Below, in pieces: positions 1 through 64,000 of a stretch of DNA of 64,000 nt. The stretch is from Ottowia thiooxydans DSM 14619. GTDB taxonomy: Bacteria > Pseudomonadota > Gammaproteobacteria > Burkholderiales > Burkholderiaceae_C. The translations under genes and the position numbers were made by a program. Position 1 is the first letter of the stretch, and every line of letters begins with the position of its first letter. The stretch lies in assembly GCF_000422885.1 (NCBI RefSeq), contig NZ_AUGX01000013.1, forward strand, positions 1-64,000, read 5' to 3'. The notes under the pieces are model-generated. The model did not search any database. It was not told the origin of the DNA and saw nothing but the letters and a program-made list of their open reading frames with translations.

Positions 1-1
1 G

Positions 2-163
2 GCCAACCGGCGTCAGGTCATCCCGGCGGAGCTCACGGGGAAAATTGCGCCGACGCGGCTGCAAGGTATCAATTTGAGGGGCGTATTCCGCTTTCCAGTG
101 GAGCGTTATGCCAGTGAAATCCTGCCGTCACAGACCACGCCGAAAACCGGGACCGGCGGTTGA
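2..163 (+). CDS. 3' end of an unidentified protein (partial)
   Basis: An open frame enters from the left edge and ends at TGA 161-163, giving the last 53 residues of a protein whose start lies outside the window. Codon third positions are GC-rich, as in real genes here. The peptide contains TRLQGINLRGVFRFPVERYA and a Pro/Thr/Gly-rich tail. I do not recognise a family. It converges on the MarR gene on the other strand. Confidence 0.4.
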   Translation, partial: ANRRQVIPAELTGKIAPTRLQGINLRGVFRFPVERYASEILPSQTTPKTGTGG

Positions 164-248
164 AACCGAGCACGCTTTTGCGCCCTCAAACGGCGATCAA
201 AAAAATCAACAGGAAACCCAATGAAATCAATGGCTTGGCAGGCCACCC

Positions 249-617
249 CTACGCCAGTGCTCGATCTCCTACCGTCACTTTTGACAACGAAAACAAATCG
301 ACCCCATTTAATGCCGAATGGATTGCAATGGCATCTTTTGTGGGTTGAATACAAACCTCTCGTCCATCGCCATCGCGTCCTTGTCTTTCTATTAATCCTT
401 TGGTTTGCAGGAAATCCAATGCGCGAGTGGCGGTGGGCCTGGCTATAGAGAGCTCAGCCGCCAGTTCTCGCTGGAGCAAACCAGGCTTGGCCAATATCAC
501 CCGAAGCATGAACGCTTGGGGTGGTGACAATTCAAATACCGCGAATGCTTGCGTCCATTCACGCTCAACGCGGCGCGCCAAAGCGGTGGTGTTGAAATAT
601 AAGCAATGGTCAAACAT
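249..617 (-). CDS. MarR-family transcriptional regulator (short C-terminus)
   Basis: A 122-residue protein with a central winged helix-turn-helix: residues about 30-95 carry LSPPQAFMLRVILAKPGLLQ followed by RELAAELSIARPTATRALDF and the wing LIERQGRDGDGREV, which is the MarR pattern. MarR proteins bind palindromic operators as dimers and usually respond to small phenolic or lipophilic ligands. Members normally have 140-150 residues; this one stops at TAG soon after the wing, so the C-terminal dimerisation helix is short and the gene may be slightly truncated or frameshifted. An inverted repeat lies just upstream, suggesting autoregulation and control of the small divergent ORF. The ATG at 617 is the only good start. 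Confidence 0.75.
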   Translation of the reverse strand: MFDHCLYFNTTALARRVEREWTQAFAVFELSPPQAFMLRVILAKPGLLQRELAAELSIARPTATRALDFLQTKGLIERQGRDGDGREVCIQPTKDAIAIHSALNGVDLFSLSKVTVGDRALA

Positions 618-627
618 GGGTGCCAGG

Positions 628-657
628 ATAGTTGATTTCAGTTAGCTATGCAACTAT
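628..657. promoter_or_regulatory. Candidate MarR operator
   Basis: ATAGTTG (628-634) and CAACTAT (651-657) are perfect 7-base inverted arms, and AGTT...AACT (640-655) forms an inner imperfect palindrome. The site sits 11 bases upstream of the MarR start and abuts the ATG of a divergent small ORF, the usual place for an autoregulatory MarR site. Binding is inferred. Confidence 0.45.
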
Positions 658-777
658 ATGAGTGTTTTTACTTTGACTGCGTATGAACATCTTGCTGCCT
701 TCCGGGGCGATCTTGCCCAGGAGTTCGGCGTTACGCTGTCTTGCTTCGCGCTCTCCAAATCTCCCAAGAAAGCGTAG
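658..777 (+). CDS. Small divergent ORF, 39 residues, unknown function
   Basis: ATG 658 to TAG 775-777 encodes a 39-residue peptide beginning MSVFTLTAYEHLAAFRGDLA and ending in a basic tail KSPKKA. It starts inside the MarR operator and stops 4 bases before a strong hairpin, so it has the layout of a complete transcription unit. No Shine-Dalgarno is visible; it may be leaderless, or a remnant of a longer gene. I do not recognise the family. Confidence 0.4.
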   Translation: MSVFTLTAYEHLAAFRGDLAQEFGVTLSCFALSKSPKKA

Positions 778-781
778 CAAC

Positions 782-809
782 AAAAAAGGCTCCTTTCGGA
801 GCCTTTTTA
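782..809. terminator. Bidirectional Rho-independent terminator
   Basis: AAAAAAGGCTCC (782-793), loop TTTC, GGAGCCTTTTTA (798-809). The stem is flanked by an A-run on one side and a T-run on the other, so it can end transcription from both the small plus-strand ORF and the minus-strand RRM gene. Confidence 0.9.
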
Positions 810-850
810 TTTGCGAAGCGCCAGGATACCTGGTGCATTAGCGCAGCAGA

Positions 851-1447
851 TCAATAGTCGTCGCCGCCGCCGCCGTAGCCGCCGCCACCGCCGTCACGAC
901 GGCCACCGCCGCCGCCACCGCCACGAGGACCGGAGCCGTAGGGGCTGCGGAAACCGCTGTCGCCACCGCCGCCGCCTTCACGACGACCGCCGCCGCCACC
1001 ACCGTAGCCGCCGCCACCGCCTTCACGGCCGCCGCCACCGTAGCCACCGCCGCCGCCTTCACGACGACCGCCGCCACCACCACCACCGTAGCCGCCGCCA
1101 CCGCCGCCACCACCGTAGCCGCCGCCGCCACCACCACCGTAGCCACCGCCGCCGCCACCACCGTAGCCGCCGCCGCCACCAGTGCGTGGGGGACGTGCTT
1201 CCATGGGACGTGCTTCGTTAACGACGACGTTGCGGCCGCCCAACGGTTGGCCGTTCATGCCGTTAATAGCTGCTTGCGCTTCTGGGTCGCTGCCCATCTC
1301 GACAAAGCCGAAGCCTTTTGAGCGGCCAGTATCGCGTTCCATCATCACTTTGGCGCTGGTTACAGAGCCAAATTGGCCGAATGCCTGTTCCAGATCACCG
1401 TCGCGCACCGAGTAAGGAAGATTGCCGACGTAAAGTTTATTGCCCAT
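851..1447 (-). CDS. Glycine-rich RNA-binding protein (RRM + GGY tail)
   Basis: A 198-residue protein. Residues 1-80 are a single RRM with RNP2 (LYVGNL, residues 4-9) and RNP1 (KGFGFVEM, about 44-51). The rest is a low-complexity tail of GGGGGYGGGG units interspersed with GGGRREGG segments, ending GGGGDDY. This is the architecture of bacterial and plant glycine-rich RNA-binding proteins, which act as cytoplasmic RNA chaperones and are often cold-induced. The tail is longer than in many bacterial homologues, and its (GGY)n coding repeat is a likely site of length change by slippage. AGGAG precedes the ATG, and a 5' leader of about 135 bases is predicted. The gene stands alone and ends at the 782-809 terminator. 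Confidence 0.92.
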   Translation of the reverse strand: MGNKLYVGNLPYSVRDGDLEQAFGQFGSVTSAKVMMERDTGRSKGFGFVEMGSDPEAQAAINGMNGQPLGGRNVVVNEARPMEARPPRTGGGGGYGGGGGGGYGGGGGGGYGGGGGGGGYGGGGGGGRREGGGGGYGGGGREGGGGGYGGGGGGRREGGGGGDSGFRSPYGSGPRGGGGGGGRRDGGGGGYGGGGDDY

Positions 1448-1589
1448 TAAAGGGACTCCTCAATAACGAATAAAAAGCGATGGAGTCCGCAAAACGCCTT
1501 CAATCAGACCTGGCAAAAAACACCGAGGGGGAAGCGACACTGACCTTTTCACCGCATACTACGCGCCCGTTCAAAATAGGCGCTTGTGA

Positions 1590-1616
1590 ATTATGCGTCA
1601 GAATAAGGAAAGTCAA
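1590..1616 (-). promoter_or_regulatory. Candidate sigma-70 promoter of the RRM gene
   Basis: On the minus strand TTGACT (1611-1616) and CATAAT (1590-1595) are separated by 15 bases, short but usable. Transcription would begin near 1583, giving a leader of about 135 bases before the RRM start, reminiscent of long cold-shock mRNA leaders. Position is inferred from motif match only. Confidence 0.4.
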
Positions 1617-1729
1617 GCAACCCTTTTAATCCTTACTTGGGTGTATGGTTATTTGAGAGGAGGTTGCGCGGTTGAATTCCGGGAACAGTTATCCCGGTAC
1701 CCCACGACCATGAACACGTTTTAAGCTTC

Positions 1730-2467
1730 TTAGGTACCTTTGAACTCAGCCTTGCGTTTTTCCTTGAAGGCGGCCACACCTTCCTTGAAGTCTTCACTCT
1801 GGGCAATGGCCGTCAAATATCCCATCTGCGGGTAGGCCAACTCGGCAGGCGATTTGGGCAAGGTTTCGAGCGTGGCCCGCTTGATCGTCTGCAAAACCAG
1901 CGGGGCAGCATCGGCCAGCCGCTGGGCCATGTCCAGTGCGGTTTCATAGGCCTTTCCCTTTTCCGTCACGCGGTTCACCAGGCCCACTTCATAGGCGCGT
2001 TGAGCAGGCAGGGGATCACCCAGCATGAGAAACTCCACCGCCACTTTGTGCGGAATCCGCGAGACCAGGCTGGCGGTAATGCCACCGAACAGGCCCAGTT
2101 TGGCCTCAGGGAACATGAACTGAGCAGTGTCATCCACCACGCAAAGATCGCTCATCATTGTCAGCGTGAATCCTGCGCCCACCGCCCAGCCCTGCACGGC
2201 GCTGATGAGCGGCTTATCAATCTTGGCGCCCACGTTGGGAACGCCTCGCCAAGCTTCCTTGGAGGCATCCGTGACGTCCACACCAGCACAGAAGTGATCA
2301 CCTTCCGCTGATAGCAACGCCACGCGTTCAGGACCATTGGCAAAGCGGTGCCAGTATTCGCTCAGCAGTGCGCTCATCTGGGTGTTCAATGCGTTGCGGC
2401 GCTCCGGCCGACGCAAGGTGATGAGAGCAATGTGGCCCTGGACTTCGTAGGTGACGGGAGCGTTCAT
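1730..2467 (-). CDS. Enoyl-CoA hydratase/isomerase (crotonase) family protein
   Basis: A 245-residue crotonase-fold protein, usual length for the family. The CoA/oxyanion-hole segments DHFCAGVDV (about residues 57-65) and GWAVGAGF (about 93-100) are present. Both positions of the hydratase Glu pair are Glu (FPEAKLG and AVEFLMLGD), so hydration of a 2-enoyl-CoA is chemically possible. The C-terminal EGVAAFKEKRKAEFKG motif is typical. It lies downstream of an ADP-forming acyl-CoA synthetase on the same strand, separated by 133 bases containing a dispersed repeat, so they may form one loose unit. The exact acyl substrate cannot be read from sequence. Confidence 0.85.
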   Translation of the reverse strand: MNAPVTYEVQGHIALITLRRPERRNALNTQMSALLSEYWHRFANGPERVALLSAEGDHFCAGVDVTDASKEAWRGVPNVGAKIDKPLISAVQGWAVGAGFTLTMMSDLCVVDDTAQFMFPEAKLGLFGGITASLVSRIPHKVAVEFLMLGDPLPAQRAYEVGLVNRVTEKGKAYETALDMAQRLADAAPLVLQTIKRATLETLPKSPAELAYPQMGYLTAIAQSEDFKEGVAAFKEKRKAEFKGT

Positions 2468-2540
2468 ATGAGTTCTTCAGCGTTAAGAGAAAGTGGAGCG
2501 GGTCAGGCAACGTCCGCCCGACGGCACGGGAACCAAAAGA

Positions 2541-2607
2541 GCCAAGTAGCCGCGGAGCAGGTCAAAGCGAGGGCACCCACGGGGGAAGGGGCGAAGCGAC
2601 TCAGGGG
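2541..2607 (-). repeat. Dispersed intergenic repeat, copy 1
   Basis: Shares blocks with copy 3: CCGCGGAGCAGG near 2550, then GGCACCC, a G-run, and GCGACTCAGGGGG (2595-2607). On the minus strand it begins CCCCCTGAGTCGC directly at the end of the synthetase gene, so the TGA stop of that gene lies inside the repeat. Confidence 0.7.
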
Positions 2608-4751
2608 GCATTCCAAACCACCGCTCGAGCGTCCGCCACAATGACCTGATCGCCACTGACCATCACCGGATTGGCTTCGCATTCTGCGAGGCGCTCGCCT
2701 AACTGAGTGGCCAAACGCCCGAATCGCAACGCCACATCGACTACCGCTTCCAGCTTTACTTTGGGCTTGCCGCGGTAGCCATCGAGCAGAGGAAACAGGC
2801 GCAGGCCCTTGATGGCGTGCCTGATCGCATTGGCATCAGCCTTGGCAGGCAGCAGCGCAGTGTCTTGCAGAAGCTCGACGAGCGTGCCTCCGATGCCAAT
2901 CATGAGCATGGGGCCAAACTGAGCATCCCATTTGGTGCCGACCAGCACTTCAGCATCTGCGCGCGCCTGCTGTTGTACCAACGCCCCTTCAAAAACCGCA
3001 CCCGGCACTTTGTTGGTGGCCTCTTGCAGTGCCTGGAAATGCCGCCGCACAGACGCGTCGTCGGCCACGCCCAGCACCACCCCGCCCACATCGCTTTTGT
3101 GCGAGATCTGCGCAGAGACAAGCTTCATCACGACGGGGTATCCAATCGAGCCCGCAATCTGTATGGCCTGGTCTGCGGAAACGGCCACATCGCCGTGGGT
3201 CACAGGGATTCCGGCCGCTGCCAGCAGGCGTTTGGTCTCGTGCTCGGTGATCAGGCCGGGCGCCAGCGTGGCAGCGACTTTCTCAATCGCAGCCGCCGAG
3301 GTGGTGTCAGCAGGCACGACCTCGGGGGGCACCCAGGTCTGCCACGCCAGGCGGTTGCGAAGATAGCCCAGCGCCTCCTTGATGTTGGCGAAGTTCACCA
3401 GGCCAGCTTCTTTAAGCCGCGCGCCAGCTTCCGCGCCGGCGCTGCCCGCCGCGTTGACGAAGGCCATCGGCTTGCGGTTGCCTCGATTGATCTCCACCAC
3501 GGTGTCGGCCGCCTGCACCATTTCAGGCATGGTGGTCATGAGAAACAGGCCCGCGCCCACATCGGGATCGGTCAGCATGGTGTCCATGACTTTACGCAGC
3601 CATTGTGGGTCGCTGGCGCGCATAGGGCCAGGGATGGCACCCAAGTCAAACGGCAGGCGGGCGCCGGATTCAGGCATCAAAGGCAGCAGGCTTTGTATCG
3701 TCTCCGGGCCCAGTGTGGCGGCCTGCAATCCAGTTTCTCCCACGAGATCGCTTGCCACTGCACCGCCGCCGCCGGAGCCTGACATCACCGCTACCTGCGG
3801 GCCACTGGGTGCGGGCAGGCGAGTCCAAGCAGCGGCTTGTGCCACCAGTTCCAGAAAATCGTCGACCAGCACTGCCCCTGCGGCCTTCACTACCGATTCG
3901 AAGACCCGGTACTCGCCGGCCAGGCTGGCGGTATGGGACTGCACCGCTATCTGCCCAAGCGCCGTGCGCCCTGCTTTCACGATCAATACCGGCTTGCCCG
4001 CCGCGCGGGCCTGGCTCAGCAGTGTCAGGAAGCGTGCACCGTCCCGGATGCCTTCCACATACAGCGCAATCACCTTCGAGTGTTCGTCGTTGATCGCGTA
4101 TTCGAGGAAATCAGACACCTCCAGGTCAGCTTGATTACCCAGCGAGACGCAGATGGAGAAGCCCGTGCCCAGATCGTAGGCACGTGAGAGCATCGCGCCC
4201 GCCAGTGCGCCGCTCTGGCTGATGAGTGCGATCTCCCCTTTGACCAACACCTCATTGCGCATGAGCGCCTGGGAGTTGAGCAGGTTCATATTGGCATGGC
4301 TGTGGAAATAGCCCATGCAATTGGGGCCAATCACCCGCATGCCCGCACGCCCGGCAATGGCAAGCAGCCGCTCCTGGAGCAGGGCGCCCTCCGGCCCGCT
4401 TTCCGCGAACTGGGAAGTGACCATCAAGATGACCTTAACCCCGGCTGCGGCGCAATCCTCGAACGCAGCCTCAGTGCGTTCTTGCGGCACGGCGATCAGC
4501 GCTACATCAACCGCCTGACCGATGGCGCTCACACTCGGATACGACTTCAGCCCCTGCACCATGGTGGCACGCGGGTTGACTGGGTAGATTGCCCCATCCC
4601 AATGAAACTTGCGCAGCAGATTCAGCATGCTGCCGCCCCATTTCACCAGATCATCTGATGCGCCCAGAATGGCAATCGCTCTGGGGTTCAGAGCCGTCTG
4701 TACGGCCTGCAGCGAAGATATTGGCGAGGCTTGCAAAGTGACTTCCATCAT
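2601..4751 (-). CDS. ADP-forming acyl-CoA synthetase (acetate-CoA ligase-like, fused subunits)
   Basis: A 716-residue protein of the NDP-forming acyl-CoA synthetase superfamily, which makes acyl-CoA from acid, CoA and ATP with release of ADP and phosphate. Order: CoA-binding Rossmann domain (RAIAILGASDDLVKWGG near residue 27), succinyl-CoA-ligase-like domain with SQSGALAGAM, a further ligase domain with the conserved SHTASLAG carrying the phosphorylatable His, and a C-terminal ATP-grasp domain (GYPVVMKL, HKSDVGGVVLG). Length matches the fused alpha-beta type. The frame opens with TTG at 4754; ATG 4751 is the more likely start. It is followed by a crotonase and preceded across repeats by a Bug receptor, suggesting organic acid uptake and activation. 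Confidence 0.88.
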   Translation of the reverse strand: MMEVTLQASPISSLQAVQTALNPRAIAILGASDDLVKWGGSMLNLLRKFHWDGAIYPVNPRATMVQGLKSYPSVSAIGQAVDVALIAVPQERTEAAFEDCAAAGVKVILMVTSQFAESGPEGALLQERLLAIAGRAGMRVIGPNCMGYFHSHANMNLLNSQALMRNEVLVKGEIALISQSGALAGAMLSRAYDLGTGFSICVSLGNQADLEVSDFLEYAINDEHSKVIALYVEGIRDGARFLTLLSQARAAGKPVLIVKAGRTALGQIAVQSHTASLAGEYRVFESVVKAAGAVLVDDFLELVAQAAAWTRLPAPSGPQVAVMSGSGGGGAVASDLVGETGLQAATLGPETIQSLLPLMPESGARLPFDLGAIPGPMRASDPQWLRKVMDTMLTDPDVGAGLFLMTTMPEMVQAADTVVEINRGNRKPMAFVNAAGSAGAEAGARLKEAGLVNFANIKEALGYLRNRLAWQTWVPPEVVPADTTSAAAIEKVAATLAPGLITEHETKRLLAAAGIPVTHGDVAVSADQAIQIAGSIGYPVVMKLVSAQISHKSDVGGVVLGVADDASVRRHFQALQEATNKVPGAVFEGALVQQQARADAEVLVGTKWDAQFGPMLMIGIGGTLVELLQDTALLPAKADANAIRHAIKGLRLFPLLDGYRGKPKVKLEAVVDVALRFGRLATQLGERLAECEANPVMVSGDQVIVADARAVVWNAP

Positions 4752-4797
4752 CAATTCATTTTTTCATGTTGCATCGCAACGGCGACACGTGAAACGA

Positions 4798-4890
4798 AAG
4801 AGCCCAAGGGCGGAGCAAGAGGCAGTGCGTTGCACCCATAGAGCTTCTCAACCATAGGCCTCCTGGGGCGCTCCTCTTGGCGGTCCTTAG
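4798..4890 (-). repeat. Dispersed intergenic repeat, diverged copy 2
   Basis: The block GAGCCCAAG...GGCGGAGCA...GCGTTGCACCCATAGAGCTT parallels GAGCCCAAATGCCGCGGAGCAGG...GCGTGGCACCCGCGGAGCT in copy 3, in the same orientation. It is followed by a CCTCCTGGGGCGCTCCTCTTGG segment resembling the G/C-rich core. Similarity is partial, so this is either an old copy or a related variant. Confidence 0.5.
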
Positions 4891-4930
4891 TCCCTGGATG
4901 CATCGTTCGACAGCACCCATATGCAACGAA

Positions 4931-5040
4931 TGAGCCCAAATGCCGCGGAGCAGGCCATGCGTGGCACCCGCGGAGCTGGCTTTGCCAGGCCGCCAGGTGC
5001 GTCCCCCTTGGGGGGGAAGGCGCGTAAGCGACTCAGGGGG
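4931..5040 (-). repeat. Dispersed intergenic repeat, full-length copy 3
   Basis: About 110 bases with a self-complementary core (CCCCCTTGGGGG, 5003-5014), a second stem-forming block (GCTGGCTTTGCCAGGC) and the terminal GCGACTCAGGGGG. The end abuts the stop codon of the Bug gene exactly (TAA 5041-5043, minus strand). I know this general pattern from Comamonadaceae genomes. The G/C-rich stems may end transcription. Confidence 0.75.
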
Positions 5041-6039
5041 TTAGTTCTCGAGCTTCAGGCCCAGTTCCTTGATGGCGCGGCCATAGAGTACGTAGTCTTG
5101 CTCCCATTGCTTGCGGAATGGGGCTGGGCCAGCGAAAGCAGGCACCATGGCGTACGGGGCCATGCGCACGGCCACATCAGGCTGCTTGAGCGCTTTTTCA
5201 AACTCGGCTGCCAGCCGGTCAATCACTGGCTGAGGCGTTCCTTTGGGTGCGAACGCTCCGAACCAAGTGCCTGTGGTGCCCGGCTCAGGTACCCCGGCCT
5301 CAGACACCATGGGCACATCGGGGAAGTCAGCCAGCCGTTTGGGTGACTGCGTGGCCAGAAAATTCACCTTGCCTTGCTTGGCGTACTGCAGCATCGTGAC
5401 GTCGCTGCTCATGTTCACCCGGCCGGCGATCAGGTCGGTGGTGATTTCAGCCGCGCCCTTGTAGGGCACATGGGTCATCTTGATGCCCCAGGCCTTCTGC
5501 AGGATCTCTCCGCCCAGATGGCCTTGCGAGCCAACGCCTGAAGTGGCGTAGCTCACCTCTCCTGGGTGGGCCTTGGCGTACGCAATGAATTCTGGAAGAT
5601 TTTTGACCGGGAGATTGGTGGAGATGGTGTAGGCGGGGTAGAACTCCGACAACTTCGCCACAGGCACCAGGTCTTTTTGCGGGTCGTAAGGCAGTTTTCG
5701 CAGGTGCGGTGTGATGGCCGCAATACCGACGGGGCCGACGAACAGGGTGTAGCCGTCGGCTGGCGCAGTGGCGGCAGCGTTGGCGGCAATAGCGCCACCT
5801 GCGCCTGTCCGGTTGTCCACAATCACGGGCTGGCCCATGGACTTCTGCATGCCCTCGGCCATCACACGCAGCACCACTTCCATGCCCCCCCCGGGTGAGA
5901 AGGGATACATGATGCGCACAGGCTTGGATGGGAACGTATCCGGGGTCTGCGCTGAGACAGACGCACCCGCTAAAAGCAGTGAACTCGCCACCACGCTGGA
6001 CAGAATCGCAGCCGTGGACTTACTAAAAGTCTCGTTCAT
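5041..6039 (-). CDS. Bug/TctC-family periplasmic solute-binding receptor
   Basis: A 332-residue protein with a Sec signal peptide (about residues 1-30, ending SVSAQ), then the hallmark Bug start FPSKPVRIMYPFSPGGGMEV and the DNRTGAGGAIAA loop near residue 77. These periplasmic Venus-flytrap proteins bind carboxylates and similar small organic compounds; some feed tripartite TctAB carriers, others act as sensors. No TctA or TctB partner is nearby. GAGGAAAA precedes the ATG at 6039. It is the first gene of a probable minus-strand group with the acyl-CoA synthetase and crotonase, and its stop codon abuts a dispersed repeat. Confidence 0.9.
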   Translation of the reverse strand: MNETFSKSTAAILSSVVASSLLLAGASVSAQTPDTFPSKPVRIMYPFSPGGGMEVVLRVMAEGMQKSMGQPVIVDNRTGAGGAIAANAAATAPADGYTLFVGPVGIAAITPHLRKLPYDPQKDLVPVAKLSEFYPAYTISTNLPVKNLPEFIAYAKAHPGEVSYATSGVGSQGHLGGEILQKAWGIKMTHVPYKGAAEITTDLIAGRVNMSSDVTMLQYAKQGKVNFLATQSPKRLADFPDVPMVSEAGVPEPGTTGTWFGAFAPKGTPQPVIDRLAAEFEKALKQPDVAVRMAPYAMVPAFAGPAPFRKQWEQDYVLYGRAIKELGLKLEN

Positions 6040-6126
6040 GTGTTTTCCTCGGATCAGATCAGGGATGGCGAATTATGAGCACAGGTGGATGCAATTGGCG
6101 ATGCCCCTTCGCGCTATACTGGCTCG

Positions 6127-6181
6127 AACAGCGCCGATTTGCCTCTGCTTGCGGGCGCTCAATAAATTCCGCTAAATTCGA
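6127..6181 (+). promoter_or_regulatory. SAM-II riboswitch upstream of metX
   Basis: Stem P1 pairs AGCGCC (6130-6135) with GGCGCT (6154-6159). The loop holds the conserved GATTT and CTTGC, and the 3' tail has AATAAATT...GCTAAA (6161-6175). This order matches the SAM-II pseudoknot consensus known mostly from alphaproteobacterial metA/metX leaders. A -10-like TATACT at 6115-6120 puts the start of transcription at the 5' edge. It is followed by a strong terminator, so SAM binding probably shuts off metX-metW by premature termination. Confidence 0.88.
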
Positions 6182-6194
6182 GCCTGCGCACCAC

Positions 6195-6228
6195 ACCCGG
6201 TTTCGATTTTGGCGGACCGGGTTTTTTT
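6195..6228 (+). terminator. Terminator of the SAM-II riboswitch expression platform
   Basis: ACCCGGT (6195-6201) pairs with ACCGGGT (6216-6222) and is followed by seven T (6222-6228). It lies 14 bases after the aptamer and about 95 bases before the metX start, which fits transcriptional attenuation. Confidence 0.9.
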
Positions 6229-6255
6229 ATTTCCGGGCCGTTCCCAAAATAAAAA

Positions 6256-6306
6256 TGCTCCCTTTTTGGGGGCAGCGCACCTCGCGAAGCGGGGGAACGT
6301 GGGGGC
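6256..6306 (+). repeat. G/C-rich intergenic repeat in the metX leader
   Basis: GCTCCCTTTTTGGGGGCAGC, then CACCTCGCGAAGCGGGG and ACGTGGGGGCC: a C-run, G-run and small CCTCGC/GCGGGG hairpin arrangement of the type scattered between Comamonadaceae genes. It separates the riboswitch terminator from the metX start and would be in the metX mRNA leader. Confidence 0.5.
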
Positions 6307-6322
6307 CCTTATATTTGTTGCC

Positions 6323-7468
6323 ATGCCGCTCATCGCTACACCGCAGACCATGCATTTCGAGGCGCCGCTACCTCTTCAAAGCGGCGCGTCCATCCGTGGA
6401 TATGACCTGACCTACGAATGCTATGGCCGCCTCAACGCCGATCGCAGCAATGCGGTTTTGATTTGCCACGCGCTGAACGCCTCCCATCACGTGGCGGGTG
6501 TTTATGAAGGCCAAGAGCGCAGCGAGGGCTGGTGGGACAACATGGTAGGCCCCGGCAAGCCGGTAGATACAGATCGGTTCTTCGTCATTGGTATCAACAA
6601 CCTGGGATCTTGCTTCGGATCTACCGGGCCCATGCATATCAATCCGGATAGCGGGCAAATCTATGGGGCCGATTTCCCGGTGGTGACCGTTGAAGACTGG
6701 GTAGACGCGCAAGCGCGCCTGCTGGATGCGCTGGGCATCCGGCAATTGGCGGCGGTCATGGGCGGCAGCCTGGGCGGTATGCAGGCGCTTTCCTGGACGC
6801 TTCAATATCCAGACCGCGTGCGCCACGCGGTAGTGATCGCCAGTGCGCCTAATCTGTCTGCAGAGAACATTGCCTTCAACGAGGTCGCCCGGCGCGCCAT
6901 CGTGACTGATCCGGATTTTCACGGAGGGCACTTCTATCGCCATGGTGTCGTGCCGCAGCGCGGCTTGCGCATTGCGCGCATGATTGGTCACATCACCTAC
7001 TTGAGCGACGATGTGATGAACGAGAAGTTCGGCCGCGAATTGCGCGAAGTCGTCACCAAGCACGCCAGCGGCTACCGGTATTCCACCCAAGATGTCGAGT
7101 TTCAGATAGAAAGCTACCTGCGCTATCAGGGCGACAAGTTCAGCGAATACTTTGATGCCAACACCTATCTGCTGATCACCCGGGCACTGGATTACTTTGA
7201 TCCGGCGCTCGCATTCGGCGGCGATCTGACCAGGGCTCTGGCGCAAACGCAGGCCAAATTCCTGCTGGCCAGCTTCACAACCGACTGGCGTTTCCCGCCC
7301 TCACGTTCGCGAGAAATCGTTAAATCGTTACTGGAAAACCGCCGGTCCGTGAGCTACGCGGAGATTGATGCACCCCACGGCCACGATGCTTTCTTGCTGG
7401 AAGATTCTCGTTACCTGAGTGTGGTTCGCTCTTATTTTGAAAGTATTGCAAGCGGGGTGAAAGCATGA
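6323..7468 (+). CDS. metX: Homoserine O-acetyltransferase (or succinyltransferase) MetX
   Basis: A 381-residue alpha/beta-hydrolase-fold acyltransferase acylating L-homoserine in methionine synthesis. ATG 6323 is chosen because the frame upstream crosses the riboswitch terminator and repeat. Nucleophile Ser149 lies in [10 protein letters not shown]; the acid and base are expected in [10 protein letters not shown] and [10 protein letters not shown] near the C-terminus. The LNASHHVAG and [13 protein letters not shown] segments are family signatures. Length is typical of proteobacterial MetX. Its stop overlaps the metW start by 4 bases (ATGA), the standard metXW arrangement. It is preceded by a SAM-II riboswitch. 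Acetyl versus succinyl donor cannot be settled by eye. Confidence 0.95.
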
Positions 7469-8046
7469 GCGAAGCCAGTATTCACCAACTCATTGCTCGC
7501 CTGGTTCCGCAAGGCTCGCACGTGCTTGACCTGGGTTGCGGCGACGGCGCGTTGCTGGAGCACCTGATACGCGAGCGCAAGTGCACCGGCTATGGAATCG
7601 AGATTGACGATTCCAACGTACTGGCCTGTGTACGGCGCGGCGTGAACGTGTTGCAGCTCAACCTCCATCAGGGGCTCAAAGCCTTTCAAGACCAGAGCTT
7701 TGATGTGGTGCTGCAGATTGACACCTTGCAGCACTTGCACAACGCCGAGATCATGTTGCGCGAGACCGCCCGGGTGGGACGCATGGGCATTGTGGCCTTC
7801 CCCAATTTCGCCCATTGGCCCAACCGATTACAGGTGCTGCGCGGGCGCATGCCGGTCACACGGCGCCTGCCTTATCAGTGGTATGACACCCCCAACATCC
7901 GTGTGGGCACCTACATGGATTTTGAGGCCCTTGCGCGCAAGAATGGCCTGAAGATTCTGGATGCTTTTGGCGTGCAAGACGGGCAGGAGGTGCGCTGGCT
8001 GCCCAATATGCGGGCGAGTACAGCGGTGTTCACGCTGCAGCGCTGA
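7465..8046 (+). CDS. metW: Methionine biosynthesis protein MetW
   Basis: A 193-residue class I SAM-methyltransferase-fold protein. The glycine-rich motif [16 protein letters not shown] is at about residues 20-34, with acidic motif GYGIEIDD near residue 49. MetW is found next to MetX in proteobacteria and has been reported to be needed for or to stimulate homoserine acyltransferase activity. Here it shares an ATGA overlap with metX, so translational coupling is expected and both are under the SAM-II riboswitch. Conserved FPNFAHW and [19 protein letters not shown] segments are typical of MetW. Confidence 0.93.
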
Positions 8047-8086
8047 GCGCTTCGATCAACCCCTACGCCACCCACCTTATTCTCAT

Positions 8087-9445
8087 ATGACTGATCTACC
8101 CACCATAGAACAGCTGTCCAAGGAGCTGGCCGCTGGCAGGACAACTTCTGTCCAACTGACTGAAGCCGCTCTGGCGCGGGCAAGTGATCCGCAAGGAGAG
8201 GGTGCGAAAACCTTTGTCGCTCTGAGTGCAGAGCGCGCCCTGGCTGCGGCCCGCGCTTCCGATCTGCTGCGTACTGCCGGCATCGTGCGCTCTCCGCTGG
8301 AGGGGCTGCCGGTGTCGGTGAAAGATCTGTTCGATGTGGCAGGTGAGGTGACCACGGCTGGCTCAGCGGTGCTCCGAGGAGGCACCCCTGCCACGCACAG
8401 TGCGCCCGTGATTGAACGCCTGGTCGCGGCCGGTGCGGTGATCGTAGGCCGTACGAGCATGACCGAATTTGCCTTCTCCGGCCTGGGGCTCAACCCGCAC
8501 TACGGAACCCCTAAGAACCCTTGGGATCGCGCCACAGGGCGCATTCCCGGTGGCTCGTCTTCAGGTGCGGCGGTCTCAGTGGCTGACGGGATGGCGGTGG
8601 TGGGTATTGGCTCAGATACCGGCGGCTCCGTGCGTATTCCATCGGCGCTGTGCGGACTGACAGGGTTCAAGCCGACCCAAAGACGCGTGCCCACCGAAGG
8701 CGCGCTGCCGCTGTCCACCTCACTGGATTCCATTGGTCCCTTGGCTGCCAGCGTGCATTGCTGCGCCATCGTGGACGCCATCCTGGCTGGTGAAGCGCCT
8801 TTGGCACCATTGCCTCGATCGCTCGCGGGCGCGAGATTTGCCGTCCCAGAGACCGTTGTGTTTGACGGTGTGGATGCTGTGGTGGCGGCAGCTTTCGAAG
8901 CCGCCTGCGCCCGCTTACAGTCCGCTGGCGCGCTGATCACCCGCCTAGCCATTCCAGAATTCTCAGAAATGGGCCGCCTGCATGCGCGGGGCACATTGGC
9001 CAATGCCGAGGCTTGGGCTTGGCATCGCACGTTGTTGACCGAGCGCGGCGCCGAGTACGACCCGCGCGTAAGCGGGCGTATTCGTGCGGGCGAAAAGATG
9101 GGCGCTGCCGATTACATCGATTTGATTCAAGCACGCAAGCGCTGGATCACCCAGGTCGAGGCGCGCATTGCGGGCTTTGATGCGCTGCTACTCCCCACGG
9201 TGCCAGTGATCGCCCCACCGATCGCTGAGCTGCAATCGAGCGATGAGGCCTACGCAGCTGCCAATGGGCTGATCCTGCGCAATCCTACGCTGATCAACTT
9301 CCTGGATGGCTGCGCGCTCTCATTGCCTTGTCATGCCAAAGGTGAGCCGCCCGTGGGCCTGATGCTTGCGGGCGCAGGTGGTAGGGACCGCGAGATTCTG
9401 GCGTTGGGCTTGGCGACTGAGCAGATCCTGCTCGCTAGACACTGA
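8087..9445 (+). CDS. Amidase-signature family hydrolase
   Basis: A 452-residue amidase-signature enzyme. The Ser-cisSer-Lys triad can be placed: Lys79 in PVSVKDLFD, the cis-Ser within GGSSSG (residues 157-159) and nucleophile Ser181 in DTGGSVRIPS. Such enzymes hydrolyse amides, ureas or related C-N bonds in the cytoplasm; the substrate is not readable. ATG 8087 is used because upstream sequence overlaps metW. The gene follows metW by 40 bases on the same strand and could be read from the same promoter, but its function is not linked to methionine. Its last 11 bases overlap the convergent monooxygenase gene. Confidence 0.9.
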   Translation: MTDLPTIEQLSKELAAGRTTSVQLTEAALARASDPQGEGAKTFVALSAERALAAARASDLLRTAGIVRSPLEGLPVSVKDLFDVAGEVTTAGSAVLRGGTPATHSAPVIERLVAAGAVIVGRTSMTEFAFSGLGLNPHYGTPKNPWDRATGRIPGGSSSGAAVSVADGMAVVGIGSDTGGSVRIPSALCGLTGFKPTQRRVPTEGALPLSTSLDSIGPLAASVHCCAIVDAILAGEAPLAPLPRSLAGARFAVPETVVFDGVDAVVAAAFEAACARLQSAGALITRLAIPEFSEMGRLHARGTLANAEAWAWHRTLLTERGAEYDPRVSGRIRAGEKMGAADYIDLIQARKRWITQVEARIAGFDALLLPTVPVIAPPIAELQSSDEAYAAANGLILRNPTLINFLDGCALSLPCHAKGEPPVGLMLAGAGGRDREILALGLATEQILLARH

Positions 9446-11081
9446 CTATCAATTCAGGGTTGACGGTTCGTTGTCCTGAGAGGGCGAAGCCTTCATACCC
9501 TTTGAAAGCCACGTCAGCGCACTTCATTCGGTAAGTGCCGAGCCCTCCCGGATACGGCATGAATACGCGCGGCTTGCCAGGCACGTTGGCACCCATGTAC
9601 CAAGAGTTCGCTTTCATGACCAGCATGCTTGCGGCAAGCTCGTTCACGTGGGCGACCCAATCGTCTTCAAAAGCTGGGTCTGCCTCGATGCGCTGCACAC
9701 CGGTTTCCTGAAGATGTGAAATGCAATCGGCGATCCACTCCACGTGCTGCTCTATGGCCGCGATCACGTTCGTCAGTACGGAGGGGCTACCCGGCCCAGT
9801 GACCAGGAACAGGTTGGGGAAGCCAGCAGTCATCAAGCCGAGGTAGGTGCGGGGTCCATGCGCCCATTTGGTTGCAAGCCTTTCGCCACCACGCACACAG
9901 AAATTTATCGCCAACACGGCACCGGTGACTGCATCGTAGCCGGTGGCGAATACGATGGCATCCAGTTGGTGCAGTGCGTCGCGGGTGCGCAAGCCTTCGG
10001 CAACCATGGCCTCGATGGGGTCGGATCTCACATCCACCAATGTGACGTTCGGGCGGTTGTAGGTGTCGTAGTAGTCCGTATCCAGGCACAGGCGCTTGGT
10101 GCCGATGGGGTGGTCTTTCGGGGTCAGGCGTTCAGCCATGGCCGGGTCTTGCACGATCTCCTGAATCTTGCGGCGCACGAAGGCTGCTGCGGTCTCGTTC
10201 GCGTCGTGGTTCACCAGCAGATCCTTGTACAGGCGGATGAAGCCGGTGCTACCCCGGTGCCAAGCGGCCTCGTATTCATTTTCTCGTTCTCTGGGGGATA
10301 CATCCAGTGCGTTGCGCTGCGCCAGTGGGTGGCCGGCAATGCCGCCCGCACTGTAACGGGCCCTTTCTCGCCGCTGCGCGTAGTGGCGCTTGTGCCAGGC
10401 CTGTGCCTTGGGGTCGGAGGTTCGATTGAAGGCCGGCAGGCTGAAATTGGGGGTGCGCTGGAAGACTGTCAGGTGCGCTGCATCGCGGGCCAACTGCGGA
10501 ATCACCTGGATGCCCGATGAGCCCGTGCCGATGACGCCCACGCGCAGTCCGCTGAAGTCAACACTCTCGTGTGGCCAACTTCCTGTGTGGTAAAGCTTGC
10601 CGGTAAAGCTATCCCGACCGGGGAAATCTGGCATGCGGGGCAGAGAGAGACAGCCACCAGCCATGATGACGAAGCGGGCCTGCACTACGTCACCACGGTC
10701 AGTCTTGACTGTCCACAGATCGGTGGCGAGATCGAATTCGGCTGCCACCACCCGGGTGGAAAAGCGGATGCTGCGCCGCAAGTCGAAGCGGTCAGCGACA
10801 TGGCTGGCATATCGCAAGATCTCTGCCTGGCTGGCATAACGCTCGCTCCATTGCCATTCCTGCTGCAGATCGTTGTCGAACGAGTAGGAGTACTCCATGC
10901 TTTCCACGTCGCAGCGGGCGCCGGGATAGCGGTTCCAGTACCAGGTGCCGCCGACATCGTTGCCGGCCTCAAAGGCCAGTGGCTGCAAGCCGATTTTGCG
11001 CAGTTTGTGGATGGCGTACATGCCGGCAAAGCCAGCACCGATGATCAATGAGTCGACGCGCAGGTGGTCCTCACGGTGCAT
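9435..11081 (-). CDS. Flavin-containing Baeyer-Villiger-type monooxygenase
   Basis: A 548-residue FAD/NADPH monooxygenase. FAD motif GAGFAG is at 15-20, the conserved GGTWYWNRYPGARCD at about 44-58, the Baeyer-Villiger fingerprint FTGKLYHTGSWP at 159-170 (FxGxxxHxxxWP), and the NADPH motif GTGSSG at 185-190. Such enzymes insert oxygen next to a ketone, giving esters or lactones. ATG 11081 is chosen since the frame further upstream covers the hydrolase gene. It follows an alpha/beta hydrolase by 2 bases, a natural pair: one makes an ester or lactone, the other opens it. It is the last gene of the hyu operon and overlaps the amidase tail convergently. Confidence 0.92.
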   Translation of the reverse strand: MHREDHLRVDSLIIGAGFAGMYAIHKLRKIGLQPLAFEAGNDVGGTWYWNRYPGARCDVESMEYSYSFDNDLQQEWQWSERYASQAEILRYASHVADRFDLRRSIRFSTRVVAAEFDLATDLWTVKTDRGDVVQARFVIMAGGCLSLPRMPDFPGRDSFTGKLYHTGSWPHESVDFSGLRVGVIGTGSSGIQVIPQLARDAAHLTVFQRTPNFSLPAFNRTSDPKAQAWHKRHYAQRRERARYSAGGIAGHPLAQRNALDVSPRERENEYEAAWHRGSTGFIRLYKDLLVNHDANETAAAFVRRKIQEIVQDPAMAERLTPKDHPIGTKRLCLDTDYYDTYNRPNVTLVDVRSDPIEAMVAEGLRTRDALHQLDAIVFATGYDAVTGAVLAINFCVRGGERLATKWAHGPRTYLGLMTAGFPNLFLVTGPGSPSVLTNVIAAIEQHVEWIADCISHLQETGVQRIEADPAFEDDWVAHVNELAASMLVMKANSWYMGANVPGKPRVFMPYPGGLGTYRMKCADVAFKGYEGFALSGQRTVNPELIVSV

Positions 11082-11083
11082 GC

Positions 11084-11962
11084 TCAGGTCCCCAAATGCT
11101 GTTGGAACCATTCCAGCGCCGCGCCGCTTGTGATGCTGAAATGCAGCTTGTAGGGCGAGAAGTGGCCACCTTTGACGATCAGCAGTTTCTTGGGCTCCAG
11201 GGCCTGGCTGTACGCGCCCAGTGCCAGGTCTGAGGGCGTGGCTTCGTCCTCGTCTGCCACGATCATCAGGAGCGGGGTTGGGCTGATCCGCGCGATGTTG
11301 ATGGCGGGCTCGTTCTCCCATCCCATTTCCAGGCTGCGCAGTGTGATCTCGTTGACGAAACCGGGCAGCATGTAGTTGTCATACGCCGCCTGGGTGTTGA
11401 AGTAGCCCGGCTTGGCAGGGTCGATGGACACCAGCGGCAACACGGTTGGAGGCTTTCCTTGCAGCCGGCCGGCGCGATCAGCGTCAAAGCGTACCCGCAT
11501 CGCTTTCATGGCATCGCCTGTCATGCGCCGCCGTGCCTGCTGGAAGCCGCTGATCGTAGGCACTTGTGACACCACACAGCGCACGCGACGGTCTTGCGCT
11601 GCGACTTCGATCACATGGCCGCCGCCGTAGCTGGAGCCCCAAAGTCCAATCCGGTCGGAAGCTAGCTCAGGCAGGGTCTCGGCAAAGCTGATGGCGTCGC
11701 GGTAGGTGCGGCGTTGCAGTACTGGATCTACATCTTGCCGGGGCGTTCCGTCGCTGATGCCGAAGCGTGGATGGTCATAGATCAAGGCGGCCAATCCGCC
11801 CTGCGCAAAGGCTTCGGCGTATTGCTGCGCCGAATGCTGGATCAGCCCACCAAAGCCGGGAGCCATGATGACGGTAGGGAGTGGGCCATCAGCCTGGGGC
11901 GGCAAGTAGAGCCTGCCGCGGATGGTGACGTTGTCGGAGAGGAACTCGATATCGCGGTACAT
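11084..11962 (-). CDS. Alpha/beta hydrolase (dienelactone-hydrolase / DUF-type)
   Basis: A 292-residue alpha/beta hydrolase. The nucleophile elbow is GLWGSSYGGG (about residues 107-116), with Ser in GSSYG; the acid and His are expected in IVADEDEATPS and KGGHFSPY near the C-terminus. The N-terminus VTIRGRLYLPPQADGPLPTV is typical of the acyl-peptidase/dienelactone-type group. It sits between hyuB and the monooxygenase with 22 and 2 base gaps, so it is in the same operon and probably acts on the ester or lactone product. The substrate is unknown. Esterase, lactonase or peptidase are all possible. Confidence 0.85.
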   Translation of the reverse strand: MYRDIEFLSDNVTIRGRLYLPPQADGPLPTVIMAPGFGGLIQHSAQQYAEAFAQGGLAALIYDHPRFGISDGTPRQDVDPVLQRRTYRDAISFAETLPELASDRIGLWGSSYGGGHVIEVAAQDRRVRCVVSQVPTISGFQQARRRMTGDAMKAMRVRFDADRAGRLQGKPPTVLPLVSIDPAKPGYFNTQAAYDNYMLPGFVNEITLRSLEMGWENEPAINIARISPTPLLMIVADEDEATPSDLALGAYSQALEPKKLLIVKGGHFSPYKLHFSITSGAALEWFQQHLGT

Positions 11963-11984
11963 GGTGTCTCTTTCGTTCGTGGTC

Positions 11985-14477
11985 TTACTGGTCCTGCTGG
12001 ACAGGCGTGACAGCTGCAGTGAGGGCGTCGCAACGGATTACAGAGGCCACACCACCGGCGTTGGAAATGCTGGCCAGCAAGGCATCGAGTGCGCCACTAT
12101 CGAGCGCGGCACGCAGGGCGGCTGAGTCGTCCACATGCGCATACAGGACGCGGTGGTAGCGCGGCAGTTCGGGCTTGGTCTGGAAGTCGCTTGCCCGGTA
12201 CCAACGAACGGCGTTGATCCCTGGGAGCGCGGCCAGTGCGGGCTGCCATTGGTTTTGTAGCGCTTCGTCCAGGCTTGTATCTCGCTCTGCAGTGTTCAAA
12301 CCCAGCATCAGCATGGCACCACCGCCCTCGGGCTCCCGCACGCGCAACGGCTGGCCTGCCGGGCTGTAAACCACGGCTACGCTGGCAGATCGGTCGAGCG
12401 CGGAGGTAGATGGCATGAGCGATGTGCCGCGGCGCGCCACAATGCCGTCAATAGCGCGCTGCGTTTCTGCCAAGGCATAGATGGCCAGATAGGGAGGACC
12501 GTCGTGCGACTGGCCCGCCGCGCCGTGCAATCGGAAGCGCTGCGCTGCTGCAATGCCTGGGATCGCCAGCAGGTCGTGCACGTGGGTGGCCGAGTACCAG
12601 TGGTTGAACAGCCTGTCCTGGCCGTCAACCGGGCGGGTCATTACCAGGTAAAGGTCTTGCCCTTCGCCAAACAACGCACCAGTATCGGCCGACACGGCGC
12701 CACGCAGCACAGCAGTGCGCACGGCATCGACGCCGCCATTCGGGGCCACCACCACGCCGTAATCAAGCGTAGCGGCCTCGGCGGTCACGTAGCCTTGGCG
12801 CACGTCCTCGGCTACGCTGCGCGGGTCGCGCTCATGCGGGTGGCCGTAGCCGCCGCCGCCGCCGCTCAGGATGCGCGCTGAGTCGCCCGCTTTCATGGGC
12901 CATTGCCCCTTTTTCATCTCAAGTTGGCGCCCATCCTGGTGGTCTACGTGGCCTGCGGGGCAGCTTCCAGGCATGCCGCCGCTCAAGCCCCAGGGCGGGC
13001 AACCGGTGCGTTCCACTTTCGCCAGAAGCGTGCAGTCCTGCAGGAAGCGGTAGACTTTTTCGATACCTAGCCCGCCCCTATGCCGGCCTGCACCCCCGCT
13101 GTCCGCCCGCAACTGCTTGGCCTCTATCCGGTACGGATAGTAGGCTTCCTGCAGCTCGACCGGAACGTCGCGCACGTCACCATGGGTGAGCGAACGGTAG
13201 GGCCCTGGTCCGTCGGCTGTCGCAAACGCGCCCCAGCCACCGGACATGGCGTCCAGGCTCAGGTAGCGTTCGCCGGATGGCAGCCGTCCGGAAATGGTGT
13301 GGGTTCCGTAGATGCCATGGTGACCGGCTGGCACCTGCCCTGCCATGGCAGGTGCCAGGGCGCTGATGATGGTGTCCACTACGGTAGCCGAGGTGTTGCC
13401 GGCGCCTCCTACTGGCGCGTCCGGACGGGCGCTGAGGAACTTGCCATCCGGGATATCCACATGCACCCGCATGAAATCGCCCTCATTCACCGGCGTATCG
13501 CCGGCAAAGAGAATCTTGGCGGCCATGCGTGCCACGGCCACAGCACCGCCATCACGCCCGGCGTTGAAGGGCCCGGCCAGCTGCTCGCTCAGGCCTGAAA
13601 GATCCACGGTCATTTGGCCATCGCCAATGGTGACGCTGACGTCGATACGGATCGGCTCGCCAATGCGCACGCCATCGTCGTCCATGAATGAAGAAGCTTT
13701 GTAAGTCCCGGGCGGCAGCGCCGAGAGGGCTCGCTCCATCGCACGGTCAGCATCGGTGAACATTTCGTCGACGGCGGCCATCAACATATCGGGCCCATAC
13801 TGCACCACGATTTCCTGCACCATGTCGTGACCCATCAGGCATCCGCCCAGTTGCGCCTCCAGATCACCCATGAGCAATTTGGGGAAGCGGGTGTTGGTTT
13901 CGATGATGCGGAAGATATCGCGCACCCGCTTGCCGCGCGACACCAGTTTGACAGTGGGGAACTGCGTACCTTCCTGGAATACGTCCGTGGTGCTGGGTGA
14001 GAAGCAAGAGCCTGTGACCGCGCCACCCACGTCAATCCAGTGCACCAACACCGCAAAGAAGCCCAACAAGCGGCCCTGTGCCCGTACCGGTGTATAGGCC
14101 ACTACGTCGTTGATGTGCTTGCCCAACACAGCGGCCTCGCTGACGATCATGATGTCGCCGGAGTGCATGTCGTCTTCGCCGATCTCGCGCAGACCCGCGC
14201 GGACGGCCAAGCCCAAAGCGTTGGCAACGAAGGCCGGCAGGCTGTGGCGAGATTGAGCCACCAGGCGGCCAGTGGGATCGACAAAACCGACTGCGTAGTC
14301 TTTGTATTCCTGCACCAGTACGCTGAATGCGGTGCGCTCCACGTTTTTCTCGATCAGGTTCGGTACAGCCACGATGCGCTGCTTGACGACCTGTAGCTGG
14401 ATAGGGTCGAGGAGTTTGCTCGCGTGGGCACTCCTGGTTTCTGCGAAATGATGTGCGTTCATGCTGGCTGTGCTCAT
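11985..14477 (-). CDS. hyuB: N-methylhydantoinase B/oxoprolinase subunit with EthD-like C-terminal extension
   Basis: An 830-residue protein. Residues about 20-545 are a HyuB (hydantoinase B/oxoprolinase) domain, ending in the glycine-rich GGGGGYGHPHERDP. HyuB partners HyuA in ATP-dependent opening of hydantoins, 5-oxoproline or related cyclic amides, or in ketone carboxylases. Residues about 600-830 are extra: YLVMTRPVDGQ...FNHWYSATHVHDLLAIPG is the pattern of EthD/DUF4286-like dimeric alpha/beta-barrel domains, and a second diverged copy (MLMLGLNTAER...) follows. HyuB proteins normally stop near 550 residues, so this is a fusion. The start ATG overlaps the hyuA stop by 4 bases, indicating coupled translation. 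The fused domain may bind or sequester a reactive intermediate; this is inference. Confidence 0.88.
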   Translation of the reverse strand: MSTASMNAHHFAETRSAHASKLLDPIQLQVVKQRIVAVPNLIEKNVERTAFSVLVQEYKDYAVGFVDPTGRLVAQSRHSLPAFVANALGLAVRAGLREIGEDDMHSGDIMIVSEAAVLGKHINDVVAYTPVRAQGRLLGFFAVLVHWIDVGGAVTGSCFSPSTTDVFQEGTQFPTVKLVSRGKRVRDIFRIIETNTRFPKLLMGDLEAQLGGCLMGHDMVQEIVVQYGPDMLMAAVDEMFTDADRAMERALSALPPGTYKASSFMDDDGVRIGEPIRIDVSVTIGDGQMTVDLSGLSEQLAGPFNAGRDGGAVAVARMAAKILFAGDTPVNEGDFMRVHVDIPDGKFLSARPDAPVGGAGNTSATVVDTIISALAPAMAGQVPAGHHGIYGTHTISGRLPSGERYLSLDAMSGGWGAFATADGPGPYRSLTHGDVRDVPVELQEAYYPYRIEAKQLRADSGGAGRHRGGLGIEKVYRFLQDCTLLAKVERTGCPPWGLSGGMPGSCPAGHVDHQDGRQLEMKKGQWPMKAGDSARILSGGGGGYGHPHERDPRSVAEDVRQGYVTAEAATLDYGVVVAPNGGVDAVRTAVLRGAVSADTGALFGEGQDLYLVMTRPVDGQDRLFNHWYSATHVHDLLAIPGIAAAQRFRLHGAAGQSHDGPPYLAIYALAETQRAIDGIVARRGTSLMPSTSALDRSASVAVVYSPAGQPLRVREPEGGGAMLMLGLNTAERDTSLDEALQNQWQPALAALPGINAVRWYRASDFQTKPELPRYHRVLYAHVDDSAALRAALDSGALDALLASISNAGGVASVIRCDALTAAVTPVQQDQ

Positions 14478-16582
14478 TCGGAAGCGGGGGAGGCCGCGCT
14501 ATGGCAGCTGACATTCAGTTCGCCCAAGACGCCAACCGTCAACCGGTCACCTGGAGCGAGCAAGGTCGTGGAACTGAACTCCTCGATCACAGCCGGACCT
14601 TCGATGCAGATGCCGGGCGCTAACTCGTTGCGGCGGTACACCGCCGTGGCGACGCGGCCAGACGATGCGAAGTAAACCGCGCGCGTGCCGACCGGCTGTG
14701 GTTGCGCTGCGGAGCCCCTGCTGGAGGTGTCGATGCCGGCGGACAGGTCTGGTCCGGGAATCGGGACTTCGCACACCACGCGCAGCACCACTACGCTGAT
14801 GGGGGAGTCTTCGTTGAGGTGGCCGTAACGGGCGCGATAGGCGGCCTCGAACGCTTCACGTACTGACGCCACGCTAGCATCGCTTGGGAAGGCCACTTTC
14901 ACACTGTGGCTCTGTCCGGCGTAGCTCATGTCGGCCTCGCGGCGAAACCGCAGGCTCGCCGAGTCCATCTCCATCTCGGCCATCAGTGCGGCTTGGCCTT
15001 CGCGCTCCAACTGGGCGAACTGGGCGCCAGCTCGCTCCAGTGCGGCGGTGTCCAGCTTTTCCATGAAGGCTGCCGAGACGTCACGACGCACGGGTGCCAA
15101 CAGCATGCCAAAAGAAGAAAAGGCGCCAGGGTTGGGTGGGATCACCACGTCGCGGATGCCCAGGCTGCGCGCCAGCTCCGACGCGAAGATGGGGCCACCG
15201 CCGCCGAAGGCAATCAGTTTGTATTCGCGCACATCACGTCCGCGCTCAATCGTGATTTCCTTGACCACATTGGCCATGGCCACGCAGGCCAGATCCAGGA
15301 TGCCCTGCGCCGCGCGGTCTACCCCGGCTTCGCCTTCCATACCCAGCGGTGTGGCCAGTTCCTTGCGTACACCAAGGATGGCGGCCTCCACATCCAGTGG
15401 CAGTTTTCCGTCCATGAAGCTACCCGAACCGATTCGGCCGAGCACCACGTTGGCATCCGTGACCGTGGGTTGAGTGCCGCCTCGGCCAAAGGCGATGGGC
15501 CCGGGTTCTGAACCCGCGCTGCGCGGCCCGATCCGCATGCGGTGGTTCTCGTCTAGCCAGGCCAGCGATCCGCCGCCTGCACCGATCTCTACGATGTCCA
15601 GCACCGGCGTGCGAACCGGGAAACCGCGCTCATAACCGTTGACGAAATAGGTGTTGACTACGTCGAACGATGCGCCTTCGATCAGCGCGCATTTGGCCGT
15701 GGTGCCGCCCATGTCGAACGCCACCACACGATCCAATCCGAGCGCCTTGGCGTACGCGGCTGCGCCTATGCACCCCCCTACCGGGCCTGATTCGACCAGT
15801 GCGATGGGTGCACGCGTGGCAGACGGTGCTGACATCACGCCACCATTGGAGCCCATCAGGTAGAAGTTGCCGGTGAAACCGCGTTTGTCCAATTCTGTGC
15901 CGAAACTATCGATATAGCTGGTCATGCGAGCGCCTACAAAGGCATTGGCTGCGACCGTGGCCGTGCGCTCATATTCCATGAGCTCGCGGGTCAGGCTCGA
16001 CCCTGTGCTGACGAATACACCCGGCAGAAGGGTACGCAGCAGCGTGGCTGCGGCCTCTTCGTGCGCCGGGTTGCGGTAGGCGTTGAGGAATGACACCGCC
16101 ACCGCTTGCACACCGGCCGTGGTTAGTTGTTCGGCCAACTGCGCCAGCTCGTCTTCGGCCAGCGGCGTGATGACCTCACCTTGCCCGCTGATGCGCTCGG
16201 TGACTTCCAGGCGCAGCTCGCGGTTGATCAGCGGCGGGTCACGCCGGTAGCGCAGGTTGAACGGTTCGGCCCGGTTCCCACGGCCGATTTCAAGCACGTC
16301 ACGAAAGCCACGCGTGGTGACCAGGGCCGTGCGTCCACCGCGACGCTCGATCAACGAGTTGATGACGTGTGTGGTCCCATGCGTAAAAAACCGCGCTTCG
16401 GCCACCGAGACACCCGTGTCGGCCAGCCCCTGCATGGCACCAATTACCAAGTCAGATGATGTGGTTAGCGTTTTGCCAAAGTGGGCCTGACCGGTGTGGG
16501 TGTCGTAGACCGCCAGATCGGTGAAGGTACCACCGGTATCGACGGCGACGAGGTAGCGCTTGTTGTCGGAAATGCCTTGCAC
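14474..16582 (-). CDS. hyuA: N-methylhydantoinase A/acetone carboxylase beta-type subunit
   Basis: A 702-residue ASKHA-fold HyuA protein. The phosphate-binding loop VDTGGTFTD lies close to the N-terminus, FDMGGTTAK forms the second phosphate motif near residue 290, and IGAGGGSLAW and AFGGGGPI follow. HyuA and HyuB form an ATP-dependent amidohydrolase or carboxylase. I chose GTG 16582, one base after the upstream Bug stop, because GGAG lies 9 bases before it; a TTG five codons upstream is the alternative and would overlap the Bug gene. Translational coupling to both neighbours is likely. Substrate could be a hydantoin, lactam or ketone; the linked Baeyer-Villiger enzyme suggests a ketone or cyclic compound. 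Confidence 0.9.
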   Translation of the reverse strand: MQGISDNKRYLVAVDTGGTFTDLAVYDTHTGQAHFGKTLTTSSDLVIGAMQGLADTGVSVAEARFFTHGTTHVINSLIERRGGRTALVTTRGFRDVLEIGRGNRAEPFNLRYRRDPPLINRELRLEVTERISGQGEVITPLAEDELAQLAEQLTTAGVQAVAVSFLNAYRNPAHEEAAATLLRTLLPGVFVSTGSSLTRELMEYERTATVAANAFVGARMTSYIDSFGTELDKRGFTGNFYLMGSNGGVMSAPSATRAPIALVESGPVGGCIGAAAYAKALGLDRVVAFDMGGTTAKCALIEGASFDVVNTYFVNGYERGFPVRTPVLDIVEIGAGGGSLAWLDENHRMRIGPRSAGSEPGPIAFGRGGTQPTVTDANVVLGRIGSGSFMDGKLPLDVEAAILGVRKELATPLGMEGEAGVDRAAQGILDLACVAMANVVKEITIERGRDVREYKLIAFGGGGPIFASELARSLGIRDVVIPPNPGAFSSFGMLLAPVRRDVSAAFMEKLDTAALERAGAQFAQLEREGQAALMAEMEMDSASLRFRREADMSYAGQSHSVKVAFPSDASVASVREAFEAAYRARYGHLNEDSPISVVVLRVVCEVPIPGPDLSAGIDTSSRGSAAQPQPVGTRAVYFASSGRVATAVYRRNELAPGICIEGPAVIEEFSSTTLLAPGDRLTVGVLGELNVSCHSAASPASE

Positions 16583-16583
16583 C

Positions 16584-17573
16584 TTATAGCGCTCCAAAAG
16601 CTTTCAGTTGGGCCGGCATGGCGGCGTATTGGCTGCGCATGTAGTCATCGAAAGGCTTGCCGATGCGTACCCATTGCGCCATGTTCAGCCGGTTCACCAG
16701 TTGTTGATGTTCTGGATCAGCCACCGCCTTTTGTAAGGCGTCTTCCAGTCGAGCGACCACGGCAGGAGGCGTTCCGGCGGGCCCGCCAAGTCCGTAAGGC
16801 AAGGTGGTAGTGGCATCAATGCCTAGTTCGCGCGCAGTGGGCACGTCGGGCCACTGCGTCAGGCGCTGTTCGGAAGAAACGGCCAGCATGCGAAGGCGGC
16901 CACCGCTCACGGTACCGGCCATGGCACCGACCGCATCACAGATCACGTCGATCTGCCCGCCGAGCGCCGCAGTGATGATGGCCGCGCTGCTGGGGTAGGG
17001 AACGCCCAGGTAGCTCGCGCCGGTCTGGCTTTCCAGCACCTTCATCGCCCATGACGGCAGCTTTGGTGAACCCGCTGCGCCGTAGCTCAATTTGCCGGGC
17101 GATTGCTTGCCCTCGGTCACCAGCTGGTTGAGTGTCTTGATAGGCGAGTCGGCCTTGACGGCCCAGCCGAACGGAACAGTGGCACCGACGCCGATGTACT
17201 TGAAATCACTTGCCGGGTCGTACAGGTTGTTGCCCAGGACGCGTTCGCGCATCATCACTTCCGTGAGGTTGCCTATGGTGTAGCCGTCCGGTGCCGCGTT
17301 CTTGATGTAGGCCGTCCCGACAGCACTACCCGCGCCGGGTTTGTTCACGATCACGATCGACTGCCCCAGTTGCCTGGACATGAGCAGCCCCAGGCCTCGG
17401 TAGTAGATGTCACTGGTTCCCCCCGGGCCGTAGCAGACGATCAACTCGATCGCTTTGTTTGGGTAGGACTGCGCACGTGCTGGCAGGGCGATCGCAGCGG
17501 CGCTTGCGCCCAGCAGGCCCAGGACTTTACGGCGGGTGGTGGACGAATCGGTCGATGTGCGAAGTGTGCGCAT
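16584..17573 (-). CDS. Bug/TctC-family receptor, Tat-like signal
   Basis: A 329-residue Bug receptor. The N-terminus has a twin-arginine-like segment TRRKVLGLLGASAAAIALPA and cleavage near ARAQ, so export may use Tat. YPNKAIELIVCYGPGGTSD and VNKPGAGSAVGTAY are the Bug ligand-loop signatures. It is the first gene of the hyuA-hyuB-hydrolase-monooxygenase operon and ends one base before hyuA, strongly suggesting that it captures the compound the operon degrades. No TctA/TctB genes are adjacent. Confidence 0.9.
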   Translation of the reverse strand: MRTLRTSTDSSTTRRKVLGLLGASAAAIALPARAQSYPNKAIELIVCYGPGGTSDIYYRGLGLLMSRQLGQSIVIVNKPGAGSAVGTAYIKNAAPDGYTIGNLTEVMMRERVLGNNLYDPASDFKYIGVGATVPFGWAVKADSPIKTLNQLVTEGKQSPGKLSYGAAGSPKLPSWAMKVLESQTGASYLGVPYPSSAAIITAALGGQIDVICDAVGAMAGTVSGGRLRMLAVSSEQRLTQWPDVPTARELGIDATTTLPYGLGGPAGTPPAVVARLEDALQKAVADPEHQQLVNRLNMAQWVRIGKPFDDYMRSQYAAMPAQLKAFGAL

Positions 17574-17714
17574 GGGGCTTGTCTCCTGGCGTTGTAGGTG
17601 CCGGGATCGTAGAAGCAGGGGCCCGCTGCAACAACCTCATGTCAGGAACTCCATGCATGCCCCGCAGGCACACATGCGTGCGAATCCGGGGTCTTAGGGG
17701 GAGTGGGTGGGGGT

Positions 17715-18608
17715 TTACCCGCCAAGCCGTTCGGTGATGTAGTCAAGGAATACCCGCACGCGCAAGCTCATCATGTGCTCGTGATTGCGGTGCACGGCCC
17801 ATACCGGCTCGCGCTGCGATGCTAGTTGGCCCGGTAGAACCGGTATCAACCTGCCTGCGGCAAGATCTTCAGCGATGACATGGTCGGCCACGCGGATGAT
17901 GCCCACGCCGCGTACCGCCATTAGGCGCAACAGCTCGGCGTGGTTGGAAAGTAAATTGCCGCTGATCGAAGGTCGGCCTGCATCCGGCTCATCCCGGAAC
18001 TGCCACGGAATAGTGTGCGTGTGTACCGAAAAATTCAGGCAGTTGTGCTTGGACAGATCGGATGGCTCCATGGGTGTCCCACGTTGAGCCAGGTAGTCCG
18101 GAGATGCGCATACGATCCATTCGGTCTCGCAAAGTTTTCGCGAAAACGCACCGCTGTCTTCCAGCGCCCCGATGCGAATGGCCAGATCGAACCCGTACTT
18201 GATCAGGTCCAACCTGTCGGTGCCAAGCTGTAGATCCACCGTCAATTCGGGGTACAGAATCAGGAAATCAGAAAGAATGGGCGCCAGCCTATAGGCAAAA
18301 GCGGGCAGCGAGTAGATGCGGATCTTGCCTTGCGGGCGCGACAGCGAGATGCTGACTTGGCCCTCAGCGTCGGAAAGGGCTTCGAGTACTCGCCGGGCGC
18401 CGGCCACAAAGGTATCGCCTTCGGGCGTCAATGCCAGTGATCTAGATGTGCGATGCAGCAGCCGCACGCCTAGCCGCGACTCGAGCTTCGTGATGATCTT
18501 GCTCAGGGCCGATGCGGTGAGGCCGAGCTCGCGAGCCGCGCTGGTGAAGCTGCCTAGCTCCACCGAACGCACCAGGGCGGTCAGTTCAAGTATGCGATCC
18601 GTCGACAT
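17715..18608 (-). CDS. LysR-family transcriptional regulator
   Basis: A 297-residue LysR regulator: N-terminal winged HTH (FTSAARELGLTASALSKIIT, about residues 21-40) and a C-terminal effector-binding domain resembling the AaeR/DmlR group (GKIRIYSLPAFAYRLAPILS; GFDLAIRIGALEDSG; VCASPDYLAQRGTP). It lies upstream of, and on the same strand as, the hyu operon, with 141 bases between. Most LysR genes are divergent from their target, so control of the hyu operon is possible but not shown. No clear T-N11-A box was picked out by eye. Confidence 0.88.
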   Translation of the reverse strand: MSTDRILELTALVRSVELGSFTSAARELGLTASALSKIITKLESRLGVRLLHRTSRSLALTPEGDTFVAGARRVLEALSDAEGQVSISLSRPQGKIRIYSLPAFAYRLAPILSDFLILYPELTVDLQLGTDRLDLIKYGFDLAIRIGALEDSGAFSRKLCETEWIVCASPDYLAQRGTPMEPSDLSKHNCLNFSVHTHTIPWQFRDEPDAGRPSISGNLLSNHAELLRLMAVRGVGIIRVADHVIAEDLAAGRLIPVLPGQLASQREPVWAVHRNHEHMMSLRVRVFLDYITERLGG

Positions 18609-18776
18609 GGCCGGAGCATGCCACAGTTGCTGCCGCTAGGACGTGCTGCAACGGAGCGAAGATGGTTTTGAGCCCACTCATTGACCAGGCGGGCCTCGCC
18701 CATTCGCTGACTCCTCCTGGCCAGGGTGAGCGGCCACGGAGAGGTTAGACCAAGTTGGCAGCGCGTAGATCGCTTC

Positions 18777-19805
18777 TCAAGCCGGTTCGATGTTCGCGGA
18801 CTTAAACAGCGCGCGCCATTTCGGAAAGTCTTTCTTCACATATTCGTCTGATTGTTGAGGGTTGAGATTGAGTGCGCGGTTGCCCTCGGATTTCCCGCGT
18901 TCAACAATTTCAGGGTCCAACAGAACGGCATGGACGTCTTCCCAGAGTTTGTCCACGATGGGACGTGGTGTGCCAGAGGGAACGAAGAATCCACTCCAGC
19001 TGTCCACCGCGACAGTGGGGAATGTCTCTGCAATGGTGGGTATGTTGGGAAACTGAGGCAAGCGCTTGCCGCCCGTGATAGCCATGATGTGCAGGTTGTT
19101 CTTTTGGCCAAAATTCAGCGCCGTGCTCATGGGGCACCAGGCGGCGTGAAGCACCTTGCCCATCAGATCCGTGTAGAGCGTGTTGGAGTTGTACCTGGCA
19201 TAGGGATAGGAGACGCCGATGGCTTTCTCGAAGAGCCTGTGTGCGACTTCTGCCGTCGTGCTACCGCCGCCCATCCCGTTGTCAGGCGGGTTGGCACGGA
19301 TACGCTTGGCCAAGCCTTCCACTCCAAGGCGAGCGTCTTCTGGACGTACCAGAATACAGAAAACGGATTCAAGCATGACTGTGACGGCAGAAAAATCCTT
19401 CTCTGGGTCGTACTGCAGTTTCTTGAATAGCCCGGGCGCCGCCGTGATGGAGGAATTGGTGGCGTACAGCATCATCTGGCCATCCGGTTTTGACCGCGAT
19501 GCGAGTGTGGTGCCAATGGTGGTACTTGCGCCAGGCTTGAGCGACACCACAACAGGCCGGCCCATGCGCTTGGACAGCTTATCGGCAAAAAGGCGACTGA
19601 ACACATCAGGCGGTGAACCTGGTGCGAACGGTACGAGAAGCGTGAAGACATCGCCGCTCATTTGAGCAAGGGAAGTTCCAGGCATGAGTGCCATGGAGGT
19701 GCCCGCAGCGGCCATCCATCCCATGACGCTTCTCCGATTCATCTCAGGAAGGGTGTCCTCAGCACGGGCCAGAGGCTTCAAATTCAGTGGGTCGTTATAA
19801 ACCAT
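18777..19805 (-). CDS. Bug/TctC-family receptor
   Basis: A 342-residue Bug protein. It has an atypically long N-terminus before MNRRSVMGWMAAAGTSMALM, a Tat/Sec-like signal ending near SLAQM. The usual core motifs FTLLVPFAPGSPPDV and SLKPGASTTIGTTL follow, slightly divergent from other Bug copies here. ATG 19805 lies 22 bases inside the upstream TauD gene; ATG 19742 would remove the overlap and place the signal peptide at the N-terminus, so the start is uncertain. It is co-transcribed with the TauD-type dioxygenase and probably delivers or senses its substrate. Confidence 0.87.
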   Translation of the reverse strand: MVYNDPLNLKPLARAEDTLPEMNRRSVMGWMAAAGTSMALMPGTSLAQMSGDVFTLLVPFAPGSPPDVFSRLFADKLSKRMGRPVVVSLKPGASTTIGTTLASRSKPDGQMMLYATNSSITAAPGLFKKLQYDPEKDFSAVTVMLESVFCILVRPEDARLGVEGLAKRIRANPPDNGMGGGSTTAEVAHRLFEKAIGVSYPYARYNSNTLYTDLMGKVLHAAWCPMSTALNFGQKNNLHIMAITGGKRLPQFPNIPTIAETFPTVAVDSWSGFFVPSGTPRPIVDKLWEDVHAVLLDPEIVERGKSEGNRALNLNPQQSDEYVKKDFPKWRALFKSANIEPA

Positions 19806-20623
19806 ACGAGTCTTTCTTTATCCAGTGGCCATTCCGAGCGTTTGTGCGCGATGGCGTGGTTGTTCCAAATGACGATGTCGCCGGTTTTCGGTTCGATGTC
19901 CCAGGGTTCTCCGTTGGACAGAGCGTGTGACCACAGGAGTTCAAGAAACGCAGCGCTTTGCTTTTCATCCATGCCCTGAACGGGGCTGTCTGGGCGAGCG
20001 GGCAGGCAGAGCTGCGGAATGCCAGATTCAGAGATCATCACCAGGGGGTGTATGGCGCCTTTGTGGCGCTCTTCCCAGGACAGGGCTGCGGCTTGACCAG
20101 GTGGCTCCACATCGACGCCTACCGGGTGTTCGTAGTGAACGGCGCCCAGCCCGCGCAGTTGCGCCTGGGTTGCAGGCGGCAGTGTGGCGTAGGCCTTTCT
20201 CATGTCCGCGAAACTCAACCAACCTCCCCCGTCGTTCACATTCACTGTGTACTGCGCGGCCAACTTGGGGATGGGCCCGGCGGTGCTGTAGTCCGCGTGC
20301 CAGATGTGAGCTACATCCGCGCGCGTCAACTTACTGGGGATGTTGTCTGAAGTTCGCCGCCCCACGAATACATATTCACTCGCTGGCGGCGACAAGGACT
20401 TGTCTTTAATTCGAGCGGGCCTGACCTCTCCAAACAATTGACCCAGATCTACGAACTGATCGGCATCAATATTCACATCTGACAGGACCACCACGCCGCG
20501 GTGAACCAGCAAATGCTGGATGGTTTCAACATCCTTGGGGTGGGCGCGCAGGTTCTGGAGCTGCTGGCCGCGCACGCGAGTGCCGAAAGTCTCACTGATA
20601 GGGGTGACCTCAAGTGCATTCAT
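19784..20623 (-). CDS. TauD/TfdA-type Fe(II)/2-oxoglutarate dioxygenase
   Basis: A 279-residue dioxygenase. The facial triad is visible as His109-x-Asp111 (HADYS) and a distal His near residue 256 in IWNNHAIAHKR, followed by the conserved Arg region. Family members use 2-oxoglutarate and O2 to hydroxylate taurine, 2,4-D, alkyl sulfates or other acids. ATG 20623 is preferred over the TTG at 20656. It heads a two-gene unit with a Bug receptor and is divergent from an IclR regulator, with a matched pair of inverted motifs between them. The substrate is unknown. Confidence 0.88.
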   Translation of the reverse strand: MNALEVTPISETFGTRVRGQQLQNLRAHPKDVETIQHLLVHRGVVVLSDVNIDADQFVDLGQLFGEVRPARIKDKSLSPPASEYVFVGRRTSDNIPSKLTRADVAHIWHADYSTAGPIPKLAAQYTVNVNDGGGWLSFADMRKAYATLPPATQAQLRGLGAVHYEHPVGVDVEPPGQAAALSWEERHKGAIHPLVMISESGIPQLCLPARPDSPVQGMDEKQSAAFLELLWSHALSNGEPWDIEPKTGDIVIWNNHAIAHKRSEWPLDKERLVWFITTH

Positions 20624-20724
20624 CGCGAACAACCGCGCTGCGCACAGAGGGGCCAACCTGTGTGCGCTCCTGTTAATGCCAGGCTGGCTGAGAGCCTCAT
20701 GCTGGCAACATTCATGTTCATACC

Positions 20725-20874
20725 CATATGTGAATGACGGTTCCGTTTTGGAAATAGGAGCTTATAGCGGTCTGTTGCCGATCGTACTCAGGGAAAACAC
20801 TTAAATATCCTCTAAAAATAGTATCAACGACTGCTTTAAATAGGCTTAGAAAACTGATCTAATATTCACATATG
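20725..20874. promoter_or_regulatory. Paired inverted motifs in the tauD-iclR control region
   Basis: CATATGTGAA (20725-20734) and its exact reverse complement TTCACATATG (20865-20874) bracket the intergenic region; the second overlaps the IclR start codon. A -10-like TAATAT (20860-20865) sits six bases before the IclR ATG, and no Shine-Dalgarno is seen, so the IclR transcript may be leaderless. The two motifs are candidate IclR half-sites allowing a loop or independent control of both promoters. Confidence 0.45.
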
Positions 20875-21708
20875 CGAACGTCCAGCGAACAAACCAGTGA
20901 AGTGAGCAGCAGCAAGACTGCCCGTACCGGCCCCATGGCCGTCAATCGCGTGCTGAGCCTGTTGCAGACACTGGCCAGCCCAGAGGCGCCCTATTCCCTG
21001 GCTCGGTTAAGCACTTTGCTGGGCACTCCTAAGCCGAGTGCGTTGGCGCTGCTCAATGAGTTGGTGTGCCTGGGCTATGTGCGCCGGGTGGGCAGTGGGT
21101 TTGAGTTGGGCTCGCGCTCGTTCCGCTTGGGACTTCAGTTGATGTCCATGGATTCAGTGAGTCGGTTGATTCGAGATGGGCTTCGCCAGGTCAGTGAAGA
21201 ACTGAAGATGACAGTGGCTTTTGGGTACCTTGATAGAGCCGCCAGAACATTGGTCTACGGAGACCGCTACGACGCGGGTGGTTCGGTTCGTTATGACGTG
21301 CAGCTGGGCACACCACTGGCCATTCACTCAAGAGCGCTAGGTCGGTTGCTGGTGGCCTATGAACCTGAAGACAGCTGGTCTTATTGGCTGGGTGTTGAGC
21401 CTTATGAAGCCTTCACACCCCATACGGAAACGACGCTTGCTGGCCTGTCGGAAGCGCTGAAGAAAATAAGGCGAGATGGCTTGGCGCGTACGGCGTCTGA
21501 GCAGTACGTGGGCATTGGAAGCTACGCCCTGCCCATATTCGATGAAAACGGGCATGTTTCATGCGGCATTGCGGTTCAGACTTACGTGCCCGCACTAGAG
21601 GCGCATGAGCCCAAGGTCATCGCCGCACTGCGTGCGACGGCGGCGCTGCTCGGCAAGGAATTCACGGCACGCCGCATTACCCGCGAAACCTTGCCCAAGC
21701 ATACGTAG
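20872..21708 (+). CDS. IclR-family transcriptional regulator
   Basis: A 278-residue IclR protein. The N-terminal winged helix occupies about residues 22-85 (AVNRVLSLLQTLASPEAPYS; ARLSTLLGTPKPSALALLNEL), and the C-terminal GAF-like effector domain includes GSYALPIFDENGHVSCGIAV. It is divergent from the tauD-Bug unit and likely represses or activates it in response to its substrate. The ATG at 20872 lacks a ribosome site; ATG at codon 23 (MAVNRVL) is an alternative that would still keep the whole HTH. Confidence 0.88.
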   Translation: MRTSSEQTSEVSSSKTARTGPMAVNRVLSLLQTLASPEAPYSLARLSTLLGTPKPSALALLNELVCLGYVRRVGSGFELGSRSFRLGLQLMSMDSVSRLIRDGLRQVSEELKMTVAFGYLDRAARTLVYGDRYDAGGSVRYDVQLGTPLAIHSRALGRLLVAYEPEDSWSYWLGVEPYEAFTPHTETTLAGLSEALKKIRRDGLARTASEQYVGIGSYALPIFDENGHVSCGIAVQTYVPALEAHEPKVIAALRATAALLGKEFTARRITRETLPKHT

Positions 21709-21735
21709 CCTGGAAGGTGCCTGGTCGAATCCCAA

Positions 21736-22971
21736 TCAGGGGGTGAATGTGGGACGTGTTCGCGTGGTGGCTAGCCGCCTTGCGCGCCGCTTGTGCCACC
21801 AGATCACGACCCCGGTGATCGATAGCACCGCGATCAAGATTCCCAGGAGCGCGACGAACACCCGGTAGGGTTCGCCACCTATCTGCGCCACATGCAAAGC
21901 CTGTAGCCATTCGCTCACTAAGTGACCGCTTTGCTCGCCAGTGGAGGCCATGCTGCCGCGCATCCGCAGTGCAAAAACTTCACCAGTGCGTGCATCGATC
22001 CATGCCTGTGTGCCGCCACCCCGGTTACGCACGTCAAGACTGGTCTCCGCCCTATACATCCAGGCACCCTGCTTTTCTCTCAGCCAAAGACTTTCTTCTC
22101 GAACAATGGCGCCGCCCTCGCGCATCACGGCATCTTCTACGGCCTGTTTTCCGAGCGTTCGAGCCTCCTGCCAACTGATCACCGGCGCTCCCTTGAGTGG
22201 GGTGCGCTTTGGCATCACATGGTCGAACGTCAACACGGACGACATCACGGGCTGATAGACCTCCTGCCTGAGATTCAGCATGACGCTCGACCATGCAAAC
22301 ACCAGCAACGCAAGCCAAAGCCAAAGGCCTGCCGCGCGATGTATATCCAGGTTCTTGCGAAAGCTTGAAGACGGACGCTTGATCTTCCAGGCAGGGGCCC
22401 ATTTCTTGAAGAAGGGACGACCTCTCGGCCAGGTCAACGCAACCCCGATGAAGCAGTCTATGGTCCACAGCAGCGCCACCAATCCCATGAATACCTTGCC
22501 CCATGGATGTGGCAAAGCCAGGGCTTCGTGCAGCCGCCAGACGAAGGGCACGATGTTCTCGCGCTGCCATTCCCCTTGAGACAGTAGTGCGCCCCATTTG
22601 CGGCTGCCTGCGATCTCACCGGTGTACGGGTTAACGAACACCTGGTCGACCTCCAACACGCCCGGTTGCCCTGTGTCTGGGTTGTCGCGTGCGAACAGGT
22701 AGAACATCGTGGTGTGTCCTGCCTGCGGGAACGACATGTGCAAAACACGGGCTTGCGGAAAGGCCCGTTCCACCTTCTCGCGGACCTGGAAGGGATCAAG
22801 CAGGCGAGGTTCCGTGCCGACTGAAGGCGTGGCCAGGAACCAGTGCGGATTGATGAACGCTTCCAGCTCTTCCTTGTAAGTCAGCGCGCTGCCGGTGAGA
22901 GCCGCCACGGCGAGAAAGATCGCCGTGCCGAGGCCCACCCAGCGGTGCAACACCACCAGGGCGTGGCGCAT
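21736..22971 (-). CDS. PepSY-associated transmembrane protein (iron-uptake linked)
   Basis: A 411-residue inner-membrane protein of the PepSY_TM group. The first membrane helix is near residues 13-33 (GLGTAIFLAVAALTGSALTY), with others near 150-175, 200-220 and 365-390 (VFVALLGILIAVLSITGVVI), ending in a basic WWHKRRARR tail. PepSY segments lie in the periplasmic loops (LEAFINPHWFL; TGEVFALRMRG). Genes of this type often follow TonB siderophore receptors and are implicated in periplasmic ferric-siderophore reduction. It follows the receptor here by 10 bases and is the last gene of the Fur-boxed operon. Confidence 0.88.
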   Translation of the reverse strand: MRHALVVLHRWVGLGTAIFLAVAALTGSALTYKEELEAFINPHWFLATPSVGTEPRLLDPFQVREKVERAFPQARVLHMSFPQAGHTTMFYLFARDNPDTGQPGVLEVDQVFVNPYTGEIAGSRKWGALLSQGEWQRENIVPFVWRLHEALALPHPWGKVFMGLVALLWTIDCFIGVALTWPRGRPFFKKWAPAWKIKRPSSSFRKNLDIHRAAGLWLWLALLVFAWSSVMLNLRQEVYQPVMSSVLTFDHVMPKRTPLKGAPVISWQEARTLGKQAVEDAVMREGGAIVREESLWLREKQGAWMYRAETSLDVRNRGGGTQAWIDARTGEVFALRMRGSMASTGEQSGHLVSEWLQALHVAQIGGEPYRVFVALLGILIAVLSITGVVIWWHKRRARRLATTRTRPTFTP

Positions 22972-22981
22972 GGGGTAACTC

Positions 22982-25435
22982 TTACCAGCGATAGCTGGCG
23001 GTCAGGATCACCCCACGTGGTGCGCCGTAGTCGCACCCGATCACACCATTCAGGCAGGTCGACGGAATGTAGCGCTTGTCGGTCACGTTGCTGACGTTGA
23101 CCGCGTAACGCCATGGGCCGCGTTGGTAGCTGACGCGCAGATCTGCCAAGGTATAAGCGGGTGTTCCAAGGATATTGCTGGACTTGCTACCCGGGCGTTG
23201 AGAGACATAGCGCACCCCTCCGCCTAGCACCCAGCCTTGCAGGCCTATTCCAGCTAACTCGTAGTCGATCCAGGCGGATGCCACGTGCAATGGGGCCGCG
23301 TAAAAGCGTGTGCCCAATTCAGCAGGGATGTTCGAGCGCGTGATGTTGGCATCCGTATAGGAGTACGCAGCTATCAACTCCACATGACGGCCTACTTTGC
23401 TCCGGGCTTCAAGCTCAAGCCCGCGTGAACGTACTTCGCCAGTCTGGGCTTGATATGAAGGGTCCACCGGGTCTGGCGTGGTGACATTCGTGCGTGTGAG
23501 TTGATAAATCGCGGCGCTCAGCAACGTACGGCTTCCTGGTGGCTGATAGCGAATACCCACCTCATACTGAGTGCCCTTGGTGGGTTTCAACCGCTGCGCG
23601 AAGCGGTCGAGCCCGCCGGTGGGTTCAAACGACTGGCTGAAGCTTACATAGGGGGCCAGGCCGTTGTCGGCCAGATAGACAAGACCTGCGCGCCCAGTGA
23701 AGGCACTTTGGGTTTCGTTGGCATCTGACCCTGGATCGTGCAAGGCCAGAGATTCTGTGCGTGTGCGGTCGTAGCGTCCCCCCACGAGCAAAACCCACTG
23801 ACGGTTAATCTTCACCTGATCCTGCAGGTAAAGGCCCGTCTTGTTTTCATTGGTGCGGAATTGCCTCCAAGGGGTGGTGGCGAATGCCGCGCCATACGTT
23901 GGATTGAAAACGTCGATGGAGGCGAGCGATCCGCGCTCACGATCGGAGGCGTGGCGCGAACGTGAATAGTCGATTCCAGCGAGCACGGTGTGCTGAACTT
24001 TATCTTCGCCAAACTTGAACTGAAGATGGGAGTCTGAGGTGAGTATGGAGGTGCTGTCGGCAAACCAGCGTGCTTGCCGGCCCAGCAGGCGCTGATTTGT
24101 TCCGTTCACGTAGCCGGACATGAGGAAATAGCGGTAGTCCAGATCAGAGTTGTACTGGCGCAGCCCGTGCCTAAGCGTGACCGCGTCAGAAAATGCGTGC
24201 TCAAACAGGTAGCTGAAGGTGCGGGTCTGAGTATCGAAGTTGTTGTCGGTGGGCTCCCCCAGGTAGCGATTGACGGGGATAACGCCATTGGGGTTGGGAA
24301 GCAGCGTGCCGATTGCCGGGAGGGTGCCGGGGTCCGATGCATCGGTTTTCTGGTAGCTGGCCAGCAGCGTGAGTGAGGTGTCTTTTGATGGCCGCCAGGT
24401 GAGCGCGGGCGCCACGTATATACGATCGTCTTTTCCGAAGTCTTTGAACGTATCGCTCTTGCGCGCCAAGGCCGTCAAGCGGTAGGACCACTCGCCACGC
24501 TCGTCGATGGGCCCGGTCAGGTCCGCCGACAATTGACGGCGGCCGTAGCGGCCAAGCTCGAGGTTGACTTCACGCGAGGCAATGGGTTGTGGCCGCTTGC
24601 TCACCGTGTTGATGACGCCGCCAGGCGCCGCTGCGCCATATAAAACCGATGAAGGCCCCTTGAGCACCTCTACGCGCTCCAGACCGTAGGTCTCCTGCTG
24701 TCCGTTGTAGATGTTGGCCATGTACTTCATGCCATCACGGTAGAAGCTGCCGTACTGGGCATCCGCCTGAAATCCACGGATGAAGAAGGAGTCTGAAACG
24801 GCCGGGTTCATGCCGACGACGCCCGAGGCCAGTCCCGAGCTGTAGGCCAGGGCTTCTTGAAGCGTGTTGGCCTTCTGGGTCTGCATCTGCTCGCTTGTGA
24901 CCACCGATATGCTCTGTGGCGTCTCAATCAAGAGCGTGTCTGTCTTGGTGGCGGTGGCACTTCGTCTGGCCAGGTAACCTTCACCAGGCCCGAAGGCAGA
25001 CTCTTGTATGGCGCCTGCGGTGACTTTCACTGTGGGGAGTGTTGCAACGTCTCCACCTTCGGTGCCCGCTTTGCTGCTGCCTTCTGCACGCGGCACGATG
25101 GCAAAGCCTCCGTCGGGGGTTTCGCGTGGCTGTAGTGGCGAGCCAGCCAGCAGGCGTTCAAGTGCTTCACGTGTGGTGAGCGTGCCTCTGACCGGTGGGG
25201 ATGTCAGGCGCTCTGCGAGGTCCGTGGAAAACACGATACGAGCGCCCGTCTGGCGGGCAAACGTGGTCAATGCTTTATCTAACGACTGAGCGGGAATGTC
25301 TATGGCCACGCTGGCCGACTGAGCGAACACAGCGCAGGCGAGCATGTTGACCGTCAGCAAAGCCAGTTGGCCGATGCGTAATGTCTTTCTCTGGCGCCGC
25401 CCTGCAGCATTGATCTCTATGGTTGGAAATGGCAC
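22982..25435 (-). CDS. TonB-dependent siderophore receptor with STN signalling domain
   Basis: An 817-residue outer-membrane receptor. After a signal peptide (ending near VFAQS) comes an STN domain (VAIDIPAQSLDKALTTFARQ), typical of transducers that signal to FecR/FecI. Next is a plug with TPQSISVVTSEQM and VEVLKGPSSVLYGAAAPGG, then the 22-strand barrel closing with the terminal aromatic ILTASYRW. GTG 25435 with AAGGGA upstream is preferred; the open frame reaches TTG 25495, which would lie inside a large hairpin. The closest named types by pattern are FhuE/FpvA/FoxA-like receptors. It is preceded by fecI-fecR-type genes and followed by a PepSY protein, a complete surface-signalling iron uptake set. 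Confidence 0.92.
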   Translation of the reverse strand: MPFPTIEINAAGRRQRKTLRIGQLALLTVNMLACAVFAQSASVAIDIPAQSLDKALTTFARQTGARIVFSTDLAERLTSPPVRGTLTTREALERLLAGSPLQPRETPDGGFAIVPRAEGSSKAGTEGGDVATLPTVKVTAGAIQESAFGPGEGYLARRSATATKTDTLLIETPQSISVVTSEQMQTQKANTLQEALAYSSGLASGVVGMNPAVSDSFFIRGFQADAQYGSFYRDGMKYMANIYNGQQETYGLERVEVLKGPSSVLYGAAAPGGVINTVSKRPQPIASREVNLELGRYGRRQLSADLTGPIDERGEWSYRLTALARKSDTFKDFGKDDRIYVAPALTWRPSKDTSLTLLASYQKTDASDPGTLPAIGTLLPNPNGVIPVNRYLGEPTDNNFDTQTRTFSYLFEHAFSDAVTLRHGLRQYNSDLDYRYFLMSGYVNGTNQRLLGRQARWFADSTSILTSDSHLQFKFGEDKVQHTVLAGIDYSRSRHASDRERGSLASIDVFNPTYGAAFATTPWRQFRTNENKTGLYLQDQVKINRQWVLLVGGRYDRTRTESLALHDPGSDANETQSAFTGRAGLVYLADNGLAPYVSFSQSFEPTGGLDRFAQRLKPTKGTQYEVGIRYQPPGSRTLLSAAIYQLTRTNVTTPDPVDPSYQAQTGEVRSRGLELEARSKVGRHVELIAAYSYTDANITRSNIPAELGTRFYAAPLHVASAWIDYELAGIGLQGWVLGGGVRYVSQRPGSKSSNILGTPAYTLADLRVSYQRGPWRYAVNVSNVTDKRYIPSTCLNGVIGCDYGAPRGVILTASYRW

Positions 25436-25487
25436 GCAACAATCCCTTATTAGTTCGCGGCGCCCGATATTCAGGACGCCTGGGAAT

Positions 25488-25521
25488 GTGCTCAAAGTCT
25501 TTGCGAGAAGACTTTGAGCAC
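25488..25521 (-). promoter_or_regulatory. Perfect 14-base inverted repeat in the receptor leader
   Basis: GTGCTCAAAGTCTT (25488-25501) and AAGACTTTGAGCAC (25508-25521) pair perfectly around a 6-base loop. It lies between fecR and the receptor start, with no T-run on either side. It may be an mRNA-stabilising or processing hairpin, a partial terminator that lowers or separates receptor expression, or a protein-binding site. Confidence 0.7.
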
Positions 25522-25618
25522 GCTCCTATAGGCTTGGCGTGCGAGCGAACCTGTTTGTTGAGGTCGGCTGACAATCAATGTGTAACATATTGTGTTGATC
25601 CCGGTCATCAGCATGCGC

Positions 25619-26515
25619 TTACGGCTTGGCTCGGGGTGGGGTCGCTCGGCTGGCGATCAACACTTGGCCATCTGGCTGGCGCTTGAGAGTCACAGGGAGA
25701 ATCTTTGGCAAGGTGTCCAATAAGGGTTCGATGCTCTGGACATCGTAAACACCCGAAAGCCGGAGACTGCCCGCCTCAGCGTCTTGCAGCACTATGGGCG
25801 CTCGTCTATAGCGCTGCAGTTCGGCCACAGCATCGGCCAACGGTGTTCCGGTGAATTGCAGACGCCCTCGCTGCCAATCGCGCACGGCATCCACATCCAC
25901 CTTGCGAACAGGCGAAAGATTTCCGTTCTTCACCTTGGCTTCCTGAGAAGCCTCCAGAATCTGCAACGAGGGACCGTGCTGTACTTCCACGGCGCCTTGC
26001 AAAACAGAAACTTGAATTTCCTCATGGGCAAAGCGCCGGACATTAAATACCGTCCCGATGTCCCGGATGCGGGTTTCGCCAGCCTGGACGATGAAAGGCC
26101 GCCACCCGTGCGTCACCTCGAACAAGGCCTCGCCAGCCTCCAGCCTCACGCGGCGGGAGCGCAGCCGCGTTTCGATCACGAGGCGCGTGCCTGTGTTGAG
26201 TTCCAATTGCGTGGCGTCGGCCATCGTCCAGCTGCCGCGCTCACCCACGGCGGTCGTGATTTCTTCGGAGCGCCATGCTGGATCCACGATCCAGAGCGCA
26301 GCTACCGCAAAGCCTAGAGCACTCAACTGCACAGCGCGCTTGCGCCTGCTGCGCTTTTCAGCGGTCATGGCGCGGCCTTCAGCGAGGATGCTTTCCTTTG
26401 AAGGGAAGTGTTGCCTCAAGGCGTCTTCATAGCCGGCCAGCGCGTCGGAGGGTGTACCAGCGCGTGACGCGTGCTTGAGGGCACGCTTGGGTGTTTGGCT
26501 CTGCGGATCACTCAT
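25619..26515 (-). CDS. FecR-type anti-sigma factor/transmembrane sensor
   Basis: A 298-residue single-pass inner-membrane protein. The N-terminal cytoplasmic part carries a DUF4880-like segment (DALRQHFPSKESILAEGRAM). One membrane helix spans about residues 61-77 (VQLSALGFAVAALWIV), and the periplasmic FecR domain follows (RGSWTMADATQLELNTGTRL; GEALFEVTHGWRPFIVQAG). The C-terminal STN-like region (PLADAVAELQRYRRAPIVLQ) fits contact with the receptor STN domain. The ATG overlaps the sigma stop by 4 bases. It transmits receptor occupancy to the ECF sigma factor. Confidence 0.93.
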   Translation of the reverse strand: MSDPQSQTPKRALKHASRAGTPSDALAGYEDALRQHFPSKESILAEGRAMTAEKRSRRKRAVQLSALGFAVAALWIVDPAWRSEEITTAVGERGSWTMADATQLELNTGTRLVIETRLRSRRVRLEAGEALFEVTHGWRPFIVQAGETRIRDIGTVFNVRRFAHEEIQVSVLQGAVEVQHGPSLQILEASQEAKVKNGNLSPVRKVDVDAVRDWQRGRLQFTGTPLADAVAELQRYRRAPIVLQDAEAGSLRLSGVYDVQSIEPLLDTLPKILPVTLKRQPDGQVLIASRATPPRAKP

Positions 26516-27054
26516 CGCATACGCTCACGCACCAGGGCGCGTGCCGGCTCCCACTCGGTCTCGATTGAGCGCATTGCACGGCTAAGGTGCTGCGTGACCA
26601 TATTGCGTGAAATGCCTAGTGCATCAGCAATTTCCTGCTGCTGCATGCGGTGAATCCGGTTGAGCAGAAAGACCTGTCGCGCTCGTGGTGGCAGAGCCTC
26701 AACGATCTGTACGAGCTGTATCAGATGCTGTTTGAATTCCAGCGCGTACGCGCCGTCTTCAAGGTGCCCAAGCACATCGGGCAACTCGGGTGTTGATTCG
26801 AACAGCGCACCTCGTGAGTCATCCGCACGTGCCCGGTCAATGGCGCGATTGCTGGACATCCGGCGCAACAGTGACAGTGGAACCCGTACGGGCTCCTCGG
26901 GCGGCTTCTCCATGAGCTCCACGCAAACATCGTGGATGACCTCGCGTGCGAAACCACGGCTTGCGAAGCGCCGACGCACGTATTCCACCAGTTCTTCATA
27001 GTGGCGTTCCAAAGCCACCATGACGGCCGAAGATGACGCAGATTCGGTGTGCAT
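26512..27054 (-). CDS. ECF RNA polymerase sigma factor, FecI type
   Basis: A 180-residue ECF sigma factor. Region 2 covers about residues 14-80 (HYEELVEYVRRRFASRGFAR; EVIHDVCVELM; LRRMSSNRAIDRARAD) and region 4 about 110-165 (LPPRARQVFLLNRIHRMQQQ; EIADALGISRNMVTQHLSRA). The LPPRARQVFLL...RMQQQEIADALGIS pattern is characteristic of the iron-responsive FecI group. It leads the fecI-fecR-receptor-pepSY run and is preceded by a Fur-box-like palindrome, so it is expected to be expressed on iron limitation and to activate the receptor promoter. Confidence 0.93.
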   Translation of the reverse strand: MHTESASSSAVMVALERHYEELVEYVRRRFASRGFAREVIHDVCVELMEKPPEEPVRVPLSLLRRMSSNRAIDRARADDSRGALFESTPELPDVLGHLEDGAYALEFKQHLIQLVQIVEALPPRARQVFLLNRIHRMQQQEIADALGISRNMVTQHLSRAMRSIETEWEPARALVRERMR

Positions 27055-27110
27055 GCCAGGTGCGGCGAAGTGGATCAGGTGACGGGGGCGCTAAAAATCG
27101 GCCAATTATA

Positions 27111-27129
27111 GAGAATGCGAATTATTCTC
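27111..27129. promoter_or_regulatory. Fur box
   Basis: GAGAATGCGAATTATTCTC matches the 19-base Fur consensus GATAATGATAATCATTATC at 14 positions and has perfect GAGAAT/ATTCTC arms. It lies 57 bases upstream of the fecI-type start and 185 bases upstream of the divergent nuclease gene, so it surely fits the first and may touch the second. Confidence 0.82.
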
Positions 27130-27313
27130 ATAAAGAAAGATGGATGGTCGCCCACGGTTTTGGGCGTTGGCAGTGGATGTTCCTCGTAGGGAATGCCTGT
27201 CACGCATTTGCCGTGAACATGACACGGGCGTTTCACGCCGGGATGCGACAAATGGCGCTTCATCGAGCGCCACGGTGTTTTATGCCGTGGTGGCCGAGGA
27301 GGAGGACCATTTC

Positions 27314-30300
27314 ATGTACACACGCACCCTTTCCGAAGTGATGCCGCGCGCTGCTGGCGCATTGGCTCTGGCCGCCTTGCTGGGCATGGTGGCACCGGCG
27401 CATGCCGGGCCTGTGGCGTTCAGCGGCAGCTACACACAGAATTTCAACGCGCTCAGCGCGACAGGCACCGCCAACGCCTGGTCTCAAGGGACCACGCTGG
27501 AAGGCTGGTACCTTTACGACAATGCGCTTGGCGCGATTGCCACCTACCGAGCGAGTGACGGCGCAGCCAACAACGGAGCTTTCTACAGTTTCGGCACCGG
27601 CGCTAATTCGGATCGTGCCTTCGGGGGCGTGGGCTCCGGGTCTGCGAGTGGCTACGTTGCACTGGCCGCTACGAATACGTCAGGCGCAACCGTCAATACG
27701 CTGAACATCACCTTCAATGGTGAGCAGTGGCGCAATGGTGGCAATACCAACAAGCAGCCGATGACCATGCAATATGGCATCAGTGCCGACGCCAGCATAG
27801 GCGGCGTGACGAATTGGACCAATTCCTTGTCGTGGGAGTCACCCGTCACCGGCGCGAGCGCTGCTGCGGTTGATGGCAATGCAGCTGGGCGCGTACCCGT
27901 TAGCGGGAGCTTGACTGGCCTGAACTGGCAGGCAGGACAGACTTTGTGGTTGCGCTGGATTGAGGCGAATGACAGTGGCAACGACCATGGCTTGGCAATA
28001 GACGACTTCCAGATGGAAGGCGGTGCCCCACCAACCGGACCGATGTTCTCCATTGCCGCGCAGGCGGCCGATCTGAATGAAGGCCACAGTGGCAGCACGT
28101 CATTTACTTTTACCGTAACGCGAGGTGGTGACACCACACAAGCTGCGACGGTGAACTATGCCGTCACCGGGACCGGTGCCAACCCTGCAGATGCGAGCGA
28201 TTTCGGGGGCGCATTGCCCGCCGGCACCCTCAGCTTTGCGGCGAATGAAACAAGCAAGACCATCCCAATCTCCGTGGTGGGCGATACCGTCAGCGAACCG
28301 GACGAAGCATTCACGGTCACCCTCAGCAACCCTAGCGCGGGGAGCTTGACGACGCCGGCGGCTGGCGGTGTGATCCGCAATGATGACCCCAGTGGCAGCT
28401 TCACCAAGATTTCTGCCATTCAAGGCAGTGGCGCTTCGAGTGCACTGGCGGGAAATAGCAATTCCTATCTCATCCAGGGCATGTTGACGGCTTGCCAACC
28501 TGGGCTGAGTGGCTTCATGTTGCAGGCTACACGAGCTGAGGAAATGGATAGCGATCCTGCTACCTCTGAAGGCCTGTTCGTCTACTACGGCACGCTCCCT
28601 GCCAATTTGCCGGGCTTCATGAGCGGCGGGGCCTGCCCTGTGGGCACCACTTTCCAAGTGACCGGCCGTGTGACGGAGTATCGAGGTCAGACAGAGCTCA
28701 CCAACCCGCATAGCTATACCGTGGTCTATTCGGGCGGCACTTTGCCGGCCCCGGTCAAGATCACGCTGCCCGTCGCGAGCCAAGACGTGTGGGAGCGCTA
28801 TGAGGGCATGATCGTCGAGGTGTCTTCTGCCACTCCCAACGGAAAACTGGTCGTTTCTGACAACTACAACCTGGGCCGATACGGCCAGGTAACGCTCTCT
28901 CCAGACAATCTGCAGGTGCTGTTTACGGAAACCAATGCGCCTGGCAAAGCGGGTTTTGATGCCTACAACGAACAGCTCAAGCTTAGCCAGATTCTTCTTG
29001 ACGATGCAGCCGGAGGGCAGAACCCCGCGGGAGGCTTGGTAGGGCGCGGTGGCCAGCCACTTTCGGCCAGCAACCCTTTGCGCGCTGGCGATTACACGGA
29101 TAAGGTCGTTGGCATCCTGGATCAGTTTGTGTGGCAAAGCAGCAGCGATACCAATAGCGGAACCAACGCTCAGCCGGCGCCTGCAGCTCATGAGACCAAC
29201 TACCGCATTCAGCCGATCACCGGCGTGGCTCCCAACTTTACCGCCCAGCCGCGGCCTACGAGTGCTGATATTCCAGCGCTCATTCGGAGCGCAGAGGTCA
29301 AGGTCGCTGCGACTAACGTACTGAACTTTTTCAGCACGCTGGGCACTACGAGCTTTGTCACGAACGGCGGTGGCAGCATGGCGGGCCGTGGCGCCAGCAA
29401 CGCCACAGAGTACAAACGTCAGTTGGATAAGTTGGTGGTTCAGTTGCTGGGACTGGATGCGGACGTTTACGGCCTCATGGAAATCCAGAACAATGGTTTC
29501 GACGCTCCCACAGACGGCACGGCCCACAACGGCAAGAGTGCGATCCAGTCGCTGGTGGATGCGCTCAATGCGGTAGCCGGGCCTAACACCTTCGCTTTCG
29601 TCAAGCAAGCCAATACGGGTACGGACGCCATCATGGTCGCCGTGATCTATAAGCCCGCCAAGGTGACACCGGTAGGTGCTGCTGCCACTCCAGACACTGC
29701 CACTTACGATGCATTTGTGGGCACCACTTATGGGAACCGGATTCCGCTGGCGCAGACTTTTGCTTCGCAGGCTGACGGCGAGAAATTCACGGTTGTGGTG
29801 AATCACCTGAAGTCCAAAGGCAGCGGCACGGCATTGCAAGGTCAAGACACTGGCGATGGCCAGGGTCATAGCTTTCTCTCACGTGAAAAAGCGGCTCAGC
29901 AATTGTTGCAATGGCTGGCCACACATCCTACGGGCGATGCTGACGCTGACGTTCTGATGGTGGGGGATTTCAACGCCTACAGCGCGGAAAAAACGGTGAG
30001 TGATCTGGTGGCCGGTGGCTTCCAGAAAGTGTCGGGCGGTTACTCCTATTCGTTCGACGGCTTGTGGGGTTCGCTTGATCACATTTTTGCCAGCAACGCG
30101 CTGGCTACCAGCGGCCAGATCGCTGGGGTCTACAAATGGAACATCAACGCAGAAGAGCCAGTGATCCTGGACTACAACCTGGAGTTCAAAAGCACCTCGC
30201 AACAAGAGAGCTTCTACGCGGCAGATCAGTACCGCTCCAGCGACCATAACCCGATGATGATCGGCCTGAATCTGGGCGCTCTACCTCCCGAGCAGTTCAC

Positions 30301-30814
30301 GCTTCCGCTCTCAGGTGCATCAGGGGATCTGGCAGGCCAATTCAGTCAAACCACATGCCGCCTGGCTGGTGTGCCTGTGCTGACCGGAGCCTTGCCCGCA
30401 ACTGCACCCGTAGGTTGGCAGATGTTCTCAGACGTGCTTTCCTTCACCGCCACGGGCTGTGGTGAGGGCGGCAGCTTGACCCTGACCCTCACCTACCCGC
30501 AGGCCTTGCCGGCGGGGGCCAAACTCTGGAAATGGGGCCCGACCCACGAAGACGCGAGCAATCACTGGTACACCGTGCCTGCCACGATCAGCGGCCAAAC
30601 CGTCACCTTCACCTTGACCGATGGGGCCAATGGAGATGCTGACCTGAGCATCAACGGCAGTATCATGGACCCCGCAGTGATCGGCGTGCCGCTCGCAAGC
30701 CCAGGTGCTGTGGGTGTTGTGGCACCAGTGCCCACGCTGGGCCAATGGGCACTATGGCTGATGGCCATGTTGATGGCGGCGGTTGCGTTGCATCAACAAC
30801 GGCGTCGAGGCTGA
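27314..30814 (+). CDS. Large secreted nuclease (ExeM/NucH type) with Calx-beta and IPTL-CTERM anchor
   Basis: An 1166-residue exported protein; ATG 27314 with GAGGAGG 10 bases upstream replaces a longer frame. Signal peptide: residues 1-31, ending PAHA. Then comes a Gly/Asn/Thr-rich beta region (about 35-240), a Calx-beta repeat (about 245-345, EPDEAFTVTLSNPSAG), an OB-like extracellular nuclease N-domain (about 360-500) and an endonuclease/exonuclease/phosphatase domain (about 660-990: ATNVLNFF, LMEIQNNG, VVNHLKSKG, VGDFNAYS, SSDHNPMM). The end VPTLGQWALWLMAMLMAA plus an RRR tail is an IPTL-CTERM sorting signal, meaning the protein is probably processed by an exosortase-like system. It likely degrades extracellular DNA for phosphate or biofilm turnover. 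It is divergent from the fecI-type gene. Confidence 0.9.
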   Translation: MYTRTLSEVMPRAAGALALAALLGMVAPAHAGPVAFSGSYTQNFNALSATGTANAWSQGTTLEGWYLYDNALGAIATYRASDGAANNGAFYSFGTGANSDRAFGGVGSGSASGYVALAATNTSGATVNTLNITFNGEQWRNGGNTNKQPMTMQYGISADASIGGVTNWTNSLSWESPVTGASAAAVDGNAAGRVPVSGSLTGLNWQAGQTLWLRWIEANDSGNDHGLAIDDFQMEGGAPPTGPMFSIAAQAADLNEGHSGSTSFTFTVTRGGDTTQAATVNYAVTGTGANPADASDFGGALPAGTLSFAANETSKTIPISVVGDTVSEPDEAFTVTLSNPSAGSLTTPAAGGVIRNDDPSGSFTKISAIQGSGASSALAGNSNSYLIQGMLTACQPGLSGFMLQATRAEEMDSDPATSEGLFVYYGTLPANLPGFMSGGACPVGTTFQVTGRVTEYRGQTELTNPHSYTVVYSGGTLPAPVKITLPVASQDVWERYEGMIVEVSSATPNGKLVVSDNYNLGRYGQVTLSPDNLQVLFTETNAPGKAGFDAYNEQLKLSQILLDDAAGGQNPAGGLVGRGGQPLSASNPLRAGDYTDKVVGILDQFVWQSSSDTNSGTNAQPAPAAHETNYRIQPITGVAPNFTAQPRPTSADIPALIRSAEVKVAATNVLNFFSTLGTTSFVTNGGGSMAGRGASNATEYKRQLDKLVVQLLGLDADVYGLMEIQNNGFDAPTDGTAHNGKSAIQSLVDALNAVAGPNTFAFVKQANTGTDAIMVAVIYKPAKVTPVGAAATPDTATYDAFVGTTYGNRIPLAQTFASQADGEKFTVVVNHLKSKGSGTALQGQDTGDGQGHSFLSREKAAQQLLQWLATHPTGDADADVLMVGDFNAYSAEKTVSDLVAGGFQKVSGGYSYSFDGLWGSLDHIFASNALATSGQIAGVYKWNINAEEPVILDYNLEFKSTSQQESFYAADQYRSSDHNPMMIGLNLGALPPEQFTLPLSGASGDLAGQFSQTTCRLAGVPVLTGALPATAPVGWQMFSDVLSFTATGCGEGGSLTLTLTYPQALPAGAKLWKWGPTHEDASNHWYTVPATISGQTVTFTLTDGANGDADLSINGSIMDPAVIGVPLASPGAVGVVAPVPTLGQWALWLMAMLMAAVALHQQRRRG

Positions 30815-30820
30815 AGGATC

Positions 30821-30852
30821 AAGTCCGAGAACGCTGGCATGTTCTCGGACTT
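30821..30852 (+). terminator. Hairpin after the nuclease gene
   Basis: AAGTCCGAGAAC (30821-30832) and GTTCTCGGACTT (30841-30852) pair perfectly around an 8-base loop, 7 bases after the nuclease stop. There is no T-run, so it may terminate weakly or protect the 3' end of the mRNA. Confidence 0.6.
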
Positions 30853-30940
30853 GGCAGAGGGCATGCGCTCACTGCCGCGTATGCCCTTCCATGGACTGTG
30901 CCCTGTATCCGCTATGGGCTTTGCAGGGACTCCTCAGGCC

Positions 30941-31636
30941 TTATCGACCTGATTTGATTTCTTGATCCACATCGGCGAGAAAGTCGCTTTTCGCCAACTC
31001 GCTCTGAAGGCCTGCTTTGTGCAACCAGTTCGGGTAGGTGGTTCGAAAGTCCGCGTCGATGAGCTCCAGAGGTAGATCGTCAAAGCGGCCGCGGTCGTTG
31101 GTGTACTCCATGTGCCGGTTACCGGCCTTGTCGAATGCGTGGTAGATGGAGTCTTGCACACCATCGAAATCCAGTGGGTGCAAGCCGAACTTTTCGCACA
31201 GACTCAGGTTGAAGGCAGGGGTGGCTTTGCGCCAGGCGCCATCGATCCAGATGTCTGCGTAGCCATGCCAGATGAACATATCGGTCTTCATTGTCTGGCG
31301 CATACGCTCCGTGGACATGTGGTTGCGCACGTCTGCAAAGCCCAGGCGCGCCGGGATGCCGGCGGCGCGGCACACCGCTGTCAGCAATGCGGCCTTGGGC
31401 ACGCACCAGCCGTATCCGTTTTCGATTACCGTACTGGCACGCATTCCGACAGGAGCGAGGTCGATGCGGTAGGGGTCATAGAGGAAACTGTCACGCACCG
31501 CATGAGTCAGGGCCACCGCGCGTTCGCGGTCAGTAGCCCCGTGCGCATGCGAACGAGCGAACTCAGCAACCAGGGGGTGATGGGCATCAATGGCTTCGGT
31601 GGCGGCCAGATGGGCGGCGGTAGGCGTATCTTGCAT
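30941..31636 (-). CDS. Transglutaminase-like cysteine protease-fold protein
   Basis: A 231-residue cytoplasmic protein with a transglutaminase-like core. The catalytic Cys78 is in NGYGWCVPKA, and the His is expected at 124 in FIWHGYADIW; the third residue would fall near KATPAFN. Cys and His are conserved, so it may act as a peptidase or amidase on an isopeptide or small-molecule bond. There is no signal peptide. It stands alone, convergent with the nuclease gene. The biological substrate is unknown. Confidence 0.8.
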   Translation of the reverse strand: MQDTPTAAHLAATEAIDAHHPLVAEFARSHAHGATDRERAVALTHAVRDSFLYDPYRIDLAPVGMRASTVIENGYGWCVPKAALLTAVCRAAGIPARLGFADVRNHMSTERMRQTMKTDMFIWHGYADIWIDGAWRKATPAFNLSLCEKFGLHPLDFDGVQDSIYHAFDKAGNRHMEYTNDRGRFDDLPLELIDADFRTTYPNWLHKAGLQSELAKSDFLADVDQEIKSGR

Positions 31637-31783
31637 AGGGCCTACGTTATCAAATTTTCAAGGGCTTGCTAGAAAATCCGTTGGCTCTTTGCTCCTCCTG
31701 CCGGCCAAGTTCCTAAAATTCACACCAGCGCTGCCGCCTTGGCGCGCTCGAGGGCGAACCTCGCCCACACCTCATTTGCACCT

Positions 31784-32626
31784 ATGCCACGCTTTGCTGC
31801 CAACCTGAGCTTTCTCTACCCAGAGTTGCCGTTCCTTGAACGCTTTGAAGCCGCCGCGCGTGATGGCTTCGAGGGCGTCGAATATCTCTTCCCTTATGCT
31901 TTCGAGCCACAGCTTCTGGCCGAGCGGCTTGAGGCATGTGGGTTGCAGCAGGTATTGTTCAACGCCCCACCAGGGGGGCTTGATGCTCCCGCTGTAGAGC
32001 GTGCGTGGAATGAAGGTGCACGCGGCACCGCTTGTTTACCGGGTCGAGAGGCGGAATTTCGCGCCGGTGTGCAGTTGGCTCTGCGTTATGCGCAAGCACT
32101 TCAATGCCCGCGTATTCACTGTATGGCCGGCCTGTTGCCTGAGGGCATGGCGCGCGAGGAGGCTCGCGTCACTTACACGAACAACCTGCGCTGGGCAGCA
32201 GCAGAGGCCGCCAAGAGTGGATGTGAAGTATTGATTGAACCCATCAATCCACGCGACATGCCTGGCTTCTTCTTGAACCGGCAGGATGAGGCGCAGGCGG
32301 TGGTTCAGGATGTGGGCGCGTCCAACCTTAAAGTGCAGATGGATCTCTATCACTGCCAGATTGTGGAAGGCGACGTGGCCTCCAAGCTTCGCCACTACCT
32401 GTCTGCGGGTAGCGTCGGGCATATCCAGATCGCGGGCGTGCCAGAGCGGCACGAGCCCGATGTGGGCGAGTTGAACTATCCCTATCTGTTTCGATTGATC
32501 GACGAGTTAGCGGCACAGACAGGATGGTCTGGTTGGGTGGGATGCGAATACAAGCCGGCTCAAGGGGCCACGCCGGGAGGTACCTCGCGTGGTTTGGACT
32601 GGCTTCGTGGGTGGCGCGCGTCCTAA
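31784..32626 (+). CDS. hyi: Hydroxypyruvate isomerase-like TIM-barrel protein
   Basis: A 280-residue xylose-isomerase-like TIM barrel. ATG 31784 is chosen, as the protein then begins [20 protein letters not shown], the conserved Hyi start. The metal-binding Glu segments are [20 protein letters not shown] and the later [18 protein letters not shown] and [14 protein letters not shown] are also diagnostic. Hyi interconverts hydroxypyruvate and tartronate semialdehyde, but the family includes related sugar epimerases. There are no glyoxylate-pathway neighbours (gcl, glxR), so the role is less certain than the family. The C-terminus is slightly long. Confidence 0.85.
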
Positions 32627-32677
32627 AAGCCAGCCCTTTCAAGGCGTCTTGGAAGGAACTGGCTTGGTGAGCCGGGT

Positions 32678-33889
32678 TCAGCAGTGTTGCTGCTTCGGGA
32701 CGCTGGAGGGACTGCCGCCCAGCGTGCCCCACGTGAGCGCCACACCTATCAAGGCACCGGTGGCCATACCCACCACCATGGGCAACGGTTTGCCAGTCGA
32801 GAACAGGCCCACCACACCCATTGCCGCCGCACCCGTCAGCATCTGTAGCGTGCCCAGCAAGGCCGATGCGGTACCTGCAATGGCGCCGTGTTTTTCAAGC
32901 GCGAGCACCGAAGTGGTGGGGATCACCAGGCCCATGAAGGCGCTGGCAATGAAGTAAAGCACCATCAGCACCGCGAGCTGGTCGCCCCCGGCCAGGTAGT
33001 AGGCCAGCAGAGCCAACATGACCACACCCGATGCCGTGGCCGCCATCTTCACTACACGAGCCAGCCCGAAGCGCTCACCTAGTGCACCGGTGAACTGCGC
33101 CGCCCCGATAAAGGCCACAGCGTTGACGGAGAACCCCAGGCTGTACATCGTGGGGGTCAGCCCGTAGTGGTTGATGAGCACGAAGGGCGAGCCTGCGAGG
33201 TAGACGAAGAAACCCGCCATGGCGGAACTGCCAATGAAGACCAGGCCGAGATAATGGGTGTCGCGCAGCAGCACGCCGTAGGCGCGCAGCGCACTGCCCA
33301 GGTTGCTTTCCACCCGCTCGGACACAGGGCGGGTTTCGTCCAGCATCGTGTAGATCAGCACCACCCCGGCCAATCCCACCAGTGTGACCGCCCAGAAAAC
33401 ACCACGCCAACCTGTGACGGCAATCACCCCGCTTCCTGCCAGTGGCGCCAGGATGGGCGACACGCTGAACACCAGCATCAGCAGTGACATCAGCCGGGCA
33501 GCTTCGTTGCCGGTGTGCAGGTCGCGCACGACTGCGCGCGGAATCGCCATGCCCGCAGCTGCACCCAGACCCTGGATAAACCGCAGAACGATCAATGTCT
33601 CGATGTTGGTGGCCATCGCACAGCCGACGCTGGCAACAGTAAACACAATCAGGCCGAAGTACAGCGGTGGCTTGCGGCCCAGCATGTCCGACACCGGGCC
33701 ATACAAGAGTTGACCCACACCCAGCGACAGGAAGAAAGCCGTGAGGCTCAGTTGAACGGCGCTAACGTCGGCACCCAGACTCTGGCCAATGGCGGGCAGA
33801 GCGGGCAGGTACATGTCGATGGCAAAGGGACCAATCGCGGAGAGCAGGCCCAGAATCAGGGCCATTTTGAAGAAACGGGAGGAATGCAT
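32678..33889 (-). CDS. Bcr/CflA-family MFS drug-resistance transporter
   Basis: A 403-residue 12-helix major facilitator protein. It begins with a helix (MALILGLLSAIGPFAIDMYL), then PALPAIGQSLGADVSAVQLS and the motif A region GPVSDMLGRKPP, all typical of the Bcr/CflA proton antiporters that export drugs, cysteine derivatives or other small molecules. Hydrophobic segments occur throughout, ending near residue 380 (VVGMATGALIGVALTW). It is single-gene and follows the CopD-like gene on the same strand after 67 bases. Confidence 0.9.
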   Translation of the reverse strand: MHSSRFFKMALILGLLSAIGPFAIDMYLPALPAIGQSLGADVSAVQLSLTAFFLSLGVGQLLYGPVSDMLGRKPPLYFGLIVFTVASVGCAMATNIETLIVLRFIQGLGAAAGMAIPRAVVRDLHTGNEAARLMSLLMLVFSVSPILAPLAGSGVIAVTGWRGVFWAVTLVGLAGVVLIYTMLDETRPVSERVESNLGSALRAYGVLLRDTHYLGLVFIGSSAMAGFFVYLAGSPFVLINHYGLTPTMYSLGFSVNAVAFIGAAQFTGALGERFGLARVVKMAATASGVVMLALLAYYLAGGDQLAVLMVLYFIASAFMGLVIPTTSVLALEKHGAIAGTASALLGTLQMLTGAAAMGVVGLFSTGKPLPMVVGMATGALIGVALTWGTLGGSPSSVPKQQHC

Positions 33890-33956
33890 ACCCCCCGATT
33901 GTCACCACACGCTGGAAGCCGTGTGTCAGCAAGGTGGCTCGACCTGTGTTAGTTCT

Positions 33957-34424
33957 TCATGCCAACAGTGTGATCACCACCACCAGGACCCCGATGGCCA
34001 GGTTCACGCCCACCCATGTGCGGATGCTGGCTAGCGCCTTGCCTCCAGCGGCCCAGTCGGCGGCCACCACGGCGCGTTGCAGGCGCTTGAACAGCGCAAA
34101 ACGGATGTGGCCGAAGATAGCCATCATCACCAGACCCAGCGTGGCCATGATGGTCCACGACAGGGGCATGGAAAAACTGCCACCGGACTGCACCGTCTGT
34201 TTGGCTACGCGACCGATCATCCACAGGCCCGAGCCCAACACCAGCAAGATGGCCACCAGCACCGCGTTGAAGAAGCGTTGCAACACGTCCGCCATCAGAC
34301 GTACTCGCGCGGCGGGCTCCAGCGTTTGGATTGCAGGGCGCAGAAAGAAATGGGCAAACACCATGCCGCCGATCCACACGATGAGGGACAGGATGTGGAC
34401 GAGTTTGAGGGTGGCGTAGAGCAT
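33957..34424 (-). CDS. Small integral membrane protein, CopD-like
   Basis: A 155-residue protein with four predicted membrane helices: LVHILSLIVWIGGMVFAHFF, FFNAVLVAILLVLGSGLWMI, WTIMATLGLVMMAIFGHI and VGVNLAIGVLVVVITLL. The N-terminal histidines (LVHILSL, FAHFF) and order resemble the CopD/PcoD domain and related heme-binding four-helix membrane proteins. ATG 34424 (MLYATLKL) is preferred over a GTG 20 codons upstream. It could be a copper or heme-associated protein; the assignment is by pattern only. It precedes the MFS gene on the same strand. Confidence 0.7.
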   Translation of the reverse strand: MLYATLKLVHILSLIVWIGGMVFAHFFLRPAIQTLEPAARVRLMADVLQRFFNAVLVAILLVLGSGLWMIGRVAKQTVQSGGSFSMPLSWTIMATLGLVMMAIFGHIRFALFKRLQRAVVAADWAAGGKALASIRTWVGVNLAIGVLVVVITLLA

Positions 34425-34551
34425 GGTATTTTTAAATGTGGGGAAGCGGGCATCGTAACAAGCTGCGGTGACCGTGCCGCCCACCCACCGCTAAACAAAA
34501 TCCTCAGACGCTCAGCCCGAAGGGTTTGAGCCTTATGAAGGCAAGCTGGTT

Positions 34552-35358
34552 CTAGTCGTCCTGAATCAAATGATTCGAGTCCATCTGCATGGCCAGGCGC
34601 TGTGTGATGAGCAAGGAGTCCTTGCGCAAAGACTCCGCGATCTCATCCGCTCTTTGGGCGAAGCTCGGGTTGTCGATATTCACAACAGAAAGTGATGCGA
34701 ACGGGACGCCCTCAGGGTCTTGAATAGGCACCGCGACCGACACCAGGCCTCGCGCCACGTTGCCATCGTTGAAGCCATAGCCGAGCTTGCGAGAGCGCTG
34801 CACCATTCTTCGGCGTTCAAGGGCGTTGACCCGTTTCTGCTGTGCGAGTTGCTTGAAGTAGGCCTTGACGATGGCGTCGGCTTCCACTTCAGGTAGCTGT
34901 GAAAGCACGGCAAGCCCGGCTGCCAGCGCCGGCATAGGGCGTCGCGTGCCGGGTTGCCCCCATGCACTATGAATGAGCACGTGGTCGGATCGGGCGATGC
35001 ACACGACATCTGTGCCGCTGCGAAGGTAAACAAAGCTTGCGCCCTTGAAGCGCCGGGCCACCCGCTCCATAGGCTGGCGGCACGCCTCCTGCAACGAACG
35101 GTATGCGGGCACGGTGAGCCCAAGTTCAAACAGTCCTTGGCCCGGCAAGTAGCGCTTGTCGGAAGCCCTCTGCTCCACCACGTGCTCGCGTACCAGGCAG
35201 GCCAGTACGCGGCAGGTGGTGCCCATGTCCATGCCGCAGCGCTCCGCGATGTCAGTCAAGCGCGCACCAAACTGATGGTGCGCTGCAACATCACGGATGA
35301 CAGCCAGGGCACGTTCGATGCTTTGCGTACCGGAGCGTCTGGGTTCAGTGGTGGGCAT
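34552..35358 (-). CDS. IclR-family regulator of module A
   Basis: A 268-residue IclR protein. The N-terminal wHTH is at about residues 12-80 (SIERALAVIRDVAAHHQFGA; LTDIAERCGMDMGTTCRVLA), and the effector domain follows (GYGFNDGNVARGLVSVAVPI). ATG 35358 is chosen over an upstream GTG. It is divergent from the acyl-CoA synthetase that leads the large plus-strand operon, with a striking nested palindrome between them. It is the likely regulator of module A, sensing its substrate or CoA ester. Confidence 0.9.
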   Translation of the reverse strand: MPTTEPRRSGTQSIERALAVIRDVAAHHQFGARLTDIAERCGMDMGTTCRVLACLVREHVVEQRASDKRYLPGQGLFELGLTVPAYRSLQEACRQPMERVARRFKGASFVYLRSGTDVVCIARSDHVLIHSAWGQPGTRRPMPALAAGLAVLSQLPEVEADAIVKAYFKQLAQQKRVNALERRRMVQRSRKLGYGFNDGNVARGLVSVAVPIQDPEGVPFASLSVVNIDNPSFAQRADEIAESLRKDSLLITQRLAMQMDSNHLIQDD

Positions 35359-35421
35359 GTGAGTCTTGAAGAAGAAATGACCCCGCACTTGCTGGGGGTA
35401 GCTCCGGGGTCTTGAGAAAAA

Positions 35422-35464
35422 TGGTGGCTAAACAAGACTTTTACATTGTAAAACCAAGCCACCA
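35422..35464. promoter_or_regulatory. Nested palindrome, candidate IclR operator of module A
   Basis: Inner perfect palindrome TTTTACATTGTAAAA (35439-35453) is bracketed by perfect outer arms TGGTGGCT (35422-35429) and AGCCACCA (35457-35464). The spacing is asymmetric (9 versus 3 bases). It lies 64 bases upstream of the IclR start and 105 bases upstream of the synthetase start, as expected for divergent control. Confidence 0.6.
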
Positions 35465-35568
35465 AATCCCTCTAGGCAATCAGCGAAGGCCTTCCCACAA
35501 TCGACCGCACGAAATCACAAGACGTGTTGGAGCGCTGATGTCAGTGCTCTGGTTTTTGAGAAGGCCAC

Positions 35569-37782
35569 ATGCTGGAGACATTCCTAAATCCCAGGAGTAT
35601 TGCCGTGATTGGTGCGTCGCAAGACGTCTCCAAAATACGCGGACGGATGCTGCGCATCCTGATCGAAAGCGGCTATGACGGTGTCTTGCTTCCGGTCAAT
35701 CCGTCGCACGCCACGGTGCAGGGTTTGCCTGCATATCCAAGCATTTCAGCGTTACCGCAGCGCGCGGATATGGCGCTGATTGCCACCCCGGCAGAGGCCG
35801 TGTGTGATGTGCTGCGCGAATGCGCTGGTGCTGGGATCATGAACGCGGTGGTCTTCACAGCTGGTGCAGCGCATGGCACTGAAGCGGAACGGCAACTGGT
35901 CTCCCGTATGTCCGCGGTAGCCCTGGAAACCGGTATGCGCGTGCTGGGGCCAAACTGTGAAGGCTTCTTTAATGTGCGCGACAACGTCGCGGGAAACTTC
36001 AGCCCGTCCATTCACCTTGCAGCGCCGCTGCACATACAAGGCGGACTGCAACGGCCCATCAGCATCGTCTCGCAAAGTGGTGCTGTCGGATTTGGGCTCT
36101 TTACTCAGTTGAAGCAGCAAGGCCTGATCTGCCGGCATCTGGTCACCACAGGCAACGAAGCTGACCTGGAGTGCCTGGATTTTGTGGAGCACATCGTCAG
36201 GGAGGGTGGCAGCGGTCCTATCCTTTTGTTCGTCGAAGGGTTGAAAGATGGCCAGCGCTTTGCCCGGGTGGCGAAGCTGGCTGCCGACCATGAAGTGCCT
36301 CTGGTGTTCTGCAAAGTCGGCAACTCGATTGCCGGAGCCAGGGCGGCGGCTTCACACACTGCCCACCTCACTGGGGCCATGACCGCGTATGAGGCTACCT
36401 TTAGACGTTACGGTGTCGTGAGCGCGCTGGATTCAGATCAGGCGTTGACGGCAACCAGGGTGTTGGCTTGCCTGTCCCCGGCGCGTGGAAACCGGGTTGC
36501 CGTGCTGTCTACTTCGGGCGGAACGGGCGTGTGGCTGGCGGACGCCTGTTCCGCCATGGGGTTGGAATTTCCGGTGCCAGATGAGGCGCTGCACGCTCGC
36601 CTTGCGAAAGTGATTCCCGCCATTGGTGGCATTGCGAATCCGGTGGACATGAGCGCGAGCGTGATTGAAGGCCAGGGCGAGGTGCTGGCAGAAGCACTGC
36701 GCGTGATGACTGAGGCCAACTACATGGATGCGGTGGTCATTGCGATGTCTCTGGCTGCGAAGGATCGCATCAAGCAGATGCAGCCTGCGCTTGAGCCATT
36801 TCTCGCATCTACATCGCTTCCAGTCATCATTCATTCCCAGGCCTACGCGACCCAGGATAACCTGGATGCGCTGTCCCGGATGGGGGGCTTGGCCTTGGGT
36901 ATGCGCGACACCGCCTTTGCGCTCAAGACCTTGAGTGACTATGGGGCATTTCGGCGGACGTGGAGCTCGCAGAAAGCGTGCATTGAATCGGTTGCCAGTG
37001 CGCCCCTCGTGTCGGAGCAGGCATGCCGGGAAATGCTGGACCAAGGCAAGCAGGCACAACTGCTTCGCGCCTATGGCATTGCCTTACCCCCTGAGGCCGT
37101 GGTGGCATCCAAGAAAGAGGCACTTCTTGCCGCGCACGGTATGGGTTACCCCGTGGCGCTCAAGATCGTGTCCGCTCAGGTTCAGCACAAAACGGAGGTA
37201 GGCGGCCTGGCTCTGGATGTGCGCAGTGATGAGGATCTGGAAAGCGCCTATGAGCAGGTACTGACCAACGTCGCACGTGCTGCTCCGCAGGCACGCATTG
37301 AGGGCATGCAGATCCAGAAGATGATGCCGCCCGGGTTGGAGATGGTCTTGGGCATCACCCGGGATCCAGATTTCGGGCATCTGCTCATGGTGGGACTGGG
37401 CGGCGTGTTCGTTGAGCTGCTTCGTGATGTGGCGTTCTCGCCCGTACCCGTCTCGCCGGACCAGGCCGAGGATTTGATTCGCTCGCTCAAAGGTTTTTCG
37501 CTCCTGGAGGGCTGGCGCGGTGGGGAGCCTGGCGATGTGCGGGCCCTCGCGCTGTTGGCCAGCGGCCTGGCGCGTCTCGCAGCTGAGCATCCAGACGCTA
37601 TTGAAGAAATCGATCTCAACCCGGTGCTGGTTTACGCAAGCAGTGTGTGCGCAGTGGACTACCTGGTGATCCCGCACCGTAACGCCTTAGCCGTTCGCCC
37701 TGAGCCTGTCGAAGGGCTTAAGCAGATTCAGCCGGAACGGACCCCAGATCTCATTGACTGCTCATCCAAGAAAGAACATTGA
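35569..37782 (+). CDS. ADP-forming acyl-CoA synthetase of module A
   Basis: A 737-residue NDP-forming acyl-CoA ligase of the same fused architecture as the copy at 2601-4751. It has a CoA-binding domain (FLNPRSIAVIGASQDVSKIR at the start), SQSGAVGFGLFTQL, the phospho-His region ASHTAHLTGAMTAYE, and a C-terminal ATP-grasp domain (GYPVALKI; HKTEVGGLALDV). It should activate the organic acid degraded by module A. The last 30 or so residues are anomalous: VRPEPVEGL is the translation of a dispersed repeat, so the native C-terminus was probably altered. Its TGA overlaps the next ATG by one base. It is the first gene of a 13-kb co-directional run. Confidence 0.92.
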   Translation: MLETFLNPRSIAVIGASQDVSKIRGRMLRILIESGYDGVLLPVNPSHATVQGLPAYPSISALPQRADMALIATPAEAVCDVLRECAGAGIMNAVVFTAGAAHGTEAERQLVSRMSAVALETGMRVLGPNCEGFFNVRDNVAGNFSPSIHLAAPLHIQGGLQRPISIVSQSGAVGFGLFTQLKQQGLICRHLVTTGNEADLECLDFVEHIVREGGSGPILLFVEGLKDGQRFARVAKLAADHEVPLVFCKVGNSIAGARAAASHTAHLTGAMTAYEATFRRYGVVSALDSDQALTATRVLACLSPARGNRVAVLSTSGGTGVWLADACSAMGLEFPVPDEALHARLAKVIPAIGGIANPVDMSASVIEGQGEVLAEALRVMTEANYMDAVVIAMSLAAKDRIKQMQPALEPFLASTSLPVIIHSQAYATQDNLDALSRMGGLALGMRDTAFALKTLSDYGAFRRTWSSQKACIESVASAPLVSEQACREMLDQGKQAQLLRAYGIALPPEAVVASKKEALLAAHGMGYPVALKIVSAQVQHKTEVGGLALDVRSDEDLESAYEQVLTNVARAAPQARIEGMQIQKMMPPGLEMVLGITRDPDFGHLLMVGLGGVFVELLRDVAFSPVPVSPDQAEDLIRSLKGFSLLEGWRGGEPGDVRALALLASGLARLAAEHPDAIEEIDLNPVLVYASSVCAVDYLVIPHRNALAVRPEPVEGLKQIQPERTPDLIDCSSKKEH
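37691..37718 (+). repeat. Dispersed GAGCCTGTCGAAGGG-type repeat inside a CDS end
   Basis: CCGTTCGCCCTGAGCCTGTC followed by GAAGGGCTT is the widespread proteobacterial repeat often seen between genes. Here it is translated as VRPEPVEGL at the tail of the acyl-CoA synthetase. Confidence 0.7.
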
Positions 37783-38183
37783 TGAACCCGACTTCTCCTT
37801 CATCGCCTGTCAGGTCGCCAGATCTGGACTACGAGCAGTTTCTGCGCGAGGGCCGCTTCATGATCCAGCGCAGCGCCAGCAGTGGTGCGTATGTGTTCTA
37901 TCCCCGCATTGCAGAACCTGTGACGGGGGCTATGGATCTCGAATGGGTCAACGCCTCAGGCAATGGCACGGTCTACTCCGCCACGGTGATCCGCCCTCGC
38001 GCTCCGGCGCAGCCTTACAACGTTTGCCTGATTGATCTGGAAGAGGGGCCTCGGATGATGTCGCGTGTGGACGGCATGGCCGCCGATGCGGTACAGATAG
38101 GCATGCGCGTGACGGCACGCATTGTGCAAGAGGGTGATAAGCCCCTAGTTGTGTTCTTTCCGATGGAAGGGAGCTCGGTATGA
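37782..38183 (+). CDS. DUF35 OB-fold protein lacking zinc-ribbon cysteines
   Basis: A 133-residue DUF35 (ChsH2-C-like) protein. The OB-fold half is clear: GTVYSATVIRPRAPAQPYNV and PRMMSRVDGMAADAVQIGM. The N-terminal rubredoxin-like zinc ribbon normally has CxxC pairs; here the first pair is replaced by serine (IQRSASSGAYVFYPR) and only one Cys remains in the whole protein, so zinc binding there is unlikely. DUF35 proteins partner thiolase-fold enzymes, notably Ltp2-type aldolases. The next gene is exactly such a protein and overlaps by 4 bases. The ATG overlaps the preceding stop. Confidence 0.88.
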   Translation: MNPTSPSSPVRSPDLDYEQFLREGRFMIQRSASSGAYVFYPRIAEPVTGAMDLEWVNASGNGTVYSATVIRPRAPAQPYNVCLIDLEEGPRMMSRVDGMAADAVQIGMRVTARIVQEGDKPLVVFFPMEGSSV

Positions 38184-39331
38184 GCAAATTTCCAAGAGGC
38201 AAGACAGCCGTAGTGGGCGCCGCGACCTATGGTCTCGGTGAAGCGCCCGGATTCACAGCGTTGGAGCTTGCCGCCGGGGCGAGCTTGGCCGCTCTGGACG
38301 ATGCAGGCCTGGCTTTGAAGGATGTCGATGGCCTGTTCGTCGCGCTCCCGGAAGATCAATTTTCGGGGTTGAGCCTGTCAGAATATTTCGGTATCCACCC
38401 TGCCATCACAGACAACAACCGTGTGGGCGGCTCGTCGTTTCAAACCCACGCCATCGTGGCCGCCCTGGCACTGGAGGCTGGTCTATGCAATGTGGCACTG
38501 ATCGCCTACGGAAGCAACCAGCGCAGCGCCGCAGGCAGGCTGGTCACACCGACTCGGCCTTTCCCATATGAAGGCCCGTACAAGCCGACTTATCCGATAT
38601 CAGCCTACGCGCTGTCGGCTGCACGACACATGTACCAGTACGGAACGACCCGCCGTCAGTTTGCCGAGGTGGCCGTAGCTGCACGTGCCTGGGCGCAACT
38701 CAACCCCGAGGCATTCGCGCGTGATCCACTCACCATTGATGAAGTGCTGGCCTCGCGCATGGTGTCCGACCCTTTGAGCGTGCGTGATTGCTGCCTGGTG
38801 ACTGATGGCGCCTCTGCCGTCGTGATGACGCGTGCCGACCGTGCGCGCCACACGACGCATGCACCCGTGCACCTGCTGGGAGGAGCTGCAGCCACCACAC
38901 ACCGAAACATCATGGCCATGGATGACCTGACCGTGACAGGCGCGGCAGATTCTGGGCGCCGGGCTTTCGAGTATGCCGGCCTCCAACCAGCGGATGTCGA
39001 TGTACTCCAGCTCTATGACGCTTTCACGATCAACCCCATTCTCTTTCTGGAAGACCTGGGGTTTTGCAAGAAAGGCGAAGGCGGAGCGTTCGTGGAGGGC
39101 GGGCGCATAGCGCCGGGCGGTGCGTTGCCGGTGAACACCAATGGCGGTGGGCTCTCGTGCACGCACCCCGGGATGTATGGCCTTTTCACCATGGTTGAAG
39201 CGGTGCGCCAATTGCGTGGTGATACCGGCGCACGTCAGGTCCAGGGAGCCAAGGTCGCACTTGCACATGGGAATGGGGGCACTTTGTCGAGCCAGGCCAC
39301 GCTGATCTTCGGTACAGAAGAAACGCTTTAA
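38180..39331 (+). CDS. Thiolase-fold lipid-transfer-type protein (Ltp2-like, possible aldolase)
   Basis: A 383-residue thiolase-superfamily protein of the SCP-x/Ltp group. The canonical nucleophilic Cys region is VGGSSFQTHAIVAA, without Cys, so classical thiolysis is doubtful. The C-terminal half keeps QLYDAFTINPILFLEDLGFC and NTNGGGLSCTHPGMYG. In steroid side-chain catabolism, Ltp2 lacks the thiolase cysteine and cleaves by retro-aldol with a DUF35 partner. The upstream DUF35 gene overlaps this start by 4 bases, supporting a complex. I infer carbon-carbon cleavage of a hydroxyacyl-CoA; the family is certain, the reaction is not. Confidence 0.87.
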   Translation: MSKFPRGKTAVVGAATYGLGEAPGFTALELAAGASLAALDDAGLALKDVDGLFVALPEDQFSGLSLSEYFGIHPAITDNNRVGGSSFQTHAIVAALALEAGLCNVALIAYGSNQRSAAGRLVTPTRPFPYEGPYKPTYPISAYALSAARHMYQYGTTRRQFAEVAVAARAWAQLNPEAFARDPLTIDEVLASRMVSDPLSVRDCCLVTDGASAVVMTRADRARHTTHAPVHLLGGAAATTHRNIMAMDDLTVTGAADSGRRAFEYAGLQPADVDVLQLYDAFTINPILFLEDLGFCKKGEGGAFVEGGRIAPGGALPVNTNGGGLSCTHPGMYGLFTMVEAVRQLRGDTGARQVQGAKVALAHGNGGTLSSQATLIFGTEETL

Positions 39332-39340
39332 GGAGTCGCC

Positions 39341-40198
39341 ATGCCCACGACTTACGAAAAACTGAAAGCGCTCCGTGTGGACGACATGAGCTTCTCGTAC
39401 CGACCCAAGGACGTGATGCTGTATGCGCTGAGCGTCGGCATGGGTCGCGATCCGCTGGATAGGCAGGAGTTGAAATACGTCTTTGAGAAGGAACCGCTAA
39501 AGGTCGTACCCTCGCTAGCGTGTGTGGTCTCACGCACCAATCTGCTGCTGAATGCGGGTCTGGATCGTACCAAGATCGTCCATGGTGAGCAGGTCCTGAA
39601 GCTATTCCGCCCTTTACCTCCGGCGGCGGATCTCCTGGCGTCGTCTCGCGTGAGTGCTGTGCATGACAAGGGTGAGGGCAAGGGCGTTCTGATCTATGTG
39701 GATACAGAGGTCAGGGATGCTGCCACGGGCGAACCGTTGTATGCGCTACGACAAGGGACCTTCGCGCGTGGTGATGGCGGTATGGGCGGAGATCTCGGAC
39801 CCGCACCGCATCCTCATGTCATGCCCACCCGCAAGCCGGACCTCGTAGCGGCTTCCGATACGCGTGCGGATCAGGCTTTGCTGTACCGGCTTAACGGCGA
39901 TATGAACCCGCTGCATGCCGACCCTGAATTGGCTGCGCGCGTGGGGTTCAAGGCGCCAATCCTGCATGGCTTGTGCACCTATGGAGTGGCTTGCCGGGAG
40001 ATTTTGGCTCAGGTTTGTGAGTACGACCAGACGGCCATTGAAGAGTTCAACGTTCGCTTCACCTCACCGGTCTACCCCGGAGAGCGCATCACGACCCAGG
40101 CGTGGATCGATGGCGATGTGGTGTCTTTCCGCTGCAGCGTAGAGGCGCGTGACAAGGTGGTTCTGGACAACGGTATGTGCCGTGTTCGAAGGGCCTGA
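39341..40198 (+). CDS. MaoC-type (R)-specific enoyl-CoA hydratase
   Basis: A 285-residue double hot-dog protein. The C-terminal half carries the hydratase-2 motif YRLNGDMNPLHADPE at about residues 181-196 with the catalytic Asp and His, followed by GFKAPILHGLCTYG. The N-terminal half is a degenerate hot-dog (MLYALSVGMGRDPLDRQELK). This is the layout of 2-enoyl-CoA hydratase 2. It follows the Ltp-like gene after 9 bases. It would hydrate the enoyl-CoA made by the dehydrogenase pair downstream, giving a hydroxyacyl-CoA for the Ltp/DUF35 pair. Confidence 0.9.
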   Translation: MPTTYEKLKALRVDDMSFSYRPKDVMLYALSVGMGRDPLDRQELKYVFEKEPLKVVPSLACVVSRTNLLLNAGLDRTKIVHGEQVLKLFRPLPPAADLLASSRVSAVHDKGEGKGVLIYVDTEVRDAATGEPLYALRQGTFARGDGGMGGDLGPAPHPHVMPTRKPDLVAASDTRADQALLYRLNGDMNPLHADPELAARVGFKAPILHGLCTYGVACREILAQVCEYDQTAIEEFNVRFTSPVYPGERITTQAWIDGDVVSFRCSVEARDKVVLDNGMCRVRRA

Positions 40199-40257
40199 CG
40201 AGGCGACTTTTTCTCACACCGTAGATGACTAAAAACCCAGGAAAAGGAGACAAGAAC

Positions 40258-41226
40258 ATGAAGACTCAACTGCGAATCTTGCTATGCGCGGCGCTGGCCT
40301 TGACGGGCTACGTCTCAGCCTATGCCCAAGCCACAGGCTACCCCAACAAGACCATCAAGATCGTCTCGCCTTACGCGCCAGGGGGCTCCACGGATCTGCT
40401 CACACGCGCCGCTGCGGAACTGGTGGGAAAGAAACTTGGGCAGGCGATGATCATCGAGAGCCGGCCTGGAGCAGGCACCCTGATTGCCACGCGGGGTGTG
40501 AAAGCCGCAGAGGCTGACGGCTACACGCTTTTGCTGCAGTCCAACGGGTTCGTCAGCAACCTGCATGCCTTCAAGGAACCGGGCTACGCCATGGCTGACT
40601 TCAAGCCGGTGGCGGTACTGGGGAAATCTTCTTATGTGCTCATGATTTCGACCAAGGGGCCGGCACGCGACATCAAGGAGTTCGTTGAGTACGCGAAAGG
40701 CCGCAACGATCTCTCCTATGGCACTTTGGGGCGTGGCGGGCGAACCCACATCCTGGCGGAAGAATTTGCGACGCGAGCTGGCTTCAAGTGGCAGGACATT
40801 CCTTACAAGGGCGGGGCTGACGGAGTGAACGCCGTGCTGGGCCGCCACATTGATGGGTATTTTGCGTCGGTGGCATTGGCCCACCCACACGCGCAGTCTT
40901 CGAACCTGAGATTGATTGGAATCGCCAGCGAAGTCCGCTCGGAATTCCTGCCTGCCGTGCCCACCTTCAAGGAAGCGGGCATTCCGCAGATGACGGATGA
41001 CCTCTGGATCGCCTTGTTCGCGCGCTCCGATATTCCCCAACCCATTCTCGACACGCTGCGCACGGCTTTCCGGGAAGTCAGTGCTTCGGAGGAGATGAAG
41101 GTGGTGCGTCAGCGCATCCAGATGTCGACTTACACGGCAAGCCTTGCCGAGTTCGAAACCAGTATGAATGCTGCGCTTGTGCAGACCATTCAGGAATTCA
41201 AGCAACACAAGCTTCCACAGCAGTGA
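40258..41226 (+). CDS. Bug/TctC-family receptor, module A (first copy)
   Basis: A 322-residue Bug receptor with Sec signal (MKTQLRILLCAALALTGYVS, cleavage near AYAQ). The core motifs YPNKTIKIVSPYAPGGSTD and ESRPGAGTLIATRG follow. AAGGAGA 10 bases before ATG 40258 fixes the start; an upstream in-frame ATG is disregarded. It sits inside the acyl-CoA operon between MaoC and an SDR, implying uptake or sensing of the same substrate. No membrane TctAB partner is present. Confidence 0.93.
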   Translation: MKTQLRILLCAALALTGYVSAYAQATGYPNKTIKIVSPYAPGGSTDLLTRAAAELVGKKLGQAMIIESRPGAGTLIATRGVKAAEADGYTLLLQSNGFVSNLHAFKEPGYAMADFKPVAVLGKSSYVLMISTKGPARDIKEFVEYAKGRNDLSYGTLGRGGRTHILAEEFATRAGFKWQDIPYKGGADGVNAVLGRHIDGYFASVALAHPHAQSSNLRLIGIASEVRSEFLPAVPTFKEAGIPQMTDDLWIALFARSDIPQPILDTLRTAFREVSASEEMKVVRQRIQMSTYTASLAEFETSMNAALVQTIQEFKQHKLPQQ

Positions 41227-41255
41227 AGCTGTACCCGCTCAAAGGAGAAAGAACT

Positions 41256-42203
41256 ATGAAGCTAAAAGGAAAATCTGCCATCGTGACCGGTGGTGGGCGA
41301 GGTATCGGTCGCGCCATTGCGCTTGAACTGGCTCGTCAGGGCGCTGCGGTGGTCGTCAATGACCCAGGTCTGGGCCGCAGTGGCGAGCTCACCACGGAGA
41401 GGCCCGCAGATGAAGTGGTGGCTGAAATCGTTCAGGCGGGTGGGCGCGCGGTGGCCAACCATGAATCTGTCTCGGATCATCAAAAGGCCGGGCAGATGGT
41501 GCAGCAGTGCATAGACAGTTTCGGCAGTATCGACATTCTCATCAACTCTGCCGGTGTGGTGCGAGAACGCATGATCTGGAATATGACCGAGGATGAGTTC
41601 GACACGGTCATCGGTGTGCACCTCAAGGGCATGTGGAACATGTCTCACCACGCCATTCGCTACATGCGGACGCAGGGGTTCGGGCGCATTGTCAGTTTGT
41701 CCTCAGACGCGTTCAAAGGAACCTTCGGGCAGTGCAACTACGCTGCGGCCAAAGCCGGCATCATTGGCCTGACGCGTTCCATAGCCAAGGAAACAGCCAA
41801 GTTTGGAATCACCGCCAACGCGCTGTGCCCGGTGGCCGACACCCGCATGACCGCCACGCCTGAGGTGGCGGCCAACCGCAAACGCAAGCTCGAAAGTGGG
41901 TTGATCACCCAGGCACAGTACGACGCCGCGATGCAGGCCAAAGGGCCGGAATACGTGGCTCCTTTGGCAGCCTACCTCTGCCTGGAGGACGCAGACTTCA
42001 TAAACGGACAGACATTCCATGTGGAGAAGGGCGTTATCAATACCTATTACTTTGGCGAAGATCGCAATTCGATGTTCAAAGTGGGTGACGGTTTGTTCAC
42101 ACTGGAGGAGCTGGAAGAGTGCCTGCCCCGCGCCCTGCTGAATGGCGTTCCCCCCATCGCTCCGGTCGTCAAGCGTGAACAAGCGCAGAAAGCTGGCGCA
42201 TGA
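41256..42203 (+). CDS. Short-chain dehydrogenase/reductase, 3-hydroxyacyl-CoA type
   Basis: A 315-residue SDR. The NAD motif TGGGRGIG is at about residues 10-17, the NSAGV segment near 95 and the active-site YAAAK near 161-165. The N-terminus (LARQGAAVVVNDPGLGRSGE) and longer C-terminal tail match the multifunctional-enzyme-2/(3R)-hydroxyacyl-CoA dehydrogenase group rather than simple FabG. AAAGGAGAAAGA precedes ATG 41256. Its stop overlaps the next start by 4 bases. It pairs logically with a MaoC hydratase, whose (R)-hydroxy product it would oxidise. Confidence 0.88.
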   Translation: MKLKGKSAIVTGGGRGIGRAIALELARQGAAVVVNDPGLGRSGELTTERPADEVVAEIVQAGGRAVANHESVSDHQKAGQMVQQCIDSFGSIDILINSAGVVRERMIWNMTEDEFDTVIGVHLKGMWNMSHHAIRYMRTQGFGRIVSLSSDAFKGTFGQCNYAAAKAGIIGLTRSIAKETAKFGITANALCPVADTRMTATPEVAANRKRKLESGLITQAQYDAAMQAKGPEYVAPLAAYLCLEDADFINGQTFHVEKGVINTYYFGEDRNSMFKVGDGLFTLEELEECLPRALLNGVPPIAPVVKREQAQKAGA

Positions 42204-43375
42204 CTGCAGATCTGCGCGAGTTCCGGGATGAAGTGCGGGCCTTCATCCGCGCGAGCTTGTCGGAGGAGCTGCGCGAACGTGTGATGCGTGGCTATTCACA
42301 GCTGGAAAAGGCTGACTATGTCTTTTGGCAGAGGTGCTTGTATGAACGCGGCTGGGGTGCGCCAAGTTGGCCCATGGAGCATGGCGGCGCTGGCTGGACT
42401 GCCGCACATCGCCAGATTTTTGACGATGAGTGCGCGCGCTTGGGTGCACCGCGCACACAGCCCCAGATGGTGAAAATGATTGGCCCTATCCTCTGTGCGC
42501 ACGGCACACCGGAGCAGCAGGCGCGCTTTCTTCCTCCAATTCTGAAAGGCGACGAGTGGTGGTGTCAGGGCTATTCCGAGCCTGGCGCAGGCTCCGATCT
42601 GGCGGCGATCTCCACCCGCGCTGAACGTGACGGCGATCATTACGTGGTCACCGGCCAGAAAGTCTGGACTTCCTTCGCGCATTTTTCTGACTGGATGTTC
42701 TGCCTGGTGCGCACGGAGGTCGCAGCGCGCAAGCAGGAGGGCATCACCTTCTTGCTCATCGATATGCGTTCGCCCGGCGTAGAAGTTCGCCCTATCCATA
42801 CGTTGGACCTGGCGCATCACACCAACGAAGTATTCCTGAACGAAGTACGGGTGCCGGTGGAAAACCGCATTGGAGAAGAAGGCCGGGGATGGACTTATGC
42901 CAAGGCCTTGCTCGCGCACGAACGCAGCGGTATTGCTGAGCTTGGACGGGCGCGAGAGCGGTTTGAACGCATACACCGCATCGTCGCAGACCCAGCGATC
43001 GCCGGAGCGAGGCTGCGGGGCGACGCGGAGTTCATGTCGCAGCTTGCCCAACTGGAAGTGGAGATCATGGCAGCTGAAGCCACCACGCTCAGGCTTCAGG
43101 AAAGCCATGCTGCACCGGCGCTCTCGTCCGTGCTGAAACTGCGGGGCTCCGAGATCACGCAGCGGCTCACGCGTCTGGCGGTGGAGGCGCTCGGGCCTCA
43201 TGCCTTGCACTTCGATATCGAAGAAGCAAGCAGAGGTCCGCATGAAGACGATCCCCTGCCTTCCTACGCCACGGGCCGTGTTCCTGAGTACATGGTGTTC
43301 CGCTCTCTCACCATCGCCGGCGGCTCCAGTGAAATCCAACGCAACATCATCGCCAAGCTGGCCTTTGGTGATTGA
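42200..43375 (+). CDS. Acyl-CoA dehydrogenase, large-type subunit
   Basis: A 391-residue acyl-CoA dehydrogenase. The FAD/substrate motifs WCQGYSEPGAGSDLAAIST and VTGQKVWTSFAHFSDWMFCL are present. At the end the usual YEG(T)SE catalytic-Glu segment reads TIAGGSSEIQRNII, so the standard base position is Gly. This form is known from the large subunit of two-gene dehydrogenases such as PimC or FadE28/29-type heterotetramers. It overlaps the SDR by 4 bases and is followed by a small-type partner after 16 bases. Together they likely form one enzyme. Confidence 0.92.
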   Translation: MTADLREFRDEVRAFIRASLSEELRERVMRGYSQLEKADYVFWQRCLYERGWGAPSWPMEHGGAGWTAAHRQIFDDECARLGAPRTQPQMVKMIGPILCAHGTPEQQARFLPPILKGDEWWCQGYSEPGAGSDLAAISTRAERDGDHYVVTGQKVWTSFAHFSDWMFCLVRTEVAARKQEGITFLLIDMRSPGVEVRPIHTLDLAHHTNEVFLNEVRVPVENRIGEEGRGWTYAKALLAHERSGIAELGRARERFERIHRIVADPAIAGARLRGDAEFMSQLAQLEVEIMAAEATTLRLQESHAAPALSSVLKLRGSEITQRLTRLAVEALGPHALHFDIEEASRGPHEDDPLPSYATGRVPEYMVFRSLTIAGGSSEIQRNIIAKLAFGD

Positions 43376-43391
43376 AGCAAGGCGCCCTGCG

Positions 43392-44522
43392 ATGCAATTT
43401 ACCTTGACAGATGAGCAGCAACAGCTGCGTAACGCCGCCACGCGTTTTGTGCGCGATCGCTATACCTTCAGCGCCTGGCGCCGGTGCGCAAGGCAGCTAA
43501 ATGGCTTTGATGCCGAAACCTGGCGACAGATGGCCAGCATGGGCTGGACGGCCGTGGCAGTGCCCGAAGCCTATGGTGGCTTGGGGCTGGGCCCGGATGC
43601 GCAAGCGATCATCATGGAATCCTTCGGAGAGGGCCTGGTGCTGGAGCCCTATTGGAGCAGTGCCGTGGTGTGCGCTCAAACGCTGAGCCTGGCTGGAACG
43701 CCAACGCAGAAGTCGTTGTGGCTTCCGCGTATCGCGGATGGCTCGGTTCGCGGTGCGTTCGCACTGCTGGAACAAGGCACACGCTATGACTGGTCCGCTT
43801 TGGCTTGCGAGGCCCGCAAGAAGGACGAAGCCTGGGTGCTGAACGGACAGAAGCTGGCCGTGCTCGACGCACCGCATGCAGATCACCTGGTGGTGGTGGC
43901 TCGCACTGGCGGAAAACCTGGCGATGCCGCGGGTTTGTCGTTGTTCTGGGTTCACTCCGATGCGCCTGGCCTCAAGCGCCGCGACTTCCGAACCGTGGAT
44001 GAGCGCCGCGCCAGTGACATGGTTCTGGACGGTGTGAAGGCCGAACTGATAGGCATTGAGGGCGCCGCAGCTGGTGTGGTGGAGCAGACCATAGACCATG
44101 GAATTGCCGCACTGTGCGCCGAGGCGGTGGGTGTGATGTCCAGCGCCGTAGAGGCCACGGTGCAATACCTCAAAACCCGCCAGCAGTTCGGCCGTCCGCT
44201 AGCGCAGTTCCAGGTGTTGCGCCACCGGGTGGCGGACATGGTGATGGCGCTGGAGCAGTCTCGCTCTCTGGCGATGCTTTGCGCGTTCTCCTTGAATGAC
44301 TCGCCCGCTCGACGCATGCGCGTGGCAGCGGCTGCCAAAGCTCAGATTGGGTCGGCGGGCCGCTTCATAGGCGAAAGCGCTGTGCAATTGCATGGCGGCA
44401 TAGGCGTGACGGATGAGCTGCAGATTGGCCATTTCATGAAACGCCTGTTGGCCATTGACATCCTGCTTGGCGACACGCGCCATCACCTCTCACGGATGGC
44501 GCAACGTGAAGCCATGGCCTGA
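43392..44522 (+). CDS. Acyl-CoA dehydrogenase, small-type subunit
   Basis: A 376-residue acyl-CoA dehydrogenase-like protein; ATG 43392 is used because the open frame upstream overlaps the previous gene by 176 bases. Its motifs are weaker than in the partner: TRQQFGRPLAQFQVLRHRVA and ESAVQLHGGIGVTDELQIGH are clear, but the SEPGxGSD substrate loop is replaced by FALLEQGTRYDWSAL. This matches PimD/FadE29-type subunits. Heteromer formation with 42200-43375 is inferred from adjacency and complementary motif loss. Confidence 0.9.
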   Translation: MQFTLTDEQQQLRNAATRFVRDRYTFSAWRRCARQLNGFDAETWRQMASMGWTAVAVPEAYGGLGLGPDAQAIIMESFGEGLVLEPYWSSAVVCAQTLSLAGTPTQKSLWLPRIADGSVRGAFALLEQGTRYDWSALACEARKKDEAWVLNGQKLAVLDAPHADHLVVVARTGGKPGDAAGLSLFWVHSDAPGLKRRDFRTVDERRASDMVLDGVKAELIGIEGAAAGVVEQTIDHGIAALCAEAVGVMSSAVEATVQYLKTRQQFGRPLAQFQVLRHRVADMVMALEQSRSLAMLCAFSLNDSPARRMRVAAAAKAQIGSAGRFIGESAVQLHGGIGVTDELQIGHFMKRLLAIDILLGDTRHHLSRMAQREAMA

Positions 44523-44573
44523 CGGGCTACGCCATAGAGATCACTTCAGCCACAGATGACTCCAGGAGTACTG

Positions 44574-45362
44574 ATGAACGATTCCCCTCTTCACGTTCGC
44601 ATCGAAGGCAGCGTGGCGATTCTGACTCTGTCGGCACCAGAGCGCCGCAATGCCATATCCACGGACATGCGCCACGAGTTGCTCGCACAGCTCAGGCTAC
44701 TGGGTGATAACGACCAGGTTCATGCGCTGGTGCTCACGGGTGCCGGGGGGCATTTTTGCTCGGGTGGCGATGTGAGCCAGATGGCTGCTCCTGGTCAACC
44801 GCGTGACATCGTGGGAGGCGGGCGCCGTCTGGCGATCCTGCACGATTGCATTCGCTTGTTGGTGGGTGGGCCTAAACCAGTGGTGGCAGCGGTGGAAGGC
44901 GTCGCCTTTGGGGCCGGCATGTCGTTTGCGATGGCTTGCGACTGGGTGGTGGCTGCGGAAGATGCCAGGTTTGGCGCTGCGTTCGGTAAGGTGGGCCTGA
45001 TGCCTGACTGCGGCTTGCTCTGGACCTTGCCGCGCCGGGTGGGCGAAGCTGCCGCCCGTGATGTGTTGCTCACGGCGCGCGTGCTGGACGCTTCGCAAGC
45101 GAAGACGCTCGGCATGGTGAACGAGCTTGTGTCCCCTGGCCAGGCACTTGCCGCTGCACTGAAAAAATGTGCCGAATACGCCGTGGTGGCTCCGCGCTCA
45201 GCGGCTGCGGTCAAGGCGGTGCTGGCGCGTGCGCCAGATTCCTTGAACGACCTTTTGCAAATGGAAGCCGACCTGCAGCAGAGCCTGAGGCAAAGCGTAG
45301 ACCATGAGGAAGGCCGAAAAGCCTTCACGGAAAAACGAGCGCCCGTGTTCATTGGACGTTGA
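44574..45362 (+). CDS. Crotonase-family enzyme, isomerase-like active site
   Basis: A 262-residue crotonase. Oxyanion-hole segments GHFCSGGDVSQ and EGVAFGAGM are present. The first hydratase Glu position is Phe (FGAAFGKVGLMPD) and the second is Asp (AAARDVLLTA), unlike true hydratases, and similar to PaaG-type isomerases. So isomerisation or another crotonase reaction is more likely than hydration. CAGGAG precedes ATG 44574. It follows the dehydrogenase pair and precedes the nitronate monooxygenase gene by 12 bases. Confidence 0.87.
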   Translation: MNDSPLHVRIEGSVAILTLSAPERRNAISTDMRHELLAQLRLLGDNDQVHALVLTGAGGHFCSGGDVSQMAAPGQPRDIVGGGRRLAILHDCIRLLVGGPKPVVAAVEGVAFGAGMSFAMACDWVVAAEDARFGAAFGKVGLMPDCGLLWTLPRRVGEAAARDVLLTARVLDASQAKTLGMVNELVSPGQALAAALKKCAEYAVVAPRSAAAVKAVLARAPDSLNDLLQMEADLQQSLRQSVDHEEGRKAFTEKRAPVFIGR

Positions 45363-45374
45363 GGACTACACGCC

Positions 45375-46346
45375 ATGGCACTTGATCCTCGACTACGCGC
45401 GCGGCTGGTGTTGCCAGCGTTTTGCGCGCCCATGTACCTGGTGAGTGGAAGGCCGTTGCTGGCGGCAGCTTGTAAAGCCGGGATCATTGCGGGAACCAAT
45501 CCGCGCAATTGGCCCAGCGTGCAGGCGTTCGAACAAGACATGCTGGCATTGCGGCGTGAACTGGATGAGTTTCAGGCTGAGCACCCTGAGGCACGCCTGG
45601 GGCCGCTCGCCACCAATCTGAACCTTCGGGCCAGCGGTGAGGAGATGGCCCATTACCTTCGTATTTGCAAAGCCGCGCGCGTGGATATCGTGGTATCCGT
45701 GCGGGGTGACCCTACCCGCCTGATCGAGCAAGTGCATGAGCACGGCGGCGTGGTGTGGCACGACGCCACCTCTTTGAGATTTGCTGAGAAAGCCATCCGC
45801 GCCGGAGCTGACGGCATCATCGCCATTGCGGCGGGTGGGGGCGGTCACTCCGGGCAAGTCACTCCGCTCACATTGATTCCCCAGATCCGGGCCATGTTCG
45901 AAGGCACCATCGTGATGGCTGGCGCCGTTTCCAACGGCGCCGCCATTCGCGCGGCTGAAGTTCTGGGTGCTGATCTCGCCTACCTGGGAACACGCTTTAT
46001 CGCCACGCAGGAATCAGATGCGCCTGATGACTACAAGCGCATGCTGGTGGATTCCGGCATTTCAGATCTCGCCTACACACCGGCCGTCAATGGTGTGCCC
46101 GCGAACTGGCTATTGCCTTCACTGCGCAGCCATGGAATTGACCCGGCTATGCAGAGGCCAGCGCAGCCCGGAGCGGACCACTTGCCCCCTGAGGTGCGTC
46201 CCTGGAAAAACGTGTGGAGTGCCGGGCAGGGTGTGGGGCTGATCAAAGACATCCCCACGGTATCCGAGCTAGTGCGGCGCTTGCGCCGCGAATACGTGCA
46301 AGCCTGCGCTATGCCCAGCATGGCGCAGGCAGCTTCCCTCGTATAG
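45375..46346 (+). CDS. Nitronate monooxygenase-family FMN enzyme
   Basis: A 323-residue TIM-barrel FMN protein of the nitronate monooxygenase/2-nitropropane dioxygenase family. FMN-binding parts are visible: FCAPMYLVSGRPLLAAACKA at the N-terminus, AIAAGGGGHSGQVTPLTLIP in the middle and GAVSNGAAIRAAEVLGADLA with LGTRFIAT later. Such enzymes oxidise nitronates, but relatives reduce enoyl compounds or isomerise double bonds, and several sit in acyl-CoA operons without nitro substrates. Here it lies between a crotonase and a Bug gene, so a flavin role in acyl-CoA metabolism is plausible. Confidence 0.87.
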   Translation: MALDPRLRARLVLPAFCAPMYLVSGRPLLAAACKAGIIAGTNPRNWPSVQAFEQDMLALRRELDEFQAEHPEARLGPLATNLNLRASGEEMAHYLRICKAARVDIVVSVRGDPTRLIEQVHEHGGVVWHDATSLRFAEKAIRAGADGIIAIAAGGGGHSGQVTPLTLIPQIRAMFEGTIVMAGAVSNGAAIRAAEVLGADLAYLGTRFIATQESDAPDDYKRMLVDSGISDLAYTPAVNGVPANWLLPSLRSHGIDPAMQRPAQPGADHLPPEVRPWKNVWSAGQGVGLIKDIPTVSELVRRLRREYVQACAMPSMAQAASLV

Positions 46347-46368
46347 ATTTTCACTGAAGGAGACAAAC

Positions 46369-47379
46369 ATGAAGAATTCCTTGAACCATTCACGCGGCCT
46401 AGGCCGCATGCTGAAAGGCGTGCTCACCGGCCTGCTGCTGGGCTCGGCAGCGCTGGCCTCGATCAGCGCAACTGCCCAGCAGGCCTGGCCTACCAAGCCC
46501 GTCAGGGTGATTCTTCCATTCGGGCCGGGGAGCGCCACCGACATCGTGGCGCGCGCGGTGGCTGAGGAGTTTCGCTCTGAACTGGGCCAGCCTTTCATCG
46601 TGGACAACCGCGCCGGTGCCAACGGTTTCATCGCTGCAGAAGCCGTCGCCCGAGCGCCCGCCGACGGCTACACCTTATTCATCACATCGAACACCACACA
46701 GACCAATAACCAGTTTCTATTCAAGAAACTGCCCTACGACCCTGTGAAAGATTTCGTACCTATCGGCCCCATCAACGAGCAGTACTACGTGCTCGCGGTG
46801 CCTCAAAGCATGCCCGTGAACAATGTTGCCGAGTTCGTGGCCTGGCTCAAAGCGAACCCGGACAAGGCCAGTTATGGCTGGGGCGCCGCTGTGGCACAGA
46901 TTGCGGGGGCCACCTTCCTGAAAGAAGTGGGGGCCACGGCCACTGGTGTTCCCTACAAGAGCAGCCCTCAGGTCACCACCGACCTGATTGGCGGACAGCT
47001 CAGCTTTACGGTGCAGGGCGTGACCTCCGGCTTGCAAGTCTTGAAGAGCGGCCGCCTGAAGGCACTCATGGTGAGCTCGCCGGAACGGGTTCCACAATTG
47101 CCTGATGTGCCTACCGGCGCGGAAGCCGGTGTCCCAGGGTTTCGGGCATCGGCATTCATCGGGGTGTTCGCGCCTACGGGGACACCAGAACACATCGTTA
47201 AGCTGCTCAACGCCACGCTCATAAAGGCCTTGCGCAAGCCGGAGATGATTGCGCGAATTGACGCCTGCTGTGCCGGGCGGTTCATTCATTCTTCCCCCGC
47301 AGAGTTTGCCGAATACCTGCGCAAGGATCGCGAACGTTGGTCTACCAGTATCAACGCTGTGGGCATCAAGCCCGAGTAA
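46369..47379 (+). CDS. Bug/TctC-family receptor, module A (second copy)
   Basis: A 336-residue Bug protein with signal peptide ending near ISATAQ, then WPTKPVRVILPFGPGSATDI and DNRAGANGFIAAEA. GAAGGAGA precedes ATG 46369. It is the second Bug receptor in the same operon, only 5 kb from the first, and the two are clearly different proteins, which suggests two related ligands or an uptake/sensor split. A CoA-transferase gene follows after 32 bases. Confidence 0.93.
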   Translation: MKNSLNHSRGLGRMLKGVLTGLLLGSAALASISATAQQAWPTKPVRVILPFGPGSATDIVARAVAEEFRSELGQPFIVDNRAGANGFIAAEAVARAPADGYTLFITSNTTQTNNQFLFKKLPYDPVKDFVPIGPINEQYYVLAVPQSMPVNNVAEFVAWLKANPDKASYGWGAAVAQIAGATFLKEVGATATGVPYKSSPQVTTDLIGGQLSFTVQGVTSGLQVLKSGRLKALMVSSPERVPQLPDVPTGAEAGVPGFRASAFIGVFAPTGTPEHIVKLLNATLIKALRKPEMIARIDACCAGRFIHSSPAEFAEYLRKDRERWSTSINAVGIKPE

Positions 47380-47411
47380 GCCACTTTCCCTTCAAGATTC
47401 TTTGTATCCGC

Positions 47412-48620
47412 ATGACTTTGCCAATGTCTTCCAGTCCCCTGCCGCTTGCGGGTATCAAGGTGGCCGATTTCTCGCAGGGCGTTGCTGGCCCTCACGCGTC
47501 GTTTCTGCTTGCTAACCAGGGGGCAGAGGTGATCAAGATCGAGCCCCCGGAAGGTGACTGGGGGCGCAATCTCGGCAAGCGGTTCGGAAATTTCAGTGCG
47601 TTTTCGGTCTACTACAACCGGGGCAAAAGATCGCTTGCGCTGGATCTCAAGCAGGCCAGGGCACGCGAGATTGCCTTTGAGATCGCGGCCACGGCAGATG
47701 TGGTGGTGGAGTCTTTTCGCCCAGGTGTGATGGCACGCCTGGGCCTGGACCCGGCCAAGCTGTTTGAGCGAAACCCCAAGCTGGTGTATCTGGCCGTGAC
47801 AGGTTTTGGCCAGAGTGGCCCGAACGCGGATCTTCCTGCTACGGATGCGATCATTCAAGGCTATTCCGGCCTCATGTCGCTGAATAGAGATGCCCAGGGT
47901 GTGCCGCAGCGGTTTCCCATGATCCTGATTGACGTGGTGTCTGGAATCTATGGCGCGCAGGCGATCATGGCGGCCTTGCTCAGAATGTTCCGTTTTGGAA
48001 AAGGCCAATACATAGACTGCAATCTGATGCAGTGCGCCACGGCCCTTCAAGCTCCGCGCTTGCTGGAATTCCATCTGGAAGGGGGCAACCCGGAGATCAT
48101 GTATGTACCCCTGGGTGTGTATGCCACCAAGGATTCATTTCTGAGCCTGTCCGTCAACCGGGACGCGCATTTTGCGATCTTCTTCGAAGTCCTTGGCCGG
48201 CCTGATATTGCGCATGACCCTCGCTACGTGGCGCGTGCCGATCGTGTGCGCCATGCCGACGCGATCAATGCCGTTGTGCGCGAAAAGCTCTTGGAGCGCA
48301 CCTCTGAAGAATGGAGCGTCCTGCTGAGCCAGGCCGGCATACTCCACGCGAAGATACGCTCCTATAGTGACCTCTTGAGTGACCCAGAGAGTGTGAAGGC
48401 CGGTCATCTGACCTGGTTGAACCACCCGGATCTGCCCAGCCCCGTGCCTGTACCCAATGTGCCGGGGGCGTTTCCCGCTGAAGCGTTTGGGGCGCTTTCG
48501 AGCTGTCCTGAGGTGGGCCAGCATACCGAAGACGTGCTGGCCGAACAGGGGTTGTCAGCCCAGGACATTCAGACCGCTATTGCCGAGGGTGTGGCTTGTA
48601 CACGCAGACGCCAAACTTGA
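47412..48620 (+). CDS. Class III CoA-transferase (CaiB/BaiF family), module A
   Basis: A 402-residue class III CoA-transferase. GVAGPHASFLLANQGAEVIK at the N-terminus and the catalytic Asp in LPATDAIIQGYSGLM are present, with GPN before it as in Frc/CaiB. It moves CoA between carboxylic acids, so it may activate the growth substrate from an intermediate such as succinyl-CoA. ATG 47412 is used; ATG 47424 is also possible. It is the last gene of module A, before a strong hairpin at 48642. Confidence 0.92.
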   Translation: MTLPMSSSPLPLAGIKVADFSQGVAGPHASFLLANQGAEVIKIEPPEGDWGRNLGKRFGNFSAFSVYYNRGKRSLALDLKQARAREIAFEIAATADVVVESFRPGVMARLGLDPAKLFERNPKLVYLAVTGFGQSGPNADLPATDAIIQGYSGLMSLNRDAQGVPQRFPMILIDVVSGIYGAQAIMAALLRMFRFGKGQYIDCNLMQCATALQAPRLLEFHLEGGNPEIMYVPLGVYATKDSFLSLSVNRDAHFAIFFEVLGRPDIAHDPRYVARADRVRHADAINAVVREKLLERTSEEWSVLLSQAGILHAKIRSYSDLLSDPESVKAGHLTWLNHPDLPSPVPVPNVPGAFPAEAFGALSSCPEVGQHTEDVLAEQGLSAQDIQTAIAEGVACTRRRQT

Positions 48621-48641
48621 ATCCAGGGGTGTGACTCGCCA

Positions 48642-48669
48642 AACATCCGGAGGCCGGCCCCCGGATGTT
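48642..48669 (+). terminator. Hairpin at the end of module A
   Basis: AACATCCGG (48642-48650) pairs perfectly with CCGGATGTT (48661-48669), 21 bases after the CoA-transferase stop. There is no T-run, so termination efficiency is uncertain. Confidence 0.6.
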
Positions 48670-48840
48670 CGCTGGGACCACCGAGCTCCCGCTAGGCGGT
48701 CGGCCTACCTGAATGCGCTGCTTGCTGAACAGGATTCCGCTACCCGTCGATCCCGGTTTCCTCCCTCGAAGGGCGAAGGCGGAGCAACGGGGCGTCACAT
48801 CTGCAGATGTTCCCGATTGTCAGACGATGCACAATGAGGC

Positions 48841-49461
48841 GTGCCTAATTCACCTCATATTCGATTGATCACGCGCCGGCAAGGCCTGGGCGCTTTGGCC
48901 GGTATCGCGCTGGCCGGCCTGTTGATCACCCTGCCTGCTTGCGCGAACCGCTTGTCTGCCGGTGCGGACGGTACGCGCTCCTACACCTTGCCAAGAGCGC
49001 AACTGGAAGAACTGATCGGCAAGAAATTCCCGCAACAGCGGCGTCTTTCAGGCCTGATTGATGTCACCTTGCAGCGCCCTCGCCTGCAGCTATTGCCTGA
49101 AACCAACCGGCTAGGCACTTCTATTGACCTGACCGCCGCAGAGATGCTTCTGGGTACGCGCTATGAGGGGAGAGTGGATCTGGACTACGGCATCCGCTTC
49201 GATGCCGCAGACGGCAGCATTCGCATGGTCGACGTGCGGGTCGGCAAGGTCGACTTTCCATCTGTTCCGCAGCAGTACCAACCACTTTTCGCTCGCGCCG
49301 CGCCCCGCATGGTGGAGCAACTGCTGAATGGCATGGTGCTACAGGAAATCAAACCGGACCAGCTGGCCCTGGTCAATGGCCTGGGCTATAGGGTGGGCGA
49401 GGTGCGCGTGACGCGCGAAGGCTTGCGCGTGGAGTTGTTGCCGGCCCTTCCAGGGCCTTAA
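48841..49461 (+). CDS. DUF1439 family putative lipoprotein
   Basis: A 206-residue exported protein starting at GTG 48841. The N-terminus has RRQGLGALAGIALAGLLITL followed by LPAC, a lipobox-like sequence with Cys at about residue 34, so lipidation is likely. The rest matches the DUF1439 (YceB-like) fold: YTLPRAQLEELIGKKFPQQR, LGTSIDLTAAEMLLG, GLGYRVGEVRVTREGLRVEL. YceB is an E. coli lipoprotein of unclear function. No ribosome site is obvious. A degraded copy of its last 28 codons is found at 57234-57319. Confidence 0.85.
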   Translation: MPNSPHIRLITRRQGLGALAGIALAGLLITLPACANRLSAGADGTRSYTLPRAQLEELIGKKFPQQRRLSGLIDVTLQRPRLQLLPETNRLGTSIDLTAAEMLLGTRYEGRVDLDYGIRFDAADGSIRMVDVRVGKVDFPSVPQQYQPLFARAAPRMVEQLLNGMVLQEIKPDQLALVNGLGYRVGEVRVTREGLRVELLPALPGP

Positions 49462-49585
49462 AAAAGAAAATTTCCGCAGAGTTGAATCCAAACAAGAGTT
49501 TGACGCGTATTCAAGGCAGAGGGGCAGCCAAAGTGCCGCTTCTCACTAGAACCCGAAGCTCAAACCGATTGAAAAGGAAAGAATC

Positions 49586-49894
49586 ATGCAAGCCAAGACC
49601 ATCGCCCTCGCTACCGTACTCGCCGCATCTTTTGCAGGCAGCGCCTTTGCCGCCCAGCCTGTGTCTGGAGAAGGTCCGCAGTTTTCGTTGTTTCAAGACG
49701 GCGTTGTCACTAGCAGCCTCAGTCGGGCTGAAGTGAAAAATCAAGCCTTGATCATGCCGCCTGTTGCTGGTGACCGCCCTCTCATGCAATTCAACGCAAA
49801 TGCCACTAGCACCACGAGCCGTGCCGAAGTTCGTGAGCAGACCCGTGAAGCCATTGCACTGGGCTATCGAGTCAAAAGCGGTGAAATGCGTTGA
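49586..49894 (+). CDS. Small exported DUF4148-like protein with two SRAEV repeats
   Basis: A 102-residue protein with signal peptide (MQAKTIALATVLAASFAGSA, cleavage after FAA). The mature part has two copies of a short motif, SLSRAEVKNQA and TTSRAEVREQT, which is the signature of small Burkholderiales DUF4148-type periplasmic proteins of unknown role. AAAGGAAAGA sits 5-10 bases before the ATG. It follows the DUF1439 gene on the same strand and has its own 3' hairpin. Confidence 0.8.
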   Translation: MQAKTIALATVLAASFAGSAFAAQPVSGEGPQFSLFQDGVVTSSLSRAEVKNQALIMPPVAGDRPLMQFNANATSTTSRAEVREQTREAIALGYRVKSGEMR

Positions 49895-49902
49895 TCACAC
49901 GC

Positions 49903-49930
49903 GAGGGTCCAGCCGTATCCAGGGACCCTC
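49903..49930 (+). terminator. Hairpin after the DUF4148-like gene
   Basis: GAGGGTCC (49903-49910) and GGACCCTC (49923-49930) pair perfectly, starting 9 bases after the stop codon. No T-run follows. Confidence 0.6.
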
Positions 49931-49959
49931 TGCATACGCCGAACGATGCTTAGCTAGCG

Positions 49960-50060
49960 CGGACTGGGGCAGTCTGCGGCGTTGCTTACGCCGGCCGCAA
50001 AAATCCTCGCGATAGCTACGGCTATCAATGCGGTTTTCGCCTTGTATCCCCTCCCGACTT
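49960..50060. repeat. Large imperfect hairpin, REP-like intergenic element
   Basis: The gene-free stretch 49895-50203 holds, besides two terminators, a palindromic block centred on GATAGCTACGGCTATC (50011-50026). Flanking AAAATCCTCGC and GCGGTTTT segments extend the pairing imperfectly, and GGGGC/GCGGCG versus CGCC/CCCC outer parts continue it. I recall similar ATCCTCGCGATAGC elements between Burkholderiales genes. No coding frame is supported here. Confidence 0.5.
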
Positions 50061-50150
50061 AACCTGGCAGCTTTCCGATCGAGTCATGCAGAGGATTTCT
50101 AGTGACGTCGCCACGAAGGTATACAGGGCTCTATTTCTTTGAGTTCATGG

Positions 50151-50187
50151 AAAAACACGGCAGGCTCGCACGCTAGTGCGAATCCTG
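50151..50187 (-). terminator. Rho-independent terminator of module B
   Basis: On the minus strand CAGG...TCGCAC (50187-50176) pairs with GTGCGA...CCTG (50171-50161), followed by CCGTG and five T (50155-50151). It lies 17 bases after the Bug stop and would end the 56.1-50.2 kb operon. Confidence 0.8.
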
Positions 50188-50203
50188 TTGTTTCTGCGTT
50201 GGT

Positions 50204-51184
50204 CTACTTCTTGGTTTCCTGGTCGTAAGCAGCTTTGAGCATCAAGAAGTTTTTCTGCGATTCCATCTTGAAATCATCTGTGGTGCCCGCGAAGTCTTCC
50301 AGCGAGATCTGTTGGCGGACTTTCTTCAGTTCATCGGAATCGGTCACGCGGCGCGTCACATCCTTGAGCACTGCCTTGATGGGCTCCGGGGTATCCGCGC
50401 GCACGGCCACACCGTAGAGGCTGTAGTACACCATGTCCTTGACGCCCAACTCCTTGAATGACTTCACGCCTGGAAGGAATTTGTTTGGCCCGTCGCCAGT
50501 CGTGGCGAGCACGTGAATCCGGTTGTTGTCTTTCTGTCCCCGCGTTAAGCCGACAGTGGCATAGTAGGCGTCGATTTCACCGGTCATGGTTGCGGTAACA
50601 CCTTCCATGCCCCCTTTGTACGGAATCATGGTCGCAGTCACACCCAGGTGCTGACTCAGTGTTCTGCTGAGCATCGAGTATTGGTTGGCCCCAAGACCCA
50701 GTGTGCCGAAGTTCAGTTCACCCTGTTTCTTGGCCGCGTGTGCTTTCAGATCATCCATTGTCTTGATATTGAACTGAGTGGGCACGATCAGGGTGAATGC
50801 GGTTTTGGCCAAGGGCGTGATGACCTCGAAGTCGCTCGGGACATACGCCAGGCCAGGATTGGCCAACTTGCTGGCAGCAAGCTCACCAGTGTGAAAAAAC
50901 AGCGTGTGTCCATCTGCTGGTTGCCCCTTCACCGCCAAGGCACCAATAGAAGTTCCGCCACCCGGGCGGTTCTCGATCACCACAGTCGTTTTGAGTTCTT
51001 TGCCTAGCTCCTGAGCGAAGGCGCGTGCCATGTTGTCAGTGGAAGCACCTGGTGGATACGGAACGATGAATTTGATGGGCTTGCTGGGGTAGCTGCCTTG
51101 TGCAAGCACGGGAGCAGCCATCCCGAAGGTGGTGCAGATTGCGCTGGCTATCAGTGCGGATCTAAGGAATTTGGAGCGTCTCAT
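50204..51184 (-). CDS. Bug/TctC-family receptor, module B
   Basis: A 326-residue Bug receptor. The signal peptide ends near VLAQG; YPSKPIKFIVPYPPGASTDN and ENRPGGGTSIGALA are the canonical motifs. It is the last gene of module B before the terminator, and follows a DUF35 gene. As in module A no TctA/TctB carrier accompanies it. The ligand is expected to be the acid degraded by module B. Confidence 0.93.
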   Translation of the reverse strand: MRRSKFLRSALIASAICTTFGMAAPVLAQGSYPSKPIKFIVPYPPGASTDNMARAFAQELGKELKTTVVIENRPGGGTSIGALAVKGQPADGHTLFFHTGELAASKLANPGLAYVPSDFEVITPLAKTAFTLIVPTQFNIKTMDDLKAHAAKKQGELNFGTLGLGANQYSMLSRTLSQHLGVTATMIPYKGGMEGVTATMTGEIDAYYATVGLTRGQKDNNRIHVLATTGDGPNKFLPGVKSFKELGVKDMVYYSLYGVAVRADTPEPIKAVLKDVTRRVTDSDELKKVRQQISLEDFAGTTDDFKMESQKNFLMLKAAYDQETKK

Positions 51185-51239
51185 TTTTTGTTCCCATGTG
51201 CCGGTCTGCGCCGGCCAGATGTTGTGAATGAAAGAGTGA

Positions 51240-51695
51240 TCAGTTGGAAGCGGACAGCCGTGGAAGTTGGTTTTGCTCCTGCTCAGGCGGTACGGGTTGG
51301 TCTTCTAGTAATTCAAAGATCGCCAATGGTTGTTCGGCATCCTCAGTTGCCTTGAAACGGACTTTCGCGCCGATGTGCAACTGCGAATGAGGCGCGACAA
51401 TGTTGGTGATGAGTTGCGGGCCTTCTTGCAGTTTCACGATGGCCACGTTGTAGGGCAGGCGATCCTTGAATTCGGGGTGGTATGCCACGTGATACACCAC
51501 CCAGCTCTTGATGACACCGTTGCCACAGGCGTCTTTCCACTGCCATGCGTGGCCAAGGCAAGCCGGACAGAGTGCTCGTGCAGGTAGCCAGGTATGACCA
51601 CACGAACACGCCTGGAACTTCAAGCACCCTTCGCGTAGGCCAGTCCAATAAGGCTCGTTTTGCGCGTCGATGTCTATGACGATGGAGCTTGTCAT
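51240..51695 (-). CDS. DUF35 OB-fold protein with intact zinc ribbon
   Basis: A 151-residue DUF35 protein. Unlike its module A counterpart it keeps all four zinc-ribbon cysteines: CSCG and CPAC separated by HTWLPARAL (about residues 30-46). The OB-fold follows (GVIKSWVVYHVAYHPEFKDR, LPYNVAIVKLQEGPQLITN). Its start ATG lies one base before the stop of the thiolase-like gene, so coupled translation and complex formation with that protein are likely. The C-terminus is Gln/Pro-rich. Confidence 0.92.
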   Translation of the reverse strand: MTSSIVIDIDAQNEPYWTGLREGCLKFQACSCGHTWLPARALCPACLGHAWQWKDACGNGVIKSWVVYHVAYHPEFKDRLPYNVAIVKLQEGPQLITNIVAPHSQLHIGAKVRFKATEDAEQPLAIFELLEDQPVPPEQEQNQLPRLSASN

Positions 51696-51696
51696 G

Positions 51697-52818
51697 TCAC
51701 GCTCCCAGGATCAGGGTTGAATGGGTGTGCATGGTGCCTCCCTGGTTGCTGACCAGGCTATGGCGGACACCTGGCACCTGCAAGGTCGCTGTACCGCGCA
51801 CCTGCCGTACACCTTCGTGGATCAGTTGCATACCCGGTAGTCCCGTTTCAGAGAGAAGACCTCCTGAGGTGTTGAGCGGCAAGCGTCCGCCAAACTCAAT
51901 CTGTCCGTCGCGTACGAACTCATGTACTTCACCCTTCCTGCAGAAACCGTAATCTTCCAAAGTCATGAGTACGGTGATGGTGAAGCAGTCGTAGATTTGA
52001 GCCACATCGATGTCCTGCGGCTTCAGGCCGGCCATGTCGAAGGCCAGTTGGCCTGAACGCTTCGCCAGGGTCGAAGTCAGGGATTCGCGCAGGTGAACGT
52101 CGTAGGAGGTCTGGCCGCCGCCAATGCCCAGAATCGACACAGGGGCGTTGACCCCAAGAGAGTGCGCACGCTTCGCGCTCATCACCACGACGGCAGCGCC
52201 GCCATCGGAGACCAGGCAGCAGTCGTCGCGTCGCAGGGGTTCTACCACCCAGGGCGACTTCATGTAGTCTTCCATCGAGATCGCTTTGCGAAGCTGTGCC
52301 TTGGGGTTCGAAGCCCCATGCTTGCGTGCCGCAAGTGCCACGGCGCCAAAAGCTTCAGGGGGTGTCTGGTACTCGGCCACGTGAGCTTGATGGATCATCG
52401 CGTAGCCTGCGGCGGTGGAGAACCACCCATAAGCTGCGTCGTTGCCACGCGGACGCGCATAGGCTTGGCGTGAACCGCTGCGAGGGTTGTCGGCGTAGCT
52501 CACGAGCGCAACCTCACACTGGCCGGTCTCGATGGCCATCATCGCCATATCGATCAGGGTAATGTTGGCCGCGCCACCTTGATCCCAAGCGCCTCCCCAG
52601 CGGGGTTGAATGCCCAGTGCTTCGCACACCTTCTGTCCATAGAGGATCTCGCGGCCTGATGTCGGGACTTTGACGAAGAGTCCATCCACAGCGCCTTTTT
52701 CAATACCCGCGTCCGCGAGCGCAGCTCGGCATGCCGCCGCGTTGAGAGTGACGGTGTCCAGGCCCAGGTTGCCGTAGTCGGTGTGTCCGATTCCGGCGAT
52801 CACGTACTTGCCACGCAT
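51697..52818 (-). CDS. Thiolase-fold lipid-transfer-type protein (Ltp2-like), module B
   Basis: A 373-residue thiolase-superfamily protein; ATG 52818 with GGAG 8 bases upstream replaces a longer frame overlapping the hydratase. The nucleophile region is WDQGGAANITLIDMAMMA, without Cys. The C-terminal NTSGGLLSETGLPGM lacks the usual GHP His. It keeps AQIYDCFTITVLMTLEDYGF, the Tyr-containing Ltp signature. Loss of both thiolase catalytic features argues for an Ltp2-type retro-aldolase or other non-thiolytic role with its DUF35 neighbour. Confidence 0.87.
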   Translation of the reverse strand: MRGKYVIAGIGHTDYGNLGLDTVTLNAAACRAALADAGIEKGAVDGLFVKVPTSGREILYGQKVCEALGIQPRWGGAWDQGGAANITLIDMAMMAIETGQCEVALVSYADNPRSGSRQAYARPRGNDAAYGWFSTAAGYAMIHQAHVAEYQTPPEAFGAVALAARKHGASNPKAQLRKAISMEDYMKSPWVVEPLRRDDCCLVSDGGAAVVVMSAKRAHSLGVNAPVSILGIGGGQTSYDVHLRESLTSTLAKRSGQLAFDMAGLKPQDIDVAQIYDCFTITVLMTLEDYGFCRKGEVHEFVRDGQIEFGGRLPLNTSGGLLSETGLPGMQLIHEGVRQVRGTATLQVPGVRHSLVSNQGGTMHTHSTLILGA

Positions 52819-52834
52819 AGGAGGTTCTCCGCTA

Positions 52835-53611
52835 TCAGCTTGCCGTGAAGCGGGGTGTACGCTTTTCCTGGAACGCCAGGGCGCCTTCCTTGGCATCGGC
52901 GGTGCCGGACAGCAAGCGGTTGGTGAACTGCTCCATCCGCAGCCCGGTGGCCAGCCCCATCGTGGGGGCCTTGACCGCCAATTCCTTGGCAGCCTGTACA
53001 GCCAGTGGCGCATTGGCCGCAATCCGCTTCGCATAGCGCATGGCCTCGTCCAGCAGCTGTTCGGGTGGGACCACCTTGTTCACGAGCCCCCAGCGCTCCG
53101 CTGTCACGGCATCAATCGAGTCTCCCGTGAGCAGCATTTCCATCGCGATCGCGTACGGCAATTGGCTGATGCACCGCTGCGTGCCACCGTTGCTCGCGAT
53201 GATGCCGCGCTTGACTTCGGCCAGCGAGAATGTGGCGTGCGGGACGGCAATGCGGATGTCAGTGGCCAGCATCAGCGTCATGCCGCCGCCCACGCAGTAC
53301 CCGTTGACGGCCGCAATCACCGGTTTCCAGACTTCCAGGCCGCGGTTGAGCAACTGGTCTTTCTGGGTGAGCCAGAAGTCAGACATGGTGGTTGGCCGCC
53401 CGATGTAGGACTTTAGATCCGCTCCAGAGCTGAAGGCTTTGTCACCTGCGCCAGTAATGACAGACACGCGGATGGCGGGGTCGTCACGCACCTGCTCCCA
53501 GGCTTCGGAAATCAATTGGTAGTGTTCGAGATCGAATGCGTTCCTGCGCTCTGGCCGATTGATGGTGATGAGCGCGACGCCTTCTTCATTGACATGGAGA
53601 TCGATGGACAT
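52835..53611 (-). CDS. Enoyl-CoA hydratase, module B
   Basis: A 258-residue crotonase with a full hydratase active site. Oxyanion-hole parts are DKAFSSGADLKS and NGYCVGGGM; catalytic Glu positions are filled in FSLAEVKRG and IAMEMLLTG. So (S)-specific hydration of an enoyl-CoA is likely. AAGGAAA precedes ATG 53611. It lies between the acyl-CoA dehydrogenase (12 bases) and the thiolase-like gene (16 bases), in the expected order for beta-oxidation. Confidence 0.92.
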   Translation of the reverse strand: MSIDLHVNEEGVALITINRPERRNAFDLEHYQLISEAWEQVRDDPAIRVSVITGAGDKAFSSGADLKSYIGRPTTMSDFWLTQKDQLLNRGLEVWKPVIAAVNGYCVGGGMTLMLATDIRIAVPHATFSLAEVKRGIIASNGGTQRCISQLPYAIAMEMLLTGDSIDAVTAERWGLVNKVVPPEQLLDEAMRYAKRIAANAPLAVQAAKELAVKAPTMGLATGLRMEQFTNRLLSGTADAKEGALAFQEKRTPRFTAS

Positions 53612-53623
53612 GGAGACTTTCCT

Positions 53624-54790
53624 TCAAGCGCGCGTGCTGAGAAGTTCGCGGGAAAGCACCATTCGGTGCACCTCTGAAGGACCTTCTCCAATGCGCTTGA
53701 TGCGCAACTCGCGGTACCACCGTTCCAGCGGCATTTCCTTGGACACGCCCATTCCGCCTAGAATTTGAATGCAACGGTCCACGACCCGGCCCGCTGTTTC
53801 AGTGGCCACCACTTTGGCAATTGATGCCTCGGTCTTGAAGTTGAGGCCCGCATCTCCACGCCGTGCTGCTTCATACACCAGCAACCGGGCCGCACGAAGT
53901 TCCATCTCGCTGTCTGCAATCATCCATTGGATGGCTTGCTTGTCCGCAAGTTTGGATTTGAAGACTTCACGCTCGCGCGCCCAGTCGATGGCTATCTGGA
54001 GCGCGGCCTGGGCAATGCCGATGGTTCCAGATGCGTAGGGAACGCGGCCTTCTACAAGCCATTTTTCGCACAGTGCGAAGCCCTGGCCTTCTTCACCTAA
54101 TCGGTTTTCCACCGGGACTTCCACGTCTTCCAGAATCAACTCATAGGGGGACCACGAGCGGATAACGGGGATCTCGCGACAGGTCAGGCCTTTGGGTTTG
54201 CCTTCGATGATGAAGCAGGTGACCCCTCCACGCTCGCCCTGTTCGCCCGTGCGTGCAAATACCAGACCCCAGGTAGCGGAGGCGGCGCCTGTGATCCACA
54301 TCTTGGCTCCGTTCAAGATGTATTTGTCTCCTTTGCGGACGGCGCGGGTGCGGATGGATCGTGCCGGGTCAGAGCCACCGGAGGCCTCGCTGATGGCGAC
54401 GAAGGCTTTCTTGCCGTCCCGTATGGCGGGGACTGCGAAGCGCTCAATCTGTTCACGCGTTCCTAGCAGCACGGGCGCGGGCGGGTTGGAACCTGTCGTA
54501 CCGCAAGCAGGTATGTAGGCTCCCATGCGGCACTTGGCTGTTTCTTCGGCCACCACAGCAGCGGCCAGCAGACTCAATCCACCACCACCAAACTCCTCCG
54601 GCGCTCGAGCGGCCCACAAGCCCATGGACTTGGCTTTTTCAGACAAGGGCTTGAGCAGATGCTCGGGCAACTCGAAGGCGTCGTGTGCGACCTGGTCTTC
54701 TGCGGCCTTGACGTCTTTTTGCATGAAGCGTCGGGTCGTCTCGCGGATCTGAATAAGGTCTTCAGAGAGACCTGCGTCGTGTTCATTCAT
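53624..54790 (-). CDS. Acyl-CoA dehydrogenase, module B
   Basis: A 388-residue acyl-CoA dehydrogenase of the homotetrameric type. FVAISEASGGSDPARSIRTR and LNGAKMWITGAASATWGLVF are the FAD and substrate loops; IQILGGMGVSKEMPLERWYR and IGEGPSEVHR near the end retain Glu at the catalytic position. It has everything needed alone, in contrast to the split pair in module A. It oxidises an acyl-CoA to the enoyl-CoA used by the next gene. Confidence 0.93.
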   Translation of the reverse strand: MNEHDAGLSEDLIQIRETTRRFMQKDVKAAEDQVAHDAFELPEHLLKPLSEKAKSMGLWAARAPEEFGGGGLSLLAAAVVAEETAKCRMGAYIPACGTTGSNPPAPVLLGTREQIERFAVPAIRDGKKAFVAISEASGGSDPARSIRTRAVRKGDKYILNGAKMWITGAASATWGLVFARTGEQGERGGVTCFIIEGKPKGLTCREIPVIRSWSPYELILEDVEVPVENRLGEEGQGFALCEKWLVEGRVPYASGTIGIAQAALQIAIDWAREREVFKSKLADKQAIQWMIADSEMELRAARLLVYEAARRGDAGLNFKTEASIAKVVATETAGRVVDRCIQILGGMGVSKEMPLERWYRELRIKRIGEGPSEVHRMVLSRELLSTRA

Positions 54791-54858
54791 AGGAATTCCC
54801 AGAGGTGTGTAGGAGAAGAGGATTGAAGGGCGGTGTGATCAGGAAGTGTCAACACGCC

Positions 54859-56073
54859 TTAGGGGTGCTCACCGAATGCACCGCGGCTGACTAGCGCGTG
54901 GTATTGGTCGTCGTTCAGATTCAGCAGACCCTTCACGATCTGCTCGGTGTCTTGGCCCAGTTGGCCGCTGGGCACGTAGCCCGGGGTGCTGTGATCCGCG
55001 AACGTCAATGGGCTTCCATGCGCCAGCATCTCGCCATACAGCGGATGGTCTACCCAGCTGAGCATGCCGGTCTCGTGCAGATGGGGATCGTTCACCACCT
55101 CGTCCAGTTCTCTCACTGGAGCGGACGGCACACGTGATTCCACCAGGGCGTCAAACAAGTCGCCTTTCTTGAGGTGGCGGGTCACCGCTTCTATGGCCGC
55201 ATCCACCTCTTCCATATGCACCAGCCGAGACGCCCGAGTGGCGAAACGCGGGTCTTCCAACCATTCGACACGATCAAGGACTCGTGCAAGCGCCACCCAG
55301 TGGGTGTCGGCCACAGTCAGGATCGCGATGGCTCCGTCAGAGGTGGGGTAGACGTTGTACGGGCACATCGTGAGGCCACCATGGCGATTGCCCGTCCGCT
55401 TGCAGCTCTGGTCGCCGCGCTGGTGCAAGCCCAGGCTCGACAGCAGACTGGGAAATACCGAACTGAGCATGGAGACCTCAATGTTTGAGGCGTGTCCAGT
55501 CATGGCGCGCTCGTACAGTGCAGTGGTGATGGCGCCATACAAGTGCACACCGGCGAAGAAGTCGCACAGTGCCGGGCCAGCCTTGAATGGGGGTGTGTCC
55601 GGGCCGCCGGTGATGCTCATCACGCCGGACATGGCTTGCACCGTGAGATCCATAGCCGGGTAGTCCCGATAAGGGCCTGTACTGCCATAGCCTGTGCTGG
55701 ACGCAACGATTAACTGAGGGTTGGCCTGACGAAGTGTGTCTACGCCCAGGCCGAGCCGGTCCATGGCGCCGGGAGCGAAGTTGTAGACGATCACGTCGGC
55801 CTGCTTGGCCATTTCAAGGAGAGTTTCTCGCCCCGCACTGGCCTGTAGATCCAGCACGACGTTCTTCTTGTTTGGATTGAGCACGCCGAAAGGCTGTGCC
55901 ACACCGCTGGCCCGCTCTCTCTTGCGCAGGTGTTCCCCGGAGGGGGACTCGACCTTGATCACCGTCGCTCCGGCCTGGGCCATCAGAAAGGTGGCATAGG
56001 GGCCGTTATAGATCTGCGTGAGGTCAATGACGGTAACGCCAGAAAGCGGCGGGGGAATCAAATGCTGGGTCAT
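54859..56073 (-). CDS. Class III CoA-transferase (CaiB/BaiF family), module B
   Basis: A 404-residue class III CoA-transferase. YNGPYATFLMAQAGATVIKV at the N-terminus and the catalytic Asp in YPAMDLTVQAMSGVM are present. ATG 56073 is used; the open frame upstream covers the operator. It is the first gene of module B and likely activates the incoming acid, the role played in module A by both an ADP-forming ligase and its own CoA-transferase. It is divergent from an IclR gene. Confidence 0.92.
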   Translation of the reverse strand: MTQHLIPPPLSGVTVIDLTQIYNGPYATFLMAQAGATVIKVESPSGEHLRKRERASGVAQPFGVLNPNKKNVVLDLQASAGRETLLEMAKQADVIVYNFAPGAMDRLGLGVDTLRQANPQLIVASSTGYGSTGPYRDYPAMDLTVQAMSGVMSITGGPDTPPFKAGPALCDFFAGVHLYGAITTALYERAMTGHASNIEVSMLSSVFPSLLSSLGLHQRGDQSCKRTGNRHGGLTMCPYNVYPTSDGAIAILTVADTHWVALARVLDRVEWLEDPRFATRASRLVHMEEVDAAIEAVTRHLKKGDLFDALVESRVPSAPVRELDEVVNDPHLHETGMLSWVDHPLYGEMLAHGSPLTFADHSTPGYVPSGQLGQDTEQIVKGLLNLNDDQYHALVSRGAFGEHP

Positions 56074-56147
56074 AGAGAGGAATTGCGCTGAGACAACGGG
56101 GAACCGGCGTTGGCTCAAAGGCCAGAAACCACATTCAATTTGAGTAG

Positions 56148-56176
56148 AACATGATTCCAATATTTAGAATGATGTT
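56148..56176. promoter_or_regulatory. 29-base palindrome, candidate IclR operator of module B
   Basis: AACATGATTC (56148-56157) and GAATGATGTT (56167-56176) pair with one mismatch around CAATATTTA, whose AA/TT continue the symmetry. It lies 75 bases upstream of the CoA-transferase start, in the divergent region with the IclR gene. Confidence 0.6.
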
Positions 56177-56354
56177 TATTTTATGTATGCGGCTTCGGCT
56201 TCGAATAGGGGTTTTCCCTTGGTCCATCCAGTGCGCTTGCGTTCGCTCGAATGCTGGGGTGCGCGGGGTAGAGGTGGCATGAGCCATGCATTGCAAGGGT
56301 CTCTTTATGCGCTGAAGGGGCATAATCTGCCGATGTTCTGTTTACGGCGGAGGC

Positions 56355-57203
56355 GTGCCCAACGGCCGGCGTATATCTGTTTTTGGTGCAGTAGTGACCG
56401 ATCCTTCCGTACCTTCCCTTGTGGCAGAGACCACAAAAGTTGAAAGCGAATCAACCCCCCGCCTTGATGGCACCGTCGTCAAGGGAATGGCGTTGATCGA
56501 ATTCCTTGCGGCGCAAGATCAGCCGCAGGCGGTTTCGGTGATAGCGCAGCACTTCAATTGGCAGAGGAGCAATGCGCACCGTCTGTTGACCACTTTCAAG
56601 GCGCTTGGCTATGTGCGTCAGAACGCTGAGACCAGCCGCTACGAGCTCAGTTTGAAGACGTGGGAGTTGGGTATGCGGGTCGTCGGCCGGAGCGCGATCA
56701 AGCGCGCGGCTCAACCCCACATGCGCAGCCTGAACCAGCAGTTCCAGGAGAGCGTGAATCTTTCCTTGCTGGTGGGCACCGATGTGCTGTATCTCGACAC
56801 ATTGCTCTCGATGTACCCCCTGCGGCCTACTGCGTCGCCGGGCGCGCGGGTGCCCTCCATCTTCACTGCAACGGGCAGGGCGCAATTGGCATTCCGATCA
56901 GATGCCGAAGCCATCACACGGGAAATCATCGCCAGTCGGCCAGAAGCTACCAACATCAAGCTCAAATCGTTTCAGGAAGAGCTGAAGCAGGTGCGTAACC
57001 AGGGCTACGCCATCACGCTAAGTGGCTGGCGTACCAATGTGAACTCAGTGGCCGTACCCATCCTGAATGCTGATCGGCAATCCATCGCCGCCATCGGCAT
57101 CAGCGGTCCATCGGAGCGATTGAACACAGAAAAGATGCAGGAAATGGTACCGGTGCTGATGTATGCAGCCGCGCAGATCGCTGAGGTTTGCGGCGGCGCT
57201 TGA
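56355..57203 (+). CDS. IclR-family regulator of module B
   Basis: A 282-residue IclR protein. The wHTH is at about residues 38-100 (GTVVKGMALIEFLAAQDQPQ; VIAQHFNWQRSNAHRLLTTF), and the effector domain has QGYAITLSGWRTNVNSVAVP. GTG 56355 follows GGAGG closely; a GTG 13 codons later is an alternative, and the first 35 residues are not conserved-looking. It is divergent from the CoA-transferase that leads module B and likely regulates it through the 56148-56176 palindrome. Confidence 0.88.
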   Translation: MPNGRRISVFGAVVTDPSVPSLVAETTKVESESTPRLDGTVVKGMALIEFLAAQDQPQAVSVIAQHFNWQRSNAHRLLTTFKALGYVRQNAETSRYELSLKTWELGMRVVGRSAIKRAAQPHMRSLNQQFQESVNLSLLVGTDVLYLDTLLSMYPLRPTASPGARVPSIFTATGRAQLAFRSDAEAITREIIASRPEATNIKLKSFQEELKQVRNQGYAITLSGWRTNVNSVAVPILNADRQSIAAIGISGPSERLNTEKMQEMVPVLMYAAAQIAEVCGGA

Positions 57204-57222
57204 AACCCATGCCCCGAACCTC

Positions 57223-57241
57223 AGGCCATGATGAATGGCCT
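57223..57241 (+). terminator. Hairpin after the IclR gene
   Basis: AGGCCAT (57223-57229), loop GATGA, ATGGCCT (57235-57241), followed by GGGCTTTC. It lies 20 bases after the IclR stop and its right arm is formed by the DUF1439 remnant. Confidence 0.55.
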
Positions 57242-57319
57242 GGGCTTTCAGTTAAAAATGTGCGCGCGACACGCAAAGGGCTGAGTGTGGAGTTGTCGCC
57301 AGCCCTTCGCGTGTCTTGA
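57234..57319 (+). pseudogene. Degraded 3' fragment of a DUF1439 gene
   Basis: The sequence reads NGLGF, then after a one-base frameshift VRATRKGLSVELSPAL and a TGA stop. This parallels NGLGY...VRVTREGLRVELLPAL, the last residues of the intact DUF1439 gene at 48841-49461, with roughly three quarters of bases matching by eye. Only the last 28 or so codons remain and no start is present, so it is a relic of a duplicated or displaced copy, and it converges on the ABC substrate-binding gene. Confidence 0.75.
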
Positions 57320-57327
57320 ACCTGGCT

Positions 57328-58527
57328 TCAAGCCATCTTGCAGCCCGCGCCTGAATCTGAAAGTGCTTTGGCCGCCACGCCCAGCACCTTGTTCTCGCCT
57401 TTTTCCACCACGCGCAGATAAAAATCCTGCACGGGGTTGTGCGCACGGCTCATGGTCCATTTACCGCGAGGGCTATCGATGACGGCGGATTCCATGGCCT
57501 TGTAGAGTGCGGGCTTGGCATTCAGATCGCCATTGACCGCCTTGGCACCCTGCACCAGCAGCAAGCCGGCGTCATACCCCTGTACTGAGTACACATCAGG
57601 CTGGGATTTGAAGGCCTTGGCGTACTCCGTACGGAACTGCCGGTTGCGCGGAGTGGCGAGCGAGTCGCTGTAGTGCAAGGTGGTCATGATGCCGTCGGCG
57701 GCGGGGCCCGCAGCCTCCAGAACCCCTTCGGTCAAGAAGCCCGAACCCCAGAGCGGAATTTTCCCCTTCAGGCCAGCGGCGGCATAGTCGGAGATGAATT
57801 TTCCAGCCCCGGCACCTGCGAACATGCAGGCCACGGCGTCAGGCTTGAGCGAAGCGATTTCGGTCAGAAGCGCCTGGAATTCAACGTTGGGGAACGGCAG
57901 CCACAGGTCTTTGATGATGGTGCCACCAGCCTTGGTATAGCTTTCCTTGAAGCCATCGAAGGCTTCTTCGCCCGCGGCGTACTTCCAGGAAATCCAGACT
58001 ACCTTCTTCAAGCCCTTATCCATCATTGGTTTGCCCAATGCCAATGTGGGTTGTGAATTCGAGAACGAGGTACGAAATACGTTAGGTGCGCACAGCGCGC
58101 GGGTGGCCGCGAGCACGCCGGCGTTGGGAATCAGACACAGCACGCCGGATTCGCGCGCAACTTTCTGAATGCCCATCTGCACGCCGGAGTGAACCGTGCC
58201 CACGATGACGTCAACCTTATCGCGCTGCACCAGCTTACTGGCGTTCTCCACGCCCTTGGAGGGATCAGACTCATCGTCAAGTTTGACGATCTCTACCTCT
58301 CGCCCGCCCAACTTGTTGCCCTGTTCCTGCAGCGCCAGCCGGAAGCCGGCCTCAATGGCATTGCCAATCTGCGCAAAGGTACCGGTATACGGCAGCATCA
58401 GGCCGATCTTGATCTTGCCTGTCTGGGCGCGCCCAAGGCGAGGCAGCGTGAGCGCGGAGGCGCCGACGAGAGCGGCGCCGCCATGCGCAAGCAGCACGCG
58501 GCGGGACAGGGCGTTGGATCGGGTCAT
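57328..58527 (-). CDS. ABC transporter substrate-binding protein, branched-chain amino acid type
   Basis: A 399-residue periplasmic-binding protein of the LivJ/LivK (Peripla_BP_6) family. The Tat-like signal SRRVLLAHGGAALVGASALT ends near GRAQT. The domain starts IKIGLMLPYTGTFAQIGNAI and includes KLVQRDKVDVIVGTVHSGVQ. Relatives in degradative operons bind aromatic or other organic acids rather than amino acids. AGGAAGG precedes ATG 58527. It lies after an AMP-forming acyl-CoA ligase on the same strand but 215 bases away, across a repeat; no permease or ATPase gene is in the window. Confidence 0.92.
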   Translation of the reverse strand: MTRSNALSRRVLLAHGGAALVGASALTLPRLGRAQTGKIKIGLMLPYTGTFAQIGNAIEAGFRLALQEQGNKLGGREVEIVKLDDESDPSKGVENASKLVQRDKVDVIVGTVHSGVQMGIQKVARESGVLCLIPNAGVLAATRALCAPNVFRTSFSNSQPTLALGKPMMDKGLKKVVWISWKYAAGEEAFDGFKESYTKAGGTIIKDLWLPFPNVEFQALLTEIASLKPDAVACMFAGAGAGKFISDYAAAGLKGKIPLWGSGFLTEGVLEAAGPAADGIMTTLHYSDSLATPRNRQFRTEYAKAFKSQPDVYSVQGYDAGLLLVQGAKAVNGDLNAKPALYKAMESAVIDSPRGKWTMSRAHNPVQDFYLRVVEKGENKVLGVAAKALSDSGAGCKMA

Positions 58528-58628
58528 GTACTTGCCTTCCTGATGAGTGATGTAGTAATTCGATACGAACTCAATGCTCGCTCGCATCGACCGGTTGACG
58601 GTATTGGGGGAAACACCTGATGGTCTTG

Positions 58629-58680
58629 TTCCCTCTCCTGCAGGCGGGCCCGACTAAGGGAGAGGGCTAGGGTGAGGGGC
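58629..58680. repeat. CCCTCTCC/GGAGAGGG dispersed repeat
   Basis: CCCTCTCC (58631-58638) pairs with GGAGAGGG (58659-58666) and is followed by CTAGGGTGAGGGG. This is the common proteobacterial intergenic repeat. It lies between the acyl-CoA ligase and the ABC substrate-binding protein and may separate their mRNAs. Confidence 0.7.
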
Positions 58681-58742
58681 CGCAGCGGTTGATGAGTGCG
58701 CGCGGGTGAAAAGCCGCATTCCCCCGATGCCTCTCCAGCTAT

Positions 58743-60296
58743 TCAAATCCGCTTGCGCCCTTCCCAGTAAGGCTCCTTCAGCAAGTTCTTCTGGATCTTG
58801 CCGATGGCCGTCTTTGGAAAGCTTTCCACGAATTTGATCAAGCGCGGGCGTTTCAGCCGGGCCAGCTTCGCTTCGCACTGGGCCAGCACCTGCGCTTCAG
58901 TCAGTTCTGCGCCAGGCTTGAGCAAGATGTAGGCCGCAGGTACCTCGCCGAATTTCGGGTCAGGCACGCCGAACACGGCCACCTCAGCCACTTGGGGCAG
59001 GCCGTAGATGGCATCTTCGATTTCTTTCGGATAGACGTTTTCGCCGCCTGAGATCAACATATCTTTGGCGCGGTCTACGAGGATGATGCAGCCATCGGCA
59101 TCCATGGTGGCCACATCGCCAGACAAGCCCCAACCATGGCCGAGCTTGAAGAAAGCCTCGGTCTGTTCGGGTTCGTCGTAGTAGCCAATCATGACGTTGT
59201 CGCCGCGCGTGGCCACTTCACCGATCTCGCCCACCGCGACCGGGGTGCCATCAGGCCGTAGCACCGCCATGTCTACGTTGTAGGGTTGCCGACCCACGCT
59301 GCCCAGCTTGGCTGGCAGAAGATGTGCGGGCAAGGCGGCGATCACGCCCATTTCACTCTGGCCATAGATTTGGGTGAGCTTCAGTTGTGGCAACTTGGCT
59401 ATCAGTTCGAGCTGCACCCAGTCTGGCATGGGGGCGCCGGCGAAGGACAGTTTGGCCCAGCTCCCAAGCCGCGCCGGTGCAAACCGTGGATGTGTGACCA
59501 GCGTATTGGCTTGCGTGGGCACCATGAAGGCCGCCGTGATGCCCTCCGCTTCGCATGCATCCATGAACCCATCGGGCGACCACGGCGCCACAAACACGCT
59601 GGTGGCGCCAATGAGTACCGCTGGCTGGAACATGATGTTGAGAGCCGCTACGTGAAAAAGCGGGGTCACAATGCCCACCACATCTTCTGGTGTCAGCCGT
59701 TCCTCCACTACGACCGTGTGCGCCGTGACGTCTCGTGCGCGGTGGTGCATGAGCACACCTTTGGGGCGCCCTGTGGTGCCCCCGGTGTAGGTCATGCAGA
59801 AGGCATCAAACTCACTGAGCGAAACATCCGGCGGCGTAGTGGGATGTCGGGCGATGAAATCGTTGAAGCGAACGGTCTCGGGCGCCTCTTGGCTCCCGAT
59901 GAGCACCACCGTTTGGATGCGGGGACATTGCTGGCGCACGTGGGCCAGCTTGTCTGCAAACTGCGCATCGATGATCAATACTTCTGTGTCTGACTTGTTC
60001 AGCACCCAAGCCAGCTCGTCAGCCGCGTAGAGGATGGAGACGTTGTTCAGCACCAGCCCTGTGCGCGCGGTCCCGAAGAACACCACCCCATACTCCGGCA
60101 AGTTGCGCGAAAGCATGGACACCTTGGTGCCTTTGGGTAGCCCCAGCGCCAGCAGCGCGTGCGCAAGTTGGTTGGCTAGTGCATCGAGTTCGCGGTAGGC
60201 CAGGACGCGGCGTGCGCCTTCTGGGCCTCGGAAAATGATGGCGGGTTTGTCAGGAAACCGCGCGGCGGAGCGGCGCAGCATATCTCCGGTGAGCAT
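58743..60296 (-). CDS. AMP-forming acyl-CoA synthetase/CoA ligase
   Basis: A 517-residue ANL-superfamily ligase making acyl-CoA via an acyl-adenylate. Motifs: A3 loop YTGGTTGRPKG (about residues 170-180), IYGQSEMG, A7 region GWGLSGDVATMDADG with the ribose-binding Asp, A8 hinge GGENVYPKEIE, and the A10 Lys in FPKTAIGKIQKN. Substrate (fatty or aromatic acid) cannot be read. It starts at ATG 60296. It is the only ligase in this part of the window and may serve the acid bound by the neighbouring ABC receptor. Confidence 0.92.
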   Translation of the reverse strand: MLTGDMLRRSAARFPDKPAIIFRGPEGARRVLAYRELDALANQLAHALLALGLPKGTKVSMLSRNLPEYGVVFFGTARTGLVLNNVSILYAADELAWVLNKSDTEVLIIDAQFADKLAHVRQQCPRIQTVVLIGSQEAPETVRFNDFIARHPTTPPDVSLSEFDAFCMTYTGGTTGRPKGVLMHHRARDVTAHTVVVEERLTPEDVVGIVTPLFHVAALNIMFQPAVLIGATSVFVAPWSPDGFMDACEAEGITAAFMVPTQANTLVTHPRFAPARLGSWAKLSFAGAPMPDWVQLELIAKLPQLKLTQIYGQSEMGVIAALPAHLLPAKLGSVGRQPYNVDMAVLRPDGTPVAVGEIGEVATRGDNVMIGYYDEPEQTEAFFKLGHGWGLSGDVATMDADGCIILVDRAKDMLISGGENVYPKEIEDAIYGLPQVAEVAVFGVPDPKFGEVPAAYILLKPGAELTEAQVLAQCEAKLARLKRPRLIKFVESFPKTAIGKIQKNLLKEPYWEGRKRI

Positions 60297-60418
60297 GAAT
60301 AGCGAAGGGCAAGGTGGATAACCAATCCATCATGCCCAAACCCGAACGGGCGCGCTATCAGGGCAAACGCCGTCTGCAGGAAAGTTCTATCAGCTGTGCA
60401 GAGCGCTTGGCTGTTCGC

Positions 60419-60886
60419 TTAAAGCGTGACCCCATGCGCTGCCAATGTTTGCACGCAGGCGCGAGCGGCTTCAGCGCCTTTGCCAACAAAGTGCCCGGAG
60501 AAGAACTCGTGGTGCGTGGCATGCTCGTGAAAATCCTTGGGGGTGAGCACCACCGAGAAAACCGGAATGCCACTGTCCAGCTGAACCCGCATCAGGCCGT
60601 CGATCACGGCGCCGGCCACAAAATCGTGGCGGTAGATCCCGCCATCCACCACGAGGGCGCAGGCCACGATGGCGGTGTATTTGCCGCTCCGTACCAAGGC
60701 CTGGGCCAGCAGGGGAATTTCGAACGCGCCGGGCACATTGTGCTCGTCAATAGGAGGGGTTTGGCCGGGGACCAACTGGCTCATTTCGGCGGTGAAGCCT
60801 TCGAGCGCACGAGAGACGATATCGGCATGCCAGTTTGCACGAATGAAGGCAATGCGGGGGTTGGAACTAGGTATTGACTGATTCAT
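60419..60886 (-). CDS. ribH: 6,7-dimethyl-8-ribityllumazine synthase, type II
   Basis: A 155-residue lumazine synthase, the penultimate step of riboflavin synthesis. IAFIRANWHADIVSRALEGF at the start, VPGAFEIPLLAQALVRSGKY, then VVDGGIYRHDFVAGAVIDGL and SVVLTPKDFHEHATHHEFFS. The IYRHDFVA...HHEFF pattern is that of the RibH2 (Brucella/Mesorhizobium type II, decameric) group rather than RibH1. AAGGAG precedes ATG 60886. It stands alone downstream of an FMN riboswitch, so it is probably an extra copy induced when FMN is low. Confidence 0.93.
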   Translation of the reverse strand: MNQSIPSSNPRIAFIRANWHADIVSRALEGFTAEMSQLVPGQTPPIDEHNVPGAFEIPLLAQALVRSGKYTAIVACALVVDGGIYRHDFVAGAVIDGLMRVQLDSGIPVFSVVLTPKDFHEHATHHEFFSGHFVGKGAEAARACVQTLAAHGVTL

Positions 60887-61021
60887 GGAAAGCTCCTTGA
60901 AAACTGAAGGACCAGGAATCAGGGCGCACACGAAACCGCTCCCGCCAGCGCGCGGCTAAGAATCACCCGGCCATAACGGCAGGCACAAGCCACGACGCCG
61001 CACGGCAGGCGGCTTCGCGCG

Positions 61022-61167
61022 CTCTCTTTCATCCGGACTATGACCGTCGGCCCTGGCATCTCACCAGGTCTGCTGACCTCCGGCGGGGACCGCCGGAGCG
61101 CTCGCGGGCTCCTGCTTCTTTCGAAACAGATACCGCCGGTGGGGACTTACACCCCGCCCTGAGAACG
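61022..61167 (-). promoter_or_regulatory. FMN riboswitch (RFN element)
   Basis: Read on the minus strand it begins CGTTCTCAGGGCGGGGTGTA, continues with GTCCCCACCGGCGGTA, contains GCGAGCGCTCCGGCGG, AGGTCAGCAGA and GGTGAGATGCCAGGGCCGAC, and ends GGTCATAGTCCGGATGAAAG. These are the conserved blocks of the RFN aptamer in order. It is 136 bases upstream of ribH. The region 60887-61021 is the expression platform; 61168-61301 holds the promoter side and no gene. Confidence 0.96.
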
Positions 61168-61301
61168 CTTGTCGACGATGCATTGGAATGCGCCGTCGCC
61201 CTCCAATGATACGACGAGGGGGCGAGGCTGGCATTTCTCACGCCAGTGCCCGACGCAACGCCAAGGTAATTGCGTAAGCCTGGTCAGATCATGGGCATGC
61301 G

Positions 61302-62132
61302 TTACCCGGAGACAATCCGTGTAATGAGCGCCTGTGCTGCAGCCGGGTTACGTGCTTTTGCAGCGGAGATGAAGTAGATGAATAAGTCGCGCGGTGCGCG
61401 GTTAGCCTCGGCCGCGCTGTCCGCATCAACCAAGGTCAGATCACGAGGCGCTTGCCCACGCTGCCAAGCCTGAGCGCGTTCAGCCCAATGGTCAAGATCC
61501 GAAGGCGTATAGCCGGCTGGCTCATCGGCTTGTGAGCGCATCAGCCGTGCATAAACGAAGCTGCTTGTGATGTCTGCAATGTTGGGATAGTCCGGCGAAT
61601 CGGTATAGACCGTGGCGACGCCATACTCGCGTGCCAGGCGCACGTAGTCCGCGCAGGCAAAGCTTTCATGCCGTGGCTCCAGTACGTGGCGCAGAGGCAG
61701 GCCATCCAGCGTGTCGGGCAGTACAGCGAAGAAGTACTCCAGATCAACCGCATCGAAGCGGTAGAACGGAGAGAGCTGCCAGACGATAGGACCCAGCTTG
61801 GCGCCTAGTTCGGTAATACCACTTTCCAGAAAACGCACCGCGCTTTCGGTGCCTTCGCGTAAATGGCGGCGCTGGGTGGCCAAGCGATGTGCCTTGAGCG
61901 AGAACTGAAACCCATCTGGCGTTTCGTCACGCCAGCGGGCATAGACTGCAGGCTTTTGGGCAGTGTAGAAGGTGGAGTTGATCTCGATGCTGCTCAGCGC
62001 GCGGCTCGCAAACTCAAGTTCTTTGGTTTGTGGCAATCCGGGCGGGTAAAACACACCTGCGCGCCAGCCGGCGAAGTTCCAGCCGCCAATGCCTACACGT
62101 ACATGGCCTGAAGTTCGACCGGATTTCATCAT
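61302..62132 (-). CDS. DUF72 family TIM-barrel protein
   Basis: A 276-residue DUF72 (YecE-like) protein. VRVGIGGWNFAGWRAGVFYP at the start, LSSIEINSTFYTAQKPAVYA with WRDETPDGFQFSLKAHRLAT, then LPLRHVLEPRHESF and IYFISAAKARNPAAAQALI at the end, all diagnostic. The family has an unknown function; it resembles sugar-phosphate isomerase or endonuclease-IV-like barrels. The start is ATG 62132 or the next codon 62129. It is a single gene divergent from none of its neighbours. Confidence 0.9.
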   Translation of the reverse strand: MMKSGRTSGHVRVGIGGWNFAGWRAGVFYPPGLPQTKELEFASRALSSIEINSTFYTAQKPAVYARWRDETPDGFQFSLKAHRLATQRRHLREGTESAVRFLESGITELGAKLGPIVWQLSPFYRFDAVDLEYFFAVLPDTLDGLPLRHVLEPRHESFACADYVRLAREYGVATVYTDSPDYPNIADITSSFVYARLMRSQADEPAGYTPSDLDHWAERAQAWQRGQAPRDLTLVDADSAAEANRAPRDLFIYFISAAKARNPAAAQALITRIVSG

Positions 62133-62244
62133 TCACACCTTTCAGAGGAAAACCTCTGGTTCAAATCCCACGCATTCGCTTCTCGGAGGCCGGATGAATG
62201 GTGTCCCCACGGGGAAGATGGCGAATCGAGGTGAATTCATCAGC

Positions 62245-63243
62245 CTACCTGCGGCGCAAAATCACCAGATCCTGATAGCCCATCATGGCTCCGTCGATGT
62301 GTTCCAGTACATCAAACCGCTTGCCCCAGACCCGTTTCACGTGAGCGGGGTTTTGAAACGTCGCGCGGTAGTACCCGGCGGGTGCGATCCCTTGCAGCGT
62401 ATCGTCCACGATGTCGTCGATGATGCCTTCACCGGCCAGACGTGCCTCCAGGCCGTTTTTCTTGGCAGCCGTCTCGCCGTGAATGGTCAAGGCCAGGATG
62501 GCGCCTTGTGCAGTGACGCGATGCAGCTCTGCCAGCCAGAAATCCTGAAAATCCCGGGTTAGATGCGTCATCACGGAATAGCCGATGACGGCGGTGAAGC
62601 TGCCATCGCGCATGCTGAGCGGTGCATCAGGCAAGATGGTTTGAAACCGGCCACGGGGGAGAAATTCCCTGCACCAATTGATCGCTTCTGCGTCGATATC
62701 GCAGCCAGTGTAGTCACCAAAAAGCGGGTTCTCCAGTAAAAGCCGCGCAAAGCGGCCGCAACCGCATCCGAAATCGAGCAGACGCGGTGACCCCGCAGGA
62801 AGGTGGGGCAAGAGATGCGGCAGGATCTCCGCTAGATTGACCACGCCACTGCCTACAAAGTCATATCCGTTGCGGCTGTGAATGACGCGATACATCAACT
62901 CAGGTGGAGGGAGCGGTTTTTTGCTACTTACGGCGGCCCGAATGGCCGTGGTTTGCTGGTTGCCCTCCACCAAGTGCTTCTGGGCCAGCATCGCTTGCAA
63001 GGCCTCTGGCGTTCCCAAGGGCATTTCCGGGCAGCTTTGGCAAGGTGGAGGCAGCTTGGCATGCAGGAGGGCGTGCCGCACCTCCCGCAAGCCTGCATCC
63101 ACCGCATCCAGATCCTGTGCATCCCACACCGGCGGAAAATGCCGGCAGGGGGAGCATGCCAAGCCGTCAACGAGGCGCACAGTGAAGCTCTCCCAGGGCA
63201 AGGAGCAAAGGCGTGTCGGCTGAGCTTGTTCAGGCGGGGTCAT
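62245..63243 (-). CDS. SAM-dependent methyltransferase with N-terminal SPASM-like Cys motif
   Basis: A 332-residue protein. The C-terminal two thirds is a class I methyltransferase with motif I LLDFGCGCGRFARLL (about residues 158-172) and YTGCDIDAEAINWC. The first 75 residues hold a spaced cysteine set Cys13, Cys30, Cys33, Cys68 and Cys71 (LCSLPWESF, ACSPCRHF, PPPCQSCPEM), with RHALLHAKLPPPCQSCP. This looks like the auxiliary Fe-S (SPASM) segment found at the end of radical-SAM enzymes, here without the radical-SAM barrel. ATG 63243 is preferred to TTG 63258. Target unknown; a role in cell-envelope or peptide modification is possible. Confidence 0.85.
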   Translation of the reverse strand: MTPPEQAQPTRLCSLPWESFTVRLVDGLACSPCRHFPPVWDAQDLDAVDAGLREVRHALLHAKLPPPCQSCPEMPLGTPEALQAMLAQKHLVEGNQQTTAIRAAVSSKKPLPPPELMYRVIHSRNGYDFVGSGVVNLAEILPHLLPHLPAGSPRLLDFGCGCGRFARLLLENPLFGDYTGCDIDAEAINWCREFLPRGRFQTILPDAPLSMRDGSFTAVIGYSVMTHLTRDFQDFWLAELHRVTAQGAILALTIHGETAAKKNGLEARLAGEGIIDDIVDDTLQGIAPAGYYRATFQNPAHVKRVWGKRFDVLEHIDGAMMGYQDLVILRRR

Positions 63244-63279
63244 GGCCTTGCTGTACAAGCTCGCGATTCGATGGCGGCT

Positions 63280-63984
63280 CTAACTCGCCGCAGGTATGAG
63301 CAAACCGCGCTGAACCGCCGGCCTTGCCACAAAGGTGTCGAGCACCCGCTTCACCTGTTTGAAACGCTTGAAATTCACCAGTTCGCTGGCCTCATAGAAG
63401 CCAATCAGGTTGCGTACCCATGGAAAGATGGCGATGTCCGCAAGGGTGTATTCGTTGCCCATGATCCAGCGGCGGCCCTTCAGGTGTGCATCCAGCACCC
63501 CCAGCAGACGTGAGCTCTCGGCTACATAGCGATCCCGTGGGCGCTTGTCCTCGTATTCCTTGCCGGCGAACTTGTGAAAGAACCCAAGCTGGCCGAACAT
63601 GGGGCCGATTCCCCCCATCTGGAACATCAGCCATTGAAGCGTTTCGTAGCGGGCCGCTGTATCAGCAGGGAGCAACTGCCCTGTTTTACCGGCCAAGTAC
63701 ATCAGGATGGCGCCTGACTCAAACAGCGCCAGTGGCTTGCCATCCGGGCCGTTCGGATCCAGGATGGCCGGGATTTTGTTGTTCGGGTTGAGCGAGATGA
63801 ATTCTGGAGACAGTTGGTCGTTCGTGGCGAAATCGACCCGGTGGGCCTCATAGGGCAACCCAGTTTCCTCCAGCATGATCGAGACTTTCACGCCATTGGG
63901 CGTGGGCAATGAATAAAGCTGTAAGCGATCGGGATGAAGGGCCGGCCATTTACGGGTGATGGGGTAGGAGCTGATCGAGTTCAT
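63280..63984 (-). CDS. Glutathione S-transferase family protein
   Basis: A 234-residue GST-fold protein. Thioredoxin-like N-domain: LQLYSLPTPNGVKVSIMLEE, then NPNNKIPAILDPNGPDG and the glutathione-contacting FESGAILMYLA. The helical C-domain contains RWIMGNEYTLADIAIFPWVR, the conserved Asp cap. The pattern resembles the YfcG/YghU-type nu-class disulfide-bond reductases. ATG 63984 is used; the open frame reaches TTG 63993. It is the last gene in the window and lies 36 bases from the methyltransferase on the same strand. Confidence 0.93.
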   Translation of the reverse strand: MNSISSYPITRKWPALHPDRLQLYSLPTPNGVKVSIMLEETGLPYEAHRVDFATNDQLSPEFISLNPNNKIPAILDPNGPDGKPLALFESGAILMYLAGKTGQLLPADTAARYETLQWLMFQMGGIGPMFGQLGFFHKFAGKEYEDKRPRDRYVAESSRLLGVLDAHLKGRRWIMGNEYTLADIAIFPWVRNLIGFYEASELVNFKRFKQVKRVLDTFVARPAVQRGLLIPAAS

Positions 63985-64000
63985 AAACACCAATATACGC

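What the first reader, a model, noticed from the sequence alone, without database searches (positions are those of the whole stretch)
35569..48620. Module A resembles a steroid side-chain (igr-like) cleavage set in a betaproteobacterium
One co-directional run contains a paired acyl-CoA dehydrogenase, a MaoC hydratase, a DUF35 protein and a thiolase-fold Ltp-like protein, the four parts of the actinobacterial FadE28/29-ChsH-Ltp2 retro-aldol system. Here they are combined with two Bug receptors, an ADP-forming ligase, a CoA-transferase, an SDR and a nitronate monooxygenase. Family calls are seen in sequence; the retro-aldol pathway is inferred and the substrate unknown.
Basis: partly seen in the sequence, partly recalled or inferred. 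Interest (0 to 1): 0.72.

Follow-up and report, generated by a model that had tools for sequence, protein, structure and literature searches.

The report
Cysteine-less thiolase-fold cleavage operon
A bacterial operon for breaking down an unknown carboxylic acid carries a "thiolase" that has lost the cysteine thiolases need and belongs to a widespread, unstudied group related to steroid side-chain aldolases, so it probably cuts carbon-carbon bonds in their way but not on steroids.

Summary
In detail: 12 tightly packed co-directional genes (35569-48620; gaps -4 to +33) include an acyl-CoA dehydrogenase pair, MaoC hydratase, DUF35 protein and thiolase-fold protein (LTP). A crotonase was missed. 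The igr/steroid reading fails: LTP is not Ltp2 (NCBIfam PRK06158 662 bits, cut-off 421; PRK07855, where a true Ltp2 scores 665, only 231, cut-off 469); the hydratase is of MFE-2 type, not the ChsH1/ChsH2 MaoC-DUF35 arrangement; a KshA-like Rieske gene and such a fusion were searched for in the genome and not found. The retro-aldol half survives. LTP has Gly84 where thiolases carry the nucleophilic Cys, and the aldolase Tyr (YDAF). In a 74-row tree Cys/His thiolases are one branch (100/100), and LTP lies in its own (100/97) apart from Ltp2 and Sal. Its signature, Gly84 / Y279-D-A-F / His329, holds in all 106 distinct homologues of at least 55% identity: a third variant beside Ltp2 and Sal. The DUF35 partner keeps its fold but has lost all four zinc cysteines (38 of 87 distinct partners have 0 or 1). 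Around these genes acyl-CoA dehydrogenases and hydratases are enriched and FadA-type thiolases are not. Substrate unknown; retro-aldol cleavage inferred, not shown.

The parts
34552..35388 (-). IclR-family regulator, divergent from the operon
   Evidence: Pfam IclR_C 41.4 bits, HTH_IclR 33 bits; kept in the same-genus relative L039, 91%
35569..37782 (+). ADP-forming acyl-CoA ligase (CoA-binding, Succ_CoA_lig, ATP-grasp_5)
   Evidence: below the cut-off of each of the 7 NCBIfam models listed
37779..38183 (+). Stand-alone DUF35 (OB-fold) partner; all four zinc Cys lost (likely start ATG 37782)
   Evidence: PF01796 67.5 bits; 0 of 4 Cys; model pLDDT 90.8, best folds 6ok1 and 9myr DUF35
38180..39331 (+). 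LTP: Cys-less thiolase-fold protein, putative CoA-thioester aldolase; Gly84 / Y279-D-A-F / His329
39341..40198 (+). MFE-2-type double hot-dog (R)-hydratase
   Evidence: MFE-2_hydrat-2_N 78 bits; best solved relatives ECH2 7mku 174 bits and MFE-2 1s9c 160 bits; GDxNPLHxDP and PILHGLC motifs kept
40225..41226 (+). TctC/Bug periplasmic receptor 1
   Evidence: PF03401 178 bits
41223..42203 (+). MFE-2-like SDR, (3R)-hydroxyacyl-CoA dehydrogenase type (YAAAK in the sequence)
   Evidence: best solved relative 2et6, (3R)-hydroxyacyl-CoA dehydrogenase, 286 bits
42200..43375 (+). Acyl-CoA dehydrogenase, large subunit, with catalytic-type Glu
   Evidence: pimC model 375 bits (cut-off 624); 4x28_A 181 bits, HER motif aligned
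43392..44522 (+). Acyl-CoA dehydrogenase, small subunit, without that Glu
   Evidence: pimD model 316 bits (cut-off 653); Tcur3481 (6wy8_A) 148 bits
44556..45362 (+).
   Evidence: ECH_1 187.5 bits
45375..46346 (+). FMN protein of the NMO / FabK / NADH:quinone reductase superfamily
   Evidence: PF03060 79 bits; best solved relatives FabK-type 89 bits, PA1024 56 bits
46369..47379 (+). TctC/Bug periplasmic receptor 2
   Evidence: PF03401 183.5 bits
47412..48620 (+). Family III (CaiB) CoA-transferase
   Evidence: PF02515 351 bits; start ATG 47412 chosen

Best explanation
The operon takes up a carboxylic acid (two Bug receptors), loads it with CoA (ADP-forming ligase or CaiB transferase), makes it alpha,beta-unsaturated with a two-subunit acyl-CoA dehydrogenase and hydrates it (MFE-2-type MaoC or crotonase). 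The thiolase-fold protein LTP, held by its DUF35 partner (which lacks the zinc ligands), then splits the beta-hydroxyacyl-CoA in a retro-aldol step. Tyr279 would take the proton from the beta-hydroxyl as in Ltp2 and Sal; His329 (or the adjacent conserved Cys327) would give a proton back to the acyl-CoA enolate. The product would be acetyl- or propionyl-CoA plus a ketone, since aldehyde dehydrogenases are not enriched nearby. This suits acids whose beta-carbon becomes a tertiary alcohol that cannot be oxidised (beta-branched or alicyclic), not steroids. Shown: gene content, loss of the nucleophile, clade, invariant residues, predicted folds, gene neighbourhood. Inferred: reaction, catalytic roles, substrate class, complex formation, absence of zinc.
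Against: No activity is known to me for any member of this clade. The thiolase-type His is kept (His329), whereas both proven aldolases have replaced it (Tyr344, Gln352), and the acid of Sal (Cys in YDCY) or oxyanion His of Ltp2 (YDHF) is Ala here. An MFE-2-like SDR, which would make a 3-ketoacyl-CoA, is in the operon and such SDRs are enriched in relatives' loci (38/49 vs 2/20); it is not needed before a retro-aldol step. Bug receptors are hardly more frequent near LTP than elsewhere (23/49 vs 9/20). The set around the pair varies: MFE-2-type MaoC in 9/49, ADP-forming ligase in 8/49.
Confidence: 0.6

Rival explanations
1. Retro-Claisen enzyme without a cysteine: the SDR makes a 3-ketoacyl-CoA, and LTP uses His329 to activate water (or CoA directly) to cut it, giving a free acid or acyl-CoA plus acetyl-CoA.
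For: His329, at the place of the thiolase His that activates the nucleophile (role recalled), is invariant here (106 of 106) but lost in proven aldolases; MFE-2-like SDR in the operon and SDRs in 38/49 loci.
Against: The Tyr that marks proven aldolases (YDHF, YDCY) is present and goes with loss of Cys throughout the tree alignment; the clade falls outside all Cys/His rows.
Confidence: 0.17
2. A true igr-type steroid side-chain cleavage set.
For: Same four protein classes; both dehydrogenases match 4x28 or Tcur3481/3483 best in the PDB, which are steroid dehydrogenases (recalled).
Against: LTP outside the Ltp2 clade and model; MFE-2-type hydratase and stand-alone DUF35; no KshA-like gene or MaoC-DUF35 fusion found in the genome; its dehydrogenases score higher on pimC/pimD (375/316 bits) than the four beside Vibrio Ltp2 do (none, 194 and 258 on pimC, 224 on pimD).
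Confidence: 0.05
3. Ordinary Cys-dependent thiolase that uses another Cys (Cys327/328 next to His329) as nucleophile.
For: A Cys at 327 or 328 in 105 of 106 distinct clade members.
Against: The position shifts between 327 and 328, is absent in the neighbouring 4u4e, and lies at the GHP-type His, not on the nucleophile loop; Tyr replaces the thiolase His of HDxF.
Confidence: 0.06
4. LTP-DUF35 is an acyltransferase, decarboxylase or carbon-carbon forming enzyme, and C-C cleavage in the pathway is done by a thiolase encoded elsewhere.
For: DUF35-thiolase complexes also occur in acyltransferases (PhlABC, MucABC); the genome has 21 Thiolase_C_1 matches, some with Cys.
Against: Those acyltransferases keep a nucleophilic Cys (recalled; one search lists CsATase C88S as a mutant); the operon is catabolic in make-up.
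Confidence: 0.12

Closest known systems
Ltp2-ChsH2(DUF35) aldolase (igr; TcLtp2, PDB 6ok1; TA441 ORF43/ORF40)
   Same: Thiolase fold without nucleophilic Cys, Tyr of YDxF, DUF35 partner, beside an acyl-CoA dehydrogenase pair and a MaoC hydratase
   Different: LTP 32% identical, other NCBIfam subfamily and clade; YDAF + His instead of YDHF + Tyr; DUF35 stand-alone and without zinc Cys; hydratase MFE-2 type; KshA-like gene not found
Sal-Shy(DUF35) aldolase of Comamonas testosteroni (PDB 9myr)
   Same: Gly at the Cys position, Tyr base, DUF35 partner, highest structural Z (52.7; close to tied)
   Different: 38% identical over the printed stretches; YDCY + Gln; separate clade (98/90); Shy fused to MaoC with a C3H1 zinc site (PMC12329534)
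4u4e, putative thiolase of Sphaerobacter thermophilus
   Same: Closest solved sequence (368 bits; 49% identity), G / YDSF / THPGMYG
   Different: Ser instead of Ala in YDxF, neighbouring branch, no Cys at 327/328; one search for 4U4E with thiolase found no paper
IpfD/IpfE-type pair (ibuprofen-CoA cleavage, pIBU218)
   Same: Thiolase-fold plus stand-alone OB-fold pair beside CaiB and crotonase genes, non-steroid substrate
   Different: In the Ltp2 branch (YDHF/Tyr); acts after a ring dioxygenase (PMC9195938 passage), and no KshA-kind Rieske gene was seen in the 80 loci
BbsAB benzoylsuccinyl-CoA thiolase (7pxp)
   Same: Thiolase plus stand-alone DUF35 in an acyl-CoA catabolic cluster (cluster recalled)
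   Different: HDAF motif, groups with Cys/His thiolases (partial sequence on a long branch)
Peroxisomal MFE-2 (D-bifunctional protein)
   Same: SDR and hydratase match its dehydrogenase and hydratase 2 parts best or near best
   Different: Two separate genes here, with a Bug gene between

Membership tests
igr system (ChsE1E2-ChsH1H2-Ltp2) | Ltp2 subfamily member (PRK07855) with YDHF + Tyr344 | tested here: not met
   231 bits vs cut-off 469; Ltp2 of V. alfacsensis 665; YDAF + His; outside clade
igr system (ChsE1E2-ChsH1H2-Ltp2) | ChsH2 = MaoC-DUF35 fusion plus small MaoC ChsH1 | tested here: not met
   stand-alone 134-aa DUF35 and 285-aa MFE-2-type hydratase; Vibrio ChsH2 is a fusion (dehydratase domain 14-155, zinc ribbon, OB fold), and all 13 of its own-genome matches begin at residue 183 or later
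igr system (ChsE1E2-ChsH1H2-Ltp2) | acyl-CoA dehydrogenase pair with one catalytic Glu | tested here: met
   by sequence only, alignments; assembly not tested; pimC/pimD-type pairs are alike
igr system (ChsE1E2-ChsH1H2-Ltp2) | steroid ring catabolism in the same genome | tested here: not met
   two genes tried. Vibrio Rieske protein taken as KshA from its place (no NCBIfam label): best 36% over 128 of 363 residues, 62 bits, against 51-54% over 98% in sphingomonad records. KstD-like: best own match (L174, 35%) scores best on PRK06134 (730, cut-off 747), not on 3-oxosteroid dehydrogenase models (436 of 788, 456 of 789). Other ring genes not tested
igr system (ChsE1E2-ChsH1H2-Ltp2) | cleavage of 17-hydroxy steroid side-chain CoA | not testable with these tools
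   needs enzyme assay
Sal aldolases | YDCY motif, Gln at the His position, Sal clade | tested here: not met
Cys-dependent thiolases (SCP2, BbsB, 7yvy type) | nucleophilic Cys with HDxF motif | tested here: not met
   Gly84, YDAF; outside the 100/100 Cys/His branch
NCBIfam NF004811 / PRK06158 (named acetyl-CoA acetyltransferase) | score above the curated cut-off | tested here: met
   661.7 bits vs 421
DUF35 (PF01796) | score above the gathering cut-off | tested here: met
   67.5 bits vs 27.1
DUF35 (PF01796) | zinc ribbon with four Cys ligands | tested here: not met
   0 of 4 Cys
MFE-2 hydratase 2 | MFE-2 N-domain plus MaoC domain with hydratase motif | tested here: met
   PF22622 78 bits, PF01575 89.5 bits; motifs aligned
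Pimeloyl-CoA dehydrogenase PimC/PimD | score above equivalog cut-offs | tested here: not met
   375 of 624 and 316 of 653 bits

The most novel reading that the evidence does not exclude
The G/YDAF/His clade is a third, unrecognised catalytic type of thiolase-fold aldolase with a Tyr-His pair. It is spread through Proteobacteria under the name 'thiolase' or 'acetyl-CoA acetyltransferase', often works with a zinc-free DUF35, and opens a carbon-carbon-cleaving branch of beta-oxidation for beta-branched or alicyclic (non-steroid) acids.
Probability: 0.45. Interest if true: 0.65.

Novelty: new variant of a known kind. Interest (0 to 1): 0.5.

Why it matters
A large group of proteins named thiolase or acetyl-CoA acetyltransferase in public records lacks the residue that usual thiolase chemistry needs. 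If they are aldolases, many catabolic operons in Burkholderiales, Pseudomonas and roseobacters would have to be read anew, and bacteria would have a general route round beta-branched carbons without a carboxylase. The invariant Tyr and His and a DUF35 that seems to dispense with zinc make the mechanism directly testable, and such aldolases are of interest as biocatalysts.

Tried and rejected
Rejected: igr membership; Cys thiolase; pimelate operon as such (both dehydrogenases far below the equivalog cut-offs). Kept open: Cys327/328 as catalytic acid.

Limits: enrichment used blastp with window, Vibrio and plasmid proteins at 50% query coverage, 49 of the 80 named loci (31 shorter than 19 kb set aside; over all 80: dehydrogenase 52, hydratase 53, CoA activation 52, SDR 54, FadA 8), and controls from one genome while the cases come from many. 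Tree: 74 rows chosen by me; BbsB and CtSal rows partial; midpoint root; long branches among the Cys rows; order of the Ltp2, Sal and YDAF groups not resolved (56/93). DUF35 neighbours: 112 of 133 loci had one by my distance rule, repeated fetches included; 87 distinct after collapsing.
Full report
WHAT IS THERE. The window lies on contig C9 of a 7.05 Mb genome. Relatives of the same order include a named betaproteobacterial MAG: G070:C76 and the contig of L068 agree in length and in the place of the match. Between 35569 and 48620 twelve + strand genes follow each other with gaps of -4 to +33 bases. A same-genus genome keeps the order of the module (L039); 17 of 100 relatives have an LTP match at E <= 1e-80.

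THE FOUR KEY PROTEINS. (a) Dehydrogenases: nearest solved relatives are 4x28_A (181 bits) and Tcur3483 (155) for the large subunit and Tcur3481 (148) for the small one; that these are two-subunit steroid dehydrogenases is recalled. The large subunit keeps the Glu of the HER motif, the small one does not. On NCBIfam both score best on pimC/pimD, below cut-off (375 of 624, 316 of 653), and higher than the four dehydrogenases beside the Ltp2 of Vibrio alfacsensis do (one without a match, 194 and 258 on pimC, 224 on pimD). (b) MaoC: the best solved relatives are peroxisomal hydratase 2 and MFE-2; the SDR of the operon matches (3R)-hydroxyacyl-CoA dehydrogenase 2et6 best (286 bits), with MFE-2 dehydrogenases also high in the list. 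Together they look like a split MFE-2. (c) DUF35: 134 residues, stand-alone. (d) LTP: 383 residues.

LTP IS NOT A CYS THIOLASE. Aligned to solved sequences, it has Gly84 at the position of the thiolase nucleophile; CtSal too has a Gly at the Cys position (PMC12329534, abstract and passages). The five Cys of LTP are at 103, 204, 205, 296 and 327. The HDxF motif is YDAF. In 74 aligned rows, 65 have Gly with Tyr, 8 Cys with His, and one partial row (BbsB) His with the other position missing. The maximum-likelihood tree puts the nine His rows on one branch (100/100), Ltp2-type YDHF/Tyr on one (100/99), Sal-type YDCY/Gln on one (98/90) and all 36 YDAF/His rows, LTP among them, on one (100/97). Nearest outside that group are one YDHF/His row and the YDSF/His rows with 4u4e. 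How the Ltp2, Sal and YDAF groups join is not resolved (56/93).

THE DUF35 PARTNER. Its model (pLDDT 90.8) matches best the DUF35 domains of 6ok1 and 9myr. All four zinc Cys are gone. Among 87 distinct DUF35 neighbours of clade members, 49 keep four and 38 have none or one (27 and 11); on a tree of the LTPs this needs four changes, at least two forced by supported branches. In Sal-Shy the zinc finger shapes the substrate cleft (PMC12329534, abstract), so zinc loss may go with another substrate; inferred.

NEIGHBOURHOOD. Around 80 named relatives (the best of 590 in a capped list) DUF35 is found in 66 loci, the other genes vary. In the 49 loci of at least 19 kb, against 20 control stretches of the own genome chosen before looking: dehydrogenase 37/49 vs 2/20, hydratase 37/49 vs 3/20, CoA activation 37/49 vs 5/20, SDR 38/49 vs 2/20, Bug 23/49 vs 9/20, FadA-type thiolase 4/49 vs 2/20, aldehyde dehydrogenase 3/49 vs 3/20, Rieske oxygenase of the KshA kind 0/49 vs 0/20, MFE-2-type MaoC 9/49 and ADP-forming ligase 8/49, both vs 0/20. 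So steps up to a beta-hydroxyacyl-CoA often come with LTP and a Cys thiolase usually does not. The SDR tells against the simplest retro-aldol reading, and the Bugs say little. 28 of 108 loci, some fetched twice, hold at least seven of ten module families; Pseudomonas nitroreducens L076 holds nine, a P. aeruginosa plasmid stretch (L142) eight.

NOT STEROID. Vibrio alfacsensis plasmid genes served as yardstick; the label KshA for its Rieske protein is mine, from its place (NCBIfam gave none). Best own-genome match 36% over a third (62 bits), while sphingomonad records give 51-54% over 98%. ChsH2 of that plasmid is a dehydratase-zinc ribbon-OB fusion; its 13 own-genome matches all begin at residue 183 or later, none reaching the dehydratase half. 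The one KstD-like protein (35%) scores best on PRK06134 (730, cut-off 747), then on other FAD models, among them 4-oxocyclohex-2-ene-1-carboxylate 5-dehydrogenase (563 of 900), and lower on 3-oxosteroid dehydrogenases (436 and 456). The betaproteobacterial igr set is known (TA441 ORF40-44, PMC12502768, abstract and passages), its Ltp2 61-64% identical to that of M. tuberculosis; LTP is 32% identical to TcLtp2. Other steroid genes were not tried.

MECHANISM AND RIVALS. I favour retro-aldol cleavage of a beta-hydroxyacyl-CoA (0.6). The main rival is cysteine-free retro-Claisen cleavage of a ketoacyl-CoA (0.17), favoured by the kept His and the SDR. The gene of the ibuprofen plasmid that I take as IpfD lies in the Ltp2 branch (PMC9195938 passages), so such pairs probably serve non-steroid acids too. 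Substrate class (beta-branched or alicyclic) is a guess from reaction logic and pim-like dehydrogenases.

NOVELTY. Ten paper searches in the held open library listed no paper on this clade; the CtSal paper mentions neither a YDA nor a YDS motif, nor 4U4E, in its main text. Subscription papers are mostly not in that library.

Noticed in passing
window 50204-56160 (-): A second module side by side: Bug, DUF35 (51240-51695), another Cys-less thiolase-fold protein with G/YDCF and no His (51697-53034, longest ORF), crotonase, acyl-CoA dehydrogenase, CaiB, with an IclR at 56355-57203 (+).
   Followed up: partly
whole genome G000: 21 Thiolase_C_1 and 16 DUF35 matches in one 7 Mb genome, five of the YDAF clade (window, C7, C66, C58, C4): many copies.
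   Followed up: partly
window 45375-46346: The 'nitronate monooxygenase' is closer to FabK-type enoyl reductases (89 bits) than to PA1024 (56 bits), which is now an NADH:quinone oxidoreductase (PMC10033279, passages); such genes recur in 17 of 80 loci.
   Followed up: partly
G000:C5:90392-92074 (L174): KstD-like flavoprotein of the PRK06134 kind (730 bits, just under the cut-off 747), also like a 4-oxocyclohex-2-ene-1-carboxylate dehydrogenase (563 of 900): perhaps alicyclic rather than steroid chemistry.
   Followed up: partly
L084: A MAG named Verrucomicrobiaceae carries a 64% LTP relative nested among proteobacterial ones: transfer or a wrongly binned contig.
   Followed up: no
L154 (G000:C4:368200-371800): Thiolase-fold protein with YDDY/Gln on a very long branch beside Sal, with a DUF35 match in a 490-residue open frame nearby.
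   Followed up: no
L141 and L143: Carboxyl transferase genes near YDAF-clade pairs on two plasmids, a possible hint of beta-methyl substrates.
   Followed up: no
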